Assembly (NCBI GenBank): GCA_021773395.1
Contig: JAJFKB010000010.1
Coordinates: 211,343-275,342, forward strand
Source: Gammaproteobacteria bacterium
GTDB lineage: Bacteria; Pseudomonadota; Gammaproteobacteria; Pseudomonadales; IMCC2047
DNA: 64,000 nt
Direction: 5' to 3'
A model generated the notes under the pieces. That model ran no database searches and was not told the DNA's origin. It saw nothing but the letters and a program-made list of their open reading frames with translations. Positions 1 to 64,000 of this stretch are shown here, piece by piece (the stretch's first letter is position 1; every line of letters starts with the position of its first letter). The position numbers and the translations under genes were made by a program.

Positions 1-1
1 G

Positions 2-1072
2 GGTTCAGTCGGCCAGTTGGCAGAACGACTGGGTATTACCGATCGTTATCTACGCCAGCTTTTCGAATCAAACATTGGAATATCTCCCAAAAGCTATGCG
101 CTTTATCAGCAGTGTCTGTTCGCCAAAAAACTACTACACCAAACCAAGCTATCCATTACCGATATCGCTCTGGCTTCAGGATTTAAAAGTCTCAGGCGCT
201 TTAACGACTGTTTCAAGAATCGCATGGGACTAACGCCTTCACGGGTGCGCAAGGAATCCAACAGCCAGGCAAGCGATAATCTAACACTTAAGCTTTACTA
301 CCGCCCACCTTTTAACTGGGCTCATCTCCATGCTTTTTTGGATCACAGAAAAGTCGATGGTCTTGAATGGTGCACGGAAAGCCACTATGGAAGAACCTTC
401 GAATTTGAGCAAACACATGGCTACTTTGAAATTGTATATCAGCAGAATCAAAACTACTTTTTGCTCAACCTACAGCTAAGTCATTGGAAAAATCTAAATC
501 TGATCGTGCGCCGCATCCGCGAACTTTTTGATCTGGATGCCAACATGGATCAGATCGATCAACAGCTGGAAAAACTTTGCCCGGCAGAATTCAATTACCA
601 GCGAGGTATTCGTCTGCCGGGTATCTGGAGTACTTACGAAGCAGGTGTACGCGCGATACTAGGTCAGCAGGTATCGGTGCACCAGGCGGTACAATTGACA
701 ACCACGCTGGTTGACCATTTGGGAGCGACTTACATTAACGGGAAAAAACTGTTCCCTACCGCACCGACTGTAACAAACTCTGCCCTGGATTTTCTCGGAA
801 TACCACAGTCCCGCAAAGATACACTCAAGTCGTTTTCCCAATGGTTTCAGGACGCAGATCAGCCAGAGGAGCTGGATCAATGGCTCGGCATCAAAGGAAT
901 CGGCAACTGGACAGTGAACTATGTAAAAATGCGCGCTCTAAAAGAACCGGATATCTGGCTCGACTCCGACGCGGGTATTGCTCGGACCAGAGCAACACTT
1001 GCAAAGACGCCTGATCCTGAACTGGCGATTCCTTGGCGCAGCTATCTGACACTGCAATACTGGAATCAGTAA
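2..1072 (+). CDS. alkA: AraC-HTH / AlkA fusion DNA-3-methyladenine glycosylase II (5' partial)
   Basis: Base-excision glycosylase removing alkylated purines, fused to an Ada/AraC-type regulatory half. The frame is open to the left window edge, so the N-terminus (probably an Ada zinc/methyl-acceptor domain) is missing. The first 80 visible residues are the second AraC helix-turn-helix (ITDIALASGFKSLRRFNDCFK). Residues from about 95 on match the AlkA N-terminal domain, then HhH-GPD: LGIKGIGNWTVNYVKMRAL is the helix-hairpin-helix. The second Asp of WLDSDAGI aligns with catalytic Asp238 of E. coli AlkA. It ends with the family-typical PWRSYLTLQYW. Ogt follows 14 bp downstream, so the two form an alkylation-damage operon, probably self-regulated through the AraC part (inference). 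Confidence 0.9.
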   Translation, partial: GSVGQLAERLGITDRYLRQLFESNIGISPKSYALYQQCLFAKKLLHQTKLSITDIALASGFKSLRRFNDCFKNRMGLTPSRVRKESNSQASDNLTLKLYYRPPFNWAHLHAFLDHRKVDGLEWCTESHYGRTFEFEQTHGYFEIVYQQNQNYFLLNLQLSHWKNLNLIVRRIRELFDLDANMDQIDQQLEKLCPAEFNYQRGIRLPGIWSTYEAGVRAILGQQVSVHQAVQLTTTLVDHLGATYINGKKLFPTAPTVTNSALDFLGIPQSRKDTLKSFSQWFQDADQPEELDQWLGIKGIGNWTVNYVKMRALKEPDIWLDSDAGIARTRATLAKTPDPELAIPWRSYLTLQYWNQ

Positions 1073-1086
1073 ATATAGGCCCAATT

Positions 1087-1560
1087 ATGCACATTGATTA
1101 TTTTGAATCACCTATTGGCAGTATTGAGTTAATGGCAACAGATGAGTCTCTCGTTTCTCTGGTTTTTGATTCTCCTTCACAGTCACAAGACGTGAGAACT
1201 AATACAATCCTGCAAAGAGCCAAGCAACAGCTTAATGAGTATTTTTCCGGGATACGTCAGACTTTTGATGTGCCGTTGGCCGCAACCGGCACCCAATTCC
1301 AACAGCAGGTATGGCGCCAGTTATTGGAAATACCCTTTGGGGAAACCCGAAGTTATCGCGATATTGCTCTAAGCATTAAGAACCCTAAAGCGATGCGAGC
1401 GGTCGGCTCCGCCAACAGTAAAAACCCTATTTCCATTATCGTACCTTGCCACCGCGTCATTGGTAGCAGCGGCACTCTCACCGGCTATGCCGGAGGATTA
1501 GGGCGAAAGGCATGGCTGCTAGAACACGAAGCGGCTAACGGATTTAACTTATCTCCTTAG
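1087..1560 (+). CDS. ogt: Methylated-DNA--protein-cysteine methyltransferase
   Basis: Suicide enzyme that transfers the methyl group from O6-methylguanine (and O4-methylthymine) to its own cysteine. The acceptor motif IVPCHRVIG is present with Cys121, followed by the expected GYAGGLGRKAWLLEHE. The 157-residue length fits the Ogt class. An in-frame ATG at 1033 lies inside the alkA gene. I chose the ATG at 1087 because MHIDYFESPIGSIEL is the normal Ogt N-terminus. It follows alkA by 14 bp and is very likely co-transcribed with it. In E. coli Ada the methyltransferase is fused to the AraC part; here the AraC part is fused to AlkA and the methyltransferase is separate. Confidence 0.95.
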   Translation: MHIDYFESPIGSIELMATDESLVSLVFDSPSQSQDVRTNTILQRAKQQLNEYFSGIRQTFDVPLAATGTQFQQQVWRQLLEIPFGETRSYRDIALSIKNPKAMRAVGSANSKNPISIIVPCHRVIGSSGTLTGYAGGLGRKAWLLEHEAANGFNLSP

Positions 1561-1660
1561 GCCAAAGGGTTTAACGGCATGCAACTCCAATCCGAATATC
1601 CATGATTTCGGACTGGGCGTAATCCCTATGGCAAACCTATGATTCAGTGCTGCTACACAC

Positions 1661-3844
1661 TTAAATATTTGGATATTCCGGAGAAGCCTGCATAAAATGC
1701 TTGAACTCCTGTAACGGCATTGGCTTCGCCATCAAAAACCCTTGCGCGAATTCACATTCCTTAGCCTGAGTCAAAGCGAGCTGCTCTTCGAGCTCAATTC
1801 CTTCAATTACCAAATCAAGTTGCAGAGCCTTAGCCATTTGGACGAGCACGTCAAAAAGCGTTCTATCTTGCTGCGAGCTGAGTATATTAGCGACAAAACT
1901 CTTGTCAATTTTAACAATATCAACGGGATATCGACGCAGATAATTTATGCTGGAAAAGCCCGTACCAAAATCATCAATGGCCACTTTGAAGCCCTTTGAT
2001 TTCAGATAGCGAATATTTTCCAGGTAGTAGTTATCATCGGCCATTAACAACGACTCAGTGATTTCGAAGGTAAACTGTTGCGGCGCCAGATTATGCTGCT
2101 GCACAATTGGCAACCACTGTCGCAGTGAATCCTCTCTACGAAACTCGCTGGCGCTGCGATTAACAGAAACCTCTATTTCAATATTTTCTCGCTGCAATGC
2201 CACCATATCCTGGCAAACTTGTTCGAGCACCCATAAGCCCAATTGACGAATAAAGCCTGTTTTTTCGGCAACTGGAATAAACTCCACCGGCGAGATCCAG
2301 CCTTTTTCAGGGTGACTCCATCGCAGCAATGCCTCGCAACGGCTAAATCGGCCACTGCGCAAATCTAGAATGGGCTGGTAGTGCACTTCAAATTGCTCTT
2401 TTTCCAAGGCGCTAACCAATCCATGATACATTTCCACATGCTTGTCAGCCTGCTGCCGTAAAGAAACATTAAAGAAATGCAGCGTATTTTTCCCGGAATC
2501 CTTGGCCGCATACATTGCTCGGTCGGCGTGTTGCAGTAAGGTCGCCCCATCCAAGCCATCTTGCGGGTAGAAGGTTAAACCAGCACTTATCGTGATGATC
2601 AAATCCTGCCCTTCAACTGAGTAGGGCTCACTCAAATCATCAATCAGCCTTTTTGTCCACAACTCCGCCTGCACGGGATCACTCATACCACGAAGAACGA
2701 TGACAAACTCGTCCCCTCCCAGTCGAGCTAGAAAATCAACGGTACGAATACTGCTTTCCATCCGCTCGGAAACAGAAATCAATAAACCATCCCCGATATT
2801 GTGGCCGAGGCTGTCGTTAATATTTTTAAAATTATCTAGATCAATAAATAACAGGCAAAACGGCTCAACGTTATCTTCACCCCCATCTCGCTCAGAATAG
2901 GTAATTCGTTTCAAAAAGCGACCCAGCTGCTTGCGATTTGGTAACCCCGTGAGATGATCATGGTTTGCCTGTTCGTGTAATTCCGCAAAATGCGATTTAA
3001 CTAAAGCCCGACTGCGCATCGTTAAAATAACAACCCAACTCAAAAGCAAACTTAAAACAATACCGACGGCCCAGATACGGATAGTACGCGCGACTGGCAT
3101 CTGCCACCCTGCCTTTGGGAGAATCGCAAGCTCCCAGCGACCAAGTGGTAATGAGATATCAATTTTTATCGCATCACTTTGAAAAACATCTGATTCCCCA
3201 AAGACTGGAGTACCCTGTAAATCGCTTTCTAGAACGAGCCTTAGTGCTATCTGATAATCCTTGCTTAACTCAAGAATACCGGCATCTTCCAGCAAATCTT
3301 CAATATTGATAACAACCGATATCAAACCCCAGAAGTGCTTGGAAGCATTGTTCAGAAAAACGGGAACACGGGCAATAAGGGCTTGCCCTCCCTGCACCAG
3401 CTCAACCGGCCCAGCCAATACAATCTCTCTGGCTCTGACAGCCCGTAACACTGCCTCCCTTTGCTGTTCATTCTGTCGGTAATCCAGTCCAATCGCTTTT
3501 TCATTACTTTTAAGCGGAAATACATATTGCACCACCAAGTCTGGCGCCAAGGCGACGTGCCGAACATTCACACCACTTTCCATATAGTGCTGAACTAACT
3601 GCTCAATTTTATTTTGATTAATAACGGAATTGGTTAATATCTCGGCCCGCAGACCACGGGCCACGACCAAATTAGCATCGATCAGACTTTCCAACCGTGC
3701 AGCATGTCCTGCCGCCTTCTGGTACAAATCAAGGCGAGACTGCTGTTGGCTATATTTTGTCTCAGCCTGGTAAAAGCCGGCTACACAGACCATTCCAATC
3801 GCAAATACCGCTAGAGATATTAAAAAGCTCTGTTTGCTATCCAT
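1661..3844 (-). CDS. CHASE-GGDEF-EAL cyclic-di-GMP signalling protein
   Basis: Inner-membrane sensor of 727 residues with both c-di-GMP synthesis and degradation modules. TM1 is at about 7-27, then a periplasmic CHASE-like sensor region (about 45-245, with LAPDLVVQYVFPL), TM2 at about 255-276, GGDEF domain at about 290-460 and EAL domain at about 472-715. The GGDEF motif is intact (376-380), and RTVD five residues upstream is a product-inhibition I-site. The EAL motif is CEALLRW (504-506), with later catalytic motifs DDFGTGFSSINYL and VIEGIE. All key residues are present, so either activity is possible; many such hybrids act mainly as phosphodiesterases. It stands alone, and the ligand of the sensor domain cannot be read from the sequence. 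Confidence 0.93.
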   Translation of the reverse strand: MDSKQSFLISLAVFAIGMVCVAGFYQAETKYSQQQSRLDLYQKAAGHAARLESLIDANLVVARGLRAEILTNSVINQNKIEQLVQHYMESGVNVRHVALAPDLVVQYVFPLKSNEKAIGLDYRQNEQQREAVLRAVRAREIVLAGPVELVQGGQALIARVPVFLNNASKHFWGLISVVINIEDLLEDAGILELSKDYQIALRLVLESDLQGTPVFGESDVFQSDAIKIDISLPLGRWELAILPKAGWQMPVARTIRIWAVGIVLSLLLSWVVILTMRSRALVKSHFAELHEQANHDHLTGLPNRKQLGRFLKRITYSERDGGEDNVEPFCLLFIDLDNFKNINDSLGHNIGDGLLISVSERMESSIRTVDFLARLGGDEFVIVLRGMSDPVQAELWTKRLIDDLSEPYSVEGQDLIITISAGLTFYPQDGLDGATLLQHADRAMYAAKDSGKNTLHFFNVSLRQQADKHVEMYHGLVSALEKEQFEVHYQPILDLRSGRFSRCEALLRWSHPEKGWISPVEFIPVAEKTGFIRQLGLWVLEQVCQDMVALQRENIEIEVSVNRSASEFRREDSLRQWLPIVQQHNLAPQQFTFEITESLLMADDNYYLENIRYLKSKGFKVAIDDFGTGFSSINYLRRYPVDIVKIDKSFVANILSSQQDRTLFDVLVQMAKALQLDLVIEGIELEEQLALTQAKECEFAQGFLMAKPMPLQEFKHFMQASPEYPNI

Positions 3845-3948
3845 TCAAATCAGTCCAATTTATTTCGGTTGTTTGAAGTTTCGCAACCACTTCTAACTGT
3901 ATTGGCTAACTCCAAAGTATCGAATTACATACCTCAAGCTAATTAATT

Positions 3949-4076
3949 GAGACCTTTGCATAATGTAGCGAGCGACGGCAAGACAAGGCAAAAAGCGGCG
4001 TTTATACTTATAAATGAGTATTTTGAGCCGGTTTTTAACACAGTATTGCCTAGCGTAGTAGTTATGCAAAGGCCTC
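3949..4076. mobile_element. 128-bp MITE with 15-bp terminal inverted repeats
   Basis: Left end GAGACCTTTGCATAA (3949-3963) and right end TTATGCAAAGGCCTC (4062-4076) are inverted repeats with one mismatch. The element is flanked on both sides by TAATT (3944-3948 and 4077-4081), which reads as a 5-bp target duplication. It has no coding capacity, so it is non-autonomous. It fills most of the 310-bp gap between the c-di-GMP gene and the ferredoxin gene; nothing else is evident in that gap. Confidence 0.75.
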
Positions 4077-4154
4077 TAATTAACCCCCTACCTTCAAAAA
4101 TTGCTACATCTTGGATAGTACCAAAACATCCTGCGAATTGCCTATCAACCGATA

Positions 4155-4475
4155 TTAAAACTGCGACTCCGGCAGCCTCACAACCAATCCATCGAGCGCA
4201 TCGCTCACTGTAATCTGGCAACTTAACCGGCTGTTTGGTTGCCGTTCCACGACACAATCCAACAGTTCATCTTCCGTTTCTCCAGGCTTGCCCACCACAG
4301 ATATCCACGCATCATCAACAATACAGTGGCACGTAGCGCAACTGCAACATCCTCCACATTCGGCAACAATACCATCTATCATATTGTCCACCGCTCCCTG
4401 CATTACGGTACTTCCATTTTTCACCTGAACTTCATAATCTTTACCATCAAACTCAATATACTTAATCAACGCCAT
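4155..4475 (-). CDS. Adrenodoxin-type [2Fe-2S] ferredoxin
   Basis: Small soluble electron carrier of 106 residues. The cluster ligands are plain: Cys40-x5-Cys46-x2-Cys49 in AECGGCCSCATCH and Cys86 in RLSCQ, which is the vertebrate/bacterial (putidaredoxin) pattern rather than plant-type. An SD-like GGAG lies about 8 bp before the ATG. Ferredoxins of this type usually pass electrons from a flavin NAD(P)H reductase to a cytochrome P450. Here the gene lies 25 bp downstream of a reductase gene that has decayed (4501-5003), and no P450 is in the window. The protein must therefore use another reductase, or it is itself a leftover (inference). Confidence 0.92.
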   Translation of the reverse strand: MALIKYIEFDGKDYEVQVKNGSTVMQGAVDNMIDGIVAECGGCCSCATCHCIVDDAWISVVGKPGETEDELLDCVVERQPNSRLSCQITVSDALDGLVVRLPESQF

Positions 4476-4500
4476 ATTGCCTGCTCCAAAAAATGATCCA

Positions 4501-5003
4501 TCAAACCTGAATTATTGTTTTCATGGGGATGCCAGGATCCGCCAATTTGTTTTTATCTGCCCTGGTTTTGCCGGTGATCAGCCGCTCACCAAGCATAAAC
4601 TCCTGGGGCTAATTAACCACATCCACCGAGATGACAACCCCGCGCTTTAAATAGAAGATCGCAAAACTGCGACGCTACTTGATATCGCCTCTAACTATCA
4701 CTTCATCATAACCCTGAGATAAACCTGCATTCTGTGGTTTGACATCCTGTTGGTCTGACCAAAACCAGGGCAGAGAATGATAAGGCGTCTCATTCCCGAA
4801 AATGTAGCGGTTGCGATTTTAACTTGATCAACGGCGTTCTGCACGGATTCCAGACGAATTTATCCATTATAGATCGGATTAAAATGAACGGCGCAATCTC
4901 TTGCCGCGATGATAAGGCGGTGCCAACCTTCTTAGCGCAACCTCGGAGCCAGCAGCGCCGCAGCTGGAATCGCCCCGCCAATAATGCAGATTTCGTTATC
5001 CAT
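4501..5003 (-). pseudogene. Decayed ferredoxin--NAD(+) reductase
   Basis: Remains of an FAD-dependent ferredoxin reductase (rhodocoxin/putidaredoxin reductase family). The reverse strand begins MDNEICIIGGAIPAA (Rossmann-like start). After a large internal deletion it continues with pieces recognisable as the C-terminus: DQVKIATATFSG, PWFWSDQQDVKPQNAGLSQGYDEVIVRGD, RSFAIFYLKRGVVISVDVVN, PQEFMLGERLITG and a final LADPGIPMKTII. These pieces are in different frames and broken by several stops. The full protein is about 400 residues; only about 165 codons' worth remains. It sits just upstream of the intact ferredoxin gene, in the usual reductase-ferredoxin order. The 127 bp upstream (5004-5130) shows nothing I can name. 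Confidence 0.8.
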
Positions 5004-5130
5004 ATAGCTTGTCCTCAACCCCAGAAAACGAAGCGTTTACGCTCAAAAACAATCAAGACCTGCTAGTTGATTATCTATACCGAATTGATTAATTATCAGA
5101 CATTAACGGATTGGAAGGCCTTGGCCGTTG

Positions 5131-6474
5131 CTATTGCAAAATATGTGGCTTAAGAACCGAATAATTGGCTCTTACGGCACCATTGTTGAGGTTATTATTG
5201 ATAAATTCCGTGATGCTAAAGCCCATAACCGGTCGTGGAATCCTGCTTTCATGGGGAAAATGGTCGTAAATACCCCAATAAAGCTTACTCACCTGATCCG
5301 CCAGCACACCCGAAAGATCTACCACATTGGCGGTCCCTTCATCCGCCAGGATGGAAGGATGACTCTCAAACCGAACAATATTAACCGCATGACAGATATC
5401 CAGTAATACCTTGATCGGAGGCGGTGGATCTATCTCGATAACCAAATTGCTGCGGTAGAGTTTTCCACTTCCCCAACTTTGTATGGCAATCCCAGCGCCG
5501 TTACCATAGGGCTCACCTTCCTCAGGCGGAAAACCAAAGCTGTCACAATAACGCTGTTCACCATCAATGGTTGCCGAGTGTGCACGGTAATTTTTATAAC
5601 CATCCAGCGGATAGCTAATCACCCAGTCCGTCGAGGCACCAATCGTATCCAGTGTCACCACATCATTAAGCACTCCGCCTTTCCAGCCCAGGCCCGCACT
5701 CAACACCAAGGCCACGGCATCGATCCCTTCCAATGATTCAGGCCTGATTTCCATACCATCCGGCATAATGGCAACCGCCTCAGTCTCAGCCAGGTTAGGA
5801 GATTCATCCAAGGGCGATGTGTGGGGTATTTTGCGTTGAAACCCTTTTAATGCTTTGGCAACGTAAGAGGAGGCAAGCCCCTTTTCAACCTGTACCAAAC
5901 TTAGATCACCTGACAGTTGAGGTACAGATTGGCGTTCCTCCAAACCTACAGTAGGGTGCGGATACCAAACCCCACCCTGACGCCAGCGCTTACCAAATTC
6001 ACGACAGTTATCTTCAAACGCTTCAAAGGGTGCCTCAAAGGTCGAAGTCACGGAATAGGCTTCGATCGAACCGATGGCAGAATCCAGATCAAATTCAGTT
6101 CCGGGGCCGCCCGAAGCACCATCCCCGGCAACCACACAGCCACCTTCAGCAACACGCAATACTGTTTGACCATCTTTATTGGCATGGACACTTGCGCGAA
6201 AGGTATCATTTCCAAAGCTGTAAATATTGAAACCGTTAACCGCTGCGCCCCGATCGCCATCACGAAATCGTATTTTCATGATAGATGCCGAACCACTGAT
6301 CGTGATGAGCGAACTCCACCCCTTCTGCGACGTGTAAAAGGGGAATATCAGAACTTCCCCTTGATGATTGGAGCTGAGAGAAATTGCATGCGCGGGTGTC
6401 TGCCAAAACGAGGGGAGCGCCATGAATGACAGTATTATTACTTTGAGAATTTTCGGCATTCGATTGCTCTTCAT
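5131..6474 (-). CDS. Secreted protein of unknown function (447 aa)
   Basis: I do not recognise a characterised family. The first 30 residues are a Sec signal peptide (KSNR, hydrophobic VIILSFMALPSFW, cleavage near AHA). The mature part begins with NHQGEVLIFPFYTSQKGWSSLITISG, a motif I associate with exported, uncharacterised proteobacterial proteins. It contains a PPPP stretch near residue 350 and few cysteines (including one in GGCVVAGDGASGGPG). No transmembrane anchor or lipobox follows the signal, so it is probably periplasmic or extracellular. AAGGAGA seven bases before the ATG fixes the start. It is a single gene with no operon partner; the 299-bp region to the next gene is AT-rich and would hold promoters for both. 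Confidence 0.7.
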   Translation of the reverse strand: MKSNRMPKILKVIILSFMALPSFWQTPAHAISLSSNHQGEVLIFPFYTSQKGWSSLITISGSASIMKIRFRDGDRGAAVNGFNIYSFGNDTFRASVHANKDGQTVLRVAEGGCVVAGDGASGGPGTEFDLDSAIGSIEAYSVTSTFEAPFEAFEDNCREFGKRWRQGGVWYPHPTVGLEERQSVPQLSGDLSLVQVEKGLASSYVAKALKGFQRKIPHTSPLDESPNLAETEAVAIMPDGMEIRPESLEGIDAVALVLSAGLGWKGGVLNDVVTLDTIGASTDWVISYPLDGYKNYRAHSATIDGEQRYCDSFGFPPEEGEPYGNGAGIAIQSWGSGKLYRSNLVIEIDPPPPIKVLLDICHAVNIVRFESHPSILADEGTANVVDLSGVLADQVSKLYWGIYDHFPHESRIPRPVMGFSITEFINNNLNNGAVRANYSVLKPHILQ

Positions 6475-6773
6475 TTAGATCTCCTTATCAAACTTCCCCC
6501 AATTGCTGGGAAGTTGAAAATAGCATAAAGACAAGCATTAGCAAAGCAAATGAATTATCTAAGGCCTTGCTTATAATGAAGGTTTATAGGATGCCTTTAT
6601 TGAATCCAACAATATTTATAAACCAACCAATTATGCAAAAATAAAGTATCGGCTGGCTTTGACGCATACATATGCTTTAGATCAAATTAGTTAACATTCG
6701 CCAACTTTATCAATCCCGAATATGCTATTTTAGTTCGATCGTATAGTTTTAGTGGGATTGCACCCTTTACCTG

Positions 6774-7718
6774 ATGAATCTTATTGCCAGCACCCACAGT
6801 ATTAATTCCGGAAATCTGTCTCAGATTCCTGAGATCGGTATTATGCTGACCGATCTGAGACTGATTCATCCGCTAAAATCCATCAATCTATTATCGGTGG
6901 AACGCGTTTTGTCCACGCTAGGCTGGCAGGCAATCCCTTTTGCCGAAGATTTGGGGCCACGGAAAATAACCCGGGCGCATCTCGGCAATGAGTTTTGTGA
7001 GCGGTTACTCCCTTCCACCAGCATGTTAAAAGAGGCGGTTTGCTGGTGCCAGACAAACAATCTCGGCATTACCCTGGTCACGCCCATGTTAGCCGACCAT
7101 GGCATCGCACAGCTGACAACACTATTGGCATCAACGCCTGACGGAAGTGAGGTGGTCTGTAATGATTTTGGCGTCATCCGATTGGTCAACGAGCGGTTTG
7201 AGGGACTCATTCCCGTTGCGGGAAGGCAGATGTGCAAGATGATCAAGGATCCTCGCCTACCTTCCGCAGACTGGGCCAACTCCGCGCCACCCGGCACACA
7301 ATCCGGCCTTTTTACAAAACTCATGCAGCGCCTGAACGTAAACAGCCACGAAACCGAGGTACGCCCCTTTGCCCAAACCAGCGATTTTCAGCCTAACGGA
7401 CTTAACCTTGGCGCACATTTGCCATTCGGTTATACGCTGAAAGGGCGGATTTGCCGATTGGGATCAGCTCATCTCGCCAAGACCAAAAAGTTCACACCCG
7501 GACACTCTTGCAGCAAGGAGTGCCTTAGCTACTTCAGCAAAATGGAACGCCTTGGTAAGCAAAGTACTCATGAACTCGACGCTTTTTTACGCGGCAATAC
7601 CGTTTTCTATCGGTACGACAAAGAACAGGAAGCCGTGCTGGCTGAGGCTATCAACAAAGGCTGGGTGAACCGTATCATACTGTCTGGAGACTGGAATGAA
7701 AATCGTCGCGCCCATTAG
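6774..7718 (+). CDS. U32-peptidase-associated protein (unknown function)
   Basis: First gene of a two-gene operon; its last 23 bases overlap the U32 protein gene. It looks related to the barrel proteins of the U32/UbiU-UbiV group: VVCNDFGVIRLVNERFEGLIPVAGRQMCKMIKDPRLP resembles a segment of those proteins. Several cysteines (CWCQ, VVCND, RQMCK, GRICR, SCSKEC) could bind metal or an Fe-S cluster. The exact activity is not readable. The ATG at 6774 has no Shine-Dalgarno. An in-frame ATG at 6843 (MLTDLRLIHP) is a serious alternative and lies in the loop of an 8-bp hairpin, so the true N-terminus is uncertain. Confidence 0.65.
   Translation: MNLIASTHSINSGNLSQIPEIGIMLTDLRLIHPLKSINLLSVERVLSTLGWQAIPFAEDLGPRKITRAHLGNEFCERLLPSTSMLKEAVCWCQTNNLGITLVTPMLADHGIAQLTTLLASTPDGSEVVCNDFGVIRLVNERFEGLIPVAGRQMCKMIKDPRLPSADWANSAPPGTQSGLFTKLMQRLNVNSHETEVRPFAQTSDFQPNGLNLGAHLPFGYTLKGRICRLGSAHLAKTKKFTPGHSCSKECLSYFSKMERLGKQSTHELDAFLRGNTVFYRYDKEQEAVLAEAINKGWVNRIILSGDWNENRRAH
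6818..6861 (+). promoter_or_regulatory. Competing hairpins around the alternative start of the U32 operon
   Basis: AGATCGGT (6832-6839) pairs perfectly with ACCGATCT (6849-6856), leaving ATG 6843-6845 in the 9-base loop. GTCTCAGAT (6818-6826) pairs perfectly with ATCTGAGAC (6853-6861). The two stems share bases 6853-6856, so they exclude each other. This could be a translational switch if 6843 is the real start; if 6774 is the start, it is an unusual coding repeat. Confidence 0.35.
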
Positions 7719-8700
7719 CCAGCTATCGGAACTCGAACCCGTATTACAGGCTGGTGCTGATGAAATCTATTTTGGTATGGTTCCTGAGGATTGGACACAA
7801 CAATTCGGCACTTCAAACACCAGTCGTCGCATATTTGGCAACATCACTGACTATGGGGAGATGCAGCAGATTATTCGTTTGTCTCATCAGGCCGGCAAAC
7901 AGGCCATGCTGGCACTCAATGCACAGCACTACACAGAGCAACAGGCAGGCTGCCTGATCGAACTGGCCAAACGATTTTCCAACGAAGGCGGCGACGCCAT
8001 TATTCTGGCCGATGCTCCGCTTCTCATGGAGATAGCCGCGCTGCAGCTTAATGCGAAACTACACCTGAGCTCCATTGCTGCATGCCGCAATACAGAATCA
8101 GCCAGACTTTTCAAAAGCCTGGGTGCCCAGCGTATTATTTTCCCGCGTTATATGCAGCTTAAAGAGATAGGTGGCATGATCAGGGCTGAGCCTGATCTGG
8201 AATTTGAGGCATTCGTGCTGAATGACGGCTGCATCTACGAAGAAGGTGTGTGCCACACTATCCATCTGCCACAAAAGTATGGCGGCCCCATCTGCATGGA
8301 CAACTACCGTTACAGCCTTTATCGATCGGGTGGCCGGGAGATTGATGCCAAAGAGCAGCAACTCCTGTCGGAAAACGAAAAGGATTATGCCGAGTGGGTC
8401 TGGTACAAATTCAGTTGTGGGTTTGCCACTTCCAAAAATGGCTATACCTTTGGCCCCTGCGGCATTTGCGCCATAAGCCAGCTGCACCGCGCAGGACTGA
8501 CTGCTATTAAGATTGCCGGTCGCGAAGCGCCACTGCCGCGAAAAATAAAAAGTATTGAACTCGTTAAAAATGTCCGCGATCGAGCACTAAAAGATGATAG
8601 CCAAAAGGAAATTCTGACCGATTCGCAGCAGATAAGAGGTCGTCCAGAACTCTGTCAGTCGGGCTATATGTGTTACTACCCGGAGGTGTTAGACGCCTAG
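7696..8700 (+). CDS. Peptidase U32 family protein (UbiU/V-like)
   Basis: Protein of 334 residues of the U32 group, TIM-barrel enzymes that often carry a [4Fe-4S] cluster and serve in hydroxylation (UbiU/UbiV, RlhA, TrhP) or collagenase-like roles. The N-terminus MKIVAPISQLSELEPVLQAGADEIYFGM is the family hallmark. Cysteines in GCIYEEGVCHTIHLPQKYGGPICMDN and FSCGF...GPCGICA are candidate cluster ligands. CTGGAG lies upstream of the ATG, and the start overlaps the end of the previous gene, so the two are translationally coupled. It probably acts with that partner as a heterodimer, as UbiU does with UbiV; the substrate is unknown. Confidence 0.82.
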   Translation: MKIVAPISQLSELEPVLQAGADEIYFGMVPEDWTQQFGTSNTSRRIFGNITDYGEMQQIIRLSHQAGKQAMLALNAQHYTEQQAGCLIELAKRFSNEGGDAIILADAPLLMEIAALQLNAKLHLSSIAACRNTESARLFKSLGAQRIIFPRYMQLKEIGGMIRAEPDLEFEAFVLNDGCIYEEGVCHTIHLPQKYGGPICMDNYRYSLYRSGGREIDAKEQQLLSENEKDYAEWVWYKFSCGFATSKNGYTFGPCGICAISQLHRAGLTAIKIAGREAPLPRKIKSIELVKNVRDRALKDDSQKEILTDSQQIRGRPELCQSGYMCYYPEVLDA

Positions 8701-8713
8701 ACCGGATAAATCG

Positions 8714-9754
8714 TTACAACAGCTCTTCTGCTATAAGCTCCAGCACCTCCGGCTGCCGGGCACTGATCAACATCGAGCCAATTTGACCTATCCTCCCAGC
8801 AGCTTTCCAAGGCTCCAGTCTTTCGCGGATTCTCTCTTTGGGCCCCACCAATGCGATCGCATCAATATATTCATCAGGGATGGCAGCCGCGGCCTCCGCT
8901 TTGCGTCCCGCCAGATAATGATCCTGAATCTCTTCAGCGGCATCTGCGTAACCTAGAGCAACCGTGTAATCAAAATAGAAATTTTTTCCCTTAGCTCCCA
9001 TGCCGCCGATATAGAGCGCCAGATAATCACGCAGCGGCTGCCGACAGGCTTCTATATCATCTCCCATCGCCACTTGAACAAACGGAGCCACATCAAAATT
9101 ACCGAGGCCTTTACCCCCGCCGGCACGATCAAATCCTTGCTGTAGATGTGATTCAAGCACATCAAATCGCTCCGGGTCCATCCATACCGGAAACACCCCA
9201 TCGGCCAACTCTCCGGACAAACGCAAACCGGCAGGTGTAATGGAAGCGGTGTAAATGGGAATATCGGTATCGGCTGCCAGGATACTCTTCAGCGGTTTCC
9301 CCAGGCCGACACTACCCTCTCCCTTATAGGGTAATTGATAGTGTTTGCCGTCATAACTGACCGGTACTTCACGCGCCATAATCCGGCGCACAATCTCAAT
9401 ATATTCCCGGGAGCGCCCCACTGGGCTCGCGTAGGGTCTACCATGCCATCCCTCGACCACCTGGGGCCCGGATGCTCCCAGCCCCAGAATGAAGCGCCCT
9501 TTTGATAACTGCGCAAGTGACATCGCGGTCATGGCACACATGGCAGGCGTTCTGGCCGGGATTTGCATAATCGAGGTGCCCACCCGAATCTTTTGGGTTC
9601 GAGCCAAAATCCATGTGGCGCAGGTCACCGCATCTGAGCCATAGGCCTCAGCAGTCCAAACCGAATCGAAGCCCAGTTTTTCAGCCTGCTCAACTAACGC
9701 CAGAGGTAGCTGAATTTGTTTACCGGAATAGCCTAACACTAACCCCAGCTTCAT
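8714..9754 (-). CDS. LLM-class (luciferase-like) flavin/F420-dependent oxidoreductase
   Basis: TIM-barrel oxidoreductase of the bacterial luciferase superfamily, 346 residues. Family motifs are MKLGLVLGYSGKQIQLPLALVEQAEKLGFDSVWTAEAYG at the start, then RIRVGTSIMQIPARTPAMCAMTAMSL-type sequence and GRFILGLGASGPQVVEGWHG. The start at 9754 is preceded by GGGAGA at good spacing; the frame stays open further upstream but would run into the enoyl-CoA hydratase gene. The gene lies 34 bp after that hydratase and is probably in its operon. In many bacteria such enzymes are annotated F420-dependent by similarity, but FMN is equally possible. The substrate is unknown; the CoA-metabolism neighbour suggests a catabolic role. 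Confidence 0.85.
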   Translation of the reverse strand: MKLGLVLGYSGKQIQLPLALVEQAEKLGFDSVWTAEAYGSDAVTCATWILARTQKIRVGTSIMQIPARTPAMCAMTAMSLAQLSKGRFILGLGASGPQVVEGWHGRPYASPVGRSREYIEIVRRIMAREVPVSYDGKHYQLPYKGEGSVGLGKPLKSILAADTDIPIYTASITPAGLRLSGELADGVFPVWMDPERFDVLESHLQQGFDRAGGGKGLGNFDVAPFVQVAMGDDIEACRQPLRDYLALYIGGMGAKGKNFYFDYTVALGYADAAEEIQDHYLAGRKAEAAAAIPDEYIDAIALVGPKERIRERLEPWKAAGRIGQIGSMLISARQPEVLELIAEELL

Positions 9755-9788
9755 CTTATTTCTCCCTTGCTCTCTGTTATTTCTAGCA

Positions 9789-10520
9789 CTAAGCCAACAT
9801 TCGACTGATAGCTTCCCGAGCAGCATCCGACCTTAGCAATTGCTCGAACTTCTCCAATTCAGCATTAATTGCCTGTTCTAATTGAGGTTCATTCTGCCCG
9901 CGCATTAGTGCTTTACTAACCATTACCGCCTCAAGAGGTTTTCCTGCCAGTCGTTGTGCCATTTCCCAGGCCACATTTTGATAATCCTCGGCAGAACATA
10001 CTTTATTGATCAACCCCAGATCGAGCGCCTCGGCGGCACTAATTTTATCCCCAAGCAACAGTAATTCAGAAGCACGGCAATGTCCCAATGCACGCGGTAT
10101 GAGATACGAAGCTCCAGCCTCCGGGCACAGTCCAAGATCCGTAAAGGGCATCATAAAAAATGCATCTTGCGCCGCGACAATTAAATCGCAATGGAGCAAC
10201 ATAGTGGTTCCGACACCTATCGCCGGCCCGTTAACCGCCGCTACTATGGGCTTTTTAACTTTGCTGATTTTTTTCACAAATTCAGCGGCTACCAGATCCT
10301 CTGCCTCCAGGAAATCCTTAAGATCATTGCCCGCACAAAAGCAGTCCCGGGTGCCCTGTAAAAGAATACAGTGAATACTATCATCGGCATCAGCAGCATC
10401 AAATGCAGAGATGATGCTTCGATACATTGCTTGCGTCAGTGAGTTTTTCTTCTCCGGCCGATTGAACTGTAGCTTTAAGATCTTTCCAATCTGCTCAACC
10501 AACAATTCATCACTTGCCAT
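9789..10520 (-). CDS. Enoyl-CoA hydratase/isomerase family protein
   Basis: Crotonase-fold enzyme of 243 residues acting on an acyl-CoA ester. The oxyanion-hole segments are DCFCAGNDLKDF and AAVNGPAIGVGTTMLLHCDLIVA. DLGLCPEAGASYLIPRALG contains one Glu at the usual active-site position, as in isomerase-like members, so the hydratase label is not certain. The start is the ATG at 10520, preceded by GGAGGA about 7 bases upstream; the ATG at 10535 precedes that ribosome-binding site and is rejected. It leads an operon with the LLM oxidoreductase. The 150-bp AT-rich upstream region to 10672 would hold the promoter. Confidence 0.87.
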   Translation of the reverse strand: MASDELLVEQIGKILKLQFNRPEKKNSLTQAMYRSIISAFDAADADDSIHCILLQGTRDCFCAGNDLKDFLEAEDLVAAEFVKKISKVKKPIVAAVNGPAIGVGTTMLLHCDLIVAAQDAFFMMPFTDLGLCPEAGASYLIPRALGHCRASELLLLGDKISAAEALDLGLINKVCSAEDYQNVAWEMAQRLAGKPLEAVMVSKALMRGQNEPQLEQAINAELEKFEQLLRSDAAREAISRMLA

Positions 10521-10672
10521 CGATTGCTCCTCCAAACATCTTCATATTTATTTTTAAATTTGAACAAAGTTTAATATGAACTAATACTCTGCTAGAGAGC
10601 GCTTGAAATCAAGACAATAACGTAGCTATTACCTGGCTTAGAATCAAATAAATGTCTTCACCAAACCTCTTA

Positions 10673-12769
10673 TTAGTTATGCTCACTGCCAAGATAGAAA
10701 CGTACCGCCTGAAGGTTTTTTTGCACGCGCATATTCCCGGGCATTCTTAGCAAGGCTTGCGCCAAATAATTTTCCGCATCTTCAAAGCGTTTAAGCTCTG
10801 CCAACAGCAAACCCAACGAATAGTAAGCCGGCCCAAAATCGGGCTCATAATGGATTGCCATTTTAAATGCCTGTTCAGCTTTTGAATACTCTTTGAGGCG
10901 GTAATGCAGATGTGCAAGATTAACGCGCGACGCAGTATCGCGGTTATCAATTTTCAACGCCTGATGATAAGCCGCTTTCGCCGCCGCAAAACGTTGCTGC
11001 TTTTCGTGATACATGGCGGCGTAGCGCTGACCTGAGACAAAATCGGCGTTTTGTTTCATATATTCCTGATGTTCTCTTTGCGCCTGTTGTAGTGCTGCTG
11101 CATAATTTTGCGCAATACTGACCTCAGGAATATCCGCCATCGCTCCAGCCACGGCAATTCTGACAGCGCGCACCGGATCATTCAGCAAGGGCGAAAGCAG
11201 GTGCTTCCGACGCTCTGCCGCTGCGTTCTCCAGGGCGCGGATTGCGTGCAATCTTACTAGCGGTGCTGGATCAGCGACGAGGTTAATCAGCGCCTTTTGA
11301 ACGGGTTCCAAATGTGCCGCCTGCGCGAGCCAGAATGCCGCGGTAGCACGGACGATAGCCGGCTGAGATTGATCCTCCAGCAAGTTCACCAACCCGGGAA
11401 GCGCTGTGCCAAGATCGGTTGTAGCGGATGCTAATATTTCTGAAAAATGCGGTTGCCGTTTCGCACCGAACCATTGAACGACTGCCTTGGCAGCCCAATC
11501 CGCTGATTGATCTGTATGGCATCCGTTACAGGCGTTGGGCGTGCCAAAACGCGTACTCAAATCCGGGCGCGGTACGCGCAGGCTGTGGTCGTGCCGTAAA
11601 TCCACACCCATGTAGTATTTTCCCGGCATATGACAGCTCACGCATTGGGCGCCCGGTGATACTTCAGGATGATGATGGTGTTGGCTGCTATTGTATTGCG
11701 CGGAATCATGGCAACTAGCACAGAGTTTATTTCCCTGCGCACGCAGACTGCCCGAATGAACCTCGTGACAGCTGCTGCAACCTACTCCACTTTGGTACAT
11801 CTTGCTCTGCGTAAAAGAACCGTAGACAAAGACTTCATCATTGATCTGGCCGTCAGCGTGATATAGTCCCGGACGCAACACTTCAGGCAGATAGTGGTTC
11901 ATCATGGGGTCTTTCCCATGATCATAACTGTCTGTAATCTCACCACGTCGGCCATGGCAGCGCCCACATCGCTCGACCTGCTCGACAGCTGACAAGCCGA
12001 TGCCCATCTCTATCTCCAGATTTCCCTTAGGCAAGTCAGCATTTCCCTTTACTAACGTAACATGCTTTGCCCCCGGACCATGACAGGCTTCACAACCAAC
12101 GTTTATTTCAGCCCATTGAGTCGCATAACTATTGGTTTCAGGGTCATACTTCTTTTCTACCGCCGTGGAGTGGCAGGCCGCACACATGCTGTTCCAGTTC
12201 CCGGCTCCGCGAGTCCAATGCAACCAGTCATCTGTTTCAGGTGCCGGATTCTGCAAGTAATACCAGCGACGCTTTTGTGTATCCCAGGCCCAGGGCAGCG
12301 CCTGCAGCCTGCCACCGGGGATTGCCACCAGGTACTGCTGCAACGGCTCGTAGCCAAAGGTGTACTGAATCTGGTACTCCTCAACTTTACCGTTAATTCC
12401 CTGAGTGATAACAAAGTAGTTGTCACCGCGTCGCTGGAAATTCGCCGTTAATTTTTCGTGGGAAACCTCGATATTATTGAAATCAGCACGCACGCTGGTC
12501 GCTGTCGCGGGCAACATCGCCTGGGCATGATGGGATTCCCGCCAGGCATTGAATTGCTGTGGGTGGCAGGCGGTGCATTGCTTACTAGTAATGTAGTTGG
12601 ATGTTGGTTTCCGCGTCGGTTGGGCATCCAGCCCCGGTACGGCAAATACTTGGGGGTTAACGATTAAGAGGAGCAGCCAAATAACAATCCACCGCACCGT
12701 TTGCGTATGGGTGACTGGCATCGGTTGCTTGGGTCGCTGATACCCTAAAATGTAGTCGTCCTGGCTCAT
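10673..12769 (-). CDS. Octaheme c-type cytochrome with HEAT-like and TPR repeats
   Basis: Periplasmic, membrane-anchored multiheme protein. A hydrophobic signal/anchor follows the N-terminus (WIVIWLLLLIVNPQVFA). Eight CxxCH haem sites follow: CTACH, CAACH, CEACH, CGRCH, CSSCH, CASCH, CVSCH and CNGCH, as in cytochrome c554/octaheme reductase-like modules. The second half lacks haems and contains HEAT-like helices (LVNLLEDQSQPAIVRATAAFWLAQAA) and at least two TPRs (EYSKAEQAFKMAIHYEPDFGPAYYSLGLLL). The start is uncertain: the frame reaches 12817, but MQLLLCGSCDHATISS is an odd N-terminus. I favour 12769; 12721 is also possible. It probably passes electrons to or from a periplasmic partner, with the repeats as a docking scaffold (inference). 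Confidence 0.85.
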   Translation of the reverse strand: MSQDDYILGYQRPKQPMPVTHTQTVRWIVIWLLLLIVNPQVFAVPGLDAQPTRKPTSNYITSKQCTACHPQQFNAWRESHHAQAMLPATATSVRADFNNIEVSHEKLTANFQRRGDNYFVITQGINGKVEEYQIQYTFGYEPLQQYLVAIPGGRLQALPWAWDTQKRRWYYLQNPAPETDDWLHWTRGAGNWNSMCAACHSTAVEKKYDPETNSYATQWAEINVGCEACHGPGAKHVTLVKGNADLPKGNLEIEMGIGLSAVEQVERCGRCHGRRGEITDSYDHGKDPMMNHYLPEVLRPGLYHADGQINDEVFVYGSFTQSKMYQSGVGCSSCHEVHSGSLRAQGNKLCASCHDSAQYNSSQHHHHPEVSPGAQCVSCHMPGKYYMGVDLRHDHSLRVPRPDLSTRFGTPNACNGCHTDQSADWAAKAVVQWFGAKRQPHFSEILASATTDLGTALPGLVNLLEDQSQPAIVRATAAFWLAQAAHLEPVQKALINLVADPAPLVRLHAIRALENAAAERRKHLLSPLLNDPVRAVRIAVAGAMADIPEVSIAQNYAAALQQAQREHQEYMKQNADFVSGQRYAAMYHEKQQRFAAAKAAYHQALKIDNRDTASRVNLAHLHYRLKEYSKAEQAFKMAIHYEPDFGPAYYSLGLLLAELKRFEDAENYLAQALLRMPGNMRVQKNLQAVRFYLGSEHN

Positions 12770-12833
12770 GGAAGAAATAGTAGCATGATCGCAGCTGCCG
12801 CAAAGCAACAACTGCATTACCTATACAATCCAC

Positions 12834-12860
12834 GAAAAAGATAGGCCACCAACGGTGGCC
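12834..12860 (-). terminator. Intrinsic terminator after sulfatase 1
   Basis: GGCCACC (12844-12850) and GGTGGCC (12854-12860) form a 7-bp stem with a short loop. On the minus strand it is followed by TATCTTTTTC. It lies about 105 bp beyond the stop of the sulfatase gene at 12966. Confidence 0.55.
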
Positions 12861-12965
12861 CGAAAGTACCCACAATTTTCTTGTAGGCAGAGGGAGTCAA
12901 ATCCTGATGCAATCGTCACCTGCATCATTAATTAGTTCTTCGCATTCTCTGCCATGCCCCTATCA

Positions 12966-14543
12966 TTAATACGCCAACGCAGAGCCTGCTGTTTCTATGA
13001 TTTTACGATTAGGGAATTTTTCCATCATATTCTGATGTTCGTAAATCATTTTCCGCAAGGGAATTACCGCCCACAAATAATTCGGGCGCATTGAAAATTC
13101 TTCCTTCGGATCTCGCATAATATTATAGATCTCTACCGGCTGCTTCAGGTGGAGCTTGGTATTGTTCCAGCGCACGGCAGCGAGCCTTGAGCCGGCGTTT
13201 TTGTTAAAAAACTTATACTCATAATGAAATACATAATTTCGTCTGGAGTACCCTTCACCATTAAACAATAACGACACCTGGTCCACACCATCGATAATAC
13301 GTTTGCCAGGCATGTTTTTATTGGCACCGGCGATCTGCGCAATAGTGGTATACCAGTCTGTCACATGTACCAAATCCAACGGATCCTGACCCGCGTTGAT
13401 AACGCCCGGCCACCAGGCAATCGCCGGTGTGCGTACGCCGCCTTCATAGACCTGATGCTTTTGGCCGCGTAGGTAGCTGAAGCCAGCAGAGGGAAAGAAT
13501 TGATACATGGGGCCGTTATCGCTGACCCAGATAACGAGCGTATTTTTGGCGATATCCAGCTGTTCCAGCTTATCGCGAAGCCGTTTCACATTTTTATCAT
13601 GCTGTGCCAGTTGTGAGGCTTGGCAGTTGGCTTTATCCACATATTTTTCATTACGTTCTTCAGGGGGACAGAAGAACACCTGGTTGGCGTTGCTCGCCCA
13701 ATAGACGAAGAAGGGATCATCTTTTTTGGCGTTATCTTCAACAAAATCGAGAATACCCTCGGTCAGTTCCTGTTCATGGACGTTATAGCGCTCCAATGTC
13801 AGCTTGCCTATTTCCCTGGGTTTTTCGCCTTTACGGCTTTCCTGGATACCATGAATAATGATACCTGTTTGCTGTTTATAATCCTTTGGCATATCCAGTG
13901 TATAGGGGACTTCGCCAATAGTTTCATTTTTTGGATCGTAGTATTCGGCATTCTCGGACCAGGGCCAGACACCACCGTTAAACATGGTGTACAGCGCGTA
14001 ATCAAAGCCCTGATTGGTCGGCTGATGCTGGGCTTGCTCGCCCATATGCCATTTACCAAACATGGCCGTACGATAACCAGCATCGGAAAGGAGCTCAGCC
14101 AGGGTATATTCCTCAGCTACCAGACCTTTGATTTGTCCCGGAAACAATACCTCGTCGAGCCCTGTTCGAATGGGCAGGCGCCCGGTCATCAGCGCCGCAC
14201 GCGTTGGGGTACAGGAAGGTTCAGCATAATGTTGTAAAAACTTCATGCCATCCGCCGCCAGCGTATCCAAATTTGGCGTCGGTGTGCCCCGCAGTTTGCC
14301 ACCACCATAGGAGCCAAGCTCGCCCCAGCCGATATCATCGGTGAGAATCATAATAATATTGGGCCTGCCGTTTTGGCTCTTTAATTGCGACAATTTTTTT
14401 TGTATAGCCTGATCCTCCAGATGCCACTGCCCACGGTATTCCTTTGCCAAAGCTTGCTGAGCGGCATCCACCTGGTACGCCATGCTTGCACCAGAGGAAA
14501 AACCCAGTGTTAATGCGCAAATACTTATCATGAACGGCTTCAT
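12966..14543 (-). CDS. Secreted arylsulfatase-type sulfatase (1)
   Basis: Exported hydrolase of sulfate esters, 525 residues from MKPFMISICALTLGFSSGASMA (signal peptide). The frame extends upstream, but that stretch overlaps the receptor gene. The start at 14543 has AAGGAC about 8 bases before it. Metal-binding DD is in NIIMILTDDIGWGELGSYGGG. The formylglycine site is Cys111 in SCTPTRAALMTGR (C-x-P-x-R with Thr in place of the usual Ser). Later motifs are MFGKWHMG and VWVSDNGP. A separate formylglycine-generating enzyme is required and is not in the window. It is about 45% like the second sulfatase of this cluster by eye. Together with the TonB receptor it suggests uptake and desulfation of a sulfated organic compound. 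Confidence 0.9.
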   Translation of the reverse strand: MKPFMISICALTLGFSSGASMAYQVDAAQQALAKEYRGQWHLEDQAIQKKLSQLKSQNGRPNIIMILTDDIGWGELGSYGGGKLRGTPTPNLDTLAADGMKFLQHYAEPSCTPTRAALMTGRLPIRTGLDEVLFPGQIKGLVAEEYTLAELLSDAGYRTAMFGKWHMGEQAQHQPTNQGFDYALYTMFNGGVWPWSENAEYYDPKNETIGEVPYTLDMPKDYKQQTGIIIHGIQESRKGEKPREIGKLTLERYNVHEQELTEGILDFVEDNAKKDDPFFVYWASNANQVFFCPPEERNEKYVDKANCQASQLAQHDKNVKRLRDKLEQLDIAKNTLVIWVSDNGPMYQFFPSAGFSYLRGQKHQVYEGGVRTPAIAWWPGVINAGQDPLDLVHVTDWYTTIAQIAGANKNMPGKRIIDGVDQVSLLFNGEGYSRRNYVFHYEYKFFNKNAGSRLAAVRWNNTKLHLKQPVEIYNIMRDPKEEFSMRPNYLWAVIPLRKMIYEHQNMMEKFPNRKIIETAGSALAY

Positions 14544-14593
14544 TGCATCTGTCCTTAAATGGCTAACCATAAATAAGCCTGCAAACGGCTCAA

Positions 14594-14627
14594 GTAAAAT
14601 CTCCCGCACTAGAGTGATGCGGGAGAT
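14594..14627 (-). terminator. Intrinsic terminator after the TonB receptor gene
   Basis: ATCTCCCGCA (14599-14608) and TGCGGGAGAT (14618-14627) form a perfect 10-bp stem with a 9-base loop. The stem is followed on the minus strand by TTTTA. It lies 8 bp past the receptor stop and before the sulfatase 1 start, so sulfatase 1 probably receives reduced or separate transcription. Confidence 0.7.
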
Positions 14628-14634
14628 AGGTCTT

Positions 14635-16905
14635 TCAGAAACGGAACGTTCCCTGCAAAATGGCGCTCCTTGGCGCTTCTGTAATACCGAAATAACTACC
14701 CGAGAAGAAATTGATGTCATTGGCGAATCCCATGGTTTCCTCATCGCCCAGGTTACGACCAATTAGCGAAACCTGCCAACGCCCTTCTGCTTCAGCGAGC
14801 GTAATACGTGCATCCACTTTGGTAAAACTGTCCTGTACCGTAAAGGGATCGAGGTCCAGCGCCAGCTCTTTTTCATCCTCGCCATACACCCGGACAAATC
14901 CGATTAGCTCCAGTTGATCACCGAGCGGCCATACATATTCCGCCGTGATGTTATAGGAATAATCTGGCGCATACTGCAGCGGTTTGCTGCTCAAATCCTG
15001 AGAGCCATCAGGACACATTCCGTTACTCACCTGAAACTGACTGCAAGAGGCCGTATCAAACTCATCGTATTCCGCGTCCAGCAATGCCAATGTTGCCGTC
15101 AAGGTTAATGCTTCGGTAGCACGCCACTGCAGGTCCATCTCTGCACCCTGGGTAATAGCTGACGCTGCATTACCCACGGCGAATGTCGCCGGCCCAATTA
15201 ATGTACTCACCTGGAGATCGTCGTATTCATTACGGAAGATGGAGAAATTCAGCCTGGCCGCACCGTCAGCAAGGGTAAGTTTCCCACCCAGTTCAACAGA
15301 GACCACCTCCTCTTCCTCAAAATCAAAGCGCCCGTCCGATGCAGCCGCCTGGTTTGCTACCAGCTGGTGATCAAAGCCCCCGCCTTTAAACCCTTTTTTC
15401 ACAGATGCGTAGTACATGCTGTTATCGGTCGGCCGCCACTGCAAAACCACACCCGGTGAGAAATCGCTTTCCGACCGGTCTCCTTTGACATCATGTACAT
15501 TAAACACACCGGCCGGCCCACCGGAACCGGGCCCGGGGACAGGGTCTTTTCCGTAAAGTGCAGCTGGAAACTGCACTGACGCACCATCTTTCTCCTCTTT
15601 GGTATAGCGACCTTCCAGGGTGATATCCCACTGGTCATTCAAATGCAAGGTCACTTGCCCAAAAGCTGCCAGCGTGTCACCGTCCTGTTCGGTCAGGATA
15701 CGGCGATTACGGTTGAAGGTATTGGGGCCCAGAGCACCAATGTTCAGATCAAAATCTGATGTCAGATCATGGTCCTGGTAAAACAACCCGACAATATAGT
15801 CAAAACGGCCTCCGCCATTGGAAGCCAGACGGAATTCCTGACTTAACTGTTCGTAATCCTCTTCGATATCGATCATGAAATTTTCAATACCGGTGTAGGT
15901 TGCATTTCCCGCATCGGCATACTCATATTCCGCATAACCGGTCAGTGAGGTAAAGGTTACATTTTCCAGTTGCCACTCAAGGGTCATTCCGTAAGTACTG
16001 GCTTCGGTATCCTGAAACTCAAACCCGCTGACTCCGTTGCGCTCATCTGTAACACTGCGGGTATCGTTTAATTTGCAGTCCTCTCTGATACCCAGCGCAG
16101 TAATAACACCGACCATCTGGGGGGTACAGTGAATCACCTGCATATTACGGCCTTCGCGCTCCACATCACTAAACCCGTATTGAAACAGCGCACTAAAGGT
16201 GTCTGTCGGCTCGAACAACACGCTCAGACGTCCAGCAAGATCATCCCGACTCTGATCATCGTTACCTGTCTCTTTGTTCTCAAGATAGCCGTCCTTGTCC
16301 TCAAACCTTAACGCCAAGCGAGCCATCACCTTGTCACCCAGTGGCCCGGAAATGGCACCCTCATAGGTTTCACCTTCGGCTCCTTCAAACTCTTCGGCGA
16401 CGGTGATCCACCCTTCCAATTCGGAAGTCGGCTTTGCCGTGGTAATATTGATTGCACCCGCAGTGGTATTTTTCCCGATTATCGCACCCTGCGGGCCTTT
16501 TAATACCTCAACACGCTCCAGATCCAGAAATTGCAGGCGGCTGAAACGGCTGCGGCCATAGAAGAAGCCATCCACAACCTGACCAACGGCCTGTTCAAAC
16601 CCGAAATTGACGCCCGGCCCCAACCCCCGCAGAAAAATCTGATCGCCACCGAAAGCTTCTGAAACATGCAACGCCGGAATAGTAGGCGCCAGCGTTTCAA
16701 TTTTTTCTATTCCGCTCGCTCGCATCTGTTCTCCCATTACCGCTTGCACTGCGATGGGGACATCCTGGAGATTCTGTTCCCGTTTTTGCGCGGTTACGAC
16801 AACTTCCTCCAGCACAAGACCTGACTCGGCTGAAACACCGGATGCCATTAAGCTCATTATGGGAACCGCTAACAGTAATCTGTTTCTTTTAGTTGAATCT
16901 TTCAT
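14635..16905 (-). CDS. TonB-dependent outer-membrane receptor
   Basis: Outer-membrane active transporter of 756 residues. A signal peptide (MKDSTKRNRLLLAVPIMSLMASGVSA) precedes LEEVVVTAQKREQNLQDVPIAVQAV, the start of the plug domain. GAIIGKNTTAGAINITTAKPTSE is the conserved plug end. The C-terminus ends in ILQGTFRF with terminal Phe, as expected for a beta-barrel. The start at 16905 has GGAGG seven bases upstream; the frame is open 75 bases further but without support. This sequence class is common in proteobacteria with aromatic, steroid or sulfated substrates rather than siderophores. It lies between two sulfatases, so its ligand is probably a sulfate ester (inference). Confidence 0.93.
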   Translation of the reverse strand: MKDSTKRNRLLLAVPIMSLMASGVSAESGLVLEEVVVTAQKREQNLQDVPIAVQAVMGEQMRASGIEKIETLAPTIPALHVSEAFGGDQIFLRGLGPGVNFGFEQAVGQVVDGFFYGRSRFSRLQFLDLERVEVLKGPQGAIIGKNTTAGAINITTAKPTSELEGWITVAEEFEGAEGETYEGAISGPLGDKVMARLALRFEDKDGYLENKETGNDDQSRDDLAGRLSVLFEPTDTFSALFQYGFSDVEREGRNMQVIHCTPQMVGVITALGIREDCKLNDTRSVTDERNGVSGFEFQDTEASTYGMTLEWQLENVTFTSLTGYAEYEYADAGNATYTGIENFMIDIEEDYEQLSQEFRLASNGGGRFDYIVGLFYQDHDLTSDFDLNIGALGPNTFNRNRRILTEQDGDTLAAFGQVTLHLNDQWDITLEGRYTKEEKDGASVQFPAALYGKDPVPGPGSGGPAGVFNVHDVKGDRSESDFSPGVVLQWRPTDNSMYYASVKKGFKGGGFDHQLVANQAAASDGRFDFEEEEVVSVELGGKLTLADGAARLNFSIFRNEYDDLQVSTLIGPATFAVGNAASAITQGAEMDLQWRATEALTLTATLALLDAEYDEFDTASCSQFQVSNGMCPDGSQDLSSKPLQYAPDYSYNITAEYVWPLGDQLELIGFVRVYGEDEKELALDLDPFTVQDSFTKVDARITLAEAEGRWQVSLIGRNLGDEETMGFANDINFFSGSYFGITEAPRSAILQGTFRF

Positions 16906-16998
16906 TTTTTGTCCTCCCTGTTCGGACAGCTTGATAACACAAACACCTGGTTGGCCAGACAGCAATCGCGTGAAAGCCACTGCCTGGCATGGCCATTT

Positions 16999-18585
16999 TT
17001 AAAATATTCCCGACGGCAAAACGCGATGCGGGTATTTTTTAATCATCTGTTTATGTTTGCCAATAATTCTCTGGAAGGGCACAACATAGGAAAGATGGTG
17101 GTACATGGAGCCGAATTTCTCACCGGGGTCGCGCGTAATATTGTACACCTCCATATTGGGCAACCCCCCTTTGCTGCCCGGCTTGATATGCAACTTCATA
17201 TTATCCATGCGTACCGCTGCCAGGCGGTTGCCGCTGTAATGGAAAATATAGTTACGACGTCCATGTCCATTTCCGTTTAATAACAGCGCCGTTTGATCCA
17301 GGCCATCAACTATCCGGTCTGAAGGTATTTTATCCTTCACCCCGGCAATTCGTGCTGCGGTGGTGAACAGATCCGTCGTAGAGATCATGTCATGAACCGT
17401 CTGGCCTGACTCAATCACCCCTGGCCACCAGGCAAGGCCGGGTGTGCGAACCCCACCCTCATACACCTCTCCTTTTCCTCCACGCAGCCATGAATAGCCG
17501 CTGTCCGGCCAGAAAGCATACATAGGCCCATTATCGCTAACCCACACAACTAACGTGTTTTCTGCAACACCCTCTTTTTGCAAGGTATCCAGCAACTCCT
17601 TGACATAATCATCGTGTTGAGCCAGTTCCGCAGATTGCAGATTGGGTACGTCATAACCGGGACGACCACGAAACTCCCTGGGTGATGCCGCCATTTGCTG
17701 TGCATAACTGGCCCAGTAGATAAAAAAAGGCTGTTTGGATTTTGCGTTTGCCTTGATATATTTTTTGATACGTTTGATATTGCCGCTTTCCATGTCCGGC
17801 ATTGATGTAGGCCCCAAGGGCTCAACCTCTTTACGTCCTTTACCCTTAATCCCTTCAAAATGACCATGAACCTTAATACCGTACTTTTCTTCATAATCTT
17901 TAAAGGACCCGGGGAAATCATACTCATAGCCATTACCGTCGATCGTTTCAGCCTGATAATATGCCTCCATATTCGCCCAGGAATACGGCTTGCCGTTATA
18001 CAGTCCATAATAGGCATAATCGAAGCCCTGACGCTCGGGAGCATGCTCTTCCAGTTCACCAACATGCCATTTGCCGAACATGGCTGTCTTATAGCCAGCC
18101 TTCGACAGCATTTCTGCCACCGTCACCTCTTCATCAGCCAAACCCTGTTTCTGACCTGGCCAAAGCACAATATCCACACCGGTTCTTACCGGATGACGGC
18201 CCGTCAGCAATGCCAGGCGCGTGGGTGTACAGGAAGGCTCAGAATAATGGGATGTAAATTTAATGCCCTGTTCGGCCATGGTATCTAGGTTTGGTGTTGG
18301 CGTACCTCGCAGAATACCGCCACCATAGGAGCCCAATTCTCCCCATCCGATATCATCCGCCAGTATGTAGACAATATTGGGCTTCTTGCCATATTTTTTC
18401 TCCAGCTGAGCCAGCCTCTCATCAATCTGCTCATCCTGTCTGGCCCACCATTCAGCCTGTACCTTTTGCTCATCAATAAACGGCTGATCAGCCTGGTACG
18501 CCTGTGCAGCTGTGCCAGCCATTCCTGCAAAGACAATGGTCATGCATAGCTGGCTCAGCAATTTTTCCCTCAATAGCCTGGACAT
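16999..18585 (-). CDS. Secreted arylsulfatase-type sulfatase (2)
   Basis: Second exported sulfatase, 528 residues. The signal peptide is MSRLLREKLLSQLCMTIVFAGMAGTAAQA. Metal-binding NIVYILADDIGWGELGSYGGG and the formylglycine site Cys119 in SCTPTRLALLTGR are intact, as are MFGKWHVGE and VWVSDNGPMYAFWP. GGAGA before the ATG at 18585 supports the start. It shares long stretches (GTPTPNLDT, YEGGVRTPGLAWWPGVI, RRNYIFHY) with sulfatase 1, so the pair arose by duplication and probably cover related substrates. It is the first gene of the receptor/sulfatase run and is divergent from the AraC regulator. A 13-bp palindrome, ACCGGAATCCGGT (18630-18642), 45 bp upstream could be an operator. Confidence 0.9.
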   Translation of the reverse strand: MSRLLREKLLSQLCMTIVFAGMAGTAAQAYQADQPFIDEQKVQAEWWARQDEQIDERLAQLEKKYGKKPNIVYILADDIGWGELGSYGGGILRGTPTPNLDTMAEQGIKFTSHYSEPSCTPTRLALLTGRHPVRTGVDIVLWPGQKQGLADEEVTVAEMLSKAGYKTAMFGKWHVGELEEHAPERQGFDYAYYGLYNGKPYSWANMEAYYQAETIDGNGYEYDFPGSFKDYEEKYGIKVHGHFEGIKGKGRKEVEPLGPTSMPDMESGNIKRIKKYIKANAKSKQPFFIYWASYAQQMAASPREFRGRPGYDVPNLQSAELAQHDDYVKELLDTLQKEGVAENTLVVWVSDNGPMYAFWPDSGYSWLRGGKGEVYEGGVRTPGLAWWPGVIESGQTVHDMISTTDLFTTAARIAGVKDKIPSDRIVDGLDQTALLLNGNGHGRRNYIFHYSGNRLAAVRMDNMKLHIKPGSKGGLPNMEVYNITRDPGEKFGSMYHHLSYVVPFQRIIGKHKQMIKKYPHRVLPSGIF

Positions 18586-18629
18586 AGTTCTCTCCGATCG
18601 CAATATCAAGGCATAGCTTAATTGGGTTT

Positions 18630-18642
18630 ACCGGAATCCGGT
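18630..18642. promoter_or_regulatory. 13-bp palindrome upstream of sulfatase 2
   Basis: ACCGGAATCCGGT is a perfect palindrome around a central A in the 255-bp divergent region between sulfatase 2 and the AraC gene. It is a possible regulator-binding site. AraC proteins normally bind direct repeats, so a link to the neighbouring AraC gene is not assumed. Confidence 0.3.
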
Positions 18643-18840
18643 TATCATAAAAGCGCGGAGGCTTTCAGTTTTGCGCAACCATTTACATCAATAGACCCCG
18701 CATCTGAAACGCTCCAAAATACCATTCCGATACAAACATTTATTCTGGAAAGCAGCTAGCTGCCTCGCCTTGAAAATTGATTGGCGGCAACCATTAACCG
18801 GCGTACAATCAAATATGGCTAATACGTTGAGGTAGCCTTT

Positions 18841-19833
18841 ATGCAGGGCTTTTTGATTAACAAGGGAGAAATTCCTCTGGCATCATATGAATTTCTCGAT
18901 GCCAAAACCCATGCTGAGGCAGAGAAAGCCCTGGCGAACGCAGTTGAACCGAGACGCTTTTCAAGTACGAAGCGCTTCGGGGCTCAGGGTATCAAGGTCA
19001 CAAAATATCAATTGGCCAGCATTCAGATATATGGCCTATATTTCAATGGTCCGCTTAATATTAGTTCCGACACGCTTCAATCAGTCAATATTATCTACCC
19101 CGTTCAAGGCAAACTCAGAACAGGCTCGGATATTCGTGATCGCACCATCGGCTGCGGTAAAGCAAGAATTGATTCACCGGGAGGCAGGGTCGCTGTTGAA
19201 TGGGATACCAGAAGCACCTCCATCGTCACAAGAATTCCGAAAGATACGCTTAATCATTACTGCAACCAGCTCTACGATATTGACACCCATAGCAGCATTC
19301 AATTTGCACCCACGCTCGACCTAACCGAGAAAGCGGGGATCAGCGTACAGAATATTTTAAATACTATACTGGCGGAAGCTGAAAACAAGCACTCATTGGT
19401 CAATCAGGGTACATTGGTGAATCATTTTGAAGAGCTGTTTATCACGGCGCTACTCAACGCCCAGCCTAATTCTCTGAGCGAAGCTTTATATGACCGTAAT
19501 AGACAGGTTAAACCGTTCTATATCAAAAGAGCCGTCGATTACATCCACGAAAATGTGGCCGGATTGACGATGCTTTCAGAATTGGTAGAGGCGACGGGTG
19601 TGAGCCTGAGAACCCTGCAAAACGGTTTTGCCAAATACTATAACACCGGCCCGAGCAACTTTATAAAACAGCTGAGATTGCGAAAGGCGCGGGAGGAACT
19701 TAAAAGCGCAAGCCACGGTGAAACTACCGTGGCAGATGTCGCTGCAAAATGGGGCTTTTACAACCCCTGTAGTTTTTCACAGAACTACAAAAAAATGTTC
19801 GGAGAAAGCCCGTCCGCCACCTTACGACGCTAG
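18841..19833 (+). CDS. AraC-family transcriptional regulator
   Basis: DNA-binding activator of 330 residues. The N-terminal half (about 20-200) matches the AraC_binding_2 ligand domain (VNIIYPVQGKLRTGSD, DSPGGRVAVEWD, IVTRIPKDTLNHYCNQL). The C-terminal 100 residues hold the double helix-turn-helix with GLTMLSELVEATGVSLRTLQNGFAKYYNTGPSNFIKQLRLRKAREEL and the signature VADVAAKWGFYNPCSFSQNYKKMFGESPS. It is divergently transcribed from the sulfatase/TonB-receptor genes and is the natural candidate to control them. This subfamily often responds to aromatic or steroid compounds in proteobacteria; the inducer here is unknown. Confidence 0.92.
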   Translation: MQGFLINKGEIPLASYEFLDAKTHAEAEKALANAVEPRRFSSTKRFGAQGIKVTKYQLASIQIYGLYFNGPLNISSDTLQSVNIIYPVQGKLRTGSDIRDRTIGCGKARIDSPGGRVAVEWDTRSTSIVTRIPKDTLNHYCNQLYDIDTHSSIQFAPTLDLTEKAGISVQNILNTILAEAENKHSLVNQGTLVNHFEELFITALLNAQPNSLSEALYDRNRQVKPFYIKRAVDYIHENVAGLTMLSELVEATGVSLRTLQNGFAKYYNTGPSNFIKQLRLRKAREELKSASHGETTVADVAAKWGFYNPCSFSQNYKKMFGESPSATLRR

Positions 19834-19847
19834 CGGCCCCTCCCACG

Positions 19848-20398
19848 TCAACCCAGACCGCCTATGGCTTCAGACTGTGTTAAATAGTGGTGAAATACAC
19901 TGTCCGGATCATATTTTTCCCGCAATTCGCCCAATCGTTGCCAGTTCTCGGGCGAGTGACATTTCTGATAGCGATCCTTATGACGAGGCTCCACTTCATT
20001 CGGATAATGTCCAACTGCAAAAGGATCCATTAGCGGCAATGTTCCACTGAGCCAGCTGTAGTTCTTGTCATCATTCGCTTCGTCGTCCCAGATCGCATAG
20101 CAGCCAACAAAACAGTCTGCTACCCAAGAGAAACAAGAGTCCTGCTTCTCCTCTAGCTGCATATTGTAGGAAGCCAGGATATGACAGTCTTTGGTTGGTA
20201 CTTTATGCATATGACTAGCCAGCGCATGCAAGGTCGCGCTCCCATCATTGGTCAGCACATTATCCACGATGTAACGCCCCTGGCGGCCTGCTGGATCTTT
20301 CAGACTGAAATAGCGATCATACAACCCTTTAAAGCTATACTCCTGGTACTCCGCCTGGACGACAATTTTGGTCGCCAATACCGATTCCGCAAAGGGTC
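19848..20398 (-). pseudogene. 5'-truncated second copy of BBE-type FAD oxidoreductase
   Basis: About 180 codons corresponding to the C-terminal third (BBE domain) of the full-length gene at 29198-30721. The proteins are about 88% identical (RQGRYIVDNVLTNDGSATL, DSCFSWVADCFVGCYAIWD, FAVGHYPNEVEPRHKDRY). Similarity begins abruptly at PFAES, with an in-frame stop just before it, so the FAD-binding half is absent. Its left end abuts the AraC gene (14 bp) and its right end the operator of the enoyl-CoA hydratase gene. The reading frame has stayed open, so decay is recent or a short product is still made, but flavin binding is impossible. Confidence 0.82.
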
Positions 20399-20423
20399 AT
20401 AAGTATTGACTTCCAACGCATAA

Positions 20424-20437
20424 TGAATGAATATTCA
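20424..20437. promoter_or_regulatory. TetR-type operator (site 1), enoyl-CoA hydratase promoter
   Basis: TGAATGAATATTCA fits TGAA-N6-TTCA and lies within the perfect palindrome AATGAATATTCATT (20426-20439). It is 80 bp before the chosen start of the hydratase gene. Related sites at 21732, 26665 and 27054 mark the same regulon. Confidence 0.6.
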
Positions 20438-20518
20438 TTTAATCAGTCAAGCAAACCTACCGTTGTCTGGACATCCGATTACGAATCGATCAATTTTCAG
20501 CTAAAGTGGAAAGTTCCT

Positions 20519-21277
20519 ATGCACAAGCTAGCTATCAACAACAAAACGGCCACCATCACCCTGTCGCGCCCCCCCGTCAATGCGATCAATGTGGAATGGA
20601 TAGACGCCTTCAACCAGATTCTTGACGAGTTGGAGAGCAACACTAACCTGTCGGTTTTACATATTCGTAGCGAACAGAAAGTATTTTGTGCCGGAGCAGA
20701 TCTCACTCTGACCCGCAAGGCCTGCGAGTCTGAAGCGGGTATCGAAGAGATGATCAGCACCATCAGGGATCTGCAGCGCCTGTATGACCGAATTGAATCA
20801 TCTCCCCTGGTTAGCATCGCCGAAATGAATGGTGCCGCCATGGGCGGTGGCATGGAACTGGCACTAGCCTGTGACTTGCGCGTGGTTGCCCGGGAGGCCC
20901 GGATTGGACTGCCCGAGGCGAGACTGGGCCTGCTCCCAGGTGCCGGCGGAACGCAACGTTTGACTCTACTGTGCGGCAGGGCTATTGCCAGTCGCCTGAT
21001 ACTCTCTGCGGAACTCGTCGACGGGTCGACCGCCGTTGAACTGGGTATTGCGCAGTGGTCCGTACCACGCAGTGAACTGAAGGATTTTGCGTTAAATCTC
21101 GCCAACAATATAGGCAGCATGAGTGCGGATGCGATCCGCGCCTGCAAGGCCTGCATCCTGGCCGCCACAGATCTGGAGCTGAACGGCTTTGAGGAAGAGC
21201 TGTCTGGCACCCGAAACTTGATGAAAACCGAAGAAACCAGCCGGCTGGTAAAGGCCTTTCTCGATAAGAGTGCCTGA
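20519..21277 (+). CDS. Enoyl-CoA hydratase
   Basis: Crotonase-family enzyme of 252 residues from the ATG at 20519. Oxyanion-hole segments are KVFCAGADLTL and AEMNGAAMGGGMELALACDLRVVA. Both catalytic glutamates appear at the expected places (EMNG/MELAL and LGLLPGAGGTQRL region), fitting a true hydratase. The frame is open to an ATG at 20423, but that codon lies inside a palindromic operator, so I reject it. It is oriented toward the TetR gene and probably belongs to the same CoA-ester catabolic regulon, through the operator 80 bp upstream. Confidence 0.87.
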   Translation: MHKLAINNKTATITLSRPPVNAINVEWIDAFNQILDELESNTNLSVLHIRSEQKVFCAGADLTLTRKACESEAGIEEMISTIRDLQRLYDRIESSPLVSIAEMNGAAMGGGMELALACDLRVVAREARIGLPEARLGLLPGAGGTQRLTLLCGRAIASRLILSAELVDGSTAVELGIAQWSVPRSELKDFALNLANNIGSMSADAIRACKACILAATDLELNGFEEELSGTRNLMKTEETSRLVKAFLDKSA

Positions 21278-21352
21278 TCAAAGGGCAGCACACTCCCCTT
21301 GTAATCCAGCGGGTATTAATGTTGTGAACCATCCACCTCCAGTGCTGAGAAT

Positions 21353-21573
21353 TTGCTTTTGTTTGAGATTACGGCTGTACTCGGTATTGATATTGCCGGT
21401 ATTGAGATTACAAAAGGCGCTTTTAATCTACATGGGGTTGTTCCGACAGGTAAAGTTGTTTTAAAGAAGCAATTTCCGCGAACTAAACTCTCGGCATTTA
21501 TTGCCTGTTTTCCGCCCTGCCTCATTGTCATGGAATCCTGCTCTGGTGCGAATGAATATTTGAAGCTGCCAGC
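21353..21573 (+). pseudogene. IS110-family transposase N-terminal remnant
   Basis: The translation GIDIAGIEITKGAFNLHGVVPTGKVVLKKQFPRTKLSAFIACFPPCLIVMESCSGANEY matches the start of IS110-type DEDD transposases (GIDIAK..F..HGVD..GKVVL.+...R..L..F.....PCLI.ME.C.GA). Similarity stops near 21573 and no C-terminal part or ends are visible. It occupies most of the 500-bp gap between the hydratase and the TetR gene. Confidence 0.75.
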
Positions 21574-21731
21574 AGACCCTCAATGCGTGCGTTGCGATCA
21601 AGCAAACGACACCTCATCTTCCGAGTCTCCTGTAGCCACTCTGTCCGTCTCATTGGGCATCTCCTTCGATGCCCAATGAAAACCGGACAGATCATCTGCT
21701 ACAAGACAGGCGTTTGACAATTGCGGTTAAA

Positions 21732-21745
21732 TGAACAACCATTCA
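21732..21745. promoter_or_regulatory. TetR-type operator (site 2), tetR promoter
   Basis: TGAACAACCATTCA fits TGAA-N6-TTCA, embedded in ATGAA-N6-TTCAT (21731-21746). It lies 35 bp before the chosen tetR start, so it would give autoregulation. Confidence 0.5.
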
Positions 21746-21778
21746 TCATATTTATATAAATACGAGAAGAGCAGATCA

Positions 21779-22453
21779 ATGGCCGTTGAAGAATCCACAA
21801 TGATTGACGAAGTGTACAGCCAGGTTACCGACCCCAAACTGGTACGAGAGCGCCGCAGTCAGATTGTCGCCGCTGCGGTCAAACTCTTTTCCGAAGAGGG
21901 CTACTATCGCACCACCATACAAAAAATAGCCCGTGAAGCGCGTGTCAGCCCGGGCCTTATCTATCAATATGTCAAGGACAAGGACGATGTGCTTTACCTC
22001 TCACTCAAGGACATCATGGACTCCTACTGCCATGAAATTCCACTTGCCCAAGCGGGCATAGGGGATCCTGTCGCTCGACTGGAGGCTTCAGTTCGCGCTT
22101 ACTGCAAGGTGGTCGACCAACGCAAAACCGCAACGGTACTGGCCTATCGTACTTCGGCATTGCTGCCCCAGCAACGTCGCGAAGCGGTCAAGGCCATGGA
22201 ACTCAAATCCAACCAACTGCTGAGCGAATGCATCTCGCAGGGTATCGAAGCAGGCTATTTTAGCCCGGAACTTAACATTGAAATTGCCACTTACCAGTGC
22301 GTGATGTTCTGCCATACCTGGGCGCTTAAATATTGGCGGCTCAAAGCGTACTGTAATCTGGATCAGTATCTGCAGCAGGGGTTACCCTCGCTACTCAATG
22401 CGCTACTCTCCGCCGCAGGCCGCGACCACTACGACCGCCTGATAACCACCTGA
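21779..22453 (+). CDS. TetR/AcrR-family transcriptional regulator
   Basis: Repressor of 224 residues. The N-terminal helix-turn-helix is RRSQIVAAAVKLFSEEGYYRTTIQKIAREARVSPGLIYQYVKDKDDVLYLSL, and the remaining 150 residues are the ligand/dimer domain. An in-frame ATG at 21731 lies inside an operator-like palindrome. I chose the ATG at 21779, which follows GAGAAGAG. Members of this type in catabolic clusters are usually released by an acyl-CoA thioester. Four TGAA-N6-TTCA-type palindromes around the surrounding catabolic genes, including one before this gene, make it the likely master repressor of the 20-29 kb region (inference). Confidence 0.9.
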   Translation: MAVEESTMIDEVYSQVTDPKLVRERRSQIVAAAVKLFSEEGYYRTTIQKIAREARVSPGLIYQYVKDKDDVLYLSLKDIMDSYCHEIPLAQAGIGDPVARLEASVRAYCKVVDQRKTATVLAYRTSALLPQQRREAVKAMELKSNQLLSECISQGIEAGYFSPELNIEIATYQCVMFCHTWALKYWRLKAYCNLDQYLQQGLPSLLNALLSAAGRDHYDRLITT

Positions 22454-22529
22454 ACAAGCTTCTGTATTGCTGATGAGGGGCTACAGTCTCTCCATCACGT
22501 CGATACCCGGCAGACCCAGGCACCTGGTT

Positions 22530-23309
22530 TCACATGATCTCGCCGCCAGTGAGTGCTAACGATTGCCCCGTGATCGAAGCACTGCCGGGCTGGCAAAGCC
22601 AGAGCGCCATTTCTGCAATTTCAAGTGGCTGAATAAATCGTTTTTGAGGATTGAATTTAACCAGTTCGGCCGCTGCTTCCTCTTTACTACATCCTGTTTT
22701 TGATACGATATTATCGAGCGTTTTCAGCAACATATCGGTCTCAACGTATCCAGGACAGATTGCATTGACGGTGATTCCTTTGCGAGCGGTTTCAAGCGCC
22801 AAAGCCTTGGTCATGCCAACGACCCCGTGTTTAGCAGCACAATAGGCCGACACATACTGATAGCCGACCAGACCAGCGCTGCTGGCCACATTGACGATTC
22901 GCCCCCACTTATTTTCAAGCATGCCCGGCAGTACCACACGGGCACAATGGAAGACCCCTTTGAGATTTACCGATAGCATCCTGTCTAGTAACGCTGAATC
23001 TGTTTTTAGAAAAGGTGCCGACTCAGAGACCCCTGCATTGTTAATTAAAACCTCTACACTTCCAAAAGTGGAGACAGCGTCGCTGAATGCTTTGCTAACA
23101 GATAGTTCGTCGGCAACGTCAACCTGTACCGCCTGGCATTGAGGCAAAACGGCCACCTGTTCCTCCAGTATCGTAAGGTTTCTCCCCATCACTGTTACCC
23201 TGGCGCCAGCTTCACTGAATACCTTTGCAACAGCAGCACCGATACCTCGGCCTCCTCCAGTTACCACGACGTGCCGTGACTCGATATTTTGCAGGTGATT
23301 TGATGTCAT
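22530..23309 (-). CDS. SDR-family NAD(P)-dependent dehydrogenase (1)
   Basis: Classical short-chain dehydrogenase of 259 residues. It has the cofactor motif TGGGRGIG, structural NNAG, catalytic Ser in VASSAGLVGYQ and YCAAK (Tyr-x3-Lys). The C-terminus ITGQSLALTGGEIM resembles 3-hydroxyacyl-CoA and 3-hydroxybutyrate dehydrogenases. In this setting it may oxidise a 3-hydroxyacyl-CoA made by the neighbouring hydratases (inference). A weak operator-like TGAT-N6-TTCA lies at 23345-23358 upstream. The gene is convergent with tetR. Confidence 0.88.
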   Translation of the reverse strand: MTSNHLQNIESRHVVVTGGGRGIGAAVAKVFSEAGARVTVMGRNLTILEEQVAVLPQCQAVQVDVADELSVSKAFSDAVSTFGSVEVLINNAGVSESAPFLKTDSALLDRMLSVNLKGVFHCARVVLPGMLENKWGRIVNVASSAGLVGYQYVSAYCAAKHGVVGMTKALALETARKGITVNAICPGYVETDMLLKTLDNIVSKTGCSKEEAAAELVKFNPQKRFIQPLEIAEMALWLCQPGSASITGQSLALTGGEIM

Positions 23310-23468
23310 TATTAAGCCTATTTTCTAGGGACAGCCTGATTAATTGATGAATAATTCAGGGTTAGCATCATTTATTACCAAGGCGGTTTCGGATAATAAG
23401 TGCAATTTCTCAGGGAAGAAGACTAGCTGATTTAGCTCGCCATTTTTCTCACCAAAGGAAGACGCACA

Positions 23469-23555
23469 ATGAACTGCAAACAGCTAACCGAGAATGAACG
23501 ATACCAGATTTACGTGATGAATAAAGCAGGACATCGACAGAAGCGTGTTTCAGGC
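23469..23555 (+). pseudogene. IS30-family transposase N-terminal remnant
   Basis: MNCKQLTENERYQIYVMNKAGHRQK is the typical first helix region of IS30 transposases (QLT..ERYQI..L..AGHSQ..IA). After Lys25 the similarity ends and the reading frame runs into the end of the acyl-CoA dehydrogenase gene. AAGGAAG before the ATG is preserved. It is a fragment of about 90 bases in the 295-bp gap 23310-23604. Confidence 0.65.
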
Positions 23556-23604
23556 AAGCCTTTCACTGCATGGCGAATTAGCCAGGCACGCTTACTAAAA
23601 TTAT

Positions 23605-24801
23605 CTATCGGGCATTTAGCAACTGTCCGGCAATCACCAGTTTCTGGATTTCACTGGTGCCTTCATATATTCGCAGCGCCCTGATTTCCCGGTAAAGCGC
23701 CTCTACCGTTTCACCAACGACAACGCCACGACCACCAAATAATTGAACCGCATGATCAATAACACGCTGCGCCGCTTCGGTGGCATAAAGTTTGGCCATG
23801 GACGCCTCTCGGGCAACTGGCTGATTCAGCACATCCCTAGTCCAGGCGGCACGATAGATCAACAGGGCCGACGCGTCGATATCGACCGCCATCTCGGCAA
23901 TTTTTGCCTGGGTTAATTGAAATGCCGCCAGAGGTTTTTTAAACACTTCCCTTTCCTGCACCCGTGCCAACGCCTCATCCATCGCCCGGCGCGCAAACCC
24001 CAATGCAGCAGCCCCGACCGTGGAACGAAAAACATCCAGGGTCGCCATGGCAATTTTAAATCCATCCCCGGGACTGCCGATCATGGCAGACGCCGGTACA
24101 CGGCACTCTGATAATTCAAGAGTACCCAGTGGGTGCGGTGCAATTACTGGAATACGCTCTGACACCCTAAGCCCGGGCGTATCGGCTTCCACAATAAAGG
24201 CGCAGATATCACTCGAACCCCTTTCGCTGCCGGTGCGGGCAAAAACTACATACTGATCGGCAAGGCCAGCATTGCTGATCCAGGTTTTCGCACCACTAAT
24301 CAGATAGTCAGCACCATCCCTTACCGCCCGAGTGGTCATGGCCGCTACGTCAGAGCCCGAATTGGATTCCGATATTGCAAAGGCCGCTAGCCTTTTGCCT
24401 GCAGCCACATCCGGGAGGTATCTCTGCTTTTGCGCATCTGAGCCGAAAAGCGAAATTGGTGCGCTGCCAAGCCCCTGCATCGCAAAAGCAAAATCAGCCA
24501 GCCCTGAATAGCGGCCAAGCGTCTCTCTGCACAAACAGAGTGCCCGAACATCCAGCCTCCCATCCGGCAACTTTACCGCACCCTCACCCTGTGAATACGC
24601 GCCCGGGACGGTATAGCGTAATAATCCTGCTTCACCCATTGCAGAGACCAGTCGCGTCGCTTCTCTATCCAGCGCCTCGCCATCGTGAATTTCCAGCGGG
24701 AAGGGTTCGATGTGAGTCGCAGCGAAGGATTCCAGCTCTTCAAGAAGATTGACATATTGCTGCCCGAGAAAAGGCCATGATAGGAAACTCTTGTCAGCCA
24801 C
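23605..24801 (-). CDS. Acyl-CoA dehydrogenase
   Basis: FAD enzyme of 398 residues that introduces a 2,3-double bond into an acyl-CoA. Family signatures are [78 protein letters not shown]; the Glu in YEGTSE is the usual catalytic-base position of the short-chain class. It starts with GTG at 24801, preceded by GAGGAGG at good spacing; no ATG fits. It is followed upstream by a hydratase and an SDR in the same orientation, an order suited to beta-oxidation-like attack on an alicyclic or aromatic-derived CoA ester. Similarity to AliB-type cyclohexanecarboxyl-CoA dehydrogenase is possible but not shown. Confidence 0.9.
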
Positions 24802-24938
24802 GCCGGCATCCTCCTCTATTTTGCCGGTACATTGTTCAAGTCAACGCCGACGGAAAAGTAACTCATTGTTAAATCAATTCAATGCAAGGCACCTGAAAGC
24901 CCACATTCCCAACCAAGGAAGGCGCCCTGAAGCTTGAA

Positions 24939-25757
24939 TCAATCGCCTTCAAATACCGGTGACTGCTTGGCTGCAAATGCCTCGAATGCACGGGTAAAGT
25001 CATTCGTCGCCATACAGATCGCCTGCGCCTGAGCTTCCGCTTCAATGGCCTGATCAATGCTCATGCTCCACTCATAGTCGAGCTGATTTTTGGTCATGGC
25101 ATGCGCAAAGGTCGGGCCATCGGCCAATCGCTGCGCCATTTTCTGGGCCGTCGCCAGGGTCTCTCCCGCCGCTACCAGCTTGTTGAAATAGCCCCAGCGC
25201 TCCCCTTCCTCACCACTCATCGCACGGCCGGTGTACAGCAGTTCCGCAGCACGACCATGACCGATAATACGCGGCAGGATTGCACAGGCACCCATATCAC
25301 AACCTGCCAGCCCGACTCGGGTGAACAGAAATGCGGTCTTACTCTCCACTGAACCTACTCGCATATCACTGGCCATAGAGATAATCGCACCGGCGCCGGC
25401 ACAGACTCCTTCAACCGCCGAGATGATCGGCTGCGGGCAAGCACGCATCGCTTTGACCAGATCACCGGTCATACGACAAAACTCGAGCAAACCGGGCATA
25501 TCCATTTTGGTCAACGGCCCGATTATTTCGTGGACATCACCACCGGAACAGAAATTGCCGCCGGCACCGCTAAAGACCACGATCTTGACGTCTTCGGCAA
25601 ACTGCAATTCACGAAAGGTGTCACGCAGTTCACTGTAGCTCTCAAAGGTGAGGGGGTTTTTACGATCCGGTCGATTCAAGGTCAGGGTTGCCACCTTGCC
25701 CTCAACTTCCCATTTAAAATGTTCTGGTCTGAAATCTGCTGCTTTTACTCTCTTCAT
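24939..25757 (-). CDS. Enoyl-CoA hydratase family protein
   Basis: Crotonase-fold protein of 272 residues. [15 protein letters not shown] and [23 protein letters not shown] are the oxyanion-hole segments. The start [41 protein letters not shown] and the [22 protein letters not shown] segment are of a subfamily I associate with aerobic CoA-dependent aromatic and anthranilate-type gene clusters. It has 45 bp to the SDR upstream and 137 bp to the acyl-CoA dehydrogenase downstream, forming a probable three-gene operon. Reaction: addition of water to, or ring cleavage of, an alicyclic CoA ester; not resolvable from sequence. Confidence 0.87.
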
Positions 25758-25802
25758 GTTACTCGCTCCATAAAATCTGAGGTTAATTCAAGCTCGGCCA
25801 GA

Positions 25803-26552
25803 TTAGCCGTGCATGGATATTCCACCGCTGACACTGATCACCTGCCCAGTGATAAAGTCTGATGAGGGACTAGAGAAAAAGAGTATGGTGTTGGCTATTT
25901 CGCTTGGCTTTGCCAGACGACGCATCGGTGTTGCGCGGACAAAAGCCTCACGATGCTTCTCCGGTACCGCTGCCAACAGGGCTGTATCGGTGGGTCCCGG
26001 GCAGACCGCATTGACATGAATATTGTAACGCGCCATCTCACGTGCAAGCCCCTTGCAGAAAGCAATTGCACCACCTTTGGCACCGGAATAGGCCGCCTCC
26101 CCCATACTGCCAACCCGCCCGGCATCGCTGGATACCACCACGATTTTACCCTCTTTCTGCTCGATCATGCTGTCCAGAAAAGCCCGAGTCACCTTCATCG
26201 GCCCCATCAGGTTAAGATCAACCACCAGATCCCAGAAATCGGGGTCATTTTCCATGAAAGGCTGAATTTTACCCCAACCAGCCACGTTGGCGACAATGGA
26301 GACTTTCCCCTCTTTCTCCAGCACAGTACTGGCAAAACTGCTGATAGACTCATCGTCGGTTACGTCGAGACGCACAAACTCCGCCTTCTGCCCCTTGGCA
26401 CGAATACTTTCTGCCGCCGCAAGGCCGGCCTTTTCGTTAATATCACCGATGTAGACGGTCGCACCTGCGGCGGCCAATGCCTCGCTGGTCGCCAAACCAA
26501 TACCATTTCCACCACCGGTCACTACTGCTACTTTTCCAGTTACATCCGTCAT
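25803..26552 (-). CDS. SDR-family dehydrogenase (2), BadH-like
   Basis: Short-chain dehydrogenase of 249 residues, with TGGGNGIG cofactor motif and catalytic Ser/Tyr/Lys in VSSDAGRVGSMGEAAYSGAKGG. The segments SDAGRVGS.GEA.Y, CPGPTDTALL and the ending ITGQVISVSGGISMHG resemble BadH (2-hydroxycyclohexanecarboxyl-CoA dehydrogenase) of R. palustris as I recall it. NVAG replaces the usual NNAG. It is first gene of the minus-strand operon SDR, hydratase, acyl-CoA dehydrogenase. A perfect 14-bp palindrome (26665-26678) sits 113 bp upstream as probable operator. Confidence 0.88.
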   Translation of the reverse strand: MTDVTGKVAVVTGGGNGIGLATSEALAAAGATVYIGDINEKAGLAAAESIRAKGQKAEFVRLDVTDDESISSFASTVLEKEGKVSIVANVAGWGKIQPFMENDPDFWDLVVDLNLMGPMKVTRAFLDSMIEQKEGKIVVVSSDAGRVGSMGEAAYSGAKGGAIAFCKGLAREMARYNIHVNAVCPGPTDTALLAAVPEKHREAFVRATPMRRLAKPSEIANTILFFSSPSSDFITGQVISVSGGISMHG

Positions 26553-26664
26553 AAAAACTCCCGCTTTAATTACGCTATTACAAGGTGATTTGAATCTGAT
26601 GCCAACGCCTCACCCTTTATCTGTTTGTTTGGCACAGAATGGAGGCTAGACTCCACTCGGAAAT

Positions 26665-26678
26665 TGAATGATCATTCA
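26665..26678. promoter_or_regulatory. TetR-type operator (site 3), SDR operon promoter
   Basis: TGAATGATCATTCA is a perfect 14-bp palindrome. It lies 113 bp upstream of the SDR gene at 26552 and reads TGAA-N6-TTCA like the other three sites. Confidence 0.65.
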
Positions 26679-26782
26679 TTCGGCAAAAAGAGTCAAGCAG
26701 TTTTTATGATGGCAAACTTGCTTCACACTCGAATGATTTACCCCGAACAACGCACAAAAAAAACACTCCCCCGGCACGCTTT

Positions 26783-27016
26783 TTATGTCTTTGCGCGCCT
26801 ATACTGCTCTCTCAATTCGGTCTTGAGTACTTTGCCTACCGTACTTTTTGGTAGTTTATCCGCAAATATCCACCAATTTGATGTTTTTTACCCACCGATC
26901 GAATTTCGGCAACGGCTAATCAACTCCTCCATCAAGGGGACCACATTCGGCGTGCAGACAATCGCGGCAGCGAGCTGCCTCTCTACTGTGGCCCGGGAGC
27001 CCGAAGACCACCACCT
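26783..27016 (-). pseudogene. C-terminal fragment of an AMP-forming acyl-CoA synthetase
   Basis: The reverse strand encodes, with frameshifts, VFGLP..ATVERQLAAAIVCTPNVVPLMEELISRCRNSIGG, then ADKLPKSTVGKVLKTELREQYRRAKT and a stop. This is the C-terminal domain of AMP-dependent acyl-CoA ligases, with the PKSTVGKVLK lysine motif. The N-terminal 450 residues are gone. It lies in the 960-bp gap between the SDR operon and the CoA ligase, between two operators, so it marks an ancestral ligase gene lost from this cluster. Confidence 0.78.
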
Positions 27017-27053
27017 ACAATAGATTTAGTTTTTCTTGACTAATATACATGAA

Positions 27054-27067
27054 TGATTGATCATTCA
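27054..27067. promoter_or_regulatory. TetR-type operator (site 4), CoA-ligase-side promoter
   Basis: TGATTGATCATTCA differs from site 3 by one base and is part of a longer inverted repeat from 27050 to 27069. TTGACT (27036-27041) upstream could be a -35 box, which would place the operator over the -10 region. Confidence 0.55.
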
Positions 27068-27150
27068 TTCTGCCTAAGCATCTAATTTTAATCGGATGAG
27101 TTGATACCGGCCGCCACTGAAGCCGTTCCGTTCCATAGGAGAAATGCATT

Positions 27151-27231
27151 ATGCGCATTGATAACAAAGTAGCTGTAGTTCGTTCTGGTCAACCCAAACT
27201 GGACACTCTCTTTAGAGATTTATTCGCATAG
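27151..27231 (+). pseudogene. Truncated SDR start (26 codons)
   Basis: MRIDNKVAVV, preceded by AGGAGA, is the typical start of a short-chain dehydrogenase. The glycine motif that should follow is replaced by RSGQPKLDTLFRDLFA and a stop. Promoter, operator and ribosome-binding site are preserved, so a leader-like 26-residue peptide may be made. It looks like the scar of a deletion. Imperfect repeats of GTTACTAC follow at once. Confidence 0.5.
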
Positions 27232-27272
27232 TTACTACGAAACCAAGTTACTACAAACAAGTTACTACGAAT
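27230..27272. repeat. Three short direct repeats GTTACTACRA
   Basis: GTTACTAC followed by GA, AA and GA occurs at 27231, 27247 and 27261, spaced 16 and 14 bases, directly after the truncated SDR reading frame. Its function is unknown. The rest of the stretch to 27512 shows one isolated MITE-like end, CTAGGGAACCTCT, at 27453-27465. Confidence 0.5.
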
Positions 27273-27512
27273 AGGTAAAAGCCGCCAATTATCCCATAAG
27301 AAACCTCAACGTTACGGAACGATACTAGCAGCACTAAAATATTGAAAACAAACACCCTGCTCAAAAGAAGTCGCAGGGAAATAATCAACCGCCTTCAGGT
27401 GGTTTCACGATAAAAATTCGCGCAACGACCGAATGTTAATTCGTGATAATAACTAGGGAACCTCTGAATAACTCCTTAACTTTATAGCATATCCAGAACC
27501 CGAGGAAATCTA

Positions 27513-29174
27513 ATGCGCTTACCCGGCAGCGAACAATCAAAACACGTTGATCACACAGCCAGAAATTTATTACCCGAACTTTCTGACTGGCCCCATTTCG
27601 ATTACTCCGCAGAACATTTGCGGGAATACCCTGACTTTATTAACGCGGCAAAATCACTCATCGATGACGCCATTCAAGAGGGTTACGGCGAGAAAGTCGC
27701 CCTGATCTTTGAAAATTCCCAATGGACTTACGCCCAGTTGCAGGAGAAAGCTTCGCAAATAGCTCATGTGCTTGTGGATGATTACGGTCTGGTAGCAGGA
27801 AATCGCGTATTACTGCGCTCGCCCAACAACCCGATGCTAGCGGCTTGTTGGCTGGGCGTTCTTAAGGCAGGCGGGATCTGTGTTGCAAGCATGGCTCTGC
27901 TAAGAGCCAAGGAACTCACCTTCATCGGCAACCATGTCAAGATCGATTTTGCGCTGTGCGATATAGAACTCGCCGAAGAGCTAGAACTGGCGCTTCCACA
28001 GATTTCCAGCATCAGGCGAGTTGGTTACTTCACGGCCCTCGGGGAGCGCAGCCATACACAAGCAAATCTTGATGCTGAGCTAAAGGGCAAAAGCCCAGTT
28101 TTTCCGGCCGTCAAAACGGCTGCTGATGATATTGCCCTGGTTACGTTTACCTCAGGCACAACAGGCAACCCCAAAGCTGTCGCGCAGTTCCACAGAAATA
28201 TTATCGCAACCTGCGATAGCGTCCCGCTGATTTACACTGTTGAACCTGATGACGTTGTGTGTGCCGCGTCCTCCATGGCTTTTACCTATGGCCTCTCCTC
28301 ATTGCTGCTCTACCCGCTTTACTATCGTGCAACTGCTATAATAGTGAACAAGCCGACATCCGAAGCAATCCTCAGCGCGGTAGAAAAATATCGTGCCAAC
28401 AGCCTTTTTGCGGTTCCAACGCTGTACAACGCGATGCTAGATGAACTGGATAAATACGATGTCAGCAGCCTTACTAAATGCTCCTCCGCAGGCGAAAATA
28501 TCAAGCTTACACTCTGGGAGGCCTGGCAGGAGAAGACTGGCGTCCAGATTGTAAATGGTATCGGTGCGACGGAGTTTATGAGTCATTTCCTTAGCGATTC
28601 CCTGGATGTCGATAAGCCGACCTCCTGCGGCAAAGCCATTCCAGGTTATAAGGTCGCCATCTTGGATGATGCTGGCAACGAACTGCCACCCGGTAATCGC
28701 GGCATGATCGCTGTGAAGGGGCCGACAGGCTGCCTTTACCTCAATGACCCGGATCGTCAAAGGATTTATGTACGAAATGGCTGGAATATAACCAATGACG
28801 TATTCGAACTCGATGAAGATGGCTATTTCTGGTTTGTTGATCGGGCGGATGATCTGATCGTATCATCCGGCTATAACATCTCCCCCCAAGAGGTCGAGAT
28901 TGCTGTGATGGAGCACCCCGATGTTAGGGAAGCCGCAGTTGTCGGTGTGCCGGATACACAACGCGGAAATGTTGCAATGGCTTGCGTGGTCTTACAGCCA
29001 GGCTGCGAGCCGAGTGAAACTCTGGCCAAGTCTATACAGAGTTTTGTTAAGGAACGGGTAGCACCGTACAAATACCCGCGCATCCTTGAGTTCTACTCCG
29101 ACCTTCCCAGAACAGGGACAGGAAAACTTCAGCGATTTAAAATCAAACAGGAATACCTGGAAAAATTGAGATAA
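27513..29174 (+). CDS. Benzoate-CoA ligase family AMP-forming acyl-CoA synthetase
   Basis: ATP-dependent ligase of 553 residues that activates a carboxylic acid to its CoA ester. Motifs are the P-loop TFTSGTTGNPKA, VNGIGATEFMSHF (A5-like), NGWNITNDVFELDEDGYFWFVDRADDLIVSSGYNISPQEVE and the terminal lysine motif PRTGTGKLQRFK. The N-terminus with LLPELSDWPHFDY resembles aminobenzoate/benzoate-CoA ligases rather than fatty-acid ligases. GAGGAAA precedes the ATG. It is probably the entry step for the pathway served by the hydratases, SDRs and acyl-CoA dehydrogenase nearby, and is preceded by operator site 4. Confidence 0.9.
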   Translation: MRLPGSEQSKHVDHTARNLLPELSDWPHFDYSAEHLREYPDFINAAKSLIDDAIQEGYGEKVALIFENSQWTYAQLQEKASQIAHVLVDDYGLVAGNRVLLRSPNNPMLAACWLGVLKAGGICVASMALLRAKELTFIGNHVKIDFALCDIELAEELELALPQISSIRRVGYFTALGERSHTQANLDAELKGKSPVFPAVKTAADDIALVTFTSGTTGNPKAVAQFHRNIIATCDSVPLIYTVEPDDVVCAASSMAFTYGLSSLLLYPLYYRATAIIVNKPTSEAILSAVEKYRANSLFAVPTLYNAMLDELDKYDVSSLTKCSSAGENIKLTLWEAWQEKTGVQIVNGIGATEFMSHFLSDSLDVDKPTSCGKAIPGYKVAILDDAGNELPPGNRGMIAVKGPTGCLYLNDPDRQRIYVRNGWNITNDVFELDEDGYFWFVDRADDLIVSSGYNISPQEVEIAVMEHPDVREAAVVGVPDTQRGNVAMACVVLQPGCEPSETLAKSIQSFVKERVAPYKYPRILEFYSDLPRTGTGKLQRFKIKQEYLEKLR

Positions 29175-29197
29175 CTTGGAGGCTGAATCCGGTCCTG

Positions 29198-30721
29198 TTA
29201 TCCTCGCCCACCTGTTGCTTCAGTCTGCGTTAAATACTGGTGAAACACGCCCTCTGGATCATACTTTTCTCTTAATTGGGCCAAACGCTGCCAGTTTTCG
29301 GGAGAATAGCATTTTTTGTAGCGGTCCTTATGGCGAGGCTCCACCTCATTCGGATAATGCCCCACTGCAAAAGGATCCATCAAAGGCAGTGTTTCACTGA
29401 GCCAGCCATAATTTTTATCATCATCAGCCTCTTCATCCCAAATCGCATAACAACCGACAAAACAATCAGCCACCCAGGAGAAGCAGGAGTCCTGCTTCTC
29501 CTCCAATCGCAAATTATAGGAGGCAAGGATATGACAGTCTTTGGTCGGCGCTTTGTGCATGTGCTTGGCCAGCGCTTGTAAAGTCGCACTACCATCATTG
29601 GTCAGCACATTGTCCACTATGTAGCGTCCTTGGCGTCCAGCCGGATCTTTCAGGCTGAAATAGCGATCATACAGCCCTTCGAAGCTATATTCCTGGTACT
29701 CCGCCTGAACCACACTTTTGGTCGCCAGTGCCGATTCCGCAAAGGGTAACAATGCCGCTTTTGCCATTTCTGTCGAATCCTCAAAAGCAAAAGCGGTAAA
29801 GAAGCAGATTTTGGATTGTTCCGGTGGTGCATCAGCAGGCACCTCCGGGTGATGCATCAGAACGGTAATCAACTCCACCCGCGAGACATCATGCTCTTTT
29901 CGGATTTTCTCCAGGGTCTGTGTGACCGTTTCCAGTTCACTCAGCGGGAAAATATAGGAGCTGGCCATAATACTTTTAGGCACCGGATAAAGCTGCAGAT
30001 ACAAACGGGTCACTACACCAAAGAACCCTGGGCCTGCTCCTCTTACCGCCCAGAACAGATCCTGATTCTGCTCTGCATTAGCGGTCACTCGTTTTCCATC
30101 AGCGGTGATAATATCCGCCCCCACGATGGAATGGGTAGCCATACCTCCGCGCTGCGGATAATTCCAGCCAATGCCTCCACCCATAGTGAAACCACTGAGT
30201 CCAACTGAGGGGCAGTGGGGCACCGGAAAACTCAATCCTTTTTCACGAGCCGCAGTCACCAGATGCAGGCTTCTCACACCTGGCTGAATTGAAGCGACTT
30301 GCTTCTCCTCGTCTATTTCAACCTCATCCAGCGCAGAAACATCAATCACCATGCCACCCTCTCGCACTGAGGTGCCGGTTGAGTTATGGCCGCCTGCACG
30401 CACGGACACTTTCAGCTTGTTTTTTGCAGCATGTTTTACCGCGTTTATGACATCTTCCTCGGACCGCGCCTGCACAATCAGTTCAGGATAGCGCTTGGGT
30501 TTCGAGTGATGCCAAACCATCGCCTGACGCCACAATTCGTAATTGCTATCCGTGCGGCTGATGATTTTCCCTTTCACACCCGGGATCACCGTGCTGTATA
30601 ACTTGTCCGTCGCATCGCTGGCAGCCAGTTGGCCTGTACGCAACACACCAAGCGCACCTAATGCCGTCAGTGATACCAGTTGCTTTAGCACATCACGTCG
30701 GGATTCTATTTTTTGATTCAT
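29198..30721 (-). CDS. Secreted FAD-binding oxidoreductase, BBE type
   Basis: Periplasmic oxidoreductase of 507 residues. The start carries a Tat-like signal (SRRDVLKQLVSLTALGALGVL). The PCMH-type FAD domain has RAGGHNSTG with His112 and VPHCPSVGLSGFTMGGGIGW with Cys170, the pair used for bicovalent 8alpha-His/6-Cys flavin attachment in berberine-bridge-type enzymes. The BBE domain is at the C-terminus (YYPNE-like HYPNEVEPRHKDRYKKCYSPENWQRL). An ATG (30721) and GTG (30724) are adjacent; either could be used. A cytochrome c gene lies 12 bp upstream in the same operon and is the likely electron acceptor, making this a dehydrogenase rather than an oxidase. A truncated copy is at 19848-20398. Confidence 0.9.
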   Translation of the reverse strand: MNQKIESRRDVLKQLVSLTALGALGVLRTGQLAASDATDKLYSTVIPGVKGKIISRTDSNYELWRQAMVWHHSKPKRYPELIVQARSEEDVINAVKHAAKNKLKVSVRAGGHNSTGTSVREGGMVIDVSALDEVEIDEEKQVASIQPGVRSLHLVTAAREKGLSFPVPHCPSVGLSGFTMGGGIGWNYPQRGGMATHSIVGADIITADGKRVTANAEQNQDLFWAVRGAGPGFFGVVTRLYLQLYPVPKSIMASSYIFPLSELETVTQTLEKIRKEHDVSRVELITVLMHHPEVPADAPPEQSKICFFTAFAFEDSTEMAKAALLPFAESALATKSVVQAEYQEYSFEGLYDRYFSLKDPAGRQGRYIVDNVLTNDGSATLQALAKHMHKAPTKDCHILASYNLRLEEKQDSCFSWVADCFVGCYAIWDEEADDDKNYGWLSETLPLMDPFAVGHYPNEVEPRHKDRYKKCYSPENWQRLAQLREKYDPEGVFHQYLTQTEATGGRG

Positions 30722-30733
30722 CACCTGTTTCCC

Positions 30734-31054
30734 CTATTTAACCTGTGCAAAAAATATGGCCAGCATTTGCATATCTGCTTCTGACAAGGATTGCGCGATC
30801 GTCGTCATGGTCGCATCTTTTCGGGCGCCGGATTTAAAATCCCGCAGTTGTTTGACCAGATAAGCTGTTTTCTGGTTTTGCAGATTAGGGTACTGATCCG
30901 CTTTGCCAACGCCATCGGCACCATGACAGGCGACGCAGCTTGCTATCTGCGCCTGATTCGAATCCATCCCGGCAGCCTGGAGTGAAAAAATATAGATCCC
31001 AAAAAAGACAGCAACCAGCCATTTGGTCATGGTTCGCATATAGCGCCTGTTCAT
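30734..31054 (-). CDS. Class I cytochrome c (periplasmic)
   Basis: Small monohaem cytochrome of 106 residues. The signal peptide is WLVAVFFGIYIFSLQAAG, the haem site CVACHGADGVGKADQYPNL, and the distal Met probably in KDATMTTIAQSLSEADMQMLAIFFAQVK. An in-frame ATG at 31069 contains the ribosome-binding site; the ATG at 31054 with GGAGA upstream is preferred. It is the first gene of an operon with the BBE-type FAD enzyme 12 bp downstream, as in flavoprotein-cytochrome dehydrogenase pairs. Confidence 0.9.
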   Translation of the reverse strand: MNRRYMRTMTKWLVAVFFGIYIFSLQAAGMDSNQAQIASCVACHGADGVGKADQYPNLQNQKTAYLVKQLRDFKSGARKDATMTTIAQSLSEADMQMLAIFFAQVK

Positions 31055-31228
31055 TCTCTTATCTCCCAATCATGAACTCTGAATCGTTCTATTATATCCA
31101 AAAACTGTTTTCAGCGAATGGCATAGAGCTTAAGGAGAATAGGGACAAACTGCTATCAAATATACGAAAGGGATAGCCTTAAAACGTAAAAGATTTGATC
31201 CTTTAATGGAGATGATTCAGCATCATGG

Positions 31229-31264
31229 AATCTTGGACAGGAATAACGTAATCTTGGATAGGAA
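31229..31264. repeat. Imperfect 21-bp tandem repeat
   Basis: AATCTTGGACAGGAA (31229-31243) recurs as AATCTTGGATAGGAA (31250-31264). It lies in the 260-bp gap between the cytochrome gene and the tRNA terminator; nothing else is evident there. Confidence 0.5.
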
Positions 31265-31310
31265 CAAAGCCAGGGAGTCAGCTTAGTAAAATCTGTTTGA
31301 AAAAAACAAT

Positions 31311-31340
31311 AAAAAAGGCCCACTCTCTCGAGTGAGCCTT
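31311..31340 (-). terminator. Intrinsic terminator of the tRNA operon
   Basis: On the minus strand, AAGGCTCACTC pairs with GAGTGGGCCTT around a GAGA tetraloop (11-bp stem with one G-U) and is followed by a T-rich run. It lies 11 bases past the tRNA-Glu 3' end. Confidence 0.85.
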
Positions 31341-31350
31341 TTCGTAATGG

Positions 31351-31426
31351 TGGCGTCCCCTAGGGGGTTCGAACCCCTGTTACCGCCGTGAAAGGGCGGT
31401 GTCCTAGGCCTCTAGACGAAGGGGAC
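31351..31426 (-). tRNA. tRNA-Glu (anticodon TTC)
   Basis: 76-nt cloverleaf on the minus strand. The acceptor GTCCCCT pairs with AGGGGAC, followed by G and encoded CCA. The anticodon loop CCTTTCACG gives TTC. The T-arm contains GGTTCGAAC. It is second in a two-tRNA operon. Confidence 0.97.
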
Positions 31427-31441
31427 AAAACCTTCTAAAAA

Positions 31442-31517
31442 TGGTGGAGCTAAGCGGGATCGAACCGCTGACCTCAACACTGCCAGTGTTGCGCTCTCCC
31501 AGCTGAGCTATAGCCCC
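31442..31517 (-). tRNA. tRNA-Ala (anticodon GGC)
   Basis: 76-nt cloverleaf with GGGGCTA acceptor, TAGCTCC 3' strand, discriminator A and encoded CCA. The anticodon loop CACTGGCAGTG gives GGC, and the T-arm has GGTTCGATC. It is first in the tRNA-Ala/tRNA-Glu operon, 15 bases apart. Confidence 0.97.
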
Positions 31518-31531
31518 AAAAAGAGCAGGGC

Positions 31532-31560
31532 ATATTAAGCACACAACCGATTGCTGTCAA
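31532..31560 (-). promoter_or_regulatory. Sigma70 promoter of the tRNA-Ala/Glu operon
   Basis: TTGACA (31560-31555) and TAATAT (31537-31532) are separated by exactly 17 bp on the minus strand. A GC-rich discriminator, GCCCTGC, follows, typical of growth-rate- and ppGpp-controlled stable-RNA promoters. Transcription would start about 8 bases before tRNA-Ala. Confidence 0.85.
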
Positions 31561-31580
31561 GCATTCGCCACCTGAAACCG

Positions 31581-32963
31581 CTACAAATTTTCCTCGGCAA
31601 AGGCCGCCAAGCGGCTCCTTTCGATGCTTTCAATATGCATCACGCCGCCATGATCAAAGCTTTTGAATTTTTCAACAATGTAAGTCAACCCCGACGTGAG
31701 CGCCGTGACATACTTATTATCAATTTGTGCCAAATTACCGAGAATGACAATTTTCGAATTTTTACCAACGCGCGTAATGATCGATTTTAACTGGAACTGC
31801 GTCAGATTCTGGCTTTCATCAATAATGATATAGGCATTATTAATGGATCGTCCTCGCATAAAATTAAGCGATTTAAACTGAATATTGGCTTTCTCTTTGA
31901 CGTAGGAAATACTCCCCGCACAGGACTCATCACCGCCATGCAGAATCTCCAGATTATCATCAAACGCGGCCAGCCAAGGTGCCATTTTTTCTTCCTCTGT
32001 GCCCGGCAGAAAGCCAATCTCTTCGGCGATCGGCGGCGTCGATCTAGCGACAATCAATTTGTTATACTGCTTTTCCTCAATAATGGCATGTAGCCCAATG
32101 GCCAGCGCCAGCAAGGTCTTTCCTGAACCAGCTGGCCCGATCAGTATGGACAGATCAATATCCGGCGACTGCAACAGATAGCAAGCCATCGCCTGATCCA
32201 GATTACGAGGCTTCAATCCCCAGATTTTTTGGTGCATCAGCCGATCTTCGTTTAAATCCCGGATAAAAATCGACTCATTTTCGATCGACTCTACAAAACC
32301 AATAAAGCCTTGAGCGTCGCGCACAAACATATTGGGATAATAGTCCGGATGCAAATCGCGCCGAATCACGTGCACCGTATCTCCATCACGAGTGAAGCTA
32401 TCGACTTTGTCGACGCCATCCCAGAAGCTCCCTTCAATCGCCATTCGCCCCTTCGCCATCAGATCTATATCATCCAGTATTCGGTCTTTACGATAATCCT
32501 CCACATTGCGCAAACCGGAACCTTTGGCCTTCAAACGCATATTGATATCTTTGGTCACCAGGCACACATAGCTGTCCGGATTATGCCTTTGCAGGGATAT
32601 AGCGGTGTTAATAATTTGATTATCCGGTGCGTCCTTGGTCAAAAAAGGAATACTGTCGCTAGGCTGCAGCAACTGATCGGGAAAAATAGACAGCGTACCG
32701 GGAGATGCACTGTTTTTAGTGACAGAGGTCACGATTTCCACACCCTCCTGAATCTCGCGTGTATCCGCATTAGCCAGCAGCTTATCAATGATCTGGATAG
32801 CGATCCGCGCTTCTTTGCTGACATCCTTATCCCGCCGATCCTTAATTTCATCCAGCTCCTCCAGCACCGTCATTGGAATCATGACCTTATGCTCATTAAA
32901 GGCATAAACTGCAGTCGGATCATGCAGCAACACATTGGTATCAAGCACATAAATTTTTTGCAT
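31581..32963 (-). CDS. PIN-PhoH family ATPase (YlaK/PhoH2-like)
   Basis: Protein of 460 residues combining an N-terminal PIN ribonuclease domain (KIYVLDTNVLLHDPTAVYAF, with later acidic residues) and a C-terminal PhoH RecA-like ATPase (Walker A LIGPAGSGKTLLALA; Walker B AYIIIDESQNLT). Proteins with this architecture act as ATP-driven RNA unwinding/cleaving enzymes in the cases studied. It is a single gene between the tRNA operon and a 247-bp gap (32964-33210) in which I see no features. Confidence 0.93.
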   Translation of the reverse strand: MQKIYVLDTNVLLHDPTAVYAFNEHKVMIPMTVLEELDEIKDRRDKDVSKEARIAIQIIDKLLANADTREIQEGVEIVTSVTKNSASPGTLSIFPDQLLQPSDSIPFLTKDAPDNQIINTAISLQRHNPDSYVCLVTKDINMRLKAKGSGLRNVEDYRKDRILDDIDLMAKGRMAIEGSFWDGVDKVDSFTRDGDTVHVIRRDLHPDYYPNMFVRDAQGFIGFVESIENESIFIRDLNEDRLMHQKIWGLKPRNLDQAMACYLLQSPDIDLSILIGPAGSGKTLLALAIGLHAIIEEKQYNKLIVARSTPPIAEEIGFLPGTEEEKMAPWLAAFDDNLEILHGGDESCAGSISYVKEKANIQFKSLNFMRGRSINNAYIIIDESQNLTQFQLKSIITRVGKNSKIVILGNLAQIDNKYVTALTSGLTYIVEKFKSFDHGGVMHIESIERSRLAAFAEENL

Positions 32964-33210
32964 CAGATAATACTCCGCAAGCTGTGTTTGAATAAAAGAC
33001 TAGATATTTTCGCGCTCCATAAAGGCAGCAACGTGAAGAGGAACAAGGGCTTTATTTTCGGGTGCAAAATTGAGCGTTTTAGTAAAACGAGGGGAGTGAG
33101 CAATTTGGCCTTTCGTTCAAAACCCTTGGAGGGCTTTGCACATCGCAGCATACAACCTCACACGGCGCTCACGCGCAGGGAAACATCCCCTTTATAGTAC
33201 CGTGCAATTA

Positions 33211-33867
33211 TCATGGATCAACTCTTTTCTGCAGTAGTACCAAATCTTTTGATTTGACTTCAAGTTTGGTATTGAACTGATCTGCAACAAAGGCAAAGGT
33301 TGCGTCACTGTAAAAACAAACATGGGTCGGGTCATTTTTGTAATGCCACTGAGCAAACGCTTCTTTACCCGTGTACCGCTTCGTCATAATGGTCAGCCAG
33401 CCACCCGGCGCAAGCAGACCAAACAGTTGCGACAATACCTCCCCCGGATGATGCAGATGCTCGACAACTTCAGTACAGGTGATGAAGTGATATGGGCGAT
33501 CAAGCACCGCCCTATCATCGGCATAGAAAATATCATAGATTGACATCTCATAGCCCGACTCCTGCAACATCACTGATAGTGTCGGCCCTGGGCCAGAGCC
33601 ATAATCAAGCCCTTGAGCCGGAGTAGCTACGCGCTCGCGGACGGCAGAAAATACCGGCGCTAAAAAACGCCGGTAATTTTGATCGGCAGGATCATTCCGA
33701 TGAAGGTCATACTGTTTGCGCTCTTGCTCTGCACTGAGATAATGATCCGCTGGCACAAACACAAGCTCACAGGTTAAACAACGCAGGTAAGGGCGCAGTT
33801 TATCCCGATAAAAATCCTCCAACTTCAGCGAGCCGCATAGCGGGCAGCTTGTAGCAGCGTCAATCAT
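33211..33867 (-). CDS. Class I SAM-dependent methyltransferase with zinc-ribbon N-terminus
   Basis: Protein of 218 residues. The first 40 residues carry two CxxC pairs (CPLCGSLKLEDFY and LRCLTCELVF), a zinc ribbon. The methyltransferase core begins with GLDYGSGPGPTLSVMLQESGYEMSIYD (SAM motif I) and continues with EVVEHLHHPGEVLSQLFGLLAPGGWLTIMT. It is of the Methyltransf_11/23 kind; the substrate is unknown. It begins 3 bp after the gltX stop codon, so it is co-transcribed with gltX. Confidence 0.87.
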   Translation of the reverse strand: MIDAATSCPLCGSLKLEDFYRDKLRPYLRCLTCELVFVPADHYLSAEQERKQYDLHRNDPADQNYRRFLAPVFSAVRERVATPAQGLDYGSGPGPTLSVMLQESGYEMSIYDIFYADDRAVLDRPYHFITCTEVVEHLHHPGEVLSQLFGLLAPGGWLTIMTKRYTGKEAFAQWHYKNDPTHVCFYSDATFAFVADQFNTKLEVKSKDLVLLQKRVDP

Positions 33868-33870
33868 GCG

Positions 33871-35352
33871 CTACAGATACTCGCGAAAATCCTTTTCCCA
33901 TTTTTTAGTTTGTTTTTTCGATACGCCGCCCAGCAGATTAACCGCATGGCGCAGGCGCGCTCGAGACATATCTGCGCCTAAAATCGCCATCGAGTCAAAA
34001 ACAGAGGTGGACACGGAAGTGCCCGCAATCGCCACAAAAAGCGGGAATAGATAATCCCGAATTTTCAAACCCATCGTCTCGGCCATGCCCTTGATGATGG
34101 ATTCAAGGTTGTCTCGACTCCAATTCTGCTCGGGCTCTAGTCGCCAAAGCGTATACTGCAGGATTCGTTTGCAATCTTCATCACTGAGCGATTTATGCTG
34201 AAAATCCTGCTCAGTTATATCCAGCATGCCCGCGCAGAAAAAAGTAGCCATCGGCACTACGTCACTAAACAGTTCAACACGCTCCTTTAAGAGGGGTGCA
34301 ATCTGCATCAGGTATTCCGAATTAAGCGCCCATTGCTGGAGCCGTTCGGCAAACTGCGGCATTGACAAATCCTCTCGAATCCAGCTGCCGTTGAGCCAGC
34401 TTAGTTTTTCCAGATCGAAAATCGGCCCCCCCAGGGAAACCCGCTTAATATCAAAATTTTCAACCATTTCGTCTAACCTGAACTTTTCCCTTTCATCGGG
34501 CATTGACCAACCCATGCGCCCCAGGTAGTTCAACATCGCCTCAGGTAGAAAACCCATGCGCCGATAATAGTTGATGCTGGTCGGGTTTTTACGCTTACTT
34601 AACTTGCTCTTATCCGGGTTTCGCAGCAAAGGCATATGGCACAGCTTGGGCATTTCCCAGCCAAAATACTCATAGAGCAATTGGTGTTTGGGGGCAGAAT
34701 TAATCCACTCCTCGCCTCGTATCACATGGGTAATATCCATCAGGTGATCATCTACAACATTGGCCAGATGGTAGGTCGGCATACCGTCTGCCTTCATCAG
34801 AATCTGCATATCCACCTGTTGCCAGTCAATTTCAATATCTCCTCGCAACTGATCCCAAACGGTGCAAGTCCCCTGTTCCGGTACCTTCATACGAATCACT
34901 GAGGCTTCACCGGATGCCATACGCTGCGTCACTTCCTGCTCACTCAAATGCATGCAGTGCCCATCATAACCGGGTGTTTGCTTGTCCGCCATCTGCTGCG
35001 TACGTAGCTCCTGCAAGCGTTCTTGTGTACAAAAACAGTGAAAAGCGTGACCCTTTTCCAACAATTGATCCGCATGTTTTTGATAAATTTCACTGCGCTC
35101 ACTTTGACGATAAGGCCCATAATCACCACCGACATCCGGCCCCTCATCCCAGGTAATTCCCAGCCAGTTTAAAGAATCAAAAATCGCCTGTTCCGACTCG
35201 CCTGTGCTGCGCGCCTGATCGGTATCTTCGATTCTCAAAATAAACTGTCCACCTTGGCTTCGGGCAAAACACATATTAAAAAGCGCAATATAGGCGGTGC
35301 CAACATGGGGGTCGCCAGTAGGTGAAGGTGCTATACGGGTGCGTACGGTCAT
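33871..35352 (-). CDS. gltX: Glutamate--tRNA ligase
   Basis: Class I aminoacyl-tRNA synthetase of 493 residues charging tRNA-Glu. HIGH-type motif [19 protein letters not shown] and KMSKS-type [16 protein letters not shown] are intact. Overall similarity to Pseudomonas GltX is high along the whole length ([45 protein letters not shown]). I use the ATG at 35352 ([13 protein letters not shown]); 16 upstream codons are open but atypical. The CxCx zinc site of the catalytic domain is represented by HCFCTQ and DGHCMH. A tRNA-Glu gene is 2.4 kb away. Confidence 0.97.
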
Positions 35353-35506
35353 GATTAAACTCGAATTTTGTTGGTTAAATGATGCATACCGGGGGCGCAC
35401 AAGCGCCCTTGGGAAAGTCGCGTATTATAAGGGGTTATGCCAATAGTACGCCATTAAAGCAGCACTTTTTGTTGCCGGAAAAATTCGATGGCCGCAGACC
35501 CTGGTT

Positions 35507-35755
35507 CTAATCGACAAAGAAACGACAGAGTGACAGCACCAATGCAGCCGATAACACCACAATGGTAACACCCGCCAAAGTGAAGCTCTCTGGGCTGGCT
35601 ACGCCGACCAGAGGCGCAGCAGAACTCGCGACAAGGATGCCTGAAAAACCAATGACCCCAGTGACGATTAAACCTTCTTGGGGTTCGCCTGGAGCCACCA
35701 CCTTAGCAATAGAACCCACGACAAAGCTCGACACAACCCAAATAAAATAACTCAT
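35507..35755 (-). CDS. GlsB/YeaQ/YmgE-family small membrane protein
   Basis: Inner-membrane protein of 82 residues with three hydrophobic helices. FVVGSIAKVVAPGEPQEGLIVTGVIGFSGILVAS resembles the GxxAx..(M/A)PG..GGL..T...G..GA pattern of the transglycosylase-associated family, though divergent. The start at 35755 follows GAGG; the ATG at 35764 sits on top of that site. Function unknown, often stress-related. The 227 bp to the lipocalin gene shows no clear signal. Confidence 0.65.
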   Translation of the reverse strand: MSYFIWVVSSFVVGSIAKVVAPGEPQEGLIVTGVIGFSGILVASSAAPLVGVASPESFTLAGVTIVVLSAALVLSLCRFFVD

Positions 35756-35991
35756 TTTCAGCATCCTCTATTTTTTACGACAATCCCGGTTACTTCCGTA
35801 TGCACTCCAGCAACTCGCCTTTCATGCTGCTGGACCTATACCTGTTTAAAACGTCGCTGACGGCATTTGGTTGACAGATACCTGTAGGAAAAATCGAGAA
35901 ACTCCCTGCAGCAGCATATAGACAAGCAGGCCAAAGAGAGCTAGCCTGTCCATTTTGCGAGCAGATCAAAAAAAGCAGTTGGGGTAACTCG

Positions 35992-36537
35992 ATGGCTAGA
36001 TTAGCGAGCCTGTTGACCATATTTTTTTTGGCCGGGTGCCTGGGCACTCCAGAAAACGTCGAACCCGTCAAAACGTTCCAGCTGAAACAGTACCTGGGGA
36101 CCTGGTATGAGATTGCGCGACTTGACCACTCCTTTGAGAGAGGCCTGGAGCAGGTATCGGCAACCTATAGTCTCCGGAAGGATGGTGGCGTTCGGATACT
36201 CAACAAAGGCTTTTCCATCCAGGAAAACGAATGGCGAGAAGCTGAAGGCAAGGCATACTTTGTCCAGGCACAGATTACCGGACATCTAAAAGTTTCCTTT
36301 TTCGGCCCCTTTTACAGCTCCTACGTTATCTTTGAACTGGACCAACCCGATTATCAGTATGCATTTGTATCGGGCTACAACAGTTCCTATCTTTGGCTAC
36401 TGGCAAGAACACCACAAGTGAGCAATACGCTTAAGAGTGATTTCGTCAGCAAAGCACGGGAACTTGGTTTTAATGTGGATGAGCTGGTTTTTGTACGACA
36501 AAAGAGCTTTGGTAATGACCAGAGTTCAACTCAATAA
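35992..36537 (+). CDS. blc: Bacterial lipocalin lipoprotein
   Basis: Outer-membrane lipocalin of 181 residues. The signal ends in a lipobox, LAGC (Cys16). The lipocalin signature YLGTWYEIARLDHSFERGLEQVSATYSL is close to Blc, followed by the second motif FGPFYSSYVIFELD and YLWLLARTP. Blc binds lysophospholipids and helps maintain the cell envelope. Two genes (NYN protein and photolyase) follow on the same strand. Confidence 0.93.
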   Translation: MARLASLLTIFFLAGCLGTPENVEPVKTFQLKQYLGTWYEIARLDHSFERGLEQVSATYSLRKDGGVRILNKGFSIQENEWREAEGKAYFVQAQITGHLKVSFFGPFYSSYVIFELDQPDYQYAFVSGYNSSYLWLLARTPQVSNTLKSDFVSKARELGFNVDELVFVRQKSFGNDQSSTQ

Positions 36538-36556
36538 ATGCTAACAGGAACAAGTT

Positions 36557-37291
36557 ATGGAATCGACTGACAAGCTGGCAGTACTCATTGATGCCGATAA
36601 CGCACAACCCAGCATAGTGGACGGATTGCTCGCAGAAATAGCCAACTACGGCATTGCCAGCGTCAAGCGAATATACGGCGACTGGACTGCACCGAGTTTG
36701 AGAGGCTGGAAAGAGGTATTGCTCGATCACTCTATCCAACCCATGCAGCAATTTGCCTACACCAAAGGGAAAAACGCAACTGACAGTGCAATGATCATTG
36801 ATGCGATGGACTTACTGTACACCGGCAACTTTAATGGCTTCTGCATTGTCACCAGTGACAGCGACTTTACCAAACTGGCATCCAGAATCAGAGAATCCGG
36901 TTTAACTGTATACGGATTTGGTGAGCAGAAAACCCCGTCCGCCTTTGTTTCTGCTTGTGATAAATTTATCTATACCGAAGTTCTTCGCGCAACCACTGGT
37001 GAAACTCAAGCCATTACCAAGAAATCAGCTCGTGATTTAAAACAGGATACCAAGTTGGTGAGCTTGTTACGCAATGCTGTAGAAGTTTCCTCCGACGACA
37101 GCGGCTGGGCCCACCTAGCACCCGTCGGCAGCAACATTGCAAAGCAATCATCTGAATTCGATCCGCGCAATTACGGTTATGTGAAACTGGGTGAACTGGT
37201 ATCAGCAACCAAACTGTTTGATATTGAAGAAAGGCCCATCGCCGGTAGCAATTCAAAAGCACTTTATGTGCGTGATAAGCGAAAAAAATAG
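36557..37291 (+). CDS. NYN-domain protein with C-terminal OST-HTH/LOTUS
   Basis: Predicted RNA-binding nuclease of 244 residues. The NYN (PIN-like) domain has KLAVLIDADNAQPSIVDGLL, GKNATDSAMIIDAMDLLY and CIVTSDSDFTKLASRIRESGLTVYGFG, with the expected Asp residues. The C-terminal 75 residues (LVSLLRNAVEVSSDDSGWAHLAPVGSNIAKQSSEFDPRNYGYVKLGELV) are an OST-HTH fold, known to bind RNA. The architecture is widespread in proteobacteria with poorly known role. It starts 19 bp after the lipocalin gene. Confidence 0.9.
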   Translation: MESTDKLAVLIDADNAQPSIVDGLLAEIANYGIASVKRIYGDWTAPSLRGWKEVLLDHSIQPMQQFAYTKGKNATDSAMIIDAMDLLYTGNFNGFCIVTSDSDFTKLASRIRESGLTVYGFGEQKTPSAFVSACDKFIYTEVLRATTGETQAITKKSARDLKQDTKLVSLLRNAVEVSSDDSGWAHLAPVGSNIAKQSSEFDPRNYGYVKLGELVSATKLFDIEERPIAGSNSKALYVRDKRKK

Positions 37292-37373
37292 GCCTTACCT
37301 GCTTCCAGAGTACCTTAAGGAGCCGTTATCACCCATTGAAAGACCCTTTTTTGAGCTAAATCCCTATTAAGGC

Positions 37374-38798
37374 ATGAAAGAACAAATCGTCATCCATTGG
37401 TTCCGCCAGGATTTGCGCGTTAGTGATAACCCTGCACTAAGCGCTGCTGCGCAACAAGGGCGGGTGTTACCCATCTACATTCTCGATGATGAGAGCGCAC
37501 AGGAACATTCAATCGGTGCCGCCAGCCGCTGGTGGCTTTATCACTCCCTAAAAAAACTGAACCACCATTTGCAGGGCAAGCTGCGGTTCTTTAGGGGTAA
37601 TGCCGAGCAAGTGCTCACTAAATTGGCCATCGATTTTCAGGTGCGTAACATTTACTGGAACCGCTGCTACGAACCCTGGAGGGTAGTGCGTGACCAAAGG
37701 ATCGAAGAGCGACTCGCAGACAGGGGCATCCGCATAGAAACACATAACGGATCGCTGCTCTGGGAACCCTGGCAGCTGCTGAAGTCAGACCAGACTCCCT
37801 ACAAGGTGTTCACCCCCTTTTATCGAAAGGGCTGCCTGAGCGCAGAAGCTCCGCGCACTCCGCTGCCGGAACCGGAGACACTGCAACTGGCACAAGGGAA
37901 TTTCAGCGAGGTCCCGCTGCAGGAACTTGGATTACTACCCACGACTGGCTGGGAGAAATCGTTGCTGCCCCATTGGCAGATTGGCGAGACTGCGGCCTAT
38001 GATCGTCTGCTGGCTTTTCTACAGAAAGGACTGGAAGACTATAAAGAGGGACGTAATTTTCCGGCAAAAGCTAACGTATCCCGTATGTCACCGCACCTGC
38101 ATTTTGGTGAACTATCACCAAACCAGGCGTGGCATGCCATCAACCGTGCAGGCGATGACTCTAATATTGAGCATTTTTTAAGCGAACTGGGTTGGCGAGA
38201 GTTTTCCTATTCTTTGCTTTACCACAATCCGGAATTACCCAAAACCAACCTGCAAGCTAAGTTTGATAGTTTCCCCTGGCGTAGCGACCCTGACGCATTG
38301 GCCCGATGGCAGCAGGGGCAAACCGGTTGTCCCATTGTTGACGCAGGCATGCGTGAGCTTTGGCAAACCGGCTATATCCACAATCGCGTGCGCATGATCG
38401 TGGGCTCATTTCTGGTCAAGAACCTATTGCTCGACTGGCGTGACGGCTTGGCCTGGTTTTGGGATTGTCTGGTCGATGCCGACCTGGCCAATAATAGCGC
38501 CAGCTGGCAATGGATAGCCGGATGCGGGGCAGATGCAGCCCCTTTCTTTCGTATTTTTAATCCGGTCACTCAGGGGCAGAAATTTGATAGCCAAGGCGAA
38601 TATACCCGCCACTATGTTCCTGAACTATCCAAACTGCCCGACAAATATCTGTTCTGTCCCTGGACGACCCCCAAGTCGGTTCTGCAGGAATCCGGAGTTA
38701 TGCTAGGGGAGAACTATCCGGAACTTATGGTTGATCTCAAGCTATCAAGAGAGCGCGCTTTGGACGCGTTTAAGGCTTTGAAAAAAGCCCCTGGCTAG
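37374..38798 (+). CDS. phrB: Deoxyribodipyrimidine photo-lyase (class I)
   Basis: FAD- and antenna-dependent light-driven repair of cyclobutane pyrimidine dimers, 474 residues. The N-terminal photolyase domain is IHWFRQDLRVSDNPALSAAA. The FAD domain has SPHLHFGELSPNQAW, CPIVDAGMRELWQTGYIHNRVRMIVGSFLVKNLLLDWRDGLAWFWDCLVDADLANNSASWQWIAGCGADAAPFFRIFNP, including the Asn of NNSASWQW typical of photolyases and the electron-transfer tryptophans. Length fits. Confidence 0.96.
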   Translation: MKEQIVIHWFRQDLRVSDNPALSAAAQQGRVLPIYILDDESAQEHSIGAASRWWLYHSLKKLNHHLQGKLRFFRGNAEQVLTKLAIDFQVRNIYWNRCYEPWRVVRDQRIEERLADRGIRIETHNGSLLWEPWQLLKSDQTPYKVFTPFYRKGCLSAEAPRTPLPEPETLQLAQGNFSEVPLQELGLLPTTGWEKSLLPHWQIGETAAYDRLLAFLQKGLEDYKEGRNFPAKANVSRMSPHLHFGELSPNQAWHAINRAGDDSNIEHFLSELGWREFSYSLLYHNPELPKTNLQAKFDSFPWRSDPDALARWQQGQTGCPIVDAGMRELWQTGYIHNRVRMIVGSFLVKNLLLDWRDGLAWFWDCLVDADLANNSASWQWIAGCGADAAPFFRIFNPVTQGQKFDSQGEYTRHYVPELSKLPDKYLFCPWTTPKSVLQESGVMLGENYPELMVDLKLSRERALDAFKALKKAPG

Positions 38799-38854
38799 AC
38801 AGACCTCAACGAATTATGGTTTTATAACGAAAATATAAGGAGCAAGGAGACAAC

Positions 38855-39469
38855 ATGCCCAGCACGGAATTTATTATCACTTCATTGATCGTCGTACTGA
38901 TCCCCGGCACGGGTGTCATTTATACTATCTCTACCGGTTTATTCTCTGGCTGGCGCGCCAGCATTGCAGCTTCCATCGGTTGCACTCTGGGAATTATTCC
39001 GCACCTTCTAGCCAGTATTTTAGGGTTGGCGGCTATTCTGCATATGAGTGCGATTGCCTTTCAAGTCATGAAATTTATCGGTGTAGCCTATCTTTTTTAT
39101 CTAGCCTGGACCATGTGGCGGCAAACCGGGGCGCTAAAAATTGAAGGCCAGCAAAGCCGCCAACGTCTTCGCGATATTGCGTTTAAAGGGATTTTGATTA
39201 ATATTCTGAACCCCAAATTGTCACTATTTTTCCTGGCCTTTCTGCCACAGTTCGTTCCCGCTCAAACCGCATCGCCAATGCCGGACATGCTGTTACTGAG
39301 TATTATTTTCATGCTTATGACACTGCTGGTTTTTATTGTTTACGGTTTGTTCGCCAATAGCGTGAGAGCTCATGTGGTCAACTCACCCAAAATTGTTACC
39401 CGAGCACAACGTTCCTTTGCGGTAATTTTTGCTATGCTGGGCGCAAAACTGGCGATGGCCGAACGCTAA
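38855..39469 (+). CDS. LysE/RhtB-family amino-acid exporter (1)
   Basis: Inner-membrane efflux protein of 204 residues with six predicted helices. The family start EFIITSLIVVLIPGTGVIYTISTGLFSGWRAS and ILINILNPKLSLFFLAFLPQFV are characteristic. AAGGAG is upstream. It probably exports amino acids or related metabolites; the substrate cannot be read from sequence. A second, unrelated LysE gene lies in the cassette array at 61831. Confidence 0.92.
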   Translation: MPSTEFIITSLIVVLIPGTGVIYTISTGLFSGWRASIAASIGCTLGIIPHLLASILGLAAILHMSAIAFQVMKFIGVAYLFYLAWTMWRQTGALKIEGQQSRQRLRDIAFKGILINILNPKLSLFFLAFLPQFVPAQTASPMPDMLLLSIIFMLMTLLVFIVYGLFANSVRAHVVNSPKIVTRAQRSFAVIFAMLGAKLAMAER

Positions 39470-39545
39470 TCATCTTTACTGGCCACTATTGCCGAATGGA
39501 GTAACCGCACGGGTGTCGAACCAGGAATTGAATTTGGGGAATGCT

Positions 39546-39965
39546 ATGAATAACGCAACGTTTGATGTGGCTACGGCCAATCGGATATTGAAAGAAAACT
39601 TTGCCCCCTGGATACAGGAGATGGATATTCATTTTGATCTAATTGCCAATGGCTCCGCCACTCTCCGTGTCCCGCAATCTGAGCGGTTTAACCGGGTAGG
39701 CGGCACCATATGCGGCCAGGCCATAATGACTCTGGCAGATACCGCAATGGTATTTGCCATCTCTTCGGCTTTAGGGGAATTTGTACCCATGACCACCGTA
39801 TCGCAATCAACATCCTTTCTGCGACCGGCTTCAGACGCCGACCTGATTGCTCATGCGCGTATTATCAAACCAGGCAGAACGCTGATGTATGGGGAAGTCT
39901 CGCTCTACACACAAAGTCCGGAAAAACCGGTTTCCCACGTCACCAGCACCTATATGCTTGTCTAG
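39546..39965 (+). CDS. PaaI-type hotdog-fold thioesterase
   Basis: Acyl-CoA thioesterase of 139 residues. The hotdog motif NRVGGTICGQAIMTLADTAMVFAISS contains the active-site region (G..CGQA...LAD). MTTVSQSTSFLRPA follows as the central strand. An upstream in-frame ATG at 39429 lies inside the LysE gene; the ATG at 39546 with GGGGA before it is preferred. The gene lies 76 bp after LysE. Confidence 0.88.
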   Translation: MNNATFDVATANRILKENFAPWIQEMDIHFDLIANGSATLRVPQSERFNRVGGTICGQAIMTLADTAMVFAISSALGEFVPMTTVSQSTSFLRPASDADLIAHARIIKPGRTLMYGEVSLYTQSPEKPVSHVTSTYMLV

Positions 39966-40021
39966 GAATCTGTCGGACCAAGGCAAAGGCACTCATAGCC
40001 AGGGACAGCACAGCTTTAAAA

Positions 40022-43000
40022 TTACAGCGGCTGACTCTGCACAGCAGAAAGCTTCTTGCCCAGGACGGCCTTCAGGTCTTCCATAATGCGGTAATTAACC
40101 GGCACCAGAATAAGGGTGATCAGGGTAGCAAAGATAATACCGAAGCCAAGGGAAACTGCCATCGGCATCAGGAATTTCGCCTGTGTGGACTTCTCAAACA
40201 AGAGCGGAGCCAAACCGAAGAATGTGGTTAGCGATGTCAGCATGATGGGCCTGAAACGCGCCACACCAGCACTGAATATGGCACTATTAATCACGTCCTG
40301 AATATCTTCCCTGCCCTTTTCGAGCGCCCGCTGGCGATGTTTGTTGACGAAATCGACCAACACCAGACTGTCATTCACCACCACGCCGATGAGTGCCATA
40401 ATACCCAAAATACTCATGATGGTCAGATCAATACCCACCAGCCAATGCCCAATTACCGCACCAATCGCGCCAAAGGGTATCACCGACATAACGATCAGAG
40501 GCTGGGCATAGGATTTGAAGGGGATCGCTAACAGGCAATAAATAACAAAGAGCACAATAAAAACACCCGTGGTCACGCTCGACAAAGACTCCTGTTGCTC
40601 ACGCGCTTCGCCTTCCAAACTGTAGTCAATGCCTGGATACTGCACCAACAACTGCTCAATATACTCACTAAGATCAGCCTGTAGTACCGTCATATTTGCT
40701 GTTTGCTTATCAATATCAGCAGTGACGCTGACGGTACGATACTGATCGATACGACTAATCGCCGCAGGCCCCCGTCCGGGAATTAACGTCGCCACGTGCG
40801 ACAACGGAGCCTGTCCGCCAGAGGGCAGACTGATCAGCATTTCCTGTAAGGTAGAAATTGCGCGGCGCTCCTCAATCGGAAAACGCACCAGCACGCGAAT
40901 ATCGTCGCGTCCACGTTGCACACGCTGCGCCTCAAACCCTTTAAATGCACGGCCGACCTGGAGAATTATGTCGCGCCGAGTCAAGCCCAACGCTAGCCCC
41001 TCTGGTGTTAGCTCGACCTGAAGTTCCTCTTTGCCGTCAGACAGGCTGTCGCTGACATCAAATACACTTGGATAAGTGGCCAATCGGGCCTTGACGCTAT
41101 CCGCTACCTTACCAAGCGTCTCCAATGAATTTCCAGTGAGCTGAATATCAATAGGGTCGTGAGGCCGCCCAAATTCTGCACGGAACACCAGCGACTCTGA
41201 ACCGGGCACATCACCAATCAGCTCCCGCCACTCTTGCACCAATTGCGCCATGGTAACCGAAGTGGTTCGCACTTCCGCAGCCAGCGTTTCAAAGCGAACC
41301 TGTCCGACATTGGAGCCCGATGTGCTGTAACCCGACTGTCCCGTTTTCGCAAGAATATTTGAAATAAGCGGCTTACCTAGTAGCGGATCTTCGTATTTAT
41401 CCTGTAATTGCTTCGCCGTCACAGCAATTTTTTCGATATAGCGATCGGTCACCTCAAAGGGCGTTCCAGCGGGAAAGGTCAAGGTTGCTGTTGCGGTCTC
41501 GCTGGCAATGCGCGGAAAGAATACGAAACGGCTCCAGCCGCTGGTGATAGCGGTGGTCAATACCAATAACACACCACAAAAAATCACTAGGGTCGTATAA
41601 CGGTGCTTGACCGCAAACTCCAGCAGGGGGCGATAATAGACCACTATAAATTGCTCAAATCGATCGGCAAAACGTTTTTGCAACTGTTTGAGTCCACCGG
41701 TTGCACCCTGCTCACCATTGTTTAGCTTTATATGCTTAAGGTGCGCCGGCAGAATAAATTTTGATTCAATCAGTGAAAACAGCAGCACAGGAATAACTAC
41801 CAGCGCTAACTGACCGAATAACTGCCCCCGCCGCCCTTCAATAAAGGTAAAGGGCAGAAAAGCCACGATGGTGGTGAGTACACCAAAGGTTACTGGCACG
41901 GCGACCTCTTTGGTTCCCTTGAGCGCCGCCTCTAGGCCACTTTCGGAGGTGCGCAAATGAGTATACACATTCTCGCCAGTGACGATTGCATCATCGACCA
42001 CAATACCGAGCACCAGAATAAATCCAAACAGGCTCAGAATATTCAACGTAACGCCCAACAGGGGCATAAAAATAAAGGCGCCCATAAAGCTGATTGGTAT
42101 TCCCAGAAATACCCAGAATGCAATCGCCGGACGGAGGAACAGGGTCAACAAAGCAAGAACCAGAATGCCACCCTGCGCTGCATTTCGCACTAGTGTACTG
42201 AGACGGTTTTTCACCACTACCGAATCATCATCCCAATAGGTTAATTCAACACCCTGAGGCAGACCCTCTTGTCTCTGGTCGATATAGTTTCTCACTGCCG
42301 CCGCCACCTGCAGCGCACTCTGATCACCAATGCGAAACACCTCGATCAGGGCCGCCGGCTTGCCATTGAAGCGGGTTTTTATCGCATCTTCGGTAAATCC
42401 ATCCTGAATCTGTGAAATATCACCTAACTGTAAAATGCTGCCATCAGCGCTGGTTTTAACCACGATTGATTCGAAATCATCACGATGATAGGCCTGACCT
42501 TTGGAACGAATCAGCACATCACCCCCATCGGAACGAATATTCCCTGCGGAAAAGTCCAACGAATGATTTTGAATGGCCGACGACAGAGTATCCAGAGTCA
42601 GTCCGTATTCACGCAAACGATCCTGCGAAATAGTGATGTTGATCTCATAATCGCGCACTGAACTGAGTTCCGCCTGGGTAATCTCCTCCAGGCGCAACAA
42701 ATCATCACGCACCTTCTCGCCCAGCTCTTTGATTTCACGCTCACTTAAGTGGCCTGCCACCGCGACGGTAATCACTTCACGCTTGTGTTGCGCCAGACTG
42801 ATGACCGGGTTTTCAGCCTCATCTGGCAAGGTGCTGATTGCGTCAATCCGGCTTTTGATATCGGTTAGCATTTCCCGCGCACTATAGCCCTTTTCCACTT
42901 CAATGGTGACCAGGCCAGCACCTTCCATGGAACGACTGGTGAGGCGCTCGATACCCTCCAGATCCTGTACTGCTTCCTCCATACGCGTGGTAACACCCTG

Positions 43001-43177
43001 CTCGATATCCTCAGGTGTCGCACCCCTTAACGCGACCGCTATATTGATCACATCCAGCTCAATGGATGGGAAGACTTCCAAGGGTATATTTCGATTGACT
43101 GAGACCAGGCCCGCAATAAAAATACTGACCATTAGCAGGTTCGCCGCCACATGGTTTCGTACAAACCATTCAATCAT
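40022..43177 (-). CDS. RND efflux transporter, inner-membrane permease
   Basis: Proton-driven drug/solvent pump of 1,051 residues. Twelve helices in two sets with two large periplasmic loops. It starts MIEWFVRNHVAANLLMVSIFIAGLV. TM4 has VLGIVVDDAIVTGENVYTHLR with the proton-relay Asp pair, and the C-terminal half has MALIGVVVNDSLVLVDFVNKHR. The family is close to the Acr/VexB-like group with short N-terminus (HAE1 relatives). The last gene of the operon, its start overlapping the adaptor stop by 4 bp (ATGA coupling). Confidence 0.95.
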   Translation of the reverse strand: MIEWFVRNHVAANLLMVSIFIAGLVSVNRNIPLEVFPSIELDVINIAVALRGATPEDIEQGVTTRMEEAVQDLEGIERLTSRSMEGAGLVTIEVEKGYSAREMLTDIKSRIDAISTLPDEAENPVISLAQHKREVITVAVAGHLSEREIKELGEKVRDDLLRLEEITQAELSSVRDYEINITISQDRLREYGLTLDTLSSAIQNHSLDFSAGNIRSDGGDVLIRSKGQAYHRDDFESIVVKTSADGSILQLGDISQIQDGFTEDAIKTRFNGKPAALIEVFRIGDQSALQVAAAVRNYIDQRQEGLPQGVELTYWDDDSVVVKNRLSTLVRNAAQGGILVLALLTLFLRPAIAFWVFLGIPISFMGAFIFMPLLGVTLNILSLFGFILVLGIVVDDAIVTGENVYTHLRTSESGLEAALKGTKEVAVPVTFGVLTTIVAFLPFTFIEGRRGQLFGQLALVVIPVLLFSLIESKFILPAHLKHIKLNNGEQGATGGLKQLQKRFADRFEQFIVVYYRPLLEFAVKHRYTTLVIFCGVLLVLTTAITSGWSRFVFFPRIASETATATLTFPAGTPFEVTDRYIEKIAVTAKQLQDKYEDPLLGKPLISNILAKTGQSGYSTSGSNVGQVRFETLAAEVRTTSVTMAQLVQEWRELIGDVPGSESLVFRAEFGRPHDPIDIQLTGNSLETLGKVADSVKARLATYPSVFDVSDSLSDGKEELQVELTPEGLALGLTRRDIILQVGRAFKGFEAQRVQRGRDDIRVLVRFPIEERRAISTLQEMLISLPSGGQAPLSHVATLIPGRGPAAISRIDQYRTVSVTADIDKQTANMTVLQADLSEYIEQLLVQYPGIDYSLEGEAREQQESLSSVTTGVFIVLFVIYCLLAIPFKSYAQPLIVMSVIPFGAIGAVIGHWLVGIDLTIMSILGIMALIGVVVNDSLVLVDFVNKHRQRALEKGREDIQDVINSAIFSAGVARFRPIMLTSLTTFFGLAPLLFEKSTQAKFLMPMAVSLGFGIIFATLITLILVPVNYRIMEDLKAVLGKKLSAVQSQPL

Positions 43178-44400
43178 TGCGCCGATTCCTCTTCCGCAAG
43201 GCGCGCAACCCCCGGCTCGGTGACATCATCAGAGCCGTTCGCTACCTTCACGGCAACACCTGAGGTGACCTGACCCAGCGGGGTCAGAACCAGTTCATCA
43301 TCCGCCTTTAGTCCGCTTTTGATAATCGCCTCCCGCTCATTCTGCCAGGCAATCTCAATTTCCCGACGCAACAACCGGTCCTCTACAACCAGATAGACAT
43401 AGCTTCCCTGATAGATACTGCGATTAGGGATAACCAGTGCCGATGGCAAGCGCATACCTTCAATTTCTGCGGTCACATATTCGCCGATTTTGAGTGGTAT
43501 TTTATCCTTAGCCTGAATGCCATAAGGATCCATTACCTGAGCCACTACATGCAACTGGCGGCTACTACCATCGATAGCCCCCTCTGTACGTATAATTTCT
43601 CCCTGCCAGGCCTGCGCCTGAACCAACTTGGATCGTACCACCACCCGTACCGATTCAGAGCCTTTAGCAGCACTAAAACGAAGATCCTCAGGCAAGCGCA
43701 TATAACTTAGATCACTATTTTTGATGGGTAAACGTATTTCGATATAGTCGATCGCGTAGATCGCTGCCAGCTCTCTGTTGGTCGATACCACCTCGCCGAC
43801 ATCAACCTCCTTGCTCAGTATACGACCGGCAAAGGGGGCAACAATCTCTGTTCTCTCCAAATTAAGCTGCGCTTTGTCCAGCGTGGATTGCGCCGACATC
43901 ACCTGCGCTTCGGCCGCTTTCAGCTGAGGCTTGCGCAACACCAGTGCGGGTGCCTCCCGGTCATTACCCAAACGCTGCCAATCCTCAAGTGCCTGTTCTG
44001 CTCGAGCCTGTTCTTCAACCAGATTCTGCCTCGCATTAATCAGTGCGGCTTCGCCAATGTTGACTTCCGCCTGGTAATCCCGATCATCGATTCTGACCAG
44101 TACATCACCTTTTTCAAAAAAACCGCCATTGCGAAACTGTGGGCTGACTTCAATAATCTGACCGCTCACCTGAGCAACCAATTGACTCTCGATGCGTGGT
44201 CTCACCATGCCATAGCTTTGCAACTGCACCTGGTAAGGGGCTTCACTCAGTCGCAGCGTGCTCACCGTCAACTGCGGTTTCCCCGCCGAATGAAAGCGCT
44301 TGGCTTTGGGAGGATTGTTAATGATAACCAGAGCCAGCAGGACAAATGCCACCAACACCAATACAGGAATTAGAATTTTCCGTTTTATCTCCACGCTCAT
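43174..44400 (-). CDS. RND efflux periplasmic adaptor (MFP)
   Basis: Membrane-fusion protein of 408 residues linking the RND pump to the outer-membrane channel. An N-terminal membrane anchor (ILIPVLVLVAFVLLALVII) precedes the lipoyl-type half motif GQIIEVSPQFRNGGFFEKGDVLVRIDDRDYQAEV, a coiled-coil hairpin (ARQNLVEEQARAEQALEDWQ) and the returning half IVAPFAGRILSKEVDVGEVVS. It starts 6 bp after the channel gene and overlaps the permease gene. Confidence 0.95.
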   Translation of the reverse strand: MSVEIKRKILIPVLVLVAFVLLALVIINNPPKAKRFHSAGKPQLTVSTLRLSEAPYQVQLQSYGMVRPRIESQLVAQVSGQIIEVSPQFRNGGFFEKGDVLVRIDDRDYQAEVNIGEAALINARQNLVEEQARAEQALEDWQRLGNDREAPALVLRKPQLKAAEAQVMSAQSTLDKAQLNLERTEIVAPFAGRILSKEVDVGEVVSTNRELAAIYAIDYIEIRLPIKNSDLSYMRLPEDLRFSAAKGSESVRVVVRSKLVQAQAWQGEIIRTEGAIDGSSRQLHVVAQVMDPYGIQAKDKIPLKIGEYVTAEIEGMRLPSALVIPNRSIYQGSYVYLVVEDRLLRREIEIAWQNEREAIIKSGLKADDELVLTPLGQVTSGVAVKVANGSDDVTEPGVARLAEEESAQ

Positions 44401-44406
44401 ACTCTG

Positions 44407-45768
44407 CTATTCCTTGGAATCCAGTTCAAAATCACCACCCAAGGCTAAATGAAGGGCAATGCGATTTTGTAACATTTGATTACGCAACTGCAGCACCGTA
44501 GTTTGAGCATCGAAAGCACGACGCTGCGACTCCAGCACACTGGTGTAACTAATGAGACCACGCTGATATTGATCGAAAGCCAGGTTTTGAGCGGCCAGTG
44601 CATTTTCCTGCGCTTTTAAGAAATGCTGATAGCGTTGACTCAGCGCCTGCTGCTGACCCAGAGAGTTCTCCACCTCTACGAAGGCACCAAAAAGCTGGTC
44701 AAGATACAGCTTTTCGCGCTGCTGCAATTCTGCCTGAGCCTGCTTTTCTCGCGCTGCCAGACGACCGCCGGAAAACAGTGGCTGCGTCAGCCCACCCAAC
44801 AAAGACCAGGCCAACGGCCCACCATCCAACAGCCGGTTGAGCGCATCACTGCGGTCTCCCAGGCTACCGCTGATCAGCAAAGAGGGGAAACGCGCCTTAT
44901 GCGCAACAGCCAATTGTGCATCCGCTGCCATCAATTCATACCAGGCAGACTGGATTCCAGGACGCCTTTTCAGCAATGCAGATGGGACACCAGGGGCTAC
45001 AGACTGCTCAAATACTGGTAATTCGCTTTCCACCTGCAGCACACCGCTCGGATACTCCCCCAGCAAAAACTGCAACCGATTCACTGCCTCGCGTGACTGC
45101 TGACGTTGCTGCTCGAGTTTGGCGCTCTCCTGCTCCACTTCGTTGCGCGCCAAATAAACATCCAGCGCCTGGGTAATTCCCTGGCGATACCCAAATTCAA
45201 TGATCTCCAGATTGCTCCCCAGATTGGCCAGCCGCTCTTCAAAAAGCATGACCAGTTGCCTAGACTCCAGCACATCATACCAAGCTCTACTGACATCAGC
45301 GGCCAACTGCTGGCGAGCTTGCTCATAGGACATTTGCTGCGCTTTAAAAGAAAGCAGCGCATTCCGTTTGGCGGCACTGAGCTTGCCCCAAAGATCCAGC
45401 TCCCAGTTGAAATCCAGATTGACGCCAACACTGGTTGAATGGCTGCTGGTATCTTCGAGAACGGTGCGTTGCCGGGAACCATCCAAACCAAGATTAATTG
45501 CTGGAAACAAGGGTGCACCAGCGATAATGACCTGCTGCCTTGCCGCCTCAAGCTCAGCCGCTTGCCGAGCTAATGAAAAATTATTGAGCAACGCTTGTTG
45601 CGTGAACTGCAACAAACTTTGATCACCCTCATTCTCAACCCATCCCGGCACCACGGGCTTGGCCTTCTCAACCGCCTGCCACTGCGCAGGCAGTTTCGGA
45701 TCAACCACCTGCGGAGATAATCCAGATTGAGCGCAACCCTGCAACACTAGCGCCAACGCTATCGCCAC
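44407..45768 (-). CDS. Outer-membrane efflux lipoprotein (NodT/OprM family)
   Basis: TolC-like channel of the same tripartite pump, about 455 residues, with two outer-membrane-efflux repeats (for example LLQFTQQALLNNFSLARQAAELEAARQQV and AWYDVLESRQLVMLFEERLANLGSNLEIIEFGYRQGITQALDVYLARNEVEQ). The signal LALVLQGCAQSG carries a lipobox, LQGC. The first conventional start in frame is GTG at 45768, which leaves no basic n-region. An ATT at 45801, preceded by AAGGAG at ideal spacing, would add KFWKFKSDRLV and make a complete lipoprotein signal, so the real start may be ATT (see findings). Confidence 0.93.
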   Translation of the reverse strand: MAIALALVLQGCAQSGLSPQVVDPKLPAQWQAVEKAKPVVPGWVENEGDQSLLQFTQQALLNNFSLARQAAELEAARQQVIIAGAPLFPAINLGLDGSRQRTVLEDTSSHSTSVGVNLDFNWELDLWGKLSAAKRNALLSFKAQQMSYEQARQQLAADVSRAWYDVLESRQLVMLFEERLANLGSNLEIIEFGYRQGITQALDVYLARNEVEQESAKLEQQRQQSREAVNRLQFLLGEYPSGVLQVESELPVFEQSVAPGVPSALLKRRPGIQSAWYELMAADAQLAVAHKARFPSLLISGSLGDRSDALNRLLDGGPLAWSLLGGLTQPLFSGGRLAAREKQAQAELQQREKLYLDQLFGAFVEVENSLGQQQALSQRYQHFLKAQENALAAQNLAFDQYQRGLISYTSVLESQRRAFDAQTTVLQLRNQMLQNRIALHLALGGDFELDSKE

Positions 45769-45947
45769 CAGCCGGTCAGATTTAAATTTCCAAAACTTAA
45801 TGGATCGCTCCTTGTTGATGCTCAGCCAATACCCAGAGGCACCAGTTGCTATCTATCTTGAGCGGCTATTCTACCCTAATTGAAAACACCCCAAAGTATC
45901 TTTACAAAGATTTACACAACACAATGAAATGCCGATTGTCCTCAACC

Positions 45948-46118
45948 CTAGGGAACCTCTTACATGGACACCGCCCGTTTGCCAAGTCATAAACGACATA
46001 TGGGTTCGATTGCACTCTTACATCCGGCCTGTTGATGACGTTTGTCTTCTGGCCACTATGCAGTTCGCCAACAGGGCCCAATCTGATTAACGGCATCTTT
46101 TGCCAAGAGGTTCCCTAG
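45948..46118. mobile_element. 171-bp MITE with 14-bp perfect inverted repeats
   Basis: CTAGGGAACCTCTT (45948-45961) and AAGAGGTTCCCTAG (46105-46118) are perfect inverted repeats. The outermost CTAG at each end may be the target duplication. The interior codes for no recognisable protein. The right end supplies the stop codon (TAG) of the DUF2799 gene. An isolated matching end (CTAGGGAACCTCT) is at 27453-27465. Confidence 0.7.
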
Positions 46119-46744
46119 TATCCAGGCTGCTCCAGCTTTGAGTAATCCGACTCCTTCACCGCCCTGAGTTTCTCATGTTCGATAATCGTGGTTTCCAATT
46201 CACCTATCTGCTTCTGGTAACCTTTAATCTTTTGCAAAAGCGCTGAGCGCCGCCTTTTCTGTGTATCACTATCGATCAGCTCCGCCTCTTTCTCGCGCAC
46301 TTTTTTCTCTAATTTAGATATCCGTGAGTTGCTGCTGTTGATTTTTGCACGATGCTCATTAATCTCTTTTTTAATCTGATAGTGCTTTTCCCCCAGTTTA
46401 TATCCTGCTACAAAAGCATCACGCAAATCATTGGGACAAAAACCTGTGTAAGTCGCTCCCCGCTTTCCCCGCGCGAACCCCTCAGCAGGCGTACAGTATT
46501 CGCGAACCCCCTCCGCATAGCCTGTCTTGTATGCTGAATGGTCAGGTGCCACCCCATGATCGGCACAAGCACTGCGATGCTCGCCAATGCGGGATGATGA
46601 ACGGCCCTTGGCACCATCCTCAAAACCAATCGCACGCCAATCAGCCATCTGACATTCCGACTCACTCATCGAAGCACAACCGCTGATCAGAACAATCAAC
46701 CCCAACACAAATACTCCCTTGATCCCCGCTGCTTTCATATCCAT
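46115..46744 (-). CDS. DUF2799-family lipoprotein
   Basis: Envelope lipoprotein of 209 residues. The signal ends in the lipobox LISGC. The DUF2799 pattern follows: CQMADWRAIGFEDGAKGRSSSRIGEHRSACADHGVAPDHSAYKTGYAEGVREYCTPAEGFARGKRGATYTGFCPN. The C-terminal 80 residues form a coiled coil (INEHRAKINSSNSRISKLEKKVREKEAEL). The ATG at 46744 has AGGA just upstream. The stop codon lies within the inverted repeat of the adjoining MITE, so the native C-terminus may have been altered by the insertion. Function unknown. Confidence 0.85.
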   Translation of the reverse strand: MDMKAAGIKGVFVLGLIVLISGCASMSESECQMADWRAIGFEDGAKGRSSSRIGEHRSACADHGVAPDHSAYKTGYAEGVREYCTPAEGFARGKRGATYTGFCPNDLRDAFVAGYKLGEKHYQIKKEINEHRAKINSSNSRISKLEKKVREKEAELIDSDTQKRRRSALLQKIKGYQKQIGELETTIIEHEKLRAVKESDYSKLEQPGY

Positions 46745-46831
46745 TTTTCCTAATTCATTCAAACGATCATTTTGTATGCCAACTATCATAGGGTTTAAGC
46801 GAAAAAATGAAAGTGGTACTTGCTCCTCTCT

Positions 46832-46887
46832 AATTTTGGACACCCACAAATTGCACCCCCTCTCTAATTCTGGACACCCATGAATTG
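46832..46887. repeat. Two direct copies of the RAYT-associated 22-bp repeat
   Basis: Units at 46832-46853 and 46866-46887 (period 34) share the core TGGACACCCA with AATT at both edges, and differ at three positions. The same unit bounds the RAYT element (49817 and, inverted, 51088). They lie in the 280-bp gap upstream of the P-type ATPase. Confidence 0.75.
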
Positions 46888-47024
46888 TCACGCTCTATTA
46901 TTAACCAATCCAGTTGCCGCTATCTCTTGTGGATGTTATCTTCGCAAGGCCTTCACAAAACGGTACCCTTTTATCCCTAAACTACGCAGATTAGCTAACA
47001 ACCTGGTTGGAACCTAACCGCATA

Positions 47025-49742
47025 ATGGATGCATCAGCCCAAATCAATATCACCTGCCCCGACAACCCACAACTTCTCCCGACTGCTGAACTCATGGTCG
47101 AGCTGGCCTCTTCTCCAACTGGCCTTACAGGCGAAGACGCAAGGCAGCGTCTCGTTAAATTTGGTCGCAATGTCCTTAAGGTTAAGCAGGAATCTTCTGC
47201 TTTCATCAAATTCCTCAAACAGTTTAAAAATTTCTTTGCGATTTTGCTGATCTTTGGTGGCTGTCTCGCGATGCTGGCGGATCATCTTGATCCAGGACAG
47301 GGGAACCTCTATATCGCCATCGCGCTCTTTGTGGTGGTTGTACTCAACTCACTGTTTACCTTCATTCAGGAATATCAAAGTGAGCGCATTATGGAAAGCT
47401 TCCAGAAAATGCTACCCACAAAGGTGAAGGTTTATCGAGATAGTGAGGTTGTCGAAATGGATGCATCTGAACTTGTGCCCGGCGACATCATCGTATTGCT
47501 TGAGGGCGATCGCATCCCGGCCGATGGCCGGCTACTCCATACGAACCAGTTCAAAGTCGATCAGAGTAGCCTGACCGGAGAAAGTGAACCCGTACAGTTG
47601 GATATGCAGGATCAACATAAAAATATCCTGGAGAGCCGCAACATGGTGTTTTCCGGTTCTCTAGCGCAAAGCGGAGAGGCACAAGTGCTGGTCTGTCGCA
47701 CCGCGATGGATACACAAATTGGTAGCATCGTTAAACTCACCAAAGAAGTGGATAACGTAGAAACACCAATTCGCAAGGAGCTCAAGCATTTCATAAAAAT
47801 CATAAGCAGCATTGCCATCGTGCTGGGTACCGCCTTTTTTCTGGTCAGCCTGTTGATTGGTAAAGGTGCCATCGCTAGCCTGATTTTTGCCATTGGTATT
47901 ATTGTTGCTAATGTTCCTGAAGGCTTGCTACCGACCGTTACTCTGGCGCTAACCATGGCCAGTAAGCGTATGGCGCGCAAAAATGCTCTGATCAAGAATC
48001 TGGAAAGTGTTGAAACGCTGGGTAGCACGACGGTTATTTGTACAGACAAAACAGGAACCCTTACTCAAAACAGAATCAGCGTCAACAGCATTAACACATC
48101 GGATAAAACGTTCCGCTTCGGCCAGGGTGAGGCCTATTCTGGGAATGAACTAAAGTACTTAAGCCGGGTGATGCGCCTTTGCAATAACGCGCAATTAACT
48201 GATTCGGGTTATCTCGGCGATTCTACAGAGGCAGCGCTGCTGATATGCGCGCGAGATATTGGCGAGCAGGAAGATATCAGTCTGTTTCGCCAAATCTCTG
48301 AAAAACCCTTCACCTCTGCCAGCAAACATATGGTCAGCCTGCACCAACTATCCACTGAACCGGAGTACGAGGCTTATTTAAAGGGGGCGCCAGAGATTGT
48401 TCTCGGGATGTGCAACTGGGTGTGGCACCATAATGAAAAACAGCCATTAACTGAAGCACTTCGAGCATCCATTACCGAAAGCTTCATCGCAATGGCCAGT
48501 CGTGGCGAACGCTGTCTGGGACTAGCCATGCGACCCAGCGAGAATCAGACACTACCCGAAGCAGACTTTATCTTTCTTGGTATAGCCGGCATGCTAGACC
48601 CACCACGCCCGGAAGTACCGGACGCTCTGAAAAAATGCCACGGTGCGGGCATCAGGGTTTTTATGCTGACCGGAGACCATGGTGTCACGGCCAAAACCAT
48701 TGCTGAGAATATCGGTCTTTTTACCGGACAGGGTCAAGTCATACAAGGCGACGAACTGAGCAGCATGAATGCGGCCCAACTTAGCGAAATTCTCGATCAG
48801 AAAGAACTTGTATTTGCCCGTATTTCACCCATGCAAAAACTTCAGATCGTTAAGGCATTGCAGGCCAAAGGCGAGGTAGTAACCGTCACAGGAGATGGCG
48901 TTAACGATTCTCCTGCGCTGAAAAATGCCGATATGGGTGTCGCCATGGGTATCATGGGAACCGACGTCGCCAAAGAGGCCAGCGATATGGTGCTGATGGA
49001 CGATAATTTTGCCACCATCGTTGCAGCGGTTGAAGAAGGGCGCACCATTTTTGAAAATATTAAGAAATTTATTGCCTACATACTCACCAGTAATATTCCC
49101 GAGATACTCCCCTTCATCGCCTTTGTCCTACTGGGCATACCGCTGCCTTTAACAGTTGTTTTAATACTAGCCATTGATCTGGGCACGGATATTCTTCCCG
49201 CACTAGGGTTGGGTGCTGAGAAACCGGAAACGGATGTGATGCGAAAACCACCAAGAAAACGCAGTGAGCGCCTGCTAACCCGTAACCTGCTGGCCATGAG
49301 CTATGGCATTGTCGGTATGGTGCAGGCCGCAGCGGGATTTTTTGCTTACTTTGTGGTGCTCTATTCCAACGGCTGGCAATGGGGGCAGGACCTGGCATCC
49401 ACTGATCCGGTGTATAGAACAGCAATTACTGCGTTCTTTGCTTCCATTATTATCTGCCAGATAGCCGATGTAATCATTTGTCGCACGCGCAGACAAAGCT
49501 TATTTACTGTTGGCTTGTTCAGCAACAAACTGGTGCTGGTAGGCATCGCTTCAGAGCTGATCCTGCTCGGACTAATCAGTTATGTGCCCGCTCTGAATAC
49601 GTTTTTTGGCACTGCTCCCCTGGAAGCGTGGCACTTTTTGCTCAGTGTGCCCTTTGCAATCGCAATTTTGGTGGGCGACGAAATCCGCCGCCTGTTTGTC
49701 AGAAGAGAAAACGCATTTGTGCTGAAATGGTTAACCTGGTAA
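47025..49742 (+). CDS. P-type cation ATPase of the Na+/K+-ATPase (P2C-like) kind
   Basis: Membrane cation pump of 905 residues. Phosphorylation site CTDKTGTLTQN with Asp341; also TGES, MLTGDHG and VTGDGVNDSPALK. M4 reads ANVPEGLLPTVTLALTMASKRMARKNALIKNLE, which matches animal Na+/K+-ATPase (VANVPEGLL...) and not the IPEGLP of Ca2+ pumps. M5-M6, ILTSNIPEILPFIAF...IPLPLTVVLILAIDLGTDILPALGL, keeps the Ser, Asn, Glu and two Asp used for Na+/K+ binding. M8 has IADVIICRTRRQS with the third-site Asp. The end, VGDEIRRLFVRR, is also alike. No beta subunit is nearby. The ATG at 47025 is preferred to TTG at 47007. Likely exports Na+ (inference). Confidence 0.92.
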   Translation: MDASAQINITCPDNPQLLPTAELMVELASSPTGLTGEDARQRLVKFGRNVLKVKQESSAFIKFLKQFKNFFAILLIFGGCLAMLADHLDPGQGNLYIAIALFVVVVLNSLFTFIQEYQSERIMESFQKMLPTKVKVYRDSEVVEMDASELVPGDIIVLLEGDRIPADGRLLHTNQFKVDQSSLTGESEPVQLDMQDQHKNILESRNMVFSGSLAQSGEAQVLVCRTAMDTQIGSIVKLTKEVDNVETPIRKELKHFIKIISSIAIVLGTAFFLVSLLIGKGAIASLIFAIGIIVANVPEGLLPTVTLALTMASKRMARKNALIKNLESVETLGSTTVICTDKTGTLTQNRISVNSINTSDKTFRFGQGEAYSGNELKYLSRVMRLCNNAQLTDSGYLGDSTEAALLICARDIGEQEDISLFRQISEKPFTSASKHMVSLHQLSTEPEYEAYLKGAPEIVLGMCNWVWHHNEKQPLTEALRASITESFIAMASRGERCLGLAMRPSENQTLPEADFIFLGIAGMLDPPRPEVPDALKKCHGAGIRVFMLTGDHGVTAKTIAENIGLFTGQGQVIQGDELSSMNAAQLSEILDQKELVFARISPMQKLQIVKALQAKGEVVTVTGDGVNDSPALKNADMGVAMGIMGTDVAKEASDMVLMDDNFATIVAAVEEGRTIFENIKKFIAYILTSNIPEILPFIAFVLLGIPLPLTVVLILAIDLGTDILPALGLGAEKPETDVMRKPPRKRSERLLTRNLLAMSYGIVGMVQAAAGFFAYFVVLYSNGWQWGQDLASTDPVYRTAITAFFASIIICQIADVIICRTRRQSLFTVGLFSNKLVLVGIASELILLGLISYVPALNTFFGTAPLEAWHFLLSVPFAIAILVGDEIRRLFVRRENAFVLKWLTW

Positions 49743-49781
49743 TGATAAAAACCGCTACAGCAGCCTGATAAAGATGCCGCA

Positions 49782-49820
49782 CACTTCCAATACAACACTT
49801 CCAATACAACACTTCCAATA
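49782..49820. repeat. 14-bp tandem repeat (2.8 copies)
   Basis: CACTTCCAATACAA is repeated at 49782, 49796 and partly 49810, running directly into the left inverted repeat of the RAYT element. A similar 12-bp slippage repeat (AATATTTCTCTT) is at the right end. Confidence 0.75.
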
Positions 49821-51109
49821 TTGGACACCCACAAATTGCATTGACCCTGTCATAATCTACCCATAGAATGGGTATTCAATATTCGTTGCAAAGGATTGCA
49901 TCATGCCCAGACCCAGAAAGTCTCTGATCTCTTTTGATACCACCCCTTACTATCACTGTGTTTCCCGTTGTGTACGGCGTGCTTTTTTGTGTGGCGAAGA
50001 CACGTTCTCCGGCGCAAGTTACGAGCACCGTCGCGGCTGGATTCAGGAGCGTTTGCTGGAATTGGCTGAGATCTTTGCTATCGATATCGCTGCCTATGCG
50101 ATCATGAGCAATCATTACCATCTGGTTCTGCATATTGATCAGCAGGAGGCTGACGCCTGGTCCGATCAGCAGGTGGTTGAGCGCTGGCACCGTTTGTTTC
50201 GTGGCACTGCTCTATCGCAGCGCTTTATCGTGGGCCAGCCTTTAGGTCAGGCGGAATCGGCCACATTGCAATCCCAAATTCCGGAGTGGCGGGAGCGGCT
50301 GACCTCTATTAGCTGGCTAATGCGCTGCCTGAATGAGCCGATTGCCCGGCGAGCCAATCGGGAGGATAACGCAACCGGTCGGTTTTGGGAGGGACGTTTT
50401 AAAAGTCAGGCATTATTGGATGAGGCAGCGTTAGCTACCTGTATGGCCTATGTCGATCTGAATCCTGTCCGGGCAGGCATGGCAGAGACACTAGAAACAT
50501 CCACACATACTTCGATACAACAGCGAATAGTGCAAACAAAAGAAGCTCAACGCTCTAACGGTCTGAACATACAGCCCGGCAATTTACTCCCATTCGCCGG
50601 AAATCCCCGGGGCAATATGCCCAAGGGCTTGCCCTTTCTGCTAACCGATTATCTGGCGTTGGTGGACTGGACTGGCCGACAATTGCGTGAGGATAAGCGC
50701 GGTGCGATAGCGGGCACATTGCCCACTATTCTGGACCACCTGCAAATCGACCAGAAGCATTGGTGCTATCTGGCCAAACATTTCGAGAGTCCGTTCAGGC
50801 AGTTGGTGGGGCAAGCCCATCAGGTCCGACAAGCCTGTGAAAAACTCGGACAACACTGGGCACAGGGTGTTCGGCAGTGTGAACGGTTGTTTTCCAGCAG
50901 GTAGCATTCACACCTCTACGACTTGTACCAACCTGTCACCCAACGGACTTGACCAAGCCCGGGGCTTTCTATGCCCTGAAACCAGGGCTTTATATCAATC
51001 AAGATCCTCTTTCGACCAAAACACGCTATTACCCGCGCTTAACAGCGCCTTGTAACCAAACTTATCGCACCCTTGGTTTTAATCTTCCAATTTGTGGGTG
51101 TCTAATATT
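49817..51109 (+). mobile_element. RAYT-bearing element bounded by 22-bp inverted repeats
   Basis: The left repeat (49817-49838, core TTGGACACCCACAAATTG) and the right repeat (51088-51109, core CAATTTGTGGGTGTCTAA) are inverted copies with 21 of 22 bases matching. Between them is one intact Y1 transposase gene. The right 180 bp (50905-51087) has no gene. Copies of the same unit occur at 46832 and 46866, the usual pairing of RAYT genes with scattered REP-like sequences. Confidence 0.75.
49903..50904 (+). CDS. REP-associated tyrosine transposase (RAYT, Y1_Tnp)
   Basis: HUH single-strand endonuclease of 333 residues. The N-terminal Y1_Tnp domain: FDTTPYYHCVSRCVRRAFLCGED, then the HUH motif in IMSNHYHLVLHID. 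The catalytic-helix region is ATCMAYVDLNPVRAGMAE, with the conserved Tyr. The long C-terminal half is typical of the larger RAYT group. AAGGATTG precedes the ATG. RAYTs cut and move REP-type palindromes; cognate repeats are on both sides of this gene and upstream of the P-type ATPase. Confidence 0.93.
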   Translation: MPRPRKSLISFDTTPYYHCVSRCVRRAFLCGEDTFSGASYEHRRGWIQERLLELAEIFAIDIAAYAIMSNHYHLVLHIDQQEADAWSDQQVVERWHRLFRGTALSQRFIVGQPLGQAESATLQSQIPEWRERLTSISWLMRCLNEPIARRANREDNATGRFWEGRFKSQALLDEAALATCMAYVDLNPVRAGMAETLETSTHTSIQQRIVQTKEAQRSNGLNIQPGNLLPFAGNPRGNMPKGLPFLLTDYLALVDWTGRQLREDKRGAIAGTLPTILDHLQIDQKHWCYLAKHFESPFRQLVGQAHQVRQACEKLGQHWAQGVRQCERLFSSR

Positions 51110-51304
51110 TCTCTTAATATTTCTCTTAGTATTTCAATAATAAGCCTGAGCACGCGATGCGGAGGTCCCGCCGAAGACATCATTGAGTTGTTAAATACGT
51201 TGCCTTATTCACTCAGTGCTATACCCTGAAGGAACATCCTCATTTTGTCATTTATCTTTGATAGCTGGCTCAGTGCCTCAGTGCCCCAATCTTAAGGCGG
51301 TCAA

Positions 51305-51955
51305 ATGACAGATCTACGCTTATGCTACCAAACCGTGGAGTTTGGCGAGATGGATATTCATCTGTGTACTCTGCGTAATAAGCAAGAATTCCATGACCCT
51401 GCAGGCATTGCTGAAAAACTCGGTATCTGCTCAGCATCATGGCCTATTTTTGGGGTAATTTGGCCATCAAGTTTAGTTCTAGCTCACTTCATTTTTGACT
51501 ACCAAACCAGCTCAAAACGAATATTGGAAATCGGATGTGGAATGGCACTATCCAGCTTGCTGCTAAACAAGCAATGCGCTGATATTACTGCAACTGATTA
51601 TCATCCAGAGGTGCAAAAATTTTTGCAACGCAATGCATTACTTAATGAAGATAAGGCTATTGCCTTTGAGCAAGTAAATTGGGCTGCCAAAAGTGACAGG
51701 CTCGGACTTTTTGACCTGATTATTGGCAGCGACCTATTGTATGAGGACAATCATATTGAATTACTCGCCAGTTTCATTGAAGTGCATTCAAAGCCAAACT
51801 GTGAAGTTATTATTGTTGACCCAGGGCGCGGAAGAAAAAACAAGCTAAGCTCTCGAATGATGGAGTTCGGTTTTACTTCTTCTCACCAAAAACCAATCCA
51901 TACAGACTATCTCGACCAAGAGTTCAAAGGGCATATTCTTAAGTTTGAGCGTTGA
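51305..51955 (+). CDS. METTL-like class I methyltransferase
   Basis: SAM-dependent enzyme of 216 residues. Motif I is RILEIGCGMALSSLLLNKQCADITATDYHPEVQKFL. FDLIIGSDLLYEDNHIELL matches the protein-lysine methyltransferase family 16/21-like group (D..I.SD..Y). An upstream tryptophan motif, FGVIWPSSLVLAHF, is also typical (VWP). It is probably a protein lysine methyltransferase. The 350 bp upstream holds the right end of the RAYT element and no gene. Confidence 0.85.
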   Translation: MTDLRLCYQTVEFGEMDIHLCTLRNKQEFHDPAGIAEKLGICSASWPIFGVIWPSSLVLAHFIFDYQTSSKRILEIGCGMALSSLLLNKQCADITATDYHPEVQKFLQRNALLNEDKAIAFEQVNWAAKSDRLGLFDLIIGSDLLYEDNHIELLASFIEVHSKPNCEVIIVDPGRGRKNKLSSRMMEFGFTSSHQKPIHTDYLDQEFKGHILKFER

Positions 51956-52037
51956 ACCTTAGTATTTAGACACTGATGGCAAAAGCAGAATTTCTGACAT
52001 CCACGTACTTTGCCCTGCCAGGCATTTTGTCTCAAAG

Positions 52038-52514
52038 TTAATTCAATATAAGATCTTTATCAATTGGCATGAATTCACTTGCAGCTTTAATTAGTGATGT
52101 CGATGTCAATTCAGAAACACCATAAACCTCAACTCTTTTACCTCTCTCAATCCGAAGCTTATTTACGAGAAGATCAAAATCACCGTCCCCTGACACAAGA
52201 ACCACAACATCAGCACTGTCAGCATATTCCATAGCATCGATGGTGATACCAACATCCCAGTCACCTTTTGCGGAACCATCCGAACGTTGTATAAAGGGCT
52301 TCAGTTTCACCTCAAATCCAATTGCTCTTAATATATTTTGAAACTCATGCTGCTTTTGATCGCCTCTCTCTATTGCGTAGGCAACAGCCTTAATTACCTC
52401 TCTGCCAGCGGTGGCCTTCAACCAAAACTTGTTGTAGTCGAAGTTCCGTCCAAAGATTTGTCTCGCTGTGTAATAAACGTTTTGCACATCCACAAAAAGC
52501 ACAACTTTCTTCAT
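52038..52514 (-). CDS. LabA-like NYN-domain nuclease
   Basis: Single-domain NYN protein of 158 residues: KKVVLFVDVQNVYYTARQIFG, then KGDWDVGITIDAMEYADSADVVVLVSGDGDFDLLVNKLRIERGKRVEVYGV, with the four acidic positions of the PIN-like site. It belongs to the LabA/DUF88 group, predicted ribonucleases. The ATG at 52514 is chosen; open codons upstream reach 52565 but start at TTG. It lies 51 bp after a Rho-like ATPase gene on the same strand, so the two are probably one transcript. Confidence 0.88.
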   Translation of the reverse strand: MKKVVLFVDVQNVYYTARQIFGRNFDYNKFWLKATAGREVIKAVAYAIERGDQKQHEFQNILRAIGFEVKLKPFIQRSDGSAKGDWDVGITIDAMEYADSADVVVLVSGDGDFDLLVNKLRIERGKRVEVYGVSELTSTSLIKAASEFMPIDKDLILN

Positions 52515-52565
52515 TGAGAGATTTCCATAATATTTTTCCTGGCGCCTCAATACTAAAAAAGGCAA

Positions 52566-53516
52566 CTAACGGTTCAACAGCTCTGCATTCGTTGGGTATT
52601 TCTCAAGTAACTCAATAAGTTTCCTGGCACCCTCTACTGGATTAAGATTGGTCAGTGCCCTCCGCAAAGCTCTTACATTTTCGATATCTTTCAAATTTAG
52701 AAGAAGCTCCTCACGGCGCGTACTACTTTTAGCGATATCCAGCGCAGGAAAAATCCGCTGATCCGCAACCTCCCTTGATAAAACGAGTTCCATATTACCT
52801 GTGCCCTTGAACTCCTCAAATATCACCTGATCCATCCGGCTTCCGGTATCAACGAGTATGGTCGCTATAATGGTAAGCGACCCACCATTCTCAATCTTTC
52901 TAGCTGCGCCAAACAGTTTTCGTGGTATTTCCATGGCTCTAGCGTCAACTCCGCCCGACATGGTACGACCGCTGCTCTTTCGCTCAGCATTATGCACTCG
53001 TGATAGCCGCGTAAGAGAATCAATGACAATCATTACATCGTGGCCTTCACCAGCTTGCCGGCAAGCGGTATCAAAAAGGTCATTGGCCACACGGACGTGA
53101 CGGTCATAGCTTTCATCCGAGGAAGAGGCGTGTACTTGTGCCGGCACGTTGCGCTTAAAATCAGTCACTTCTTCCGGTCGCTCATCAATAAGTAACGCAT
53201 AAAGCTTTATCTCGGGATAAGCCTCCCCCACCGCCTGGCATAGATGTTTTAAAATGGTCGTTTTCCCGGAGCCTGGTGGAGCAACAATCAAACCGCGTTG
53301 TCCCATTCCTATTGGCGTAAGCAAATCCATCGCTCGCGTGGTGAATTGCTGAGAACCTAATTCCAGGCTAAGACACTGAGAGGGATTGATGGCTACGCCA
53401 TTTAAAAAACTCTTTTGTGGGTCATCATGAGATGCCTCTTTGGCCCCCTCATCTGCTGAAACTGGCTGGGAGTCTTTATTTCTTTTTACCTTCAAACGTA
53501 ATGTTTTTCTCGTCAT
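52566..53516 (-). CDS. Rho-like ATPase lacking the N-terminal RNA-binding domain
   Basis: Paralogue of transcription terminator Rho, 316 residues against about 419. From residue 61 on it follows Rho closely: RAMDLLTPIGMGQRGLIVAPPGSGKTT (Walker A, with GSGKTT where Rho has KAGKTM), LLIDERPEEVTDFKR, IVIDSLTRLSRVHN (Walker B), GRTMSGGVDARAM (Q-loop), GTGNMEL and the Arg-finger region STRREELL. The first 60 residues are basic/acidic low-complexity, with no cold-shock/OB domain. Hexamer ATPase and central-channel RNA contacts are kept; primary RNA binding is lost. A NYN nuclease follows. It is not the housekeeping Rho. Confidence 0.88.
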   Translation of the reverse strand: MTRKTLRLKVKRNKDSQPVSADEGAKEASHDDPQKSFLNGVAINPSQCLSLELGSQQFTTRAMDLLTPIGMGQRGLIVAPPGSGKTTILKHLCQAVGEAYPEIKLYALLIDERPEEVTDFKRNVPAQVHASSSDESYDRHVRVANDLFDTACRQAGEGHDVMIVIDSLTRLSRVHNAERKSSGRTMSGGVDARAMEIPRKLFGAARKIENGGSLTIIATILVDTGSRMDQVIFEEFKGTGNMELVLSREVADQRIFPALDIAKSSTRREELLLNLKDIENVRALRRALTNLNPVEGARKLIELLEKYPTNAELLNR

Positions 53517-53585
53517 GATATCGGTTTATAGCTCTAGAGAATTAAGCGTTTTTAGACGTATTTACAGTAGTCTAACGCAGTTAAT

Positions 53586-53608
53586 GCCCGGCTCTTTTGC
53601 CGGGTTTT
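53586..53608 (+). terminator. Hairpin with T-run pointing rightward
   Basis: CCCGGC-TCTTTT-GCCGGG followed by TTTTG. Its orientation is opposite to the flanking minus-strand genes, so it would stop antisense transcription into, not out of, the Rho-like gene. No plus-strand gene ends here. Confidence 0.5.
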
Positions 53609-53634
53609 GTGTAGCCTGTTCTTTGGCCGAAACA

Positions 53635-53664
53635 AAAGCCGGTCAAAAGGGGCGGCTTTTGATG
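53635..53664 (-). terminator. Terminator after the pseudouridine synthase gene
   Basis: On the minus strand, AAAAGCCG...CGGCTTTT forms an 8-bp stem followed by TGTTT, 30 bp past the stop of the gene at 53694. It separates that gene from the Rho-like gene. Confidence 0.55.
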
Positions 53665-53693
53665 TGTTTTCATTTATGGAGTAATTTTATAAT

Positions 53694-54413
53694 TCATAAA
53701 GCGTAAGGGTTCTCACTTGTCACCAACTCCTTTGTTGTAAGCAACCTGCTACGCCCCACCTCAAGTCCCTCTAGGGAAATATGTCCCACAGAAACTCGAT
53801 GAAGTGCCAACACTTCATTTTGAAAAAAACCAAACATTCGTTTAACTTGATGATACTTGCCTTCAATCAGTGAGAGCTTGGCGGTGTACTCGGAGAGTAT
53901 CTCTAAGCATGCCGGCTGAGTTGTAATGTTTTCATAACCAAAATAGATACCCTCTCGAAACGCCGCAATATACTCATCACTCAATGGCTTAGACAAGGTA
54001 ACCTCATACGTCTTTGCGAGCTTTGTCTCGGGTAAACTTATCCTGCGCGACCAGGCCCCATCGTTGGTCAATAACACCAGTCCCGTTGTATTAAAATCCA
54101 GGCGTCCAACAATGTGCAGTTCGTTCTTTTGGGGGTGCTGAATAAGGTCCAACACGGTAGAGTGTTTAAGGTCTTTAGTCGCGCTAACAACTCCCTGGGG
54201 TTTATTCAGCATGATATAAACGGGATTCTTATCTTTTAAGCAGTTGCCATCCAATACGACATGAGTGAATTCCGTCACTTTTTGTTGAATTGAATGCGCC
54301 ACATGTCCATCCAAAAGAATCCGTTTTTGGGCAATTAGAAGACGCGTATCTGAAAGCGAAAAAACACTATTCTGGCTAATAAAACGATCAAGTCGGTTGG
54401 TCTTGGATTTCAT
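53694..54413 (-). CDS. RsuA/RluE-family pseudouridine synthase
   Basis: rRNA modification enzyme of 239 residues. It has an N-terminal S4-like RNA-binding region (RLDRFISQNSVFSLSDTRLLIAQKRILLDG) and the catalytic domain NKPQGVVSATKDLKHSTVLDL, HIVGRLDFNTTGLVLLTNDG with the catalytic Asp in GRLDxxTxGL, and GKYHQVKRMFGFFQNEVLALHRVSVGHISL. The ATG at 54413 is chosen; the frame is open to a GTG at 54449. A TATAAT box lies only 7 bases before the ATG on the minus strand, so the message may be nearly leaderless. It is the last non-cassette gene before the array. Confidence 0.88.
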   Translation of the reverse strand: MKSKTNRLDRFISQNSVFSLSDTRLLIAQKRILLDGHVAHSIQQKVTEFTHVVLDGNCLKDKNPVYIMLNKPQGVVSATKDLKHSTVLDLIQHPQKNELHIVGRLDFNTTGLVLLTNDGAWSRRISLPETKLAKTYEVTLSKPLSDEYIAAFREGIYFGYENITTQPACLEILSEYTAKLSLIEGKYHQVKRMFGFFQNEVLALHRVSVGHISLEGLEVGRSRLLTTKELVTSENPYAL

Positions 54414-54625
54414 GAAATCATTATAATCACTGTATGACACTGGATTCACGCACTACCGCGTATCTATTGTCCGATTTTAAATGCTGAAATTTAAGACCTC
54501 ACCAGCCTTCCTGAAACATAACGCCTGGTTAAACTTCAAAGCGGAAAAGCGGCCGCAGCTATTTTTCATATAATTATCCGATGTGTTGTCTTTTAAAATA
54601 AATGCGTCCCCTTTTTCCGGTTAAT

Positions 54626-55012
54626 TTACTGGGTGTCTGCTTGTTTTGGCATTAAGTACCAAAGAACGAAAGCGACTAAAAACAATGCTGGAATATCTCC
54701 CAGCATATTCGCATGTTCAGTTTCATCAACGATTGCTTGCACAAACATTATTCCAGCGTGAACAATACTAGACCAAATTGTAAACCATATGAGACTTATA
54801 TTCGCCATAGGGGCTTTTGCAGCACGAACCAAAAACACCCCTAAAGTTACGTAAATACCCATAATCATTTGTTCATATTCTGGTTGTGCCGGTGTCCAGC
54901 CCCAACCAGAAGGCCAAATAACCATCATCATTGCTGGAACACCCACAATGAAAATCGCACCAAACACATAAAGCGCGACACCTAAATACTTGAGTTTTTT
55001 ATCTTCTTGCAC
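54626..55012 (-). CDS. DUF6632-type membrane protein
   Basis: Integral membrane protein of 128 residues with four hydrophobic helices. It matches the pattern I recall for DUF6632: MMMVIWPSGWGWTPAQPEYEQMIMGIYVTLGVFLVRAAKAPMANISLIWFTIWSSIVHAGIMFVQA, ending LGDIPALFLVAFVLW. Function unknown. It is first of the run of small minus-strand genes that continues to the window end and is probably cassette-borne. The sequence on its left (54450-54625) has ACATAACGCC (54516-54525), a possible attC end, but no convincing partner. Confidence 0.75.
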   Translation of the reverse strand: MQEDKKLKYLGVALYVFGAIFIVGVPAMMMVIWPSGWGWTPAQPEYEQMIMGIYVTLGVFLVRAAKAPMANISLIWFTIWSSIVHAGIMFVQAIVDETEHANMLGDIPALFLVAFVLWYLMPKQADTQ

Positions 55013-55103
55013 GGCCTTCTCCAGTAGTTATTTTTATTCTTCTTGCTTTGGGGCGTGCTGCGTAGTGGCGAGTCCATATATGACCCCAGCCTCTTGTTCG
55101 TGA

Positions 55104-55172
55104 CCTTAACGCTTCCATAATTTACCGACTGAAGCTCAGCGGAAAGCGGTCAAATTGACGGCCTTGTCAAAC
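55104..55172 (-). repeat. Possible degenerate attC site
   Basis: CCTTAAC (55104-55110) and GTCAAAC (55166-55172) would be the outer boxes, the second with one departure from GTTRRRY. It lies directly left of the stop of the gene at 55175, as in other cassettes. The internal stem is weak. Confidence 0.35.
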
Positions 55173-55174
55173 AC

Positions 55175-55423
55175 TTACTGGCCCATGATTTTTAAAGCAA
55201 TATATGGTGCTACCATAAAAACTAATGTCACTATTTTATAATTGCTCAAAAAATCAAAATACTTGGAGCTTAATTCCTTTTCGTCTATTTCAAACATCTT
55301 ACTATGAATAGAAGATATTGTTCCTCTCATAAATATAAACATTAAGGTAGCGAGAAAAAGATAACCAACATTGATGACTGATGCCCATCCTAACAACTCA
55401 GTTAATTGTGAAATAGTCATCAT
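55175..55423 (-). CDS. DUF6868-type small membrane protein
   Basis: Protein of 82 residues with two hydrophobic helices (VINVGYLFLATLMFIF and IVTLVFMVAPYIALKIMG) around a charged middle, ISSIHSKMFEIDEKELSSKYFDFLSNYK. I associate this pattern with DUF6868; function unknown. Start codons are paired (MM). The 140 bp to the right (55424-55565) has no clear attC, although TTTAAC near 55463 could be one end. Confidence 0.65.
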   Translation of the reverse strand: MMTISQLTELLGWASVINVGYLFLATLMFIFMRGTISSIHSKMFEIDEKELSSKYFDFLSNYKIVTLVFMVAPYIALKIMGQ

Positions 55424-55565
55424 AACTTTTCCCTCTTGTTATCAAATGATTTCTGGTACGTATTTAACACGAAGGTAATGGGCAATTTGGCTGCAAAGCA
55501 ACGCTTAAGGCTATCCAGTCGACGGCGGTTATTGACCGCTTGCTATGTGCCGCCTCTCTATGAAA

Positions 55566-55889
55566 TTAATTGACCCACACCCCGCTGGTTACTTGGCAAT
55601 CTATAGCATCTAGGGCCATATGCACACACAAGCCAATACCAACGAGTCTTATCTTAGGCATCTTTGGTACAAAGCAAAGTGCAACGTAGCAATAAATAAA
55701 CCACAACTCATGTAATGGATGGAATCCAATACTACAGCGATTCGGGTCGTATATCGGATCAGCAATCAGGTGGTCGATATCTACGAGCATTGTCGCAATC
55801 ATTAAGAAATAGGCTAGCATCCAGCTTTTTCTAAAGAAAAGGCCAGTTAGAATGACTGGAGTTACAAAGTGCAGGGCTAAGTGAAACAT
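55566..55889 (-). CDS. DUF6122-type membrane protein
   Basis: Protein of 107 residues with three to four membrane segments. The highly typical stretch MLVDIDHLIADPIYDPNRCSIGFHPLHELW (acidic and His-rich, possibly metal-binding) fits DUF6122, a relative of YdjM-like membrane hydrolases by pattern. Function unknown. It is probably the cargo of a cassette bounded on the right by the attC at 55915. Confidence 0.72.
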   Translation of the reverse strand: MFHLALHFVTPVILTGLFFRKSWMLAYFLMIATMLVDIDHLIADPIYDPNRCSIGFHPLHELWFIYCYVALCFVPKMPKIRLVGIGLCVHMALDAIDCQVTSGVWVN

Positions 55890-55914
55890 GTGTCTTTTGT
55901 ACTATCTCTCTGGC

Positions 55915-55974
55915 ACATAACCCCCACCACCCAGGCTAACGACTTGTTGTGAATCTGGGTGCTGGGGGTTATGT
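55915..55974 (-). repeat. attC site
   Basis: ACATAAC (55915-55921) and GTTATGT (55968-55974) are complementary outer boxes. CCCCCA and CACCCAG on the left pair with CTGGGTG and TGGGGG on the right, giving a near-perfect hairpin. The stop codon of the gene at 55969 overlaps the right box. Confidence 0.85.
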
Positions 55975-56322
55975 TTCAAAATCATATTTCACCTCAACTG
56001 CATCAGCTGTAATTACAGTAATAATCTTAATACCGTTAGTGAAATACATTTCCTTGCTTTCAAGAGTTTTATTATCTGCGTAAGTAACTCTAAATTTTAT
56101 GCCGGCCTCATCATTAATGCTGAAACTATGCGAGGACATTGGCTGAATTTTGCCAATATTTTTTTCATTGTCCCGCCATATTGCAACAACTGAAACTATG
56201 CTGGGAGAAGAGTTTTTTATTTCAAATTCCGGATCAAAGAAAGACGGTGTAATAAATATCGTCAAAACAGCAAAAAAAAGTATGGCCGAGATAGTTAAGC
56301 ATTTAAACAAGGTCTTTATCAT
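55969..56322 (-). CDS. Cassette-borne exported/anchored protein, unknown
   Basis: Protein of 117 residues with one N-terminal hydrophobic segment (CLTISAILFFAVLTIFITPSFF) that could be a signal or anchor, and a soluble mostly beta remainder. No family recognised. It sits in a cassette with the attC at 55915. The 104 bp to the next gene (56323-56426) includes CCCCGTTCCGGGG but no clear attC. Confidence 0.6.
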   Translation of the reverse strand: MIKTLFKCLTISAILFFAVLTIFITPSFFDPEFEIKNSSPSIVSVVAIWRDNEKNIGKIQPMSSHSFSINDEAGIKFRVTYADNKTLESKEMYFTNGIKIITVITADAVEVKYDFET

Positions 56323-56426
56323 TTTGCGCCCCGTTCCGGGGACCGCTTACTTAACTCCAGGCACCCCACACGTACCGATCAACAATTAAACAAACTGTCC
56401 CGGAACTCCCTTCATCATTTATTTAA

Positions 56427-56993
56427 CTAGCCAGGTTTCCGCGCTAAAATGGTCGCAAACTGCAATTGCGCGCCATTGTGCATAGTACCTACATTTTCAT
56501 TGTACTTAATCAGCTCCCACCCCTCGTAAGCCTCACGCAACTGCCCTGCTTTTAGGGTAAAAGGGAAACGGACTGGACACGGGTGTTCTTCAGTGCTCAT
56601 AGCGCAAACAATCAGGTTATAACCACCGGACAGCGTATGCTCTTGCATATCGGCAATAACAGCACCAACACGAGCTGAGTCGAGAAACATTAAGGTTACA
56701 GTGCAAGCAATAAAGCCATAATCCACACCAAGCTCGGCATTATTGATGTCGTACACCTGCGCCTTAATGTTGGCTATCCCCTCTTTACTCACAATTTGAT
56801 GCAGCAAATCAATAGCGCCGGGGTTGTTGTCTACTGCGATTACGTTAAAGCCAAGCTGGCTAAGGTATAAGGCATTACGTCCATTGGAACAGCCCATGTC
56901 TAAGGCATTGCATGGCTCAATAATTTTGCACGCCTCTACCACTTCACTATGCGCAGGGTTTAAGTCGTAACGGCTATTTAGGTCGACAGTCAT
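56427..56993 (-). CDS. tehB: TehB-like SAM-dependent methyltransferase
   Basis: Methyltransferase of 188 residues close to TehB: LNSRYDLNPAHSEVVEA, then ALDMGCSNGRNALYLSQLGFNVIAVDNNPGAIDLL (motif I) and FIACTVTLMFLDSARVGAVIADMQEHTLSGGYNLIVCAMSTEEHPCPVRFPFTLKAGQLREAY. TehB proteins detoxify tellurite and related anions by methylation. The ATG at 56993 is preferred to GTG at 57002. It is cassette cargo; TehA is absent. Confidence 0.87.
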   Translation of the reverse strand: MTVDLNSRYDLNPAHSEVVEACKIIEPCNALDMGCSNGRNALYLSQLGFNVIAVDNNPGAIDLLHQIVSKEGIANIKAQVYDINNAELGVDYGFIACTVTLMFLDSARVGAVIADMQEHTLSGGYNLIVCAMSTEEHPCPVRFPFTLKAGQLREAYEGWELIKYNENVGTMHNGAQLQFATILARKPG

Positions 56994-57125
56994 GGTATCC
57001 ACTTAGTTTTTGAAATGAAGGCCAGTATGTTACTACTTTTTGGACACAGTTAAATGGCAATAGCCAAAGCTTTTAGAACTAACAAGGCTTTTCTCGCTTA
57101 TCGGTGAAAAGGCTTACAAACTTGT

Positions 57126-57188
57126 AAAAAAGGGGCAGGTGACACTTGAAAGTAGTTCTCGTTTCTATTTGTCACCGACCCCTTTTTT
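57126..57188. repeat. REP-like hairpin with 19-bp arms
   Basis: AAAAAAGGGGCAGGTGACA (57126-57144) and TGTCACCGACCCCTTTTTT (57170-57188) are inverted with 17 of 19 bases matching, 25 bases apart. It lies in the 352-bp region between tehB and the MarC-type gene, upstream of tehB. It resembles REP/MITE-type units with GTCACCGACCCC ends; it may also act as a terminator. Confidence 0.6.
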
Positions 57189-57244
57189 CCGTTTTCGCCA
57201 CGCCCATTTTACCATTTATGAATATCTATACTCATATGTATGTG

Positions 57245-57339
57245 CAGTTATCGCCCTGCGTAAGTGGCGAGTTGCTCTGGCGCATTTGGAGTGAGAGGCA
57301 GCGTGCGGAAAATGCCTCCACTGCCGGGATTTGTTATGC
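57245..57339 (-). repeat. attC site
   Basis: The right box GTTATGC (57333-57339) and a degenerate left box at AGTTATC (57246-57252) bracket about 95 bp with inner complementary GC-rich segments. It lies just left of the stop of the MarC-type gene at 57346. Confidence 0.6.
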
Positions 57340-57345
57340 ATCATT

Positions 57346-57957
57346 CTATGCAATCCCAAAATACAACTTAACCCCTGAGAGAAGATTTGTCATAGCCACG
57401 GAGGCCAAAATCAAACCCATTACCCGGCTTACAACATTAGCGCCACTTCGACCGATAACCTTGTTGATTCCATTGGACATCAACATCATGACGTACACGA
57501 CAATAAGAACCGCTAGTAGCACCAAGAAGGTCTGGGCCTGTTCAGAAATACTGTATCGAGCATTTTCTGTTAGGAGTACTGCTGCCAATATCGCTCCTGG
57601 ACCGGCGATGGATGGAACAGCCAATGGAAATATTGCCGTCTCGTGCTGATCATCAACAAGATGGATCTCCTCGTCGGGCTTGCTCTCCCCGAAAATCATG
57701 GTAAGAGCAAACAAAAACAATACGATGCCACCTGCGATTTGAAACGCTGACAGGGGAATCGACATGGCAACAAGGATAAGTTCGCCTGCGACCACGAAGA
57801 ACAAGAGAATTCCGGCCGCCGCCAAGGTCGCTATGAGCGCGATGCGATGTTTCGCCTTTTCATCGTATTGACTTGTAACTGCGATAAAAACCGGCACCGT
57901 GCCAATGGGGTCGACGACAGCGAAGAAAGTAATGAACGTAGCCACGATATCAATCAT
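57346..57957 (-). CDS. MarC/UPF0056-family membrane protein
   Basis: Integral membrane protein of 203 residues with six helices. The start FITFFAVVDPIGTVPVFIAVTSQYDEKAKHRIA, the mid motif FPLAVPSIAGPGAILAAVLL and the end VSRVMGLILASVAMTNLLSGVKLYF are characteristic of MarC/YhgN-type proteins. Despite the name no drug-resistance role is established. It is cassette cargo between attC sites 57245 and 57979. Confidence 0.9.
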   Translation of the reverse strand: MIDIVATFITFFAVVDPIGTVPVFIAVTSQYDEKAKHRIALIATLAAAGILLFFVVAGELILVAMSIPLSAFQIAGGIVLFLFALTMIFGESKPDEEIHLVDDQHETAIFPLAVPSIAGPGAILAAVLLTENARYSISEQAQTFLVLLAVLIVVYVMMLMSNGINKVIGRSGANVVSRVMGLILASVAMTNLLSGVKLYFGIA

Positions 57958-57978
57958 CTTTACGCACTCGAATTTGAC

Positions 57979-58045
57979 GCTAAACGTCGCAATTACCAGG
58001 CGGCGCTTCTTTTTGCGCCGTCCAGGTTGAATTGCCTTGTTAGGC
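57979..58045 (-). repeat. attC site
   Basis: GCTAAAC (57979-57985) and GTTAGGC (58039-58045) are the outer boxes. The inner arms GGCGGCGC and GCGCCGTCC pair. It belongs to the ferritin-like cassette, whose stop is at 58051. Confidence 0.85.
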
Positions 58046-58050
58046 GCTGT

Positions 58051-58338
58051 CTATTTATGTGCAATAGGTTTTGCGGTAAATAGATAGTCTTTTAGTTCTT
58101 TATCCATGGCTGGATCTTTTCTTCTTATCCACTCTAGAATCATAGCTGCATGTTCTTTTTCCTCGTCTCGATTATGTGCAAGTATTGCTCTTAGCTCATC
58201 ATTCTTACACACATCAACTCGCTGGTTATACCAATCTACCGCTTCCAATTCTTCCATAAGAGAAGTAATTGCTCTATGCATATCTCGTGTTTCATCTGAA
58301 ATTTCATCTACTGGTTCATGATAACCTTCATTTGACAT
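58051..58338 (-). CDS. Encapsulated-ferritin-like protein (EncFtn family)
   Basis: Four-helix-forming iron oxidoreductase of 95 residues. HRAITSLMEELEAVDWYNQRVDVCKNDELRAILAHNRDEEKEHAAMILEWIRRKDPAMDKELKDYLFT closely follows R. rubrum EncFtn, including the ferroxidase Glu of EELEAVDWY and the Glu/His pair of DEEKEH. EncFtn normally ends with a short peptide that targets it to an encapsulin shell. This protein stops after TAKPIAHK, has no such tail, and no encapsulin gene is in the window. TGTCTTCTCC-type upstream sequence provides GGAGA before the ATG. It is an integron cassette; the neighbouring cassette is a ZIP metal transporter. Confidence 0.88.
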   Translation of the reverse strand: MSNEGYHEPVDEISDETRDMHRAITSLMEELEAVDWYNQRVDVCKNDELRAILAHNRDEEKEHAAMILEWIRRKDPAMDKELKDYLFTAKPIAHK

Positions 58339-58366
58339 TGTCTTCTCCTATGTTTTATGTGCATAT

Positions 58367-58402
58367 GCCTAGTGCCGAAAATCATCTTTGGCAAAGTTAG
58401 GC
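58367..58402 (-). repeat. Short attC site
   Basis: GCCTAGT (58367-58373) and GTTAGGC (58396-58402), with TGCCGAAA and TTTGGCA as inner arms. At 36 bp it is shorter than usual and may have lost its middle. It ends the ZIP-transporter cassette. Confidence 0.6.
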
Positions 58403-58418
58403 GGTTAATTTTATAATT

Positions 58419-59153
58419 TTAAGCCTTTGACAAAACAATTATAGTGGCTACTAGAACACCACCGCCAAGCGCAACAAAACTATATTTTTTATGCTCCTGT
58501 TCCGCTTTAGGTAAAAGATGGGTTGCACCAACATAAACTAATGCTCCTGCTGAAAGTGACAACAAAGCGCCAAGCATTGGTTTGTCGATTTCACTTATCA
58601 GTGGATATGATATGAGCATACCCAGCGGAGTGGTTAATGCAGCGGCAAAAAAGGAGAGGATCATAGCTTTGCTTTCTTTAAATCCTCCTTTTACTAATAA
58701 TAAATAAGTAATTATACCTTCAGGAAATTCATGTAATACCATACCCGCAGTTGCGAGAAAACCAGTGAACACACTTACAGAAAAAGCAATTGAGTAAACA
58801 AACCCATCTATGAATGAATGAAAACCAATACCTATCATTGGTACTACCCCAATACCATACTTCTCTTTTTCGGGTTCTTTATGGCATACGAATGCAGTAA
58901 TAAAACGATTAAAACAATGTAAGCAAAAAAAACCGACCAAGAGATAAATTGGACTATTTGGGTTCATTGCCAACGATTTTGGGATGATATGAAGAAACGA
59001 TGCTGAAATAAGTACGCCTGCTGCAAAACACATGAAATATGTGGAGTTACGCTGCCCCCAACCGACATAATTACGTATGGTATAAATACCTATTGTAGTA
59101 ACAAAGGCTGCAAGGCTACTAGTAGCCAGAGCTGTCCAAAAAGTATTTACCAT
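58419..59153 (-). CDS. ZIP-family metal transporter
   Basis: Integral membrane metal-ion importer of 244 residues, eight helices. Family features: CFAAGVLISASFLHIIPKSL in TM2, IGIGFHSFIDGFVYSIAF in TM4 and VLHEFPEGIITYLLLVKGGF in TM5, with the His/Glu/Asp metal ligands (HS.xD; HEFPE). It imports Zn2+, Fe2+ or another divalent cation into the cytoplasm. It shares a cassette with a small zinc-ribbon reading frame just upstream and lies next to the ferritin-like cassette. Confidence 0.92.
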   Translation of the reverse strand: MVNTFWTALATSSLAAFVTTIGIYTIRNYVGWGQRNSTYFMCFAAGVLISASFLHIIPKSLAMNPNSPIYLLVGFFCLHCFNRFITAFVCHKEPEKEKYGIGVVPMIGIGFHSFIDGFVYSIAFSVSVFTGFLATAGMVLHEFPEGIITYLLLVKGGFKESKAMILSFFAAALTTPLGMLISYPLISEIDKPMLGALLSLSAGALVYVGATHLLPKAEQEHKKYSFVALGGGVLVATIIVLSKA

Positions 59154-59162
59154 TTGTTTGTG

Positions 59163-59362
59163 TTAGCCATCTTCACTACTATTCTTCTGCTTCTTTAGCA
59201 GAAGTTCATGATGATGTAAGCCTTCTCGAATCATCTTAGCCCACATTTTGAGCATTTCTCATCTTGACATGGAATGCCCTGATTGCGTTCCGTCCTATTA
59301 TTGCACTTAGGGCAGATACAGTAACCGCCTTCGCCCATTTCATGTCTACGTTCATTTTTCAT
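59163..59362 (-). pseudogene. Small zinc-ribbon protein with a frameshift
   Basis: Begins MKNERRHEMGEGGYCICPKCNNRTERNQGIPCQDEKCSKCG and, after a one-base loss in a G run near 59235, continues in another frame as AKMIREGLHHHELLLKKQKNSSEDG. Joined, it is a rubredoxin-like small protein with two CxxC pairs and a conserved REG..HHELL segment. GAGGTG precedes the ATG. It ends 9 bp before the ZIP gene, so the two share a cassette. If the frameshift is real the product is 43 residues. Confidence 0.6.
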
Positions 59363-59390
59363 TAGCACCTCAAGGTTGACTATATTTATC

Positions 59391-59488
59391 GCCTAACGCC
59401 TTGCTCACCTGCGCAGCAAGTTGGCGCGTATTTTTACTCCGCAAAAATCGTGACAGCTTGCGGAGTCCGGTGAAGCAATTTGTTAAGC
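59391..59488 (-). repeat. attC site
   Basis: GCCTAAC (59391-59397) and GTTAAGC (59482-59488) bracket 98 bp. Inner arms TTGCTCACC and GGTGAAGCAA, and ACTCCGCAA with TTGCGGAGT, pair well. It belongs to the cytochrome cassette at 59514. Confidence 0.88.
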
Positions 59489-59513
59489 ATAGCCGCTTAT
59501 TATTTGTAATTAT

Positions 59514-59993
59514 TTATTGGCGAAAAGTTGCATGACATTGAACGCAATAACCCAACGTAGATTGTAATGCACGAAGTGATTTAGTTGTATCTTTGGTTTT
59601 CAATGCATCACCCAGAGAATCACCACTTTCATGAAATGCCAACCCTAATGCAGTGAAATCTTCATTATTGAACATATTACACATCTTTCTCATTTCTTCA
59701 GTCAGTCCCAGCTTTGAATGTGCTATTTCAGAAGCCTTCTGAAACTCCTTCTCCGCTATTAAACTCGTAATGGCCTGCACTGCCTCTAAATGAGATCTCA
59801 TATTCGATAATTGATGCTGCTTCATTTCTGGCGAGAGGCCAAGAGAGATTCTTCCGTCAACTATCGAATGTTTCATGTTGTGATGCTGATGCATCATTTC
59901 CCCCGCCAAATTTGCTTTATCTTCGGCATAAGAAAACATAGCTATTCCTGCAATGAACAACATCACAGATAATTTTGATACTTGTTCAATCAT
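59514..59993 (-). CDS. Periplasmic cytochrome c'-like protein
   Basis: Exported protein of 159 residues. The signal is LSVMLFIAGIAMFSYA. The mature part is mostly helical and Met/His-rich (GEMMHQHHNMKHS), and ends with a C-terminal haem site CVQCHATFRQ, the position and style of class II cytochromes c. A second-ATG start (59993) after GGGGA is preferred to 60005. Cassette cargo. The His/Met-rich N-terminus may bind copper, or merely reflect composition. Confidence 0.8.
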   Translation of the reverse strand: MIEQVSKLSVMLFIAGIAMFSYAEDKANLAGEMMHQHHNMKHSIVDGRISLGLSPEMKQHQLSNMRSHLEAVQAITSLIAEKEFQKASEIAHSKLGLTEEMRKMCNMFNNEDFTALGLAFHESGDSLGDALKTKDTTKSLRALQSTLGYCVQCHATFRQ

Positions 59994-60018
59994 AGATTTC
60001 CCCATTTAAATTTATAGT

Positions 60019-60075
60019 GTCTAACGCCGAAAGAAAGCGCCGCTTACAGCGATCGCTTTGCTTGTTTTGTTAAGC
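60019..60075 (-). repeat. attC site
   Basis: GTCTAAC (60019-60025) and GTTAAGC (60069-60075) with inner arms AAAGCGCCGC and GCGATCGCTTT. At 57 bp it is the compact type. It closes the HigBA cassette. Confidence 0.85.
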
Positions 60076-60369
60076 CTACGATGCAAATTTATATGGACGA
60101 ACTTGCAGCATAGACTTATGTTGGCGGGCCGCCCAAAGATCATAGGCATTTTGGAGCCTGAGCCAATGGTCTGCGGATGGTTTTTTAAACGCCAGTTCGA
60201 GTCGTAACGCCATTTCTGGAGTAATGGAACCCCTGCCATTTAAGACTTTTGATAAGGTTTTACGGCTTATGTTTAGGTGCTCAGAGACATCAGTGATTGT
60301 TACGCCAGTTGGCTCAATTACTAACTCTTTGAGAATTTCACCCGGATGAGCCGGATTGTGCATACTCAT
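60076..60369 (-). CDS. higA: HigA-type antitoxin
   Basis: Helix-turn-helix antitoxin of 97 residues: [75 protein letters not shown] is the classic HigA/VapI sequence. It neutralises HigB and represses the operon. It overlaps the end of the toxin gene (shared base 60369), so translation is coupled. The order toxin-antitoxin is typical of HigBA. TA cassettes are thought to stabilise large integron arrays. Confidence 0.94.
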
Positions 60370-60647
60370 TAGTGATAATCCTCGTAGTTAACTATTTCAA
60401 TATCTTTACCAGTGAAGCGGAAAGTCACCCGCCAATTCCCACTTACCGCTACTGACCAAATGCCTTTGCGGCTTCCTTTTAATTCATGCAAGCGAAGACC
60501 AGGTAAATCCATATCATTTGGGCTTTCAGCTTGATCAAGGTTAGTAAGAATTAGCCTTAAGTGTTTAATGTGCTTCGCTTGAATTCCAGAGGTTTTACCA
60601 GAGTTGTAAAATTTCTCTAGGCCCTTATGTATAAAACTAATTATCAT
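60369..60647 (-). CDS. higB: HigB-type mRNA interferase toxin
   Basis: RelE/HigB-fold ribosome-dependent RNase of 92 residues: [38 protein letters not shown], then [43 protein letters not shown], with the Arg/His/Tyr residues expected at the active site and C-terminus. A palindrome, TAACCCATATGGTTA (60660-60674), lies over the promoter region and is a candidate HigA operator. Confidence 0.94.
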
Positions 60648-60659
60648 GAGGGAGAATTG

Positions 60660-60674
60660 TAACCCATATGGTTA
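60660..60674. promoter_or_regulatory. Palindrome at the higBA promoter
   Basis: TAACC-CATAT-GGTTA is a perfect inverted repeat 12 bp upstream of the higB start. This is the usual place and form of a HigA operator. Confidence 0.5.
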
Positions 60675-60697
60675 CACTGTCAAGTGCGGGTATTGAG

Positions 60698-60821
60698 GCT
60701 TAACGCCGCAAACAGCGGCAGACTTGTTGTTGATTGTTTTGTGCAACAATGGCGCAGCCATGCACAAAACGAGCGACGGCAAGGCTGTCCAAGGAGCGCA
60801 GCGACTGATGCTTTGTTAGGC
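60698..60821 (-). repeat. attC site (long)
   Basis: GCTTAAC (60698-60704) and GTTAGGC (60815-60821) bracket 124 bp. The interior folds on itself, with TTGTGCA/TGCACAA and GCGCAG-type pairs. It belongs to the GFA-family cassette. Confidence 0.85.
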
Positions 60822-61235
60822 ACCTTGGGGAAAATCTTGATTATTTGAAGTAGGCATATTATTTGGAAAAGATACCCAATCATGTTTTGATGCACACCAA
60901 GCCGCTGCTATAGGTTGAGGGAATTTAGGATCGGAAAAACAACCAACTGCCATACCTACAGATTGAGGAACAAAAGCGGCCTCCCAGAAAACGGTAGAAC
61001 CACAGTCGGGACAGAAATGGCGCTCGATTTTACCACCTGAATCACCTATGCTTGTAAAAGTCTTAAATTTCCCATTTTTAGCTACCACCTGATCATTTGC
61101 AAAATAGGCGCTTACCCCAAAAACTGACCCAGTTCTTTTTTGACAGTTGGTACAGGAGCAGGCAACAACCACTTTTGGTTCGTCGTTTACTTCAACTTGT
61201 AGTTCTCCGCAGGAACAGCTAGCTTTTCTTGACAT
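60816..61235 (-). CDS. GFA-family (glutathione-dependent formaldehyde-activating-like) protein
   Basis: Zinc-binding protein of 139 residues with the Mss4-like fold: SCSCGELQVEV, VVACSCTNCQKRTGSVFGVSAYF and HFCPDCGSTVFWEA supply the cysteine ligands. Family members include glutathione-dependent formaldehyde-activating enzyme, but most have no proven substrate. The ATG at 61235 follows AAGGATAG; the frame is open to 61262 without support. Cassette cargo. Confidence 0.88.
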   Translation of the reverse strand: MSRKASCSCGELQVEVNDEPKVVVACSCTNCQKRTGSVFGVSAYFANDQVVAKNGKFKTFTSIGDSGGKIERHFCPDCGSTVFWEAAFVPQSVGMAVGCFSDPKFPQPIAAAWCASKHDWVSFPNNMPTSNNQDFPQGA

Positions 61236-61277
61236 GATTTCTATCCTTATCTTATTAAGCATTCCGAAGATTTAAGT

Positions 61278-61300
61278 GCCTAACAGCTAATTATAAGGCC
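61278..61300 (-). repeat. Truncated attC site
   Basis: GCCTAAC (61278-61284) and TTATAAGGCC (61291-61300). The right box is complementary to the 5' end of its own cassette (GGCCTTATAAC at 61723-61733), the signature of one cassette's two ends, so this is a real but much shortened attC. Confidence 0.6.
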
Positions 61301-61303
61301 GAT

Positions 61304-61708
61304 TCATAGTTCTTCGAATGGCAGGTCAAGCCACACTCCAAAAGATGTTTTCTTGAAAACGCCTAACTTCTTACCACCAAATATTTTCGCATTGCATGAA
61401 ATGATTATGCCTTCATTCCCTGTCTTTCCAATTCTTTTTCGATAGTACCGGGCATCCTCTCGCGATAAATAGCCAACGGTCTTGCCATTTACATCAACTC
61501 TTATTGCTTTGTTATCGTGAGGGTTTTTGTCTTCATAATGAAGTTCGGCAACCACCTCTTTTTTACTTCCTTCTTTCGTGTGGCCGCCACATAATTTATT
61601 CAGGTGCTTTTGATAGTGTGACTCACCAACAATCTCCAAATCGAAGCCACCATCACCTTCAACGAACACTTTTTCCTTTCTACCAAATAGTTTCGAAAAA
61701 ATTCCCAT
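61304..61708 (-). CDS. HIRAN-domain protein
   Basis: Protein of 134 residues. After a basic start (MGIFSKLFGRKEK), residues 20-110 match the HIRAN fold: DLEIVGESHYQKHLNKLCGG, VVAELHYEDKNPHDNKAIRVDVNGKTVGYLSREDARYYRKRI. HIRAN domains recognise 3' DNA ends and stalled forks and usually belong to larger helicases; here it is alone. Cassette cargo bounded by matching GGCCTTATAA ends. Confidence 0.82.
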   Translation of the reverse strand: MGIFSKLFGRKEKVFVEGDGGFDLEIVGESHYQKHLNKLCGGHTKEGSKKEVVAELHYEDKNPHDNKAIRVDVNGKTVGYLSREDARYYRKRIGKTGNEGIIISCNAKIFGGKKLGVFKKTSFGVWLDLPFEEL

Positions 61709-61725
61709 TTTTGAATGCTCTAGGC

Positions 61726-61831
61726 CTTATAACGCCCGTCTCACCGAGCAAATTTTTGATGACGGCTTTTTTGCGTGTCTTTGCAAAAAAGGTGGTAGCG
61801 AACATTTGCCCGGTGGAGCCGTTTGTTAGGC
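61726..61831 (-). repeat. attC site
   Basis: CTTATAAC (61726-61733) and GTTAGGC (61825-61831). Inner arms TCACCG...CGGTGGA and GCTTTTTTGC/GCAAAAAAGG pair. Stop codon of the LysE gene overlaps the right box. Confidence 0.87.
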
Positions 61832-62457
61832 TATTTTATATTTTCCAAAGTTACCAATTTTATTCCAGTAGCAATCAATGCTGTACCAGCTGCTTTATTG
61901 ATAAGATTTATTACCCAAGATTTCACCTGTTTTCTAGCTAATTGTGCCCCCATGCGGCCAAACAGGCTGTAAACCACTAAATCAGCTAAAAAGCAGGTGA
62001 GACCCATAAGAATCATTTGTACTATTATAGGTTCTTTAGGGTCCACAAACTGCGGTAATAAGGCTGAAAAATACATTAACGCTTTGGGGTTAGCTAATTG
62101 AATAACAAGACCATTTGAAAAGGCTTTCGCAGGATTCACTGTGGTTAATTGAACATCAATTTTAATTGGCCCTGCTTTGCTGAAAATTGCCGAAACACCT
62201 AGGAACAGAAGATAAGCAACACCAAACCATTTAATGATAGAGAATACCAAATTTGACGCTACGATTAACGATGCGATACCAGTTGCCGACAATATAAAAA
62301 ACAATACATCAGCACATGCCACACCAAGAACACTTAAAAAAGTTAATTTTGAATTGTGGGAGACAGCCTGTTTAGCGACAGTGATAGCCGCTGGTCCAGG
62401 AACCAAAATAAGCATCACAGTTGTAACTAGAAAGAAAGTATATAGTTCAATATCCAT
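61831..62457 (-). CDS. LysE/RhtB-family exporter (2), cassette-borne
   Basis: Six-helix amino-acid efflux protein of 208 residues: FFLVTTVMLILVPGPAAITVAKQAVSHNSKLTFLSVLGVACADVLFF, then GLVIQLANPKALMYFSALLPQFVDPKEPI. It is not closely similar to the chromosomal LysE at 38855. Cassette cargo; its two cassette ends (GTTAGGCTA at each side) are complementary, so the cassette is intact. Confidence 0.9.
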   Translation of the reverse strand: MDIELYTFFLVTTVMLILVPGPAAITVAKQAVSHNSKLTFLSVLGVACADVLFFILSATGIASLIVASNLVFSIIKWFGVAYLLFLGVSAIFSKAGPIKIDVQLTTVNPAKAFSNGLVIQLANPKALMYFSALLPQFVDPKEPIIVQMILMGLTCFLADLVVYSLFGRMGAQLARKQVKSWVINLINKAAGTALIATGIKLVTLENIK

Positions 62458-62473
62458 GCTTACCCTTCATTTA

Positions 62474-62566
62474 GCCTAACGCCTTGCCAAGGGGAAGACA
62501 AACCAACGGTTTGGCTGTCCCGCGGAGGCCCGTAGGGCCGGAGCAGACTTCGGCAACTTGTTATGA
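62474..62566 (-). repeat. attC site
   Basis: GCCTAAC (62474-62480) and GTTATGA (62560-62566). Inner arms GCCTTGCC and GGCAACTT, ACCAACGGTTTGG and GGCCCGTAGGGCC form stems. It closes the lipoprotein cassette at 62570. Confidence 0.88.
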
Positions 62567-62569
62567 GTT

Positions 62570-63100
62570 TCACTGCACCTTCTCAAATCGATAGCCCGAT
62601 TCTTCGGTTTTATTAACCTGCAAACTTGGTATCAAGCAATTTGCATGCGACTCGTTAAATTTTAGCGTATAAGAGCTATTAGCTAATAGACTCTCTGAGA
62701 AGCGATAAAAACAAAATGTATCGTAGCCAGAAGAGTAGCTTGACAAATTCGAGTAGACACTCAGTGGGGACAAAATCTCTCCGTTTTCATCCTCTAGTTC
62801 AACGAAACTCATACTACACTCTTTATTTTGTAGTATGCCACTATCAAAGGCGAGCCAGACTAGTGGGTCTTGTTTGCTGTAATTGTACGGAATCGGAATG
62901 CCAAAAACGGATTCGAATTTCTTTGGCTCATGCGTGACCCCAGTTGTCTGAATTTTTCCCGCATTGCATGTATATATGCCACCTGCCCAATTTGGATCAT
63001 TTTCGTTCGGAACATATGAGATTCGGTGATAGTACGTTCCGCATGCTGTAACAGCCAGACAAGATATTAAAGCAATGTAAGATTTCACGGCTTTACTCAT
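62570..63100 (-). CDS. Cassette-borne lipoprotein, unknown function
   Basis: Protein of 176 residues. A signal with lipobox LAVTACG (Cys20) indicates a lipid-anchored envelope protein. The rest is beta-rich with several cysteines (YTCNAGK, NKECSMSF, DTFCFY, HANCLIP) that could form disulfides. No family recognised. The ATG at 63100 lies inside the cassette's own recombination box (GTTATGAG), so insertion next to any attC recreates the start codon. Confidence 0.68.
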   Translation of the reverse strand: MSKAVKSYIALISCLAVTACGTYYHRISYVPNENDPNWAGGIYTCNAGKIQTTGVTHEPKKFESVFGIPIPYNYSKQDPLVWLAFDSGILQNKECSMSFVELEDENGEILSPLSVYSNLSSYSSGYDTFCFYRFSESLLANSSYTLKFNESHANCLIPSLQVNKTEESGYRFEKVQ

Positions 63101-63165
63101 AACGCTCACCACACGGGCGCGTGATAGCGCGTCCTAGCAGCGATTGTGCTGGTGCTTGTTAGGTG
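63096..63165 (-). repeat. attC site
   Basis: CTCATAAC (63096-63103) and GTTAGGT (63158-63164). Inner arms GCTCACCACA and TGTGCTGGTGC, GCGCGTGATAGCGCG form stems. It belongs to the cassette of the gene at 63200. Confidence 0.85.
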
Positions 63166-63199
63166 GTTTTGACTCATTTTAATTTGCAGTAACCTCTGG

Positions 63200-63475
63200 T
63201 TAATTCTGTCCAAGAAGTGCCAAAACTAGTGAAACAGTGAACATTAATAGACAAAACGCCGCTGCCCATTCTAAATATTTTATATATGGAATATACTTAT
63301 TTCGCACAAAAGCTTCATAGCCACCTTTCTCCCGTAATTCCTTTGACGTGCAATCCCCGCCACGAAGAATATCATTCTTTGTGAGCTCGGATTTTCTGAA
63401 CGCAAATATCGCAACAGTTCTTACAAAGAGTAAGAAAACAGCAAATAGAAATGTAAAGATTTGTATCTTGTCCAT
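63200..63475 (-). CDS. Cassette-borne two-helix membrane protein
   Basis: Protein of 91 residues with hydrophobic helices at about 5-27 and 65-88, separated by a charged loop (SELTKNDILRGGDCTSKELREKGGYEAFVRNKYIPYIKY). No family recognised. It lies between attC sites 63096 and 63481. Confidence 0.6.
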   Translation of the reverse strand: MDKIQIFTFLFAVFLLFVRTVAIFAFRKSELTKNDILRGGDCTSKELREKGGYEAFVRNKYIPYIKYLEWAAAFCLLMFTVSLVLALLGQN

Positions 63476-63480
63476 AAAAA

Positions 63481-63530
63481 CACTTAACGCCCAAAGCAGC
63501 GGCTCGTCCGCTGCCTTTGCTGGTTAAGTG
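63481..63530 (-). repeat. attC site (compact, near-perfect palindrome)
   Basis: CACTTAAC (63481-63488) and GTTAAGTG (63523-63530) are exactly complementary. Inner arms AAAGCAGCGG and CCGCTGCCTTT pair around CTCGT. At 50 bp it is one of the smallest and cleanest sites of the array. Confidence 0.92.
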
Positions 63531-63569
63531 GGTAGCTCTTGGGGGTCAAACGATTTTCCTGAGCCTCGA

Positions 63570-63827
63570 TCATTTAGACTTCCGTTTCTCGGCGATGAAC
63601 TCAGCCGCTGAATATAAAAGCCCCACAAATAGCCCTCCTGCTATTAAGATGAGCAAATAGCTCATTATCGTGAGAAAACCATACAGAGCCCATGCCAATG
63701 CAAGCAGAATCAATATACCGAAGACCATAATCCCACACTCTTCGATGATAGTAATATTCTCGAGCTCTATAAATCGACTCTCAAGCTGACGAACTATACC
63801 TAGAATATCGGGTAACTTATCACTCAT
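63570..63827 (-). CDS. Cassette-borne membrane protein, unknown
   Basis: Protein of 85 residues. A charged N-terminal 30 residues (MSDKLPDILGIVRQLESRFIELENIT) is followed by two adjacent hydrophobic segments (IMVFGILILLALAWALYGFL and LLILIAGGLFVGLLYSAAEF) and a basic tail. No family recognised. Its cassette ends (CACTTAAC on the right at 63833, GTTAAGTG on the left) are complementary. Confidence 0.6.
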   Translation of the reverse strand: MSDKLPDILGIVRQLESRFIELENITIIEECGIMVFGILILLALAWALYGFLTIMSYLLILIAGGLFVGLLYSAAEFIAEKRKSK

Positions 63828-63832
63828 ATAGA

Positions 63833-63974
63833 CACTTAACGCCTAGATAACCAACCTTGAACGCCTAGATAACCAACCTTGCAAAAACCAAAAAAAGATC
63901 CATTACCCTGATGGTTGGCACGGGTCTCTCGTATGAAATGCGTTTGCAAGGTTGTGTTCATCGTCTTGTTGCAC
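63833..63974 (-). repeat. attC-like site at the window edge with internal tandem duplication
   Basis: CACTTAACGCC begins at 63833 and a possible right box, TTGTTGCAC, ends at 63974. CAACCTTGCAAA (63874-63885) and TTTGCAAGGTTG (about 63943-63954) form the inner stem. A 22-bp unit starting AACGCCTAGATAACC is repeated exactly at 63838 and 63860. It would close a further cassette whose gene lies beyond the window. Confidence 0.6.
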
Positions 63975-64000
63975 GTGATCGCTGGCACGGACTAGCGGGG

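Follow-up and report, generated by a model that had tools for sequence, protein, structure and literature searches.

CALINs, defined by at least two attC sites without an adjacent intI, include loci conserved in Xanthomonas and can be mobilized in trans, according to passages of a study that also names attG and off-target integration (PMC12444791). Passages of a second study describe ΔattI-type cassettes in class 1 and class 2 integrons, where a piece of attI, mostly 8-12 nt long, replaces attC before G^TT (PMC12901181). IntegronFinder 2.0, as presented in part of PMC9024848, detects attI for class 1 only.

The locus considered here lies in a 64,000-nt stretch of DNA (the window), the right end of which is the end of contig C26. 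An integron cassette array occupies positions 54522-64000, with about 15 cassettes, every one on the minus strand, and its right edge is the contig end, inside one more cassette, termed X. The window probably carries the distal stretch of a chromosomal integron array, in a genome whose integron is distributed over several attI platforms, each with a promoter-like Pc.

The cassette array in the window

Evidence for the array came from an attC model, R2, trained on 51 attC sites from 12 of 19 loci in relatives, with the window sequence excluded. R2 detected 10 attC sites in the window, with E-values from 4e-11 to 0.05 and all on the minus strand, and found zero matches at E<=5 in positions 1-54500. 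A sequence-only reading of this DNA had proposed a gene-cassette array with its cargo on the minus strand, and had named a failure of attC models to find sites as evidence against it; the R2 sites, the footprint of cassette circles and the linkage to attI described below all support that proposal. Eight of the 11 attC sites listed in that reading were recovered by R2 (57979, 59391, 60019, 60698, 61726, 62474, 63096 and 63481; E 3.9e-11 to 0.052), and R2 added two (63833-63974 and 55103-55174). The remaining three fared less well: the site at 55915, a near-perfect palindrome with R''/R' boxes, was detected only by a second model, R1, whose training set included the window sites 55915 and 57245, and R2 missed the sites at 57245 and 58367, whose R' box is decayed.

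An Rfam scan gave no attC family match, only two tRNAs and one sub-threshold Thr_leader match, which falls on the palindromic attC at 55914. A strict scan demanding R''/R' complementarity inside one site was abandoned; it returned only two sites per strand, and the demand is wrong for integrated cassettes. The attC consensus structure was set by hand because RNAalifold predicted zero base pairs from the trimmed attC alignment. In the hand-set structure 75.8% of cells are paired, compared with 64.0% after shuffling (0 of 500 shuffles as high), though two of five measures are no better than shuffles (143/500 and 98/500). Isolated attC-like matches occur elsewhere in the genome (C2:606528, C17:35802, C17:122866 and C18:99544), and the left end of contig C17 has two further attC-like matches.

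A cassette that arrives as a circle is expected to carry a 5' start that complements its own R''. Across nine cassettes, 44 of 54 variable positions are complementary, as compared to 29.7 in shuffled pairings (7 of 200000 as high), so that the complementarity of 5' and 3' boxes claimed earlier is real; in a set of 11 cassettes, with two of the ends placed by the rule itself, the figure is 56 of 66 (0 of 200000 shuffles as high). The control, which pairs R'' with R' within one attC and so with the start of the neighbouring cassette, matches at 26 of 60 positions. The cassettes in the window thus came from circles. A reading of the region as a plain operon or gene cluster, its repeats due to chance, is in keeping with the single strand of all the genes, but the independent attC model, the circle footprint and the attI linkage all argue against it; the R2 result refutes this reading, and its probability is negligible.

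The cassettes, all on the minus strand, are described from the contig end leftwards. X is represented by its 3' end and attC (63834-64000; R2 match 63833-63974, E 0.0037), the remainder of this first cassette after an attI lying beyond the contig end; it carries a 22-bp tandem duplication at 63838-63881. Three cassettes follow with ORFs that match no Pfam family: 63488-63839 (ORF 63570-63827; attC 63481-63531, R2 E 1.1e-7; start matching its own R'' at 5 of 6 positions), 63103-63487 (ORF 63200-63475; attC 63096-63166, 3.9e-11; 4 of 6) and 62480-63102 (ORF 62570-63112; attC 62473-62568, 1.3e-9; 6 of 6). The cassette at 61733-62479 encodes a LysE-type exporter (61831-62457; PF01810; attC 61726-61833, R2 E 0.003). 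Next is a HIRAN-domain protein (61304-61708; PF08797) in a ΔattI-type cassette at 61284-61732, whose 3' end, GGCCTTATAA, complements its own start and is followed by TTAGCTG^TT in place of attC. A GFA-family protein (60816-61262; PF04828) occupies 60704-61283 (attC 60697-60823, R2 E 0.031), and a HigB/HigA-like toxin-antitoxin pair (60369-60647 and 60076-60369; PF05015 and PF01381) occupies 60025-60703 (attC 60018-60077, R2 E 5.7e-6).

Further left, the cassette at 59397-60024 has a weak, under-cut-off match to cytochrome c' (59514-60005; PF01322, E 8e-5; attC 59390-59490, R2 E 6e-7; own-start match 3 of 6), and that at 58372-59396 encodes a ZIP-type transporter (58419-59153; PF02535; own-start match 5 of 6), with the decayed attC at 58361-58405. 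An EncFtn-like ferritin (58051-58338; PF22277) lies in 57985-58371 (attC 57978-58047, R2 E 0.052), and a MarC-family membrane protein (57346-57957; PF01914) in 57250-57984 (own-start match 3 of 6), where the attC at 57245-57341 scores 0.008 with R1, itself trained on this site. Positions 55921-57249 hold one or two old cassettes, with a TehB-like methyltransferase (56427-57002; PF03848), an ORF at 55969-56322 and the palindromic attC at 55914-55978, missed by R2. A DUF6122 protein (55566-55889; PF19617) occupies 55502-55920, where a decayed R'', GGCACATAGC, matches the cassette's own start and the end was placed by the own-start rule; a DUF6868 protein (55175-55423; PF21742) occupies 55110-55501 (attC 55103-55174, R2 E 0.022). 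The last cassette, 54522-55109, encodes a DUF6632 protein (54626-55012; PF20337). Here the array ends at about 54521, consistent with a GGCG^TTATG box and a weak R2 match at 54515-54536 (E 1.7, on R2's E<=5 list). Beyond it, in the chromosomal flank, lies a pseudouridine synthase gene (53694-54449, minus strand); of the two genes scanned in the flanks, one matches PF00849, the synthase, and the other PF00006. Neither G001 nor G002, two genomes searched for synteny of the flank, has a homologue of the synthase at E<=1e-15.

The boundary between 60816 and 61304, absent from the sequence-only reading, carries 12 nt of attI instead of an attC. The 12 nt come from the attI of this genome and extend to the crossover; with the TT that follows they make a 14-mer match, TATAATTAGCTG^TT, at 61282-61295 on the minus strand. 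The 14-mer has one copy in the window and one each at the attI of C13 (L009) and of C6 (L157). By its sequence this junction is a ΔattI-type cassette end, with putative IntI recombination at that point.

Linkage of the array to attI, and possibly to intI

Contig C13 carries an intI (TIGR02249, 421 bits against a cut-off of 265) with a LexA-like box, adjoining an attI and the start of X. The LexA-like motif CTGT-N8-ACAG lies near the intI start at 12 of 17 intI loci examined, this one included. This attI and the start of X also stand at the beginning of contig C6, where a search of 12 kb found no intI. The R'' of X in the window, GTGCAAC, complements the X start, TTGCAC, that adjoins attI on both contigs. 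X has two ends, on C26 and C7, and two starts, on C13 and C6; the contig ends share 141 bp, and the final 141 bp of X in the window are identical to the end of C7. Treating C26 and C13 as simple neighbours was dropped since C6 fits equally well as partner: C26 may join C13, with intI, or C6, without it, and the assembly is compatible with either. Comparison of flank proteins of C26, C7, C13 and C6 with relatives' intI loci gave no telling link.

Because the X start directly follows attI on both C13 and C6, the array is expected to join an attI on its right. These data support, across the contig gap, an attI at the head of the window array, in the orientation that had been predicted. The accompanying prediction of an intI to the right holds if the partner is C13, but not for the 12 kb of C6. 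Assignment of the window array to the CALINs hinges on the same junction.

attI platforms without intI

The attI is part of a platform of about 250-260 bp. On its outer side is an inverted copy of the attI arm; the other elements are a promoter-like pair that points outward (TTGATT / TATGAT), direct repeats and the crossover of attI, (A or G)CTG^TT. An attI model, R3, found four platforms in the genome, with E-values from 5e-11 to 7e-4: C13:88, beside intI, and three without intI, on C6, at C2:723910 and at C13:62079. Two of these three are weak, as the C2 copy has lost the CTG^TT core and C13:62079 is without attC in the 4 kb examined. Among 57 genomes, this one included, six have R3 matches at E<=0.05; at E<=1e-3 there are 18 matches in those genomes, three of them linked to intI (all training sites) and one (G004:C37) to a 32-aa intI remnant. 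R3 found no attI in the other 51 genomes, though 26 of these have intI above the cut-off, and hence it covers one clade only.

Within that scope, platforms without intI are common in this genome and its marine relatives. In 11 named genomes R3 identified 45 platforms at E<=1e-4, 31 of which, spread over nine genomes, have no detectable intI. Both kinds can share a contig (G061:C5, with an intI-linked platform at 68893 and an orphan at 1273), and one genome, G018, has platforms and no intI above the cut-off. Same-strand attC sites lie downstream of 27 of the 30 intI-less platforms examined, with none in the sequence covered for the other three. All 84 attC sites found near platforms at E<=0.1 are downstream on the same strand, compared to none in seven control stretches; in a smaller, earlier set of platforms the figure was 30 of 31. 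A number of the relatives' intI-less platforms qualify as CALINs. At the 29 of 34 platforms where the comparison could be made, the first-cassette start matches its own R'' at 160 of 174 positions, versus 88.1 after shuffling (0 of 50000 as high), and all 25 intI-less platforms among them score 5 or 6 of 6. Another set gave 57 of 84, including two misplaced cassette starts or ends and one core-less platform.

Could these platforms be the remains of complete integrons? On that account, the window array belongs to a plain sedentary integron of the chromosome, attached to the C13 intI, and each intI-less platform is an old integron, now inert, from which intI has been lost, as in the view of CALINs as degraded integrons. 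The truncated intI at L255, the remnant at G004:C37 and the decay of some window sites (57245 and 58367) are consistent with it. Several cases of same-genome platforms that have a common left edge and no trace of intI (C6, G004:C21 and Zhongshania) argue against it, as does the occurrence of X at two platforms that are just 87% identical to each other. Counting against the distributed integron, Zhongshania shows no evident inverted repeats on the left, and scores at or above the 99th percentile of the shuffles are confined to 12 of 31 platforms.

Additional evidence came from Microbulbifer sp. YPW16 and M. yueqingensis, which share three orthologous platforms, intI-less in both species, with flank identities of 94.8, 89.9 and 93.1%. 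At all three, the cassettes differ across the 6 kb compared downstream, where shared stretches reach at most 142 bp and lie mostly at attC sites; two other Microbulbifer are without a platform at the first site. Different cassettes at orthologous intI-less platforms suggest that cassettes may be captured in trans. Independent loss of intI in both lineages after cassette exchange would also fit but requires more events, and the account by loss is unlikely overall. Two YPW16 arrays have in common a 1.8-kb stretch (99.3% identity) that was rejected as a shared cassette, being a transposase; two others have in common a 1.1-kb stretch at 89.6% identity.

YPW16 also bears on whether metagenome assembly or binning could have produced several attI per genome artificially. 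The 141-bp overlaps suggest assembly at k=141 with collapsed repeats, several relatives are metagenome-assembled, and tetranucleotide correlation is undiscriminating, as a stretch from G004 resembles C26 no less than this genome's contigs do; the GC content of this genome's contigs is alike, at 0.46-0.50. However, YPW16 is one 4.19-Mb contig titled complete genome; its six platform matches at E<=0.01 are widely separated, and five have E-values below 1e-6. Several platforms also occur in genomes titled as strains and not as metagenome assemblies (M. yueqingensis, Zhongshania sp. BJYM1 and Exilibacterium tricleocarpae). An artefact is therefore highly improbable.

The preferred reading is of one SOS-type integron integrase, on C13, and several attI-Pc platforms, one beside intI and the others elsewhere on the chromosome, intI-less and with their own cassette rows. 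LexA would control intI, and Pc would be active, judging from sequence motifs; IntI may serve the platforms that lack intI in trans, and the platform may spread as a unit. We lean towards the general form of this model, in which vertically inherited intI-less attI-Pc satellites with inverted attI arms are stocked in trans by a distant SOS-controlled integrase, explaining many CALINs, and the platform spreads as a unit. The platforms may not all be served by a single integrase, since YPW16 and several other genomes have two intI genes; in M. yueqingensis one was found. If cassettes are truly captured at the intI-less platforms, a bacterium would hold several short arrays, each headed by a promoter, instead of a single long one that is mostly silent. 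Many parts of the chromosome would then take part in cassette expression and turnover, and one integrase could stock many chromosomal places. A culturable Microbulbifer offers a direct way to test how CALINs originate.

Comparison with known systems

A literature search, with most subscription papers and all preprints outside it, turned up no genome described as carrying several attI platforms without intI. The integron array is of a known kind; the multi-attI architecture is a new form of it. Parallels with the sedentary chromosomal integron are extensive, including a TIGR02249 intI with a LexA-like box, attI, a promoter-like Pc and a one-way array with attC sites and cassette footprints. The differences are that several attI platforms occur per genome, most without intI, and that the window array may join either C13, with intI, or C6, without it. 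The ΔattI-type junction resembles those of class 1 and class 2 integrons in having a piece of attI, here 12 nt, in place of attC, but the array that holds it is chromosomal and belongs to an environmental lineage of Pseudomonadales, and is not a mobile resistance integron, as compared with passages of PMC12901181. Cassettes outside the main array recall attG and off-target integration, as named in passages of PMC12444791, but in the present case the targets are complete attI-like platforms whose arms are conserved, rather than single consensus sites. As in CALINs, attC clusters are distant from intI, and some of them occupy loci that are conserved on the chromosome; unlike the CALINs in passages of the same source, which mention no attI, the clusters described here are headed by their own attI-Pc platform.

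The cassette array and its probable junction with attI

The integron cassette array runs on the minus strand from the right contig end of the window down to about 54521. When 19 intI loci from relatives were searched with an attC model trained on ten attC sites of the window (R1), 12 of them yielded matches, 51 in total at E≤1; without exception these lie on the cassette side and on the strand leading away from intI. A second model, R2, built from those 51 sites with the window sequence excluded from training, recovered ten attC sites in the window (E 3.9e-11 to 0.052), every one on the minus strand, confirming the array proposed by the sequence-only reading. One further weak R2 match lies at the array end (54515, E 1.7). 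Three other stretches gave no match at E≤5 in this search: window 1-54500, the initial 20 kb of contig C13 of the same genome, and 195000-211342 of C26, the window's own contig. At E≤2, a further 19 contig ends or remainders gave none. Profile matches assign the cargo to LysE exporter, HIRAN, GFA, HigB/HigA pair, ZIP, EncFtn-like, MarC, TehB and three DUF families, with a weak match to cytochrome c'; family searches with four cassette ORFs gave no match. A REP-like inverted repeat (19 nt, 89% complementary, GGTGACA/TGTCACC) lies inside the array at 57126-57188, and an 18-mer at 54605 resembles it. Two adjacent minus-strand tRNA genes occupy 31354-31517.

The claim that the 5' and 3' boxes of a cassette are complementary was borne out: across nine window cassettes, the start and the cassette's own attC end box, R'', agree at 44 of 54 positions, a score reached or exceeded in 7 of 200000 shuffles, versus 26 of 60 when neighbouring boxes within one attC are paired. 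Two of the nine cassettes, at 59514-60005 and 57346-57957, agree at only 3 of 6 positions. The HIRAN cassette carries 12 nt of the own-genome attI in place of attC at its 3' end (61282-61295). Section 5 of PMC12901181 describes DeltaattI-type cassettes from class 1 and 2 integrons. A DeltaattI-type end is likely but not certain here: attI and the R'' of this cassette have TATAA in common, which leaves 7 nt plus the crossover as the independent attI match.

The right end of the window is the end of C26. On C13, intI (TIGR02249, 421 bits) lies 407 bp from the left contig end beside a sequence match to a LexA-like box, CTGT-N8-ACAG, and attI is followed by the cassette start TTGCAC; the last attC of C26 has the R'' GTGCAAC, the complement of that start. 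Contig C6 and C13 share their first 141 bp, and C26 and contig C7 share their last 141 bp. Such shared ends are a trace of de Bruijn assembly around a collapsed repeat, from which we infer that X, the cassette cut at the contig end, is present in two copies, {C13, C6}-X-{C26, C7}. Identity between the C6 and C13 attI regions is 90% across 340 bp, or 87% when only the platform is counted, and similarity stops at GATCAGAGG, 68 bp ahead of the C13 intI start. Of the attI and intI predicted to the right of the array, attI is found adjoining the start of X on both C13 and C6; intI is present on C13, while the first 12 kb of C6 contain no match to it.

attI platforms without an adjacent intI

At the nucleotide level, this genome was found to contain four copies of the attI-Pc unit, or platform: C13:1-420, C6:1-340, C13:62080-62294 and C2:723905-724098, the last with an EF-Tu gene end adjoining (by eye) and one attC 221 bp on. 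R3, a sequence-only attI model from 14 intI-linked attI sites, also yields four platforms in this genome. In a search with stricter filters, R3 matches at E≤0.05 came from 6 of 57 genomes, counting this one. Because about three chance matches are expected at this threshold, the count was restricted to 18 matches at E≤1e-3, of which three are intI-adjacent training sites, one has a 32-aa intI remnant and 14 are without intI in the sequence covered. Across 11 named genomes, R3 gave 45 matches at E≤1e-4: 11 coincide with the intI loci used for training, two with other intI genes (one in two frames) and one with a truncated intI. The other 31, spread over nine of the 11 genomes, have no intI match in the surrounding sequence covered, which upstream amounts to almost none at locus L267 and only 779 bp at L257.

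Genome G018, without intI over the cut-off, has two attI platforms with attC (L199, L200); at L200 one attC lies upstream of attI, so this attI may be inside an array. In Zhongshania sp. BJYM1 (L241, G057:C38), attI matches at 1489-1560 and 3302-3366 are separated by 1.8 kb that include attC. In G026, all five intI-less platforms (L184-L188) have, by eye, a CGTCATTCTGAACTTGATTCAGAATC-like repeat ahead of them, which is possibly connected with how platforms spread. On own-genome contig C17, several adjacent tyrosine-recombinase matches share one strand (G000:C17:32945-35369), and a single attC-like match lies at C17:35802.

Cassettes and their proposed turnover at intI-less platforms

Of 34 platforms (33 regions) analysed for attC, 30 lack intI, and 27 of these are followed by same-strand attC sites. 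Every one of the 84 matches at E≤0.1 across the 34 is likewise downstream and in the same orientation; seven control stretches gave none at this threshold. In an earlier set of 17 loci, 30 of 31 matches at E≤1 were so placed, the exception being an attC upstream of attI at G018:C42. The first-cassette start agrees with its own R'' at 160 of 174 positions versus 88.1 when shuffled (0 of 50000 as high; 29 of 34 platforms testable), and all 25 intI-less platforms among the 29 score 5 or 6 of 6. In the earlier set, where 14 platforms were scored and two of them adjoin intI, agreement was 57 of 84 versus 32.3 (0 of 50000).

Microbulbifer sp. YPW16 and M. yueqingensis share three orthologous platforms with no intI match in either species. 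Identities are 94.8, 89.9 and 93.1% for the upstream flanks and 76% (164 bp compared), 87% and 70% for the platforms themselves. Within each pair, BLASTN over 6 kb downstream found no shared stretch longer than 142 bp; the majority coincide with attC positions, a few of 30 to about 115 bp lie elsewhere, and no common cassette gene was seen. The cassettes therefore differ within the 6 kb compared. This is most simply read as cassette turnover by a remotely acting IntI; intI genes number two in YPW16 and one in M. yueqingensis. At the first site, R3 recovers the platform in both species as positive controls, and detects none in M. donghaiensis (flank 94% identical) or Microbulbifer sp. NKW57 (83%).

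Platform anatomy and relation to known integrons

In C13, 251 bp separate the intI-side edge from the crossover; between them lie promoter-like TTGATT and TATGAT, about 17 bp apart as read from the sequence. Direct repeats, GTGCCAAAG...GTGCCAGAG in the own genome, also fall within this interval, as does a second, inverted copy of the attI arm at the outer side. This arm varies in sequence between species with complementarity kept: in 31 platforms, arms of the same platform score 10.9 against each other, versus 8.5 for arms paired across platforms (0 of 20000 permutations), and the figures are 11.6 versus 8.7 for the 15 intI-linked platforms only (0 of 20000), the weak R3 matches G001:C112 and G002:C18 being left out. 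Taken one by one, 12 of 31 platforms score at least 12.0, which is the 99th percentile when left arms are shuffled; in Zhongshania platforms the inverted left arm is not evident. We suggest that the arm may bind the integrase and may form the outer boundary of the spreading unit. Inside the platform, a short reading frame of roughly 40 codons with the ending ...DIVPES(L)* is open (88-210, minus strand, at L009, the C13 attI locus); by eye it stays open in all four own copies (C13/L009, C6, C2:723910, C13:62079) and in L032. This frame can be likened to ORF-11 in class 1 attI.

Chromosomal integrons with one attI, CALINs (attC clusters without adjacent intI), CALINs at conserved loci and mobilisation in trans are already described in the available text of PMC9024848 and PMC12444791. 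That text reports no attI heading CALINs, whereas the cassette rows described here have an attI platform in front. According to the same portion of PMC9024848, the attI search of IntegronFinder 2.0 is limited to class 1.
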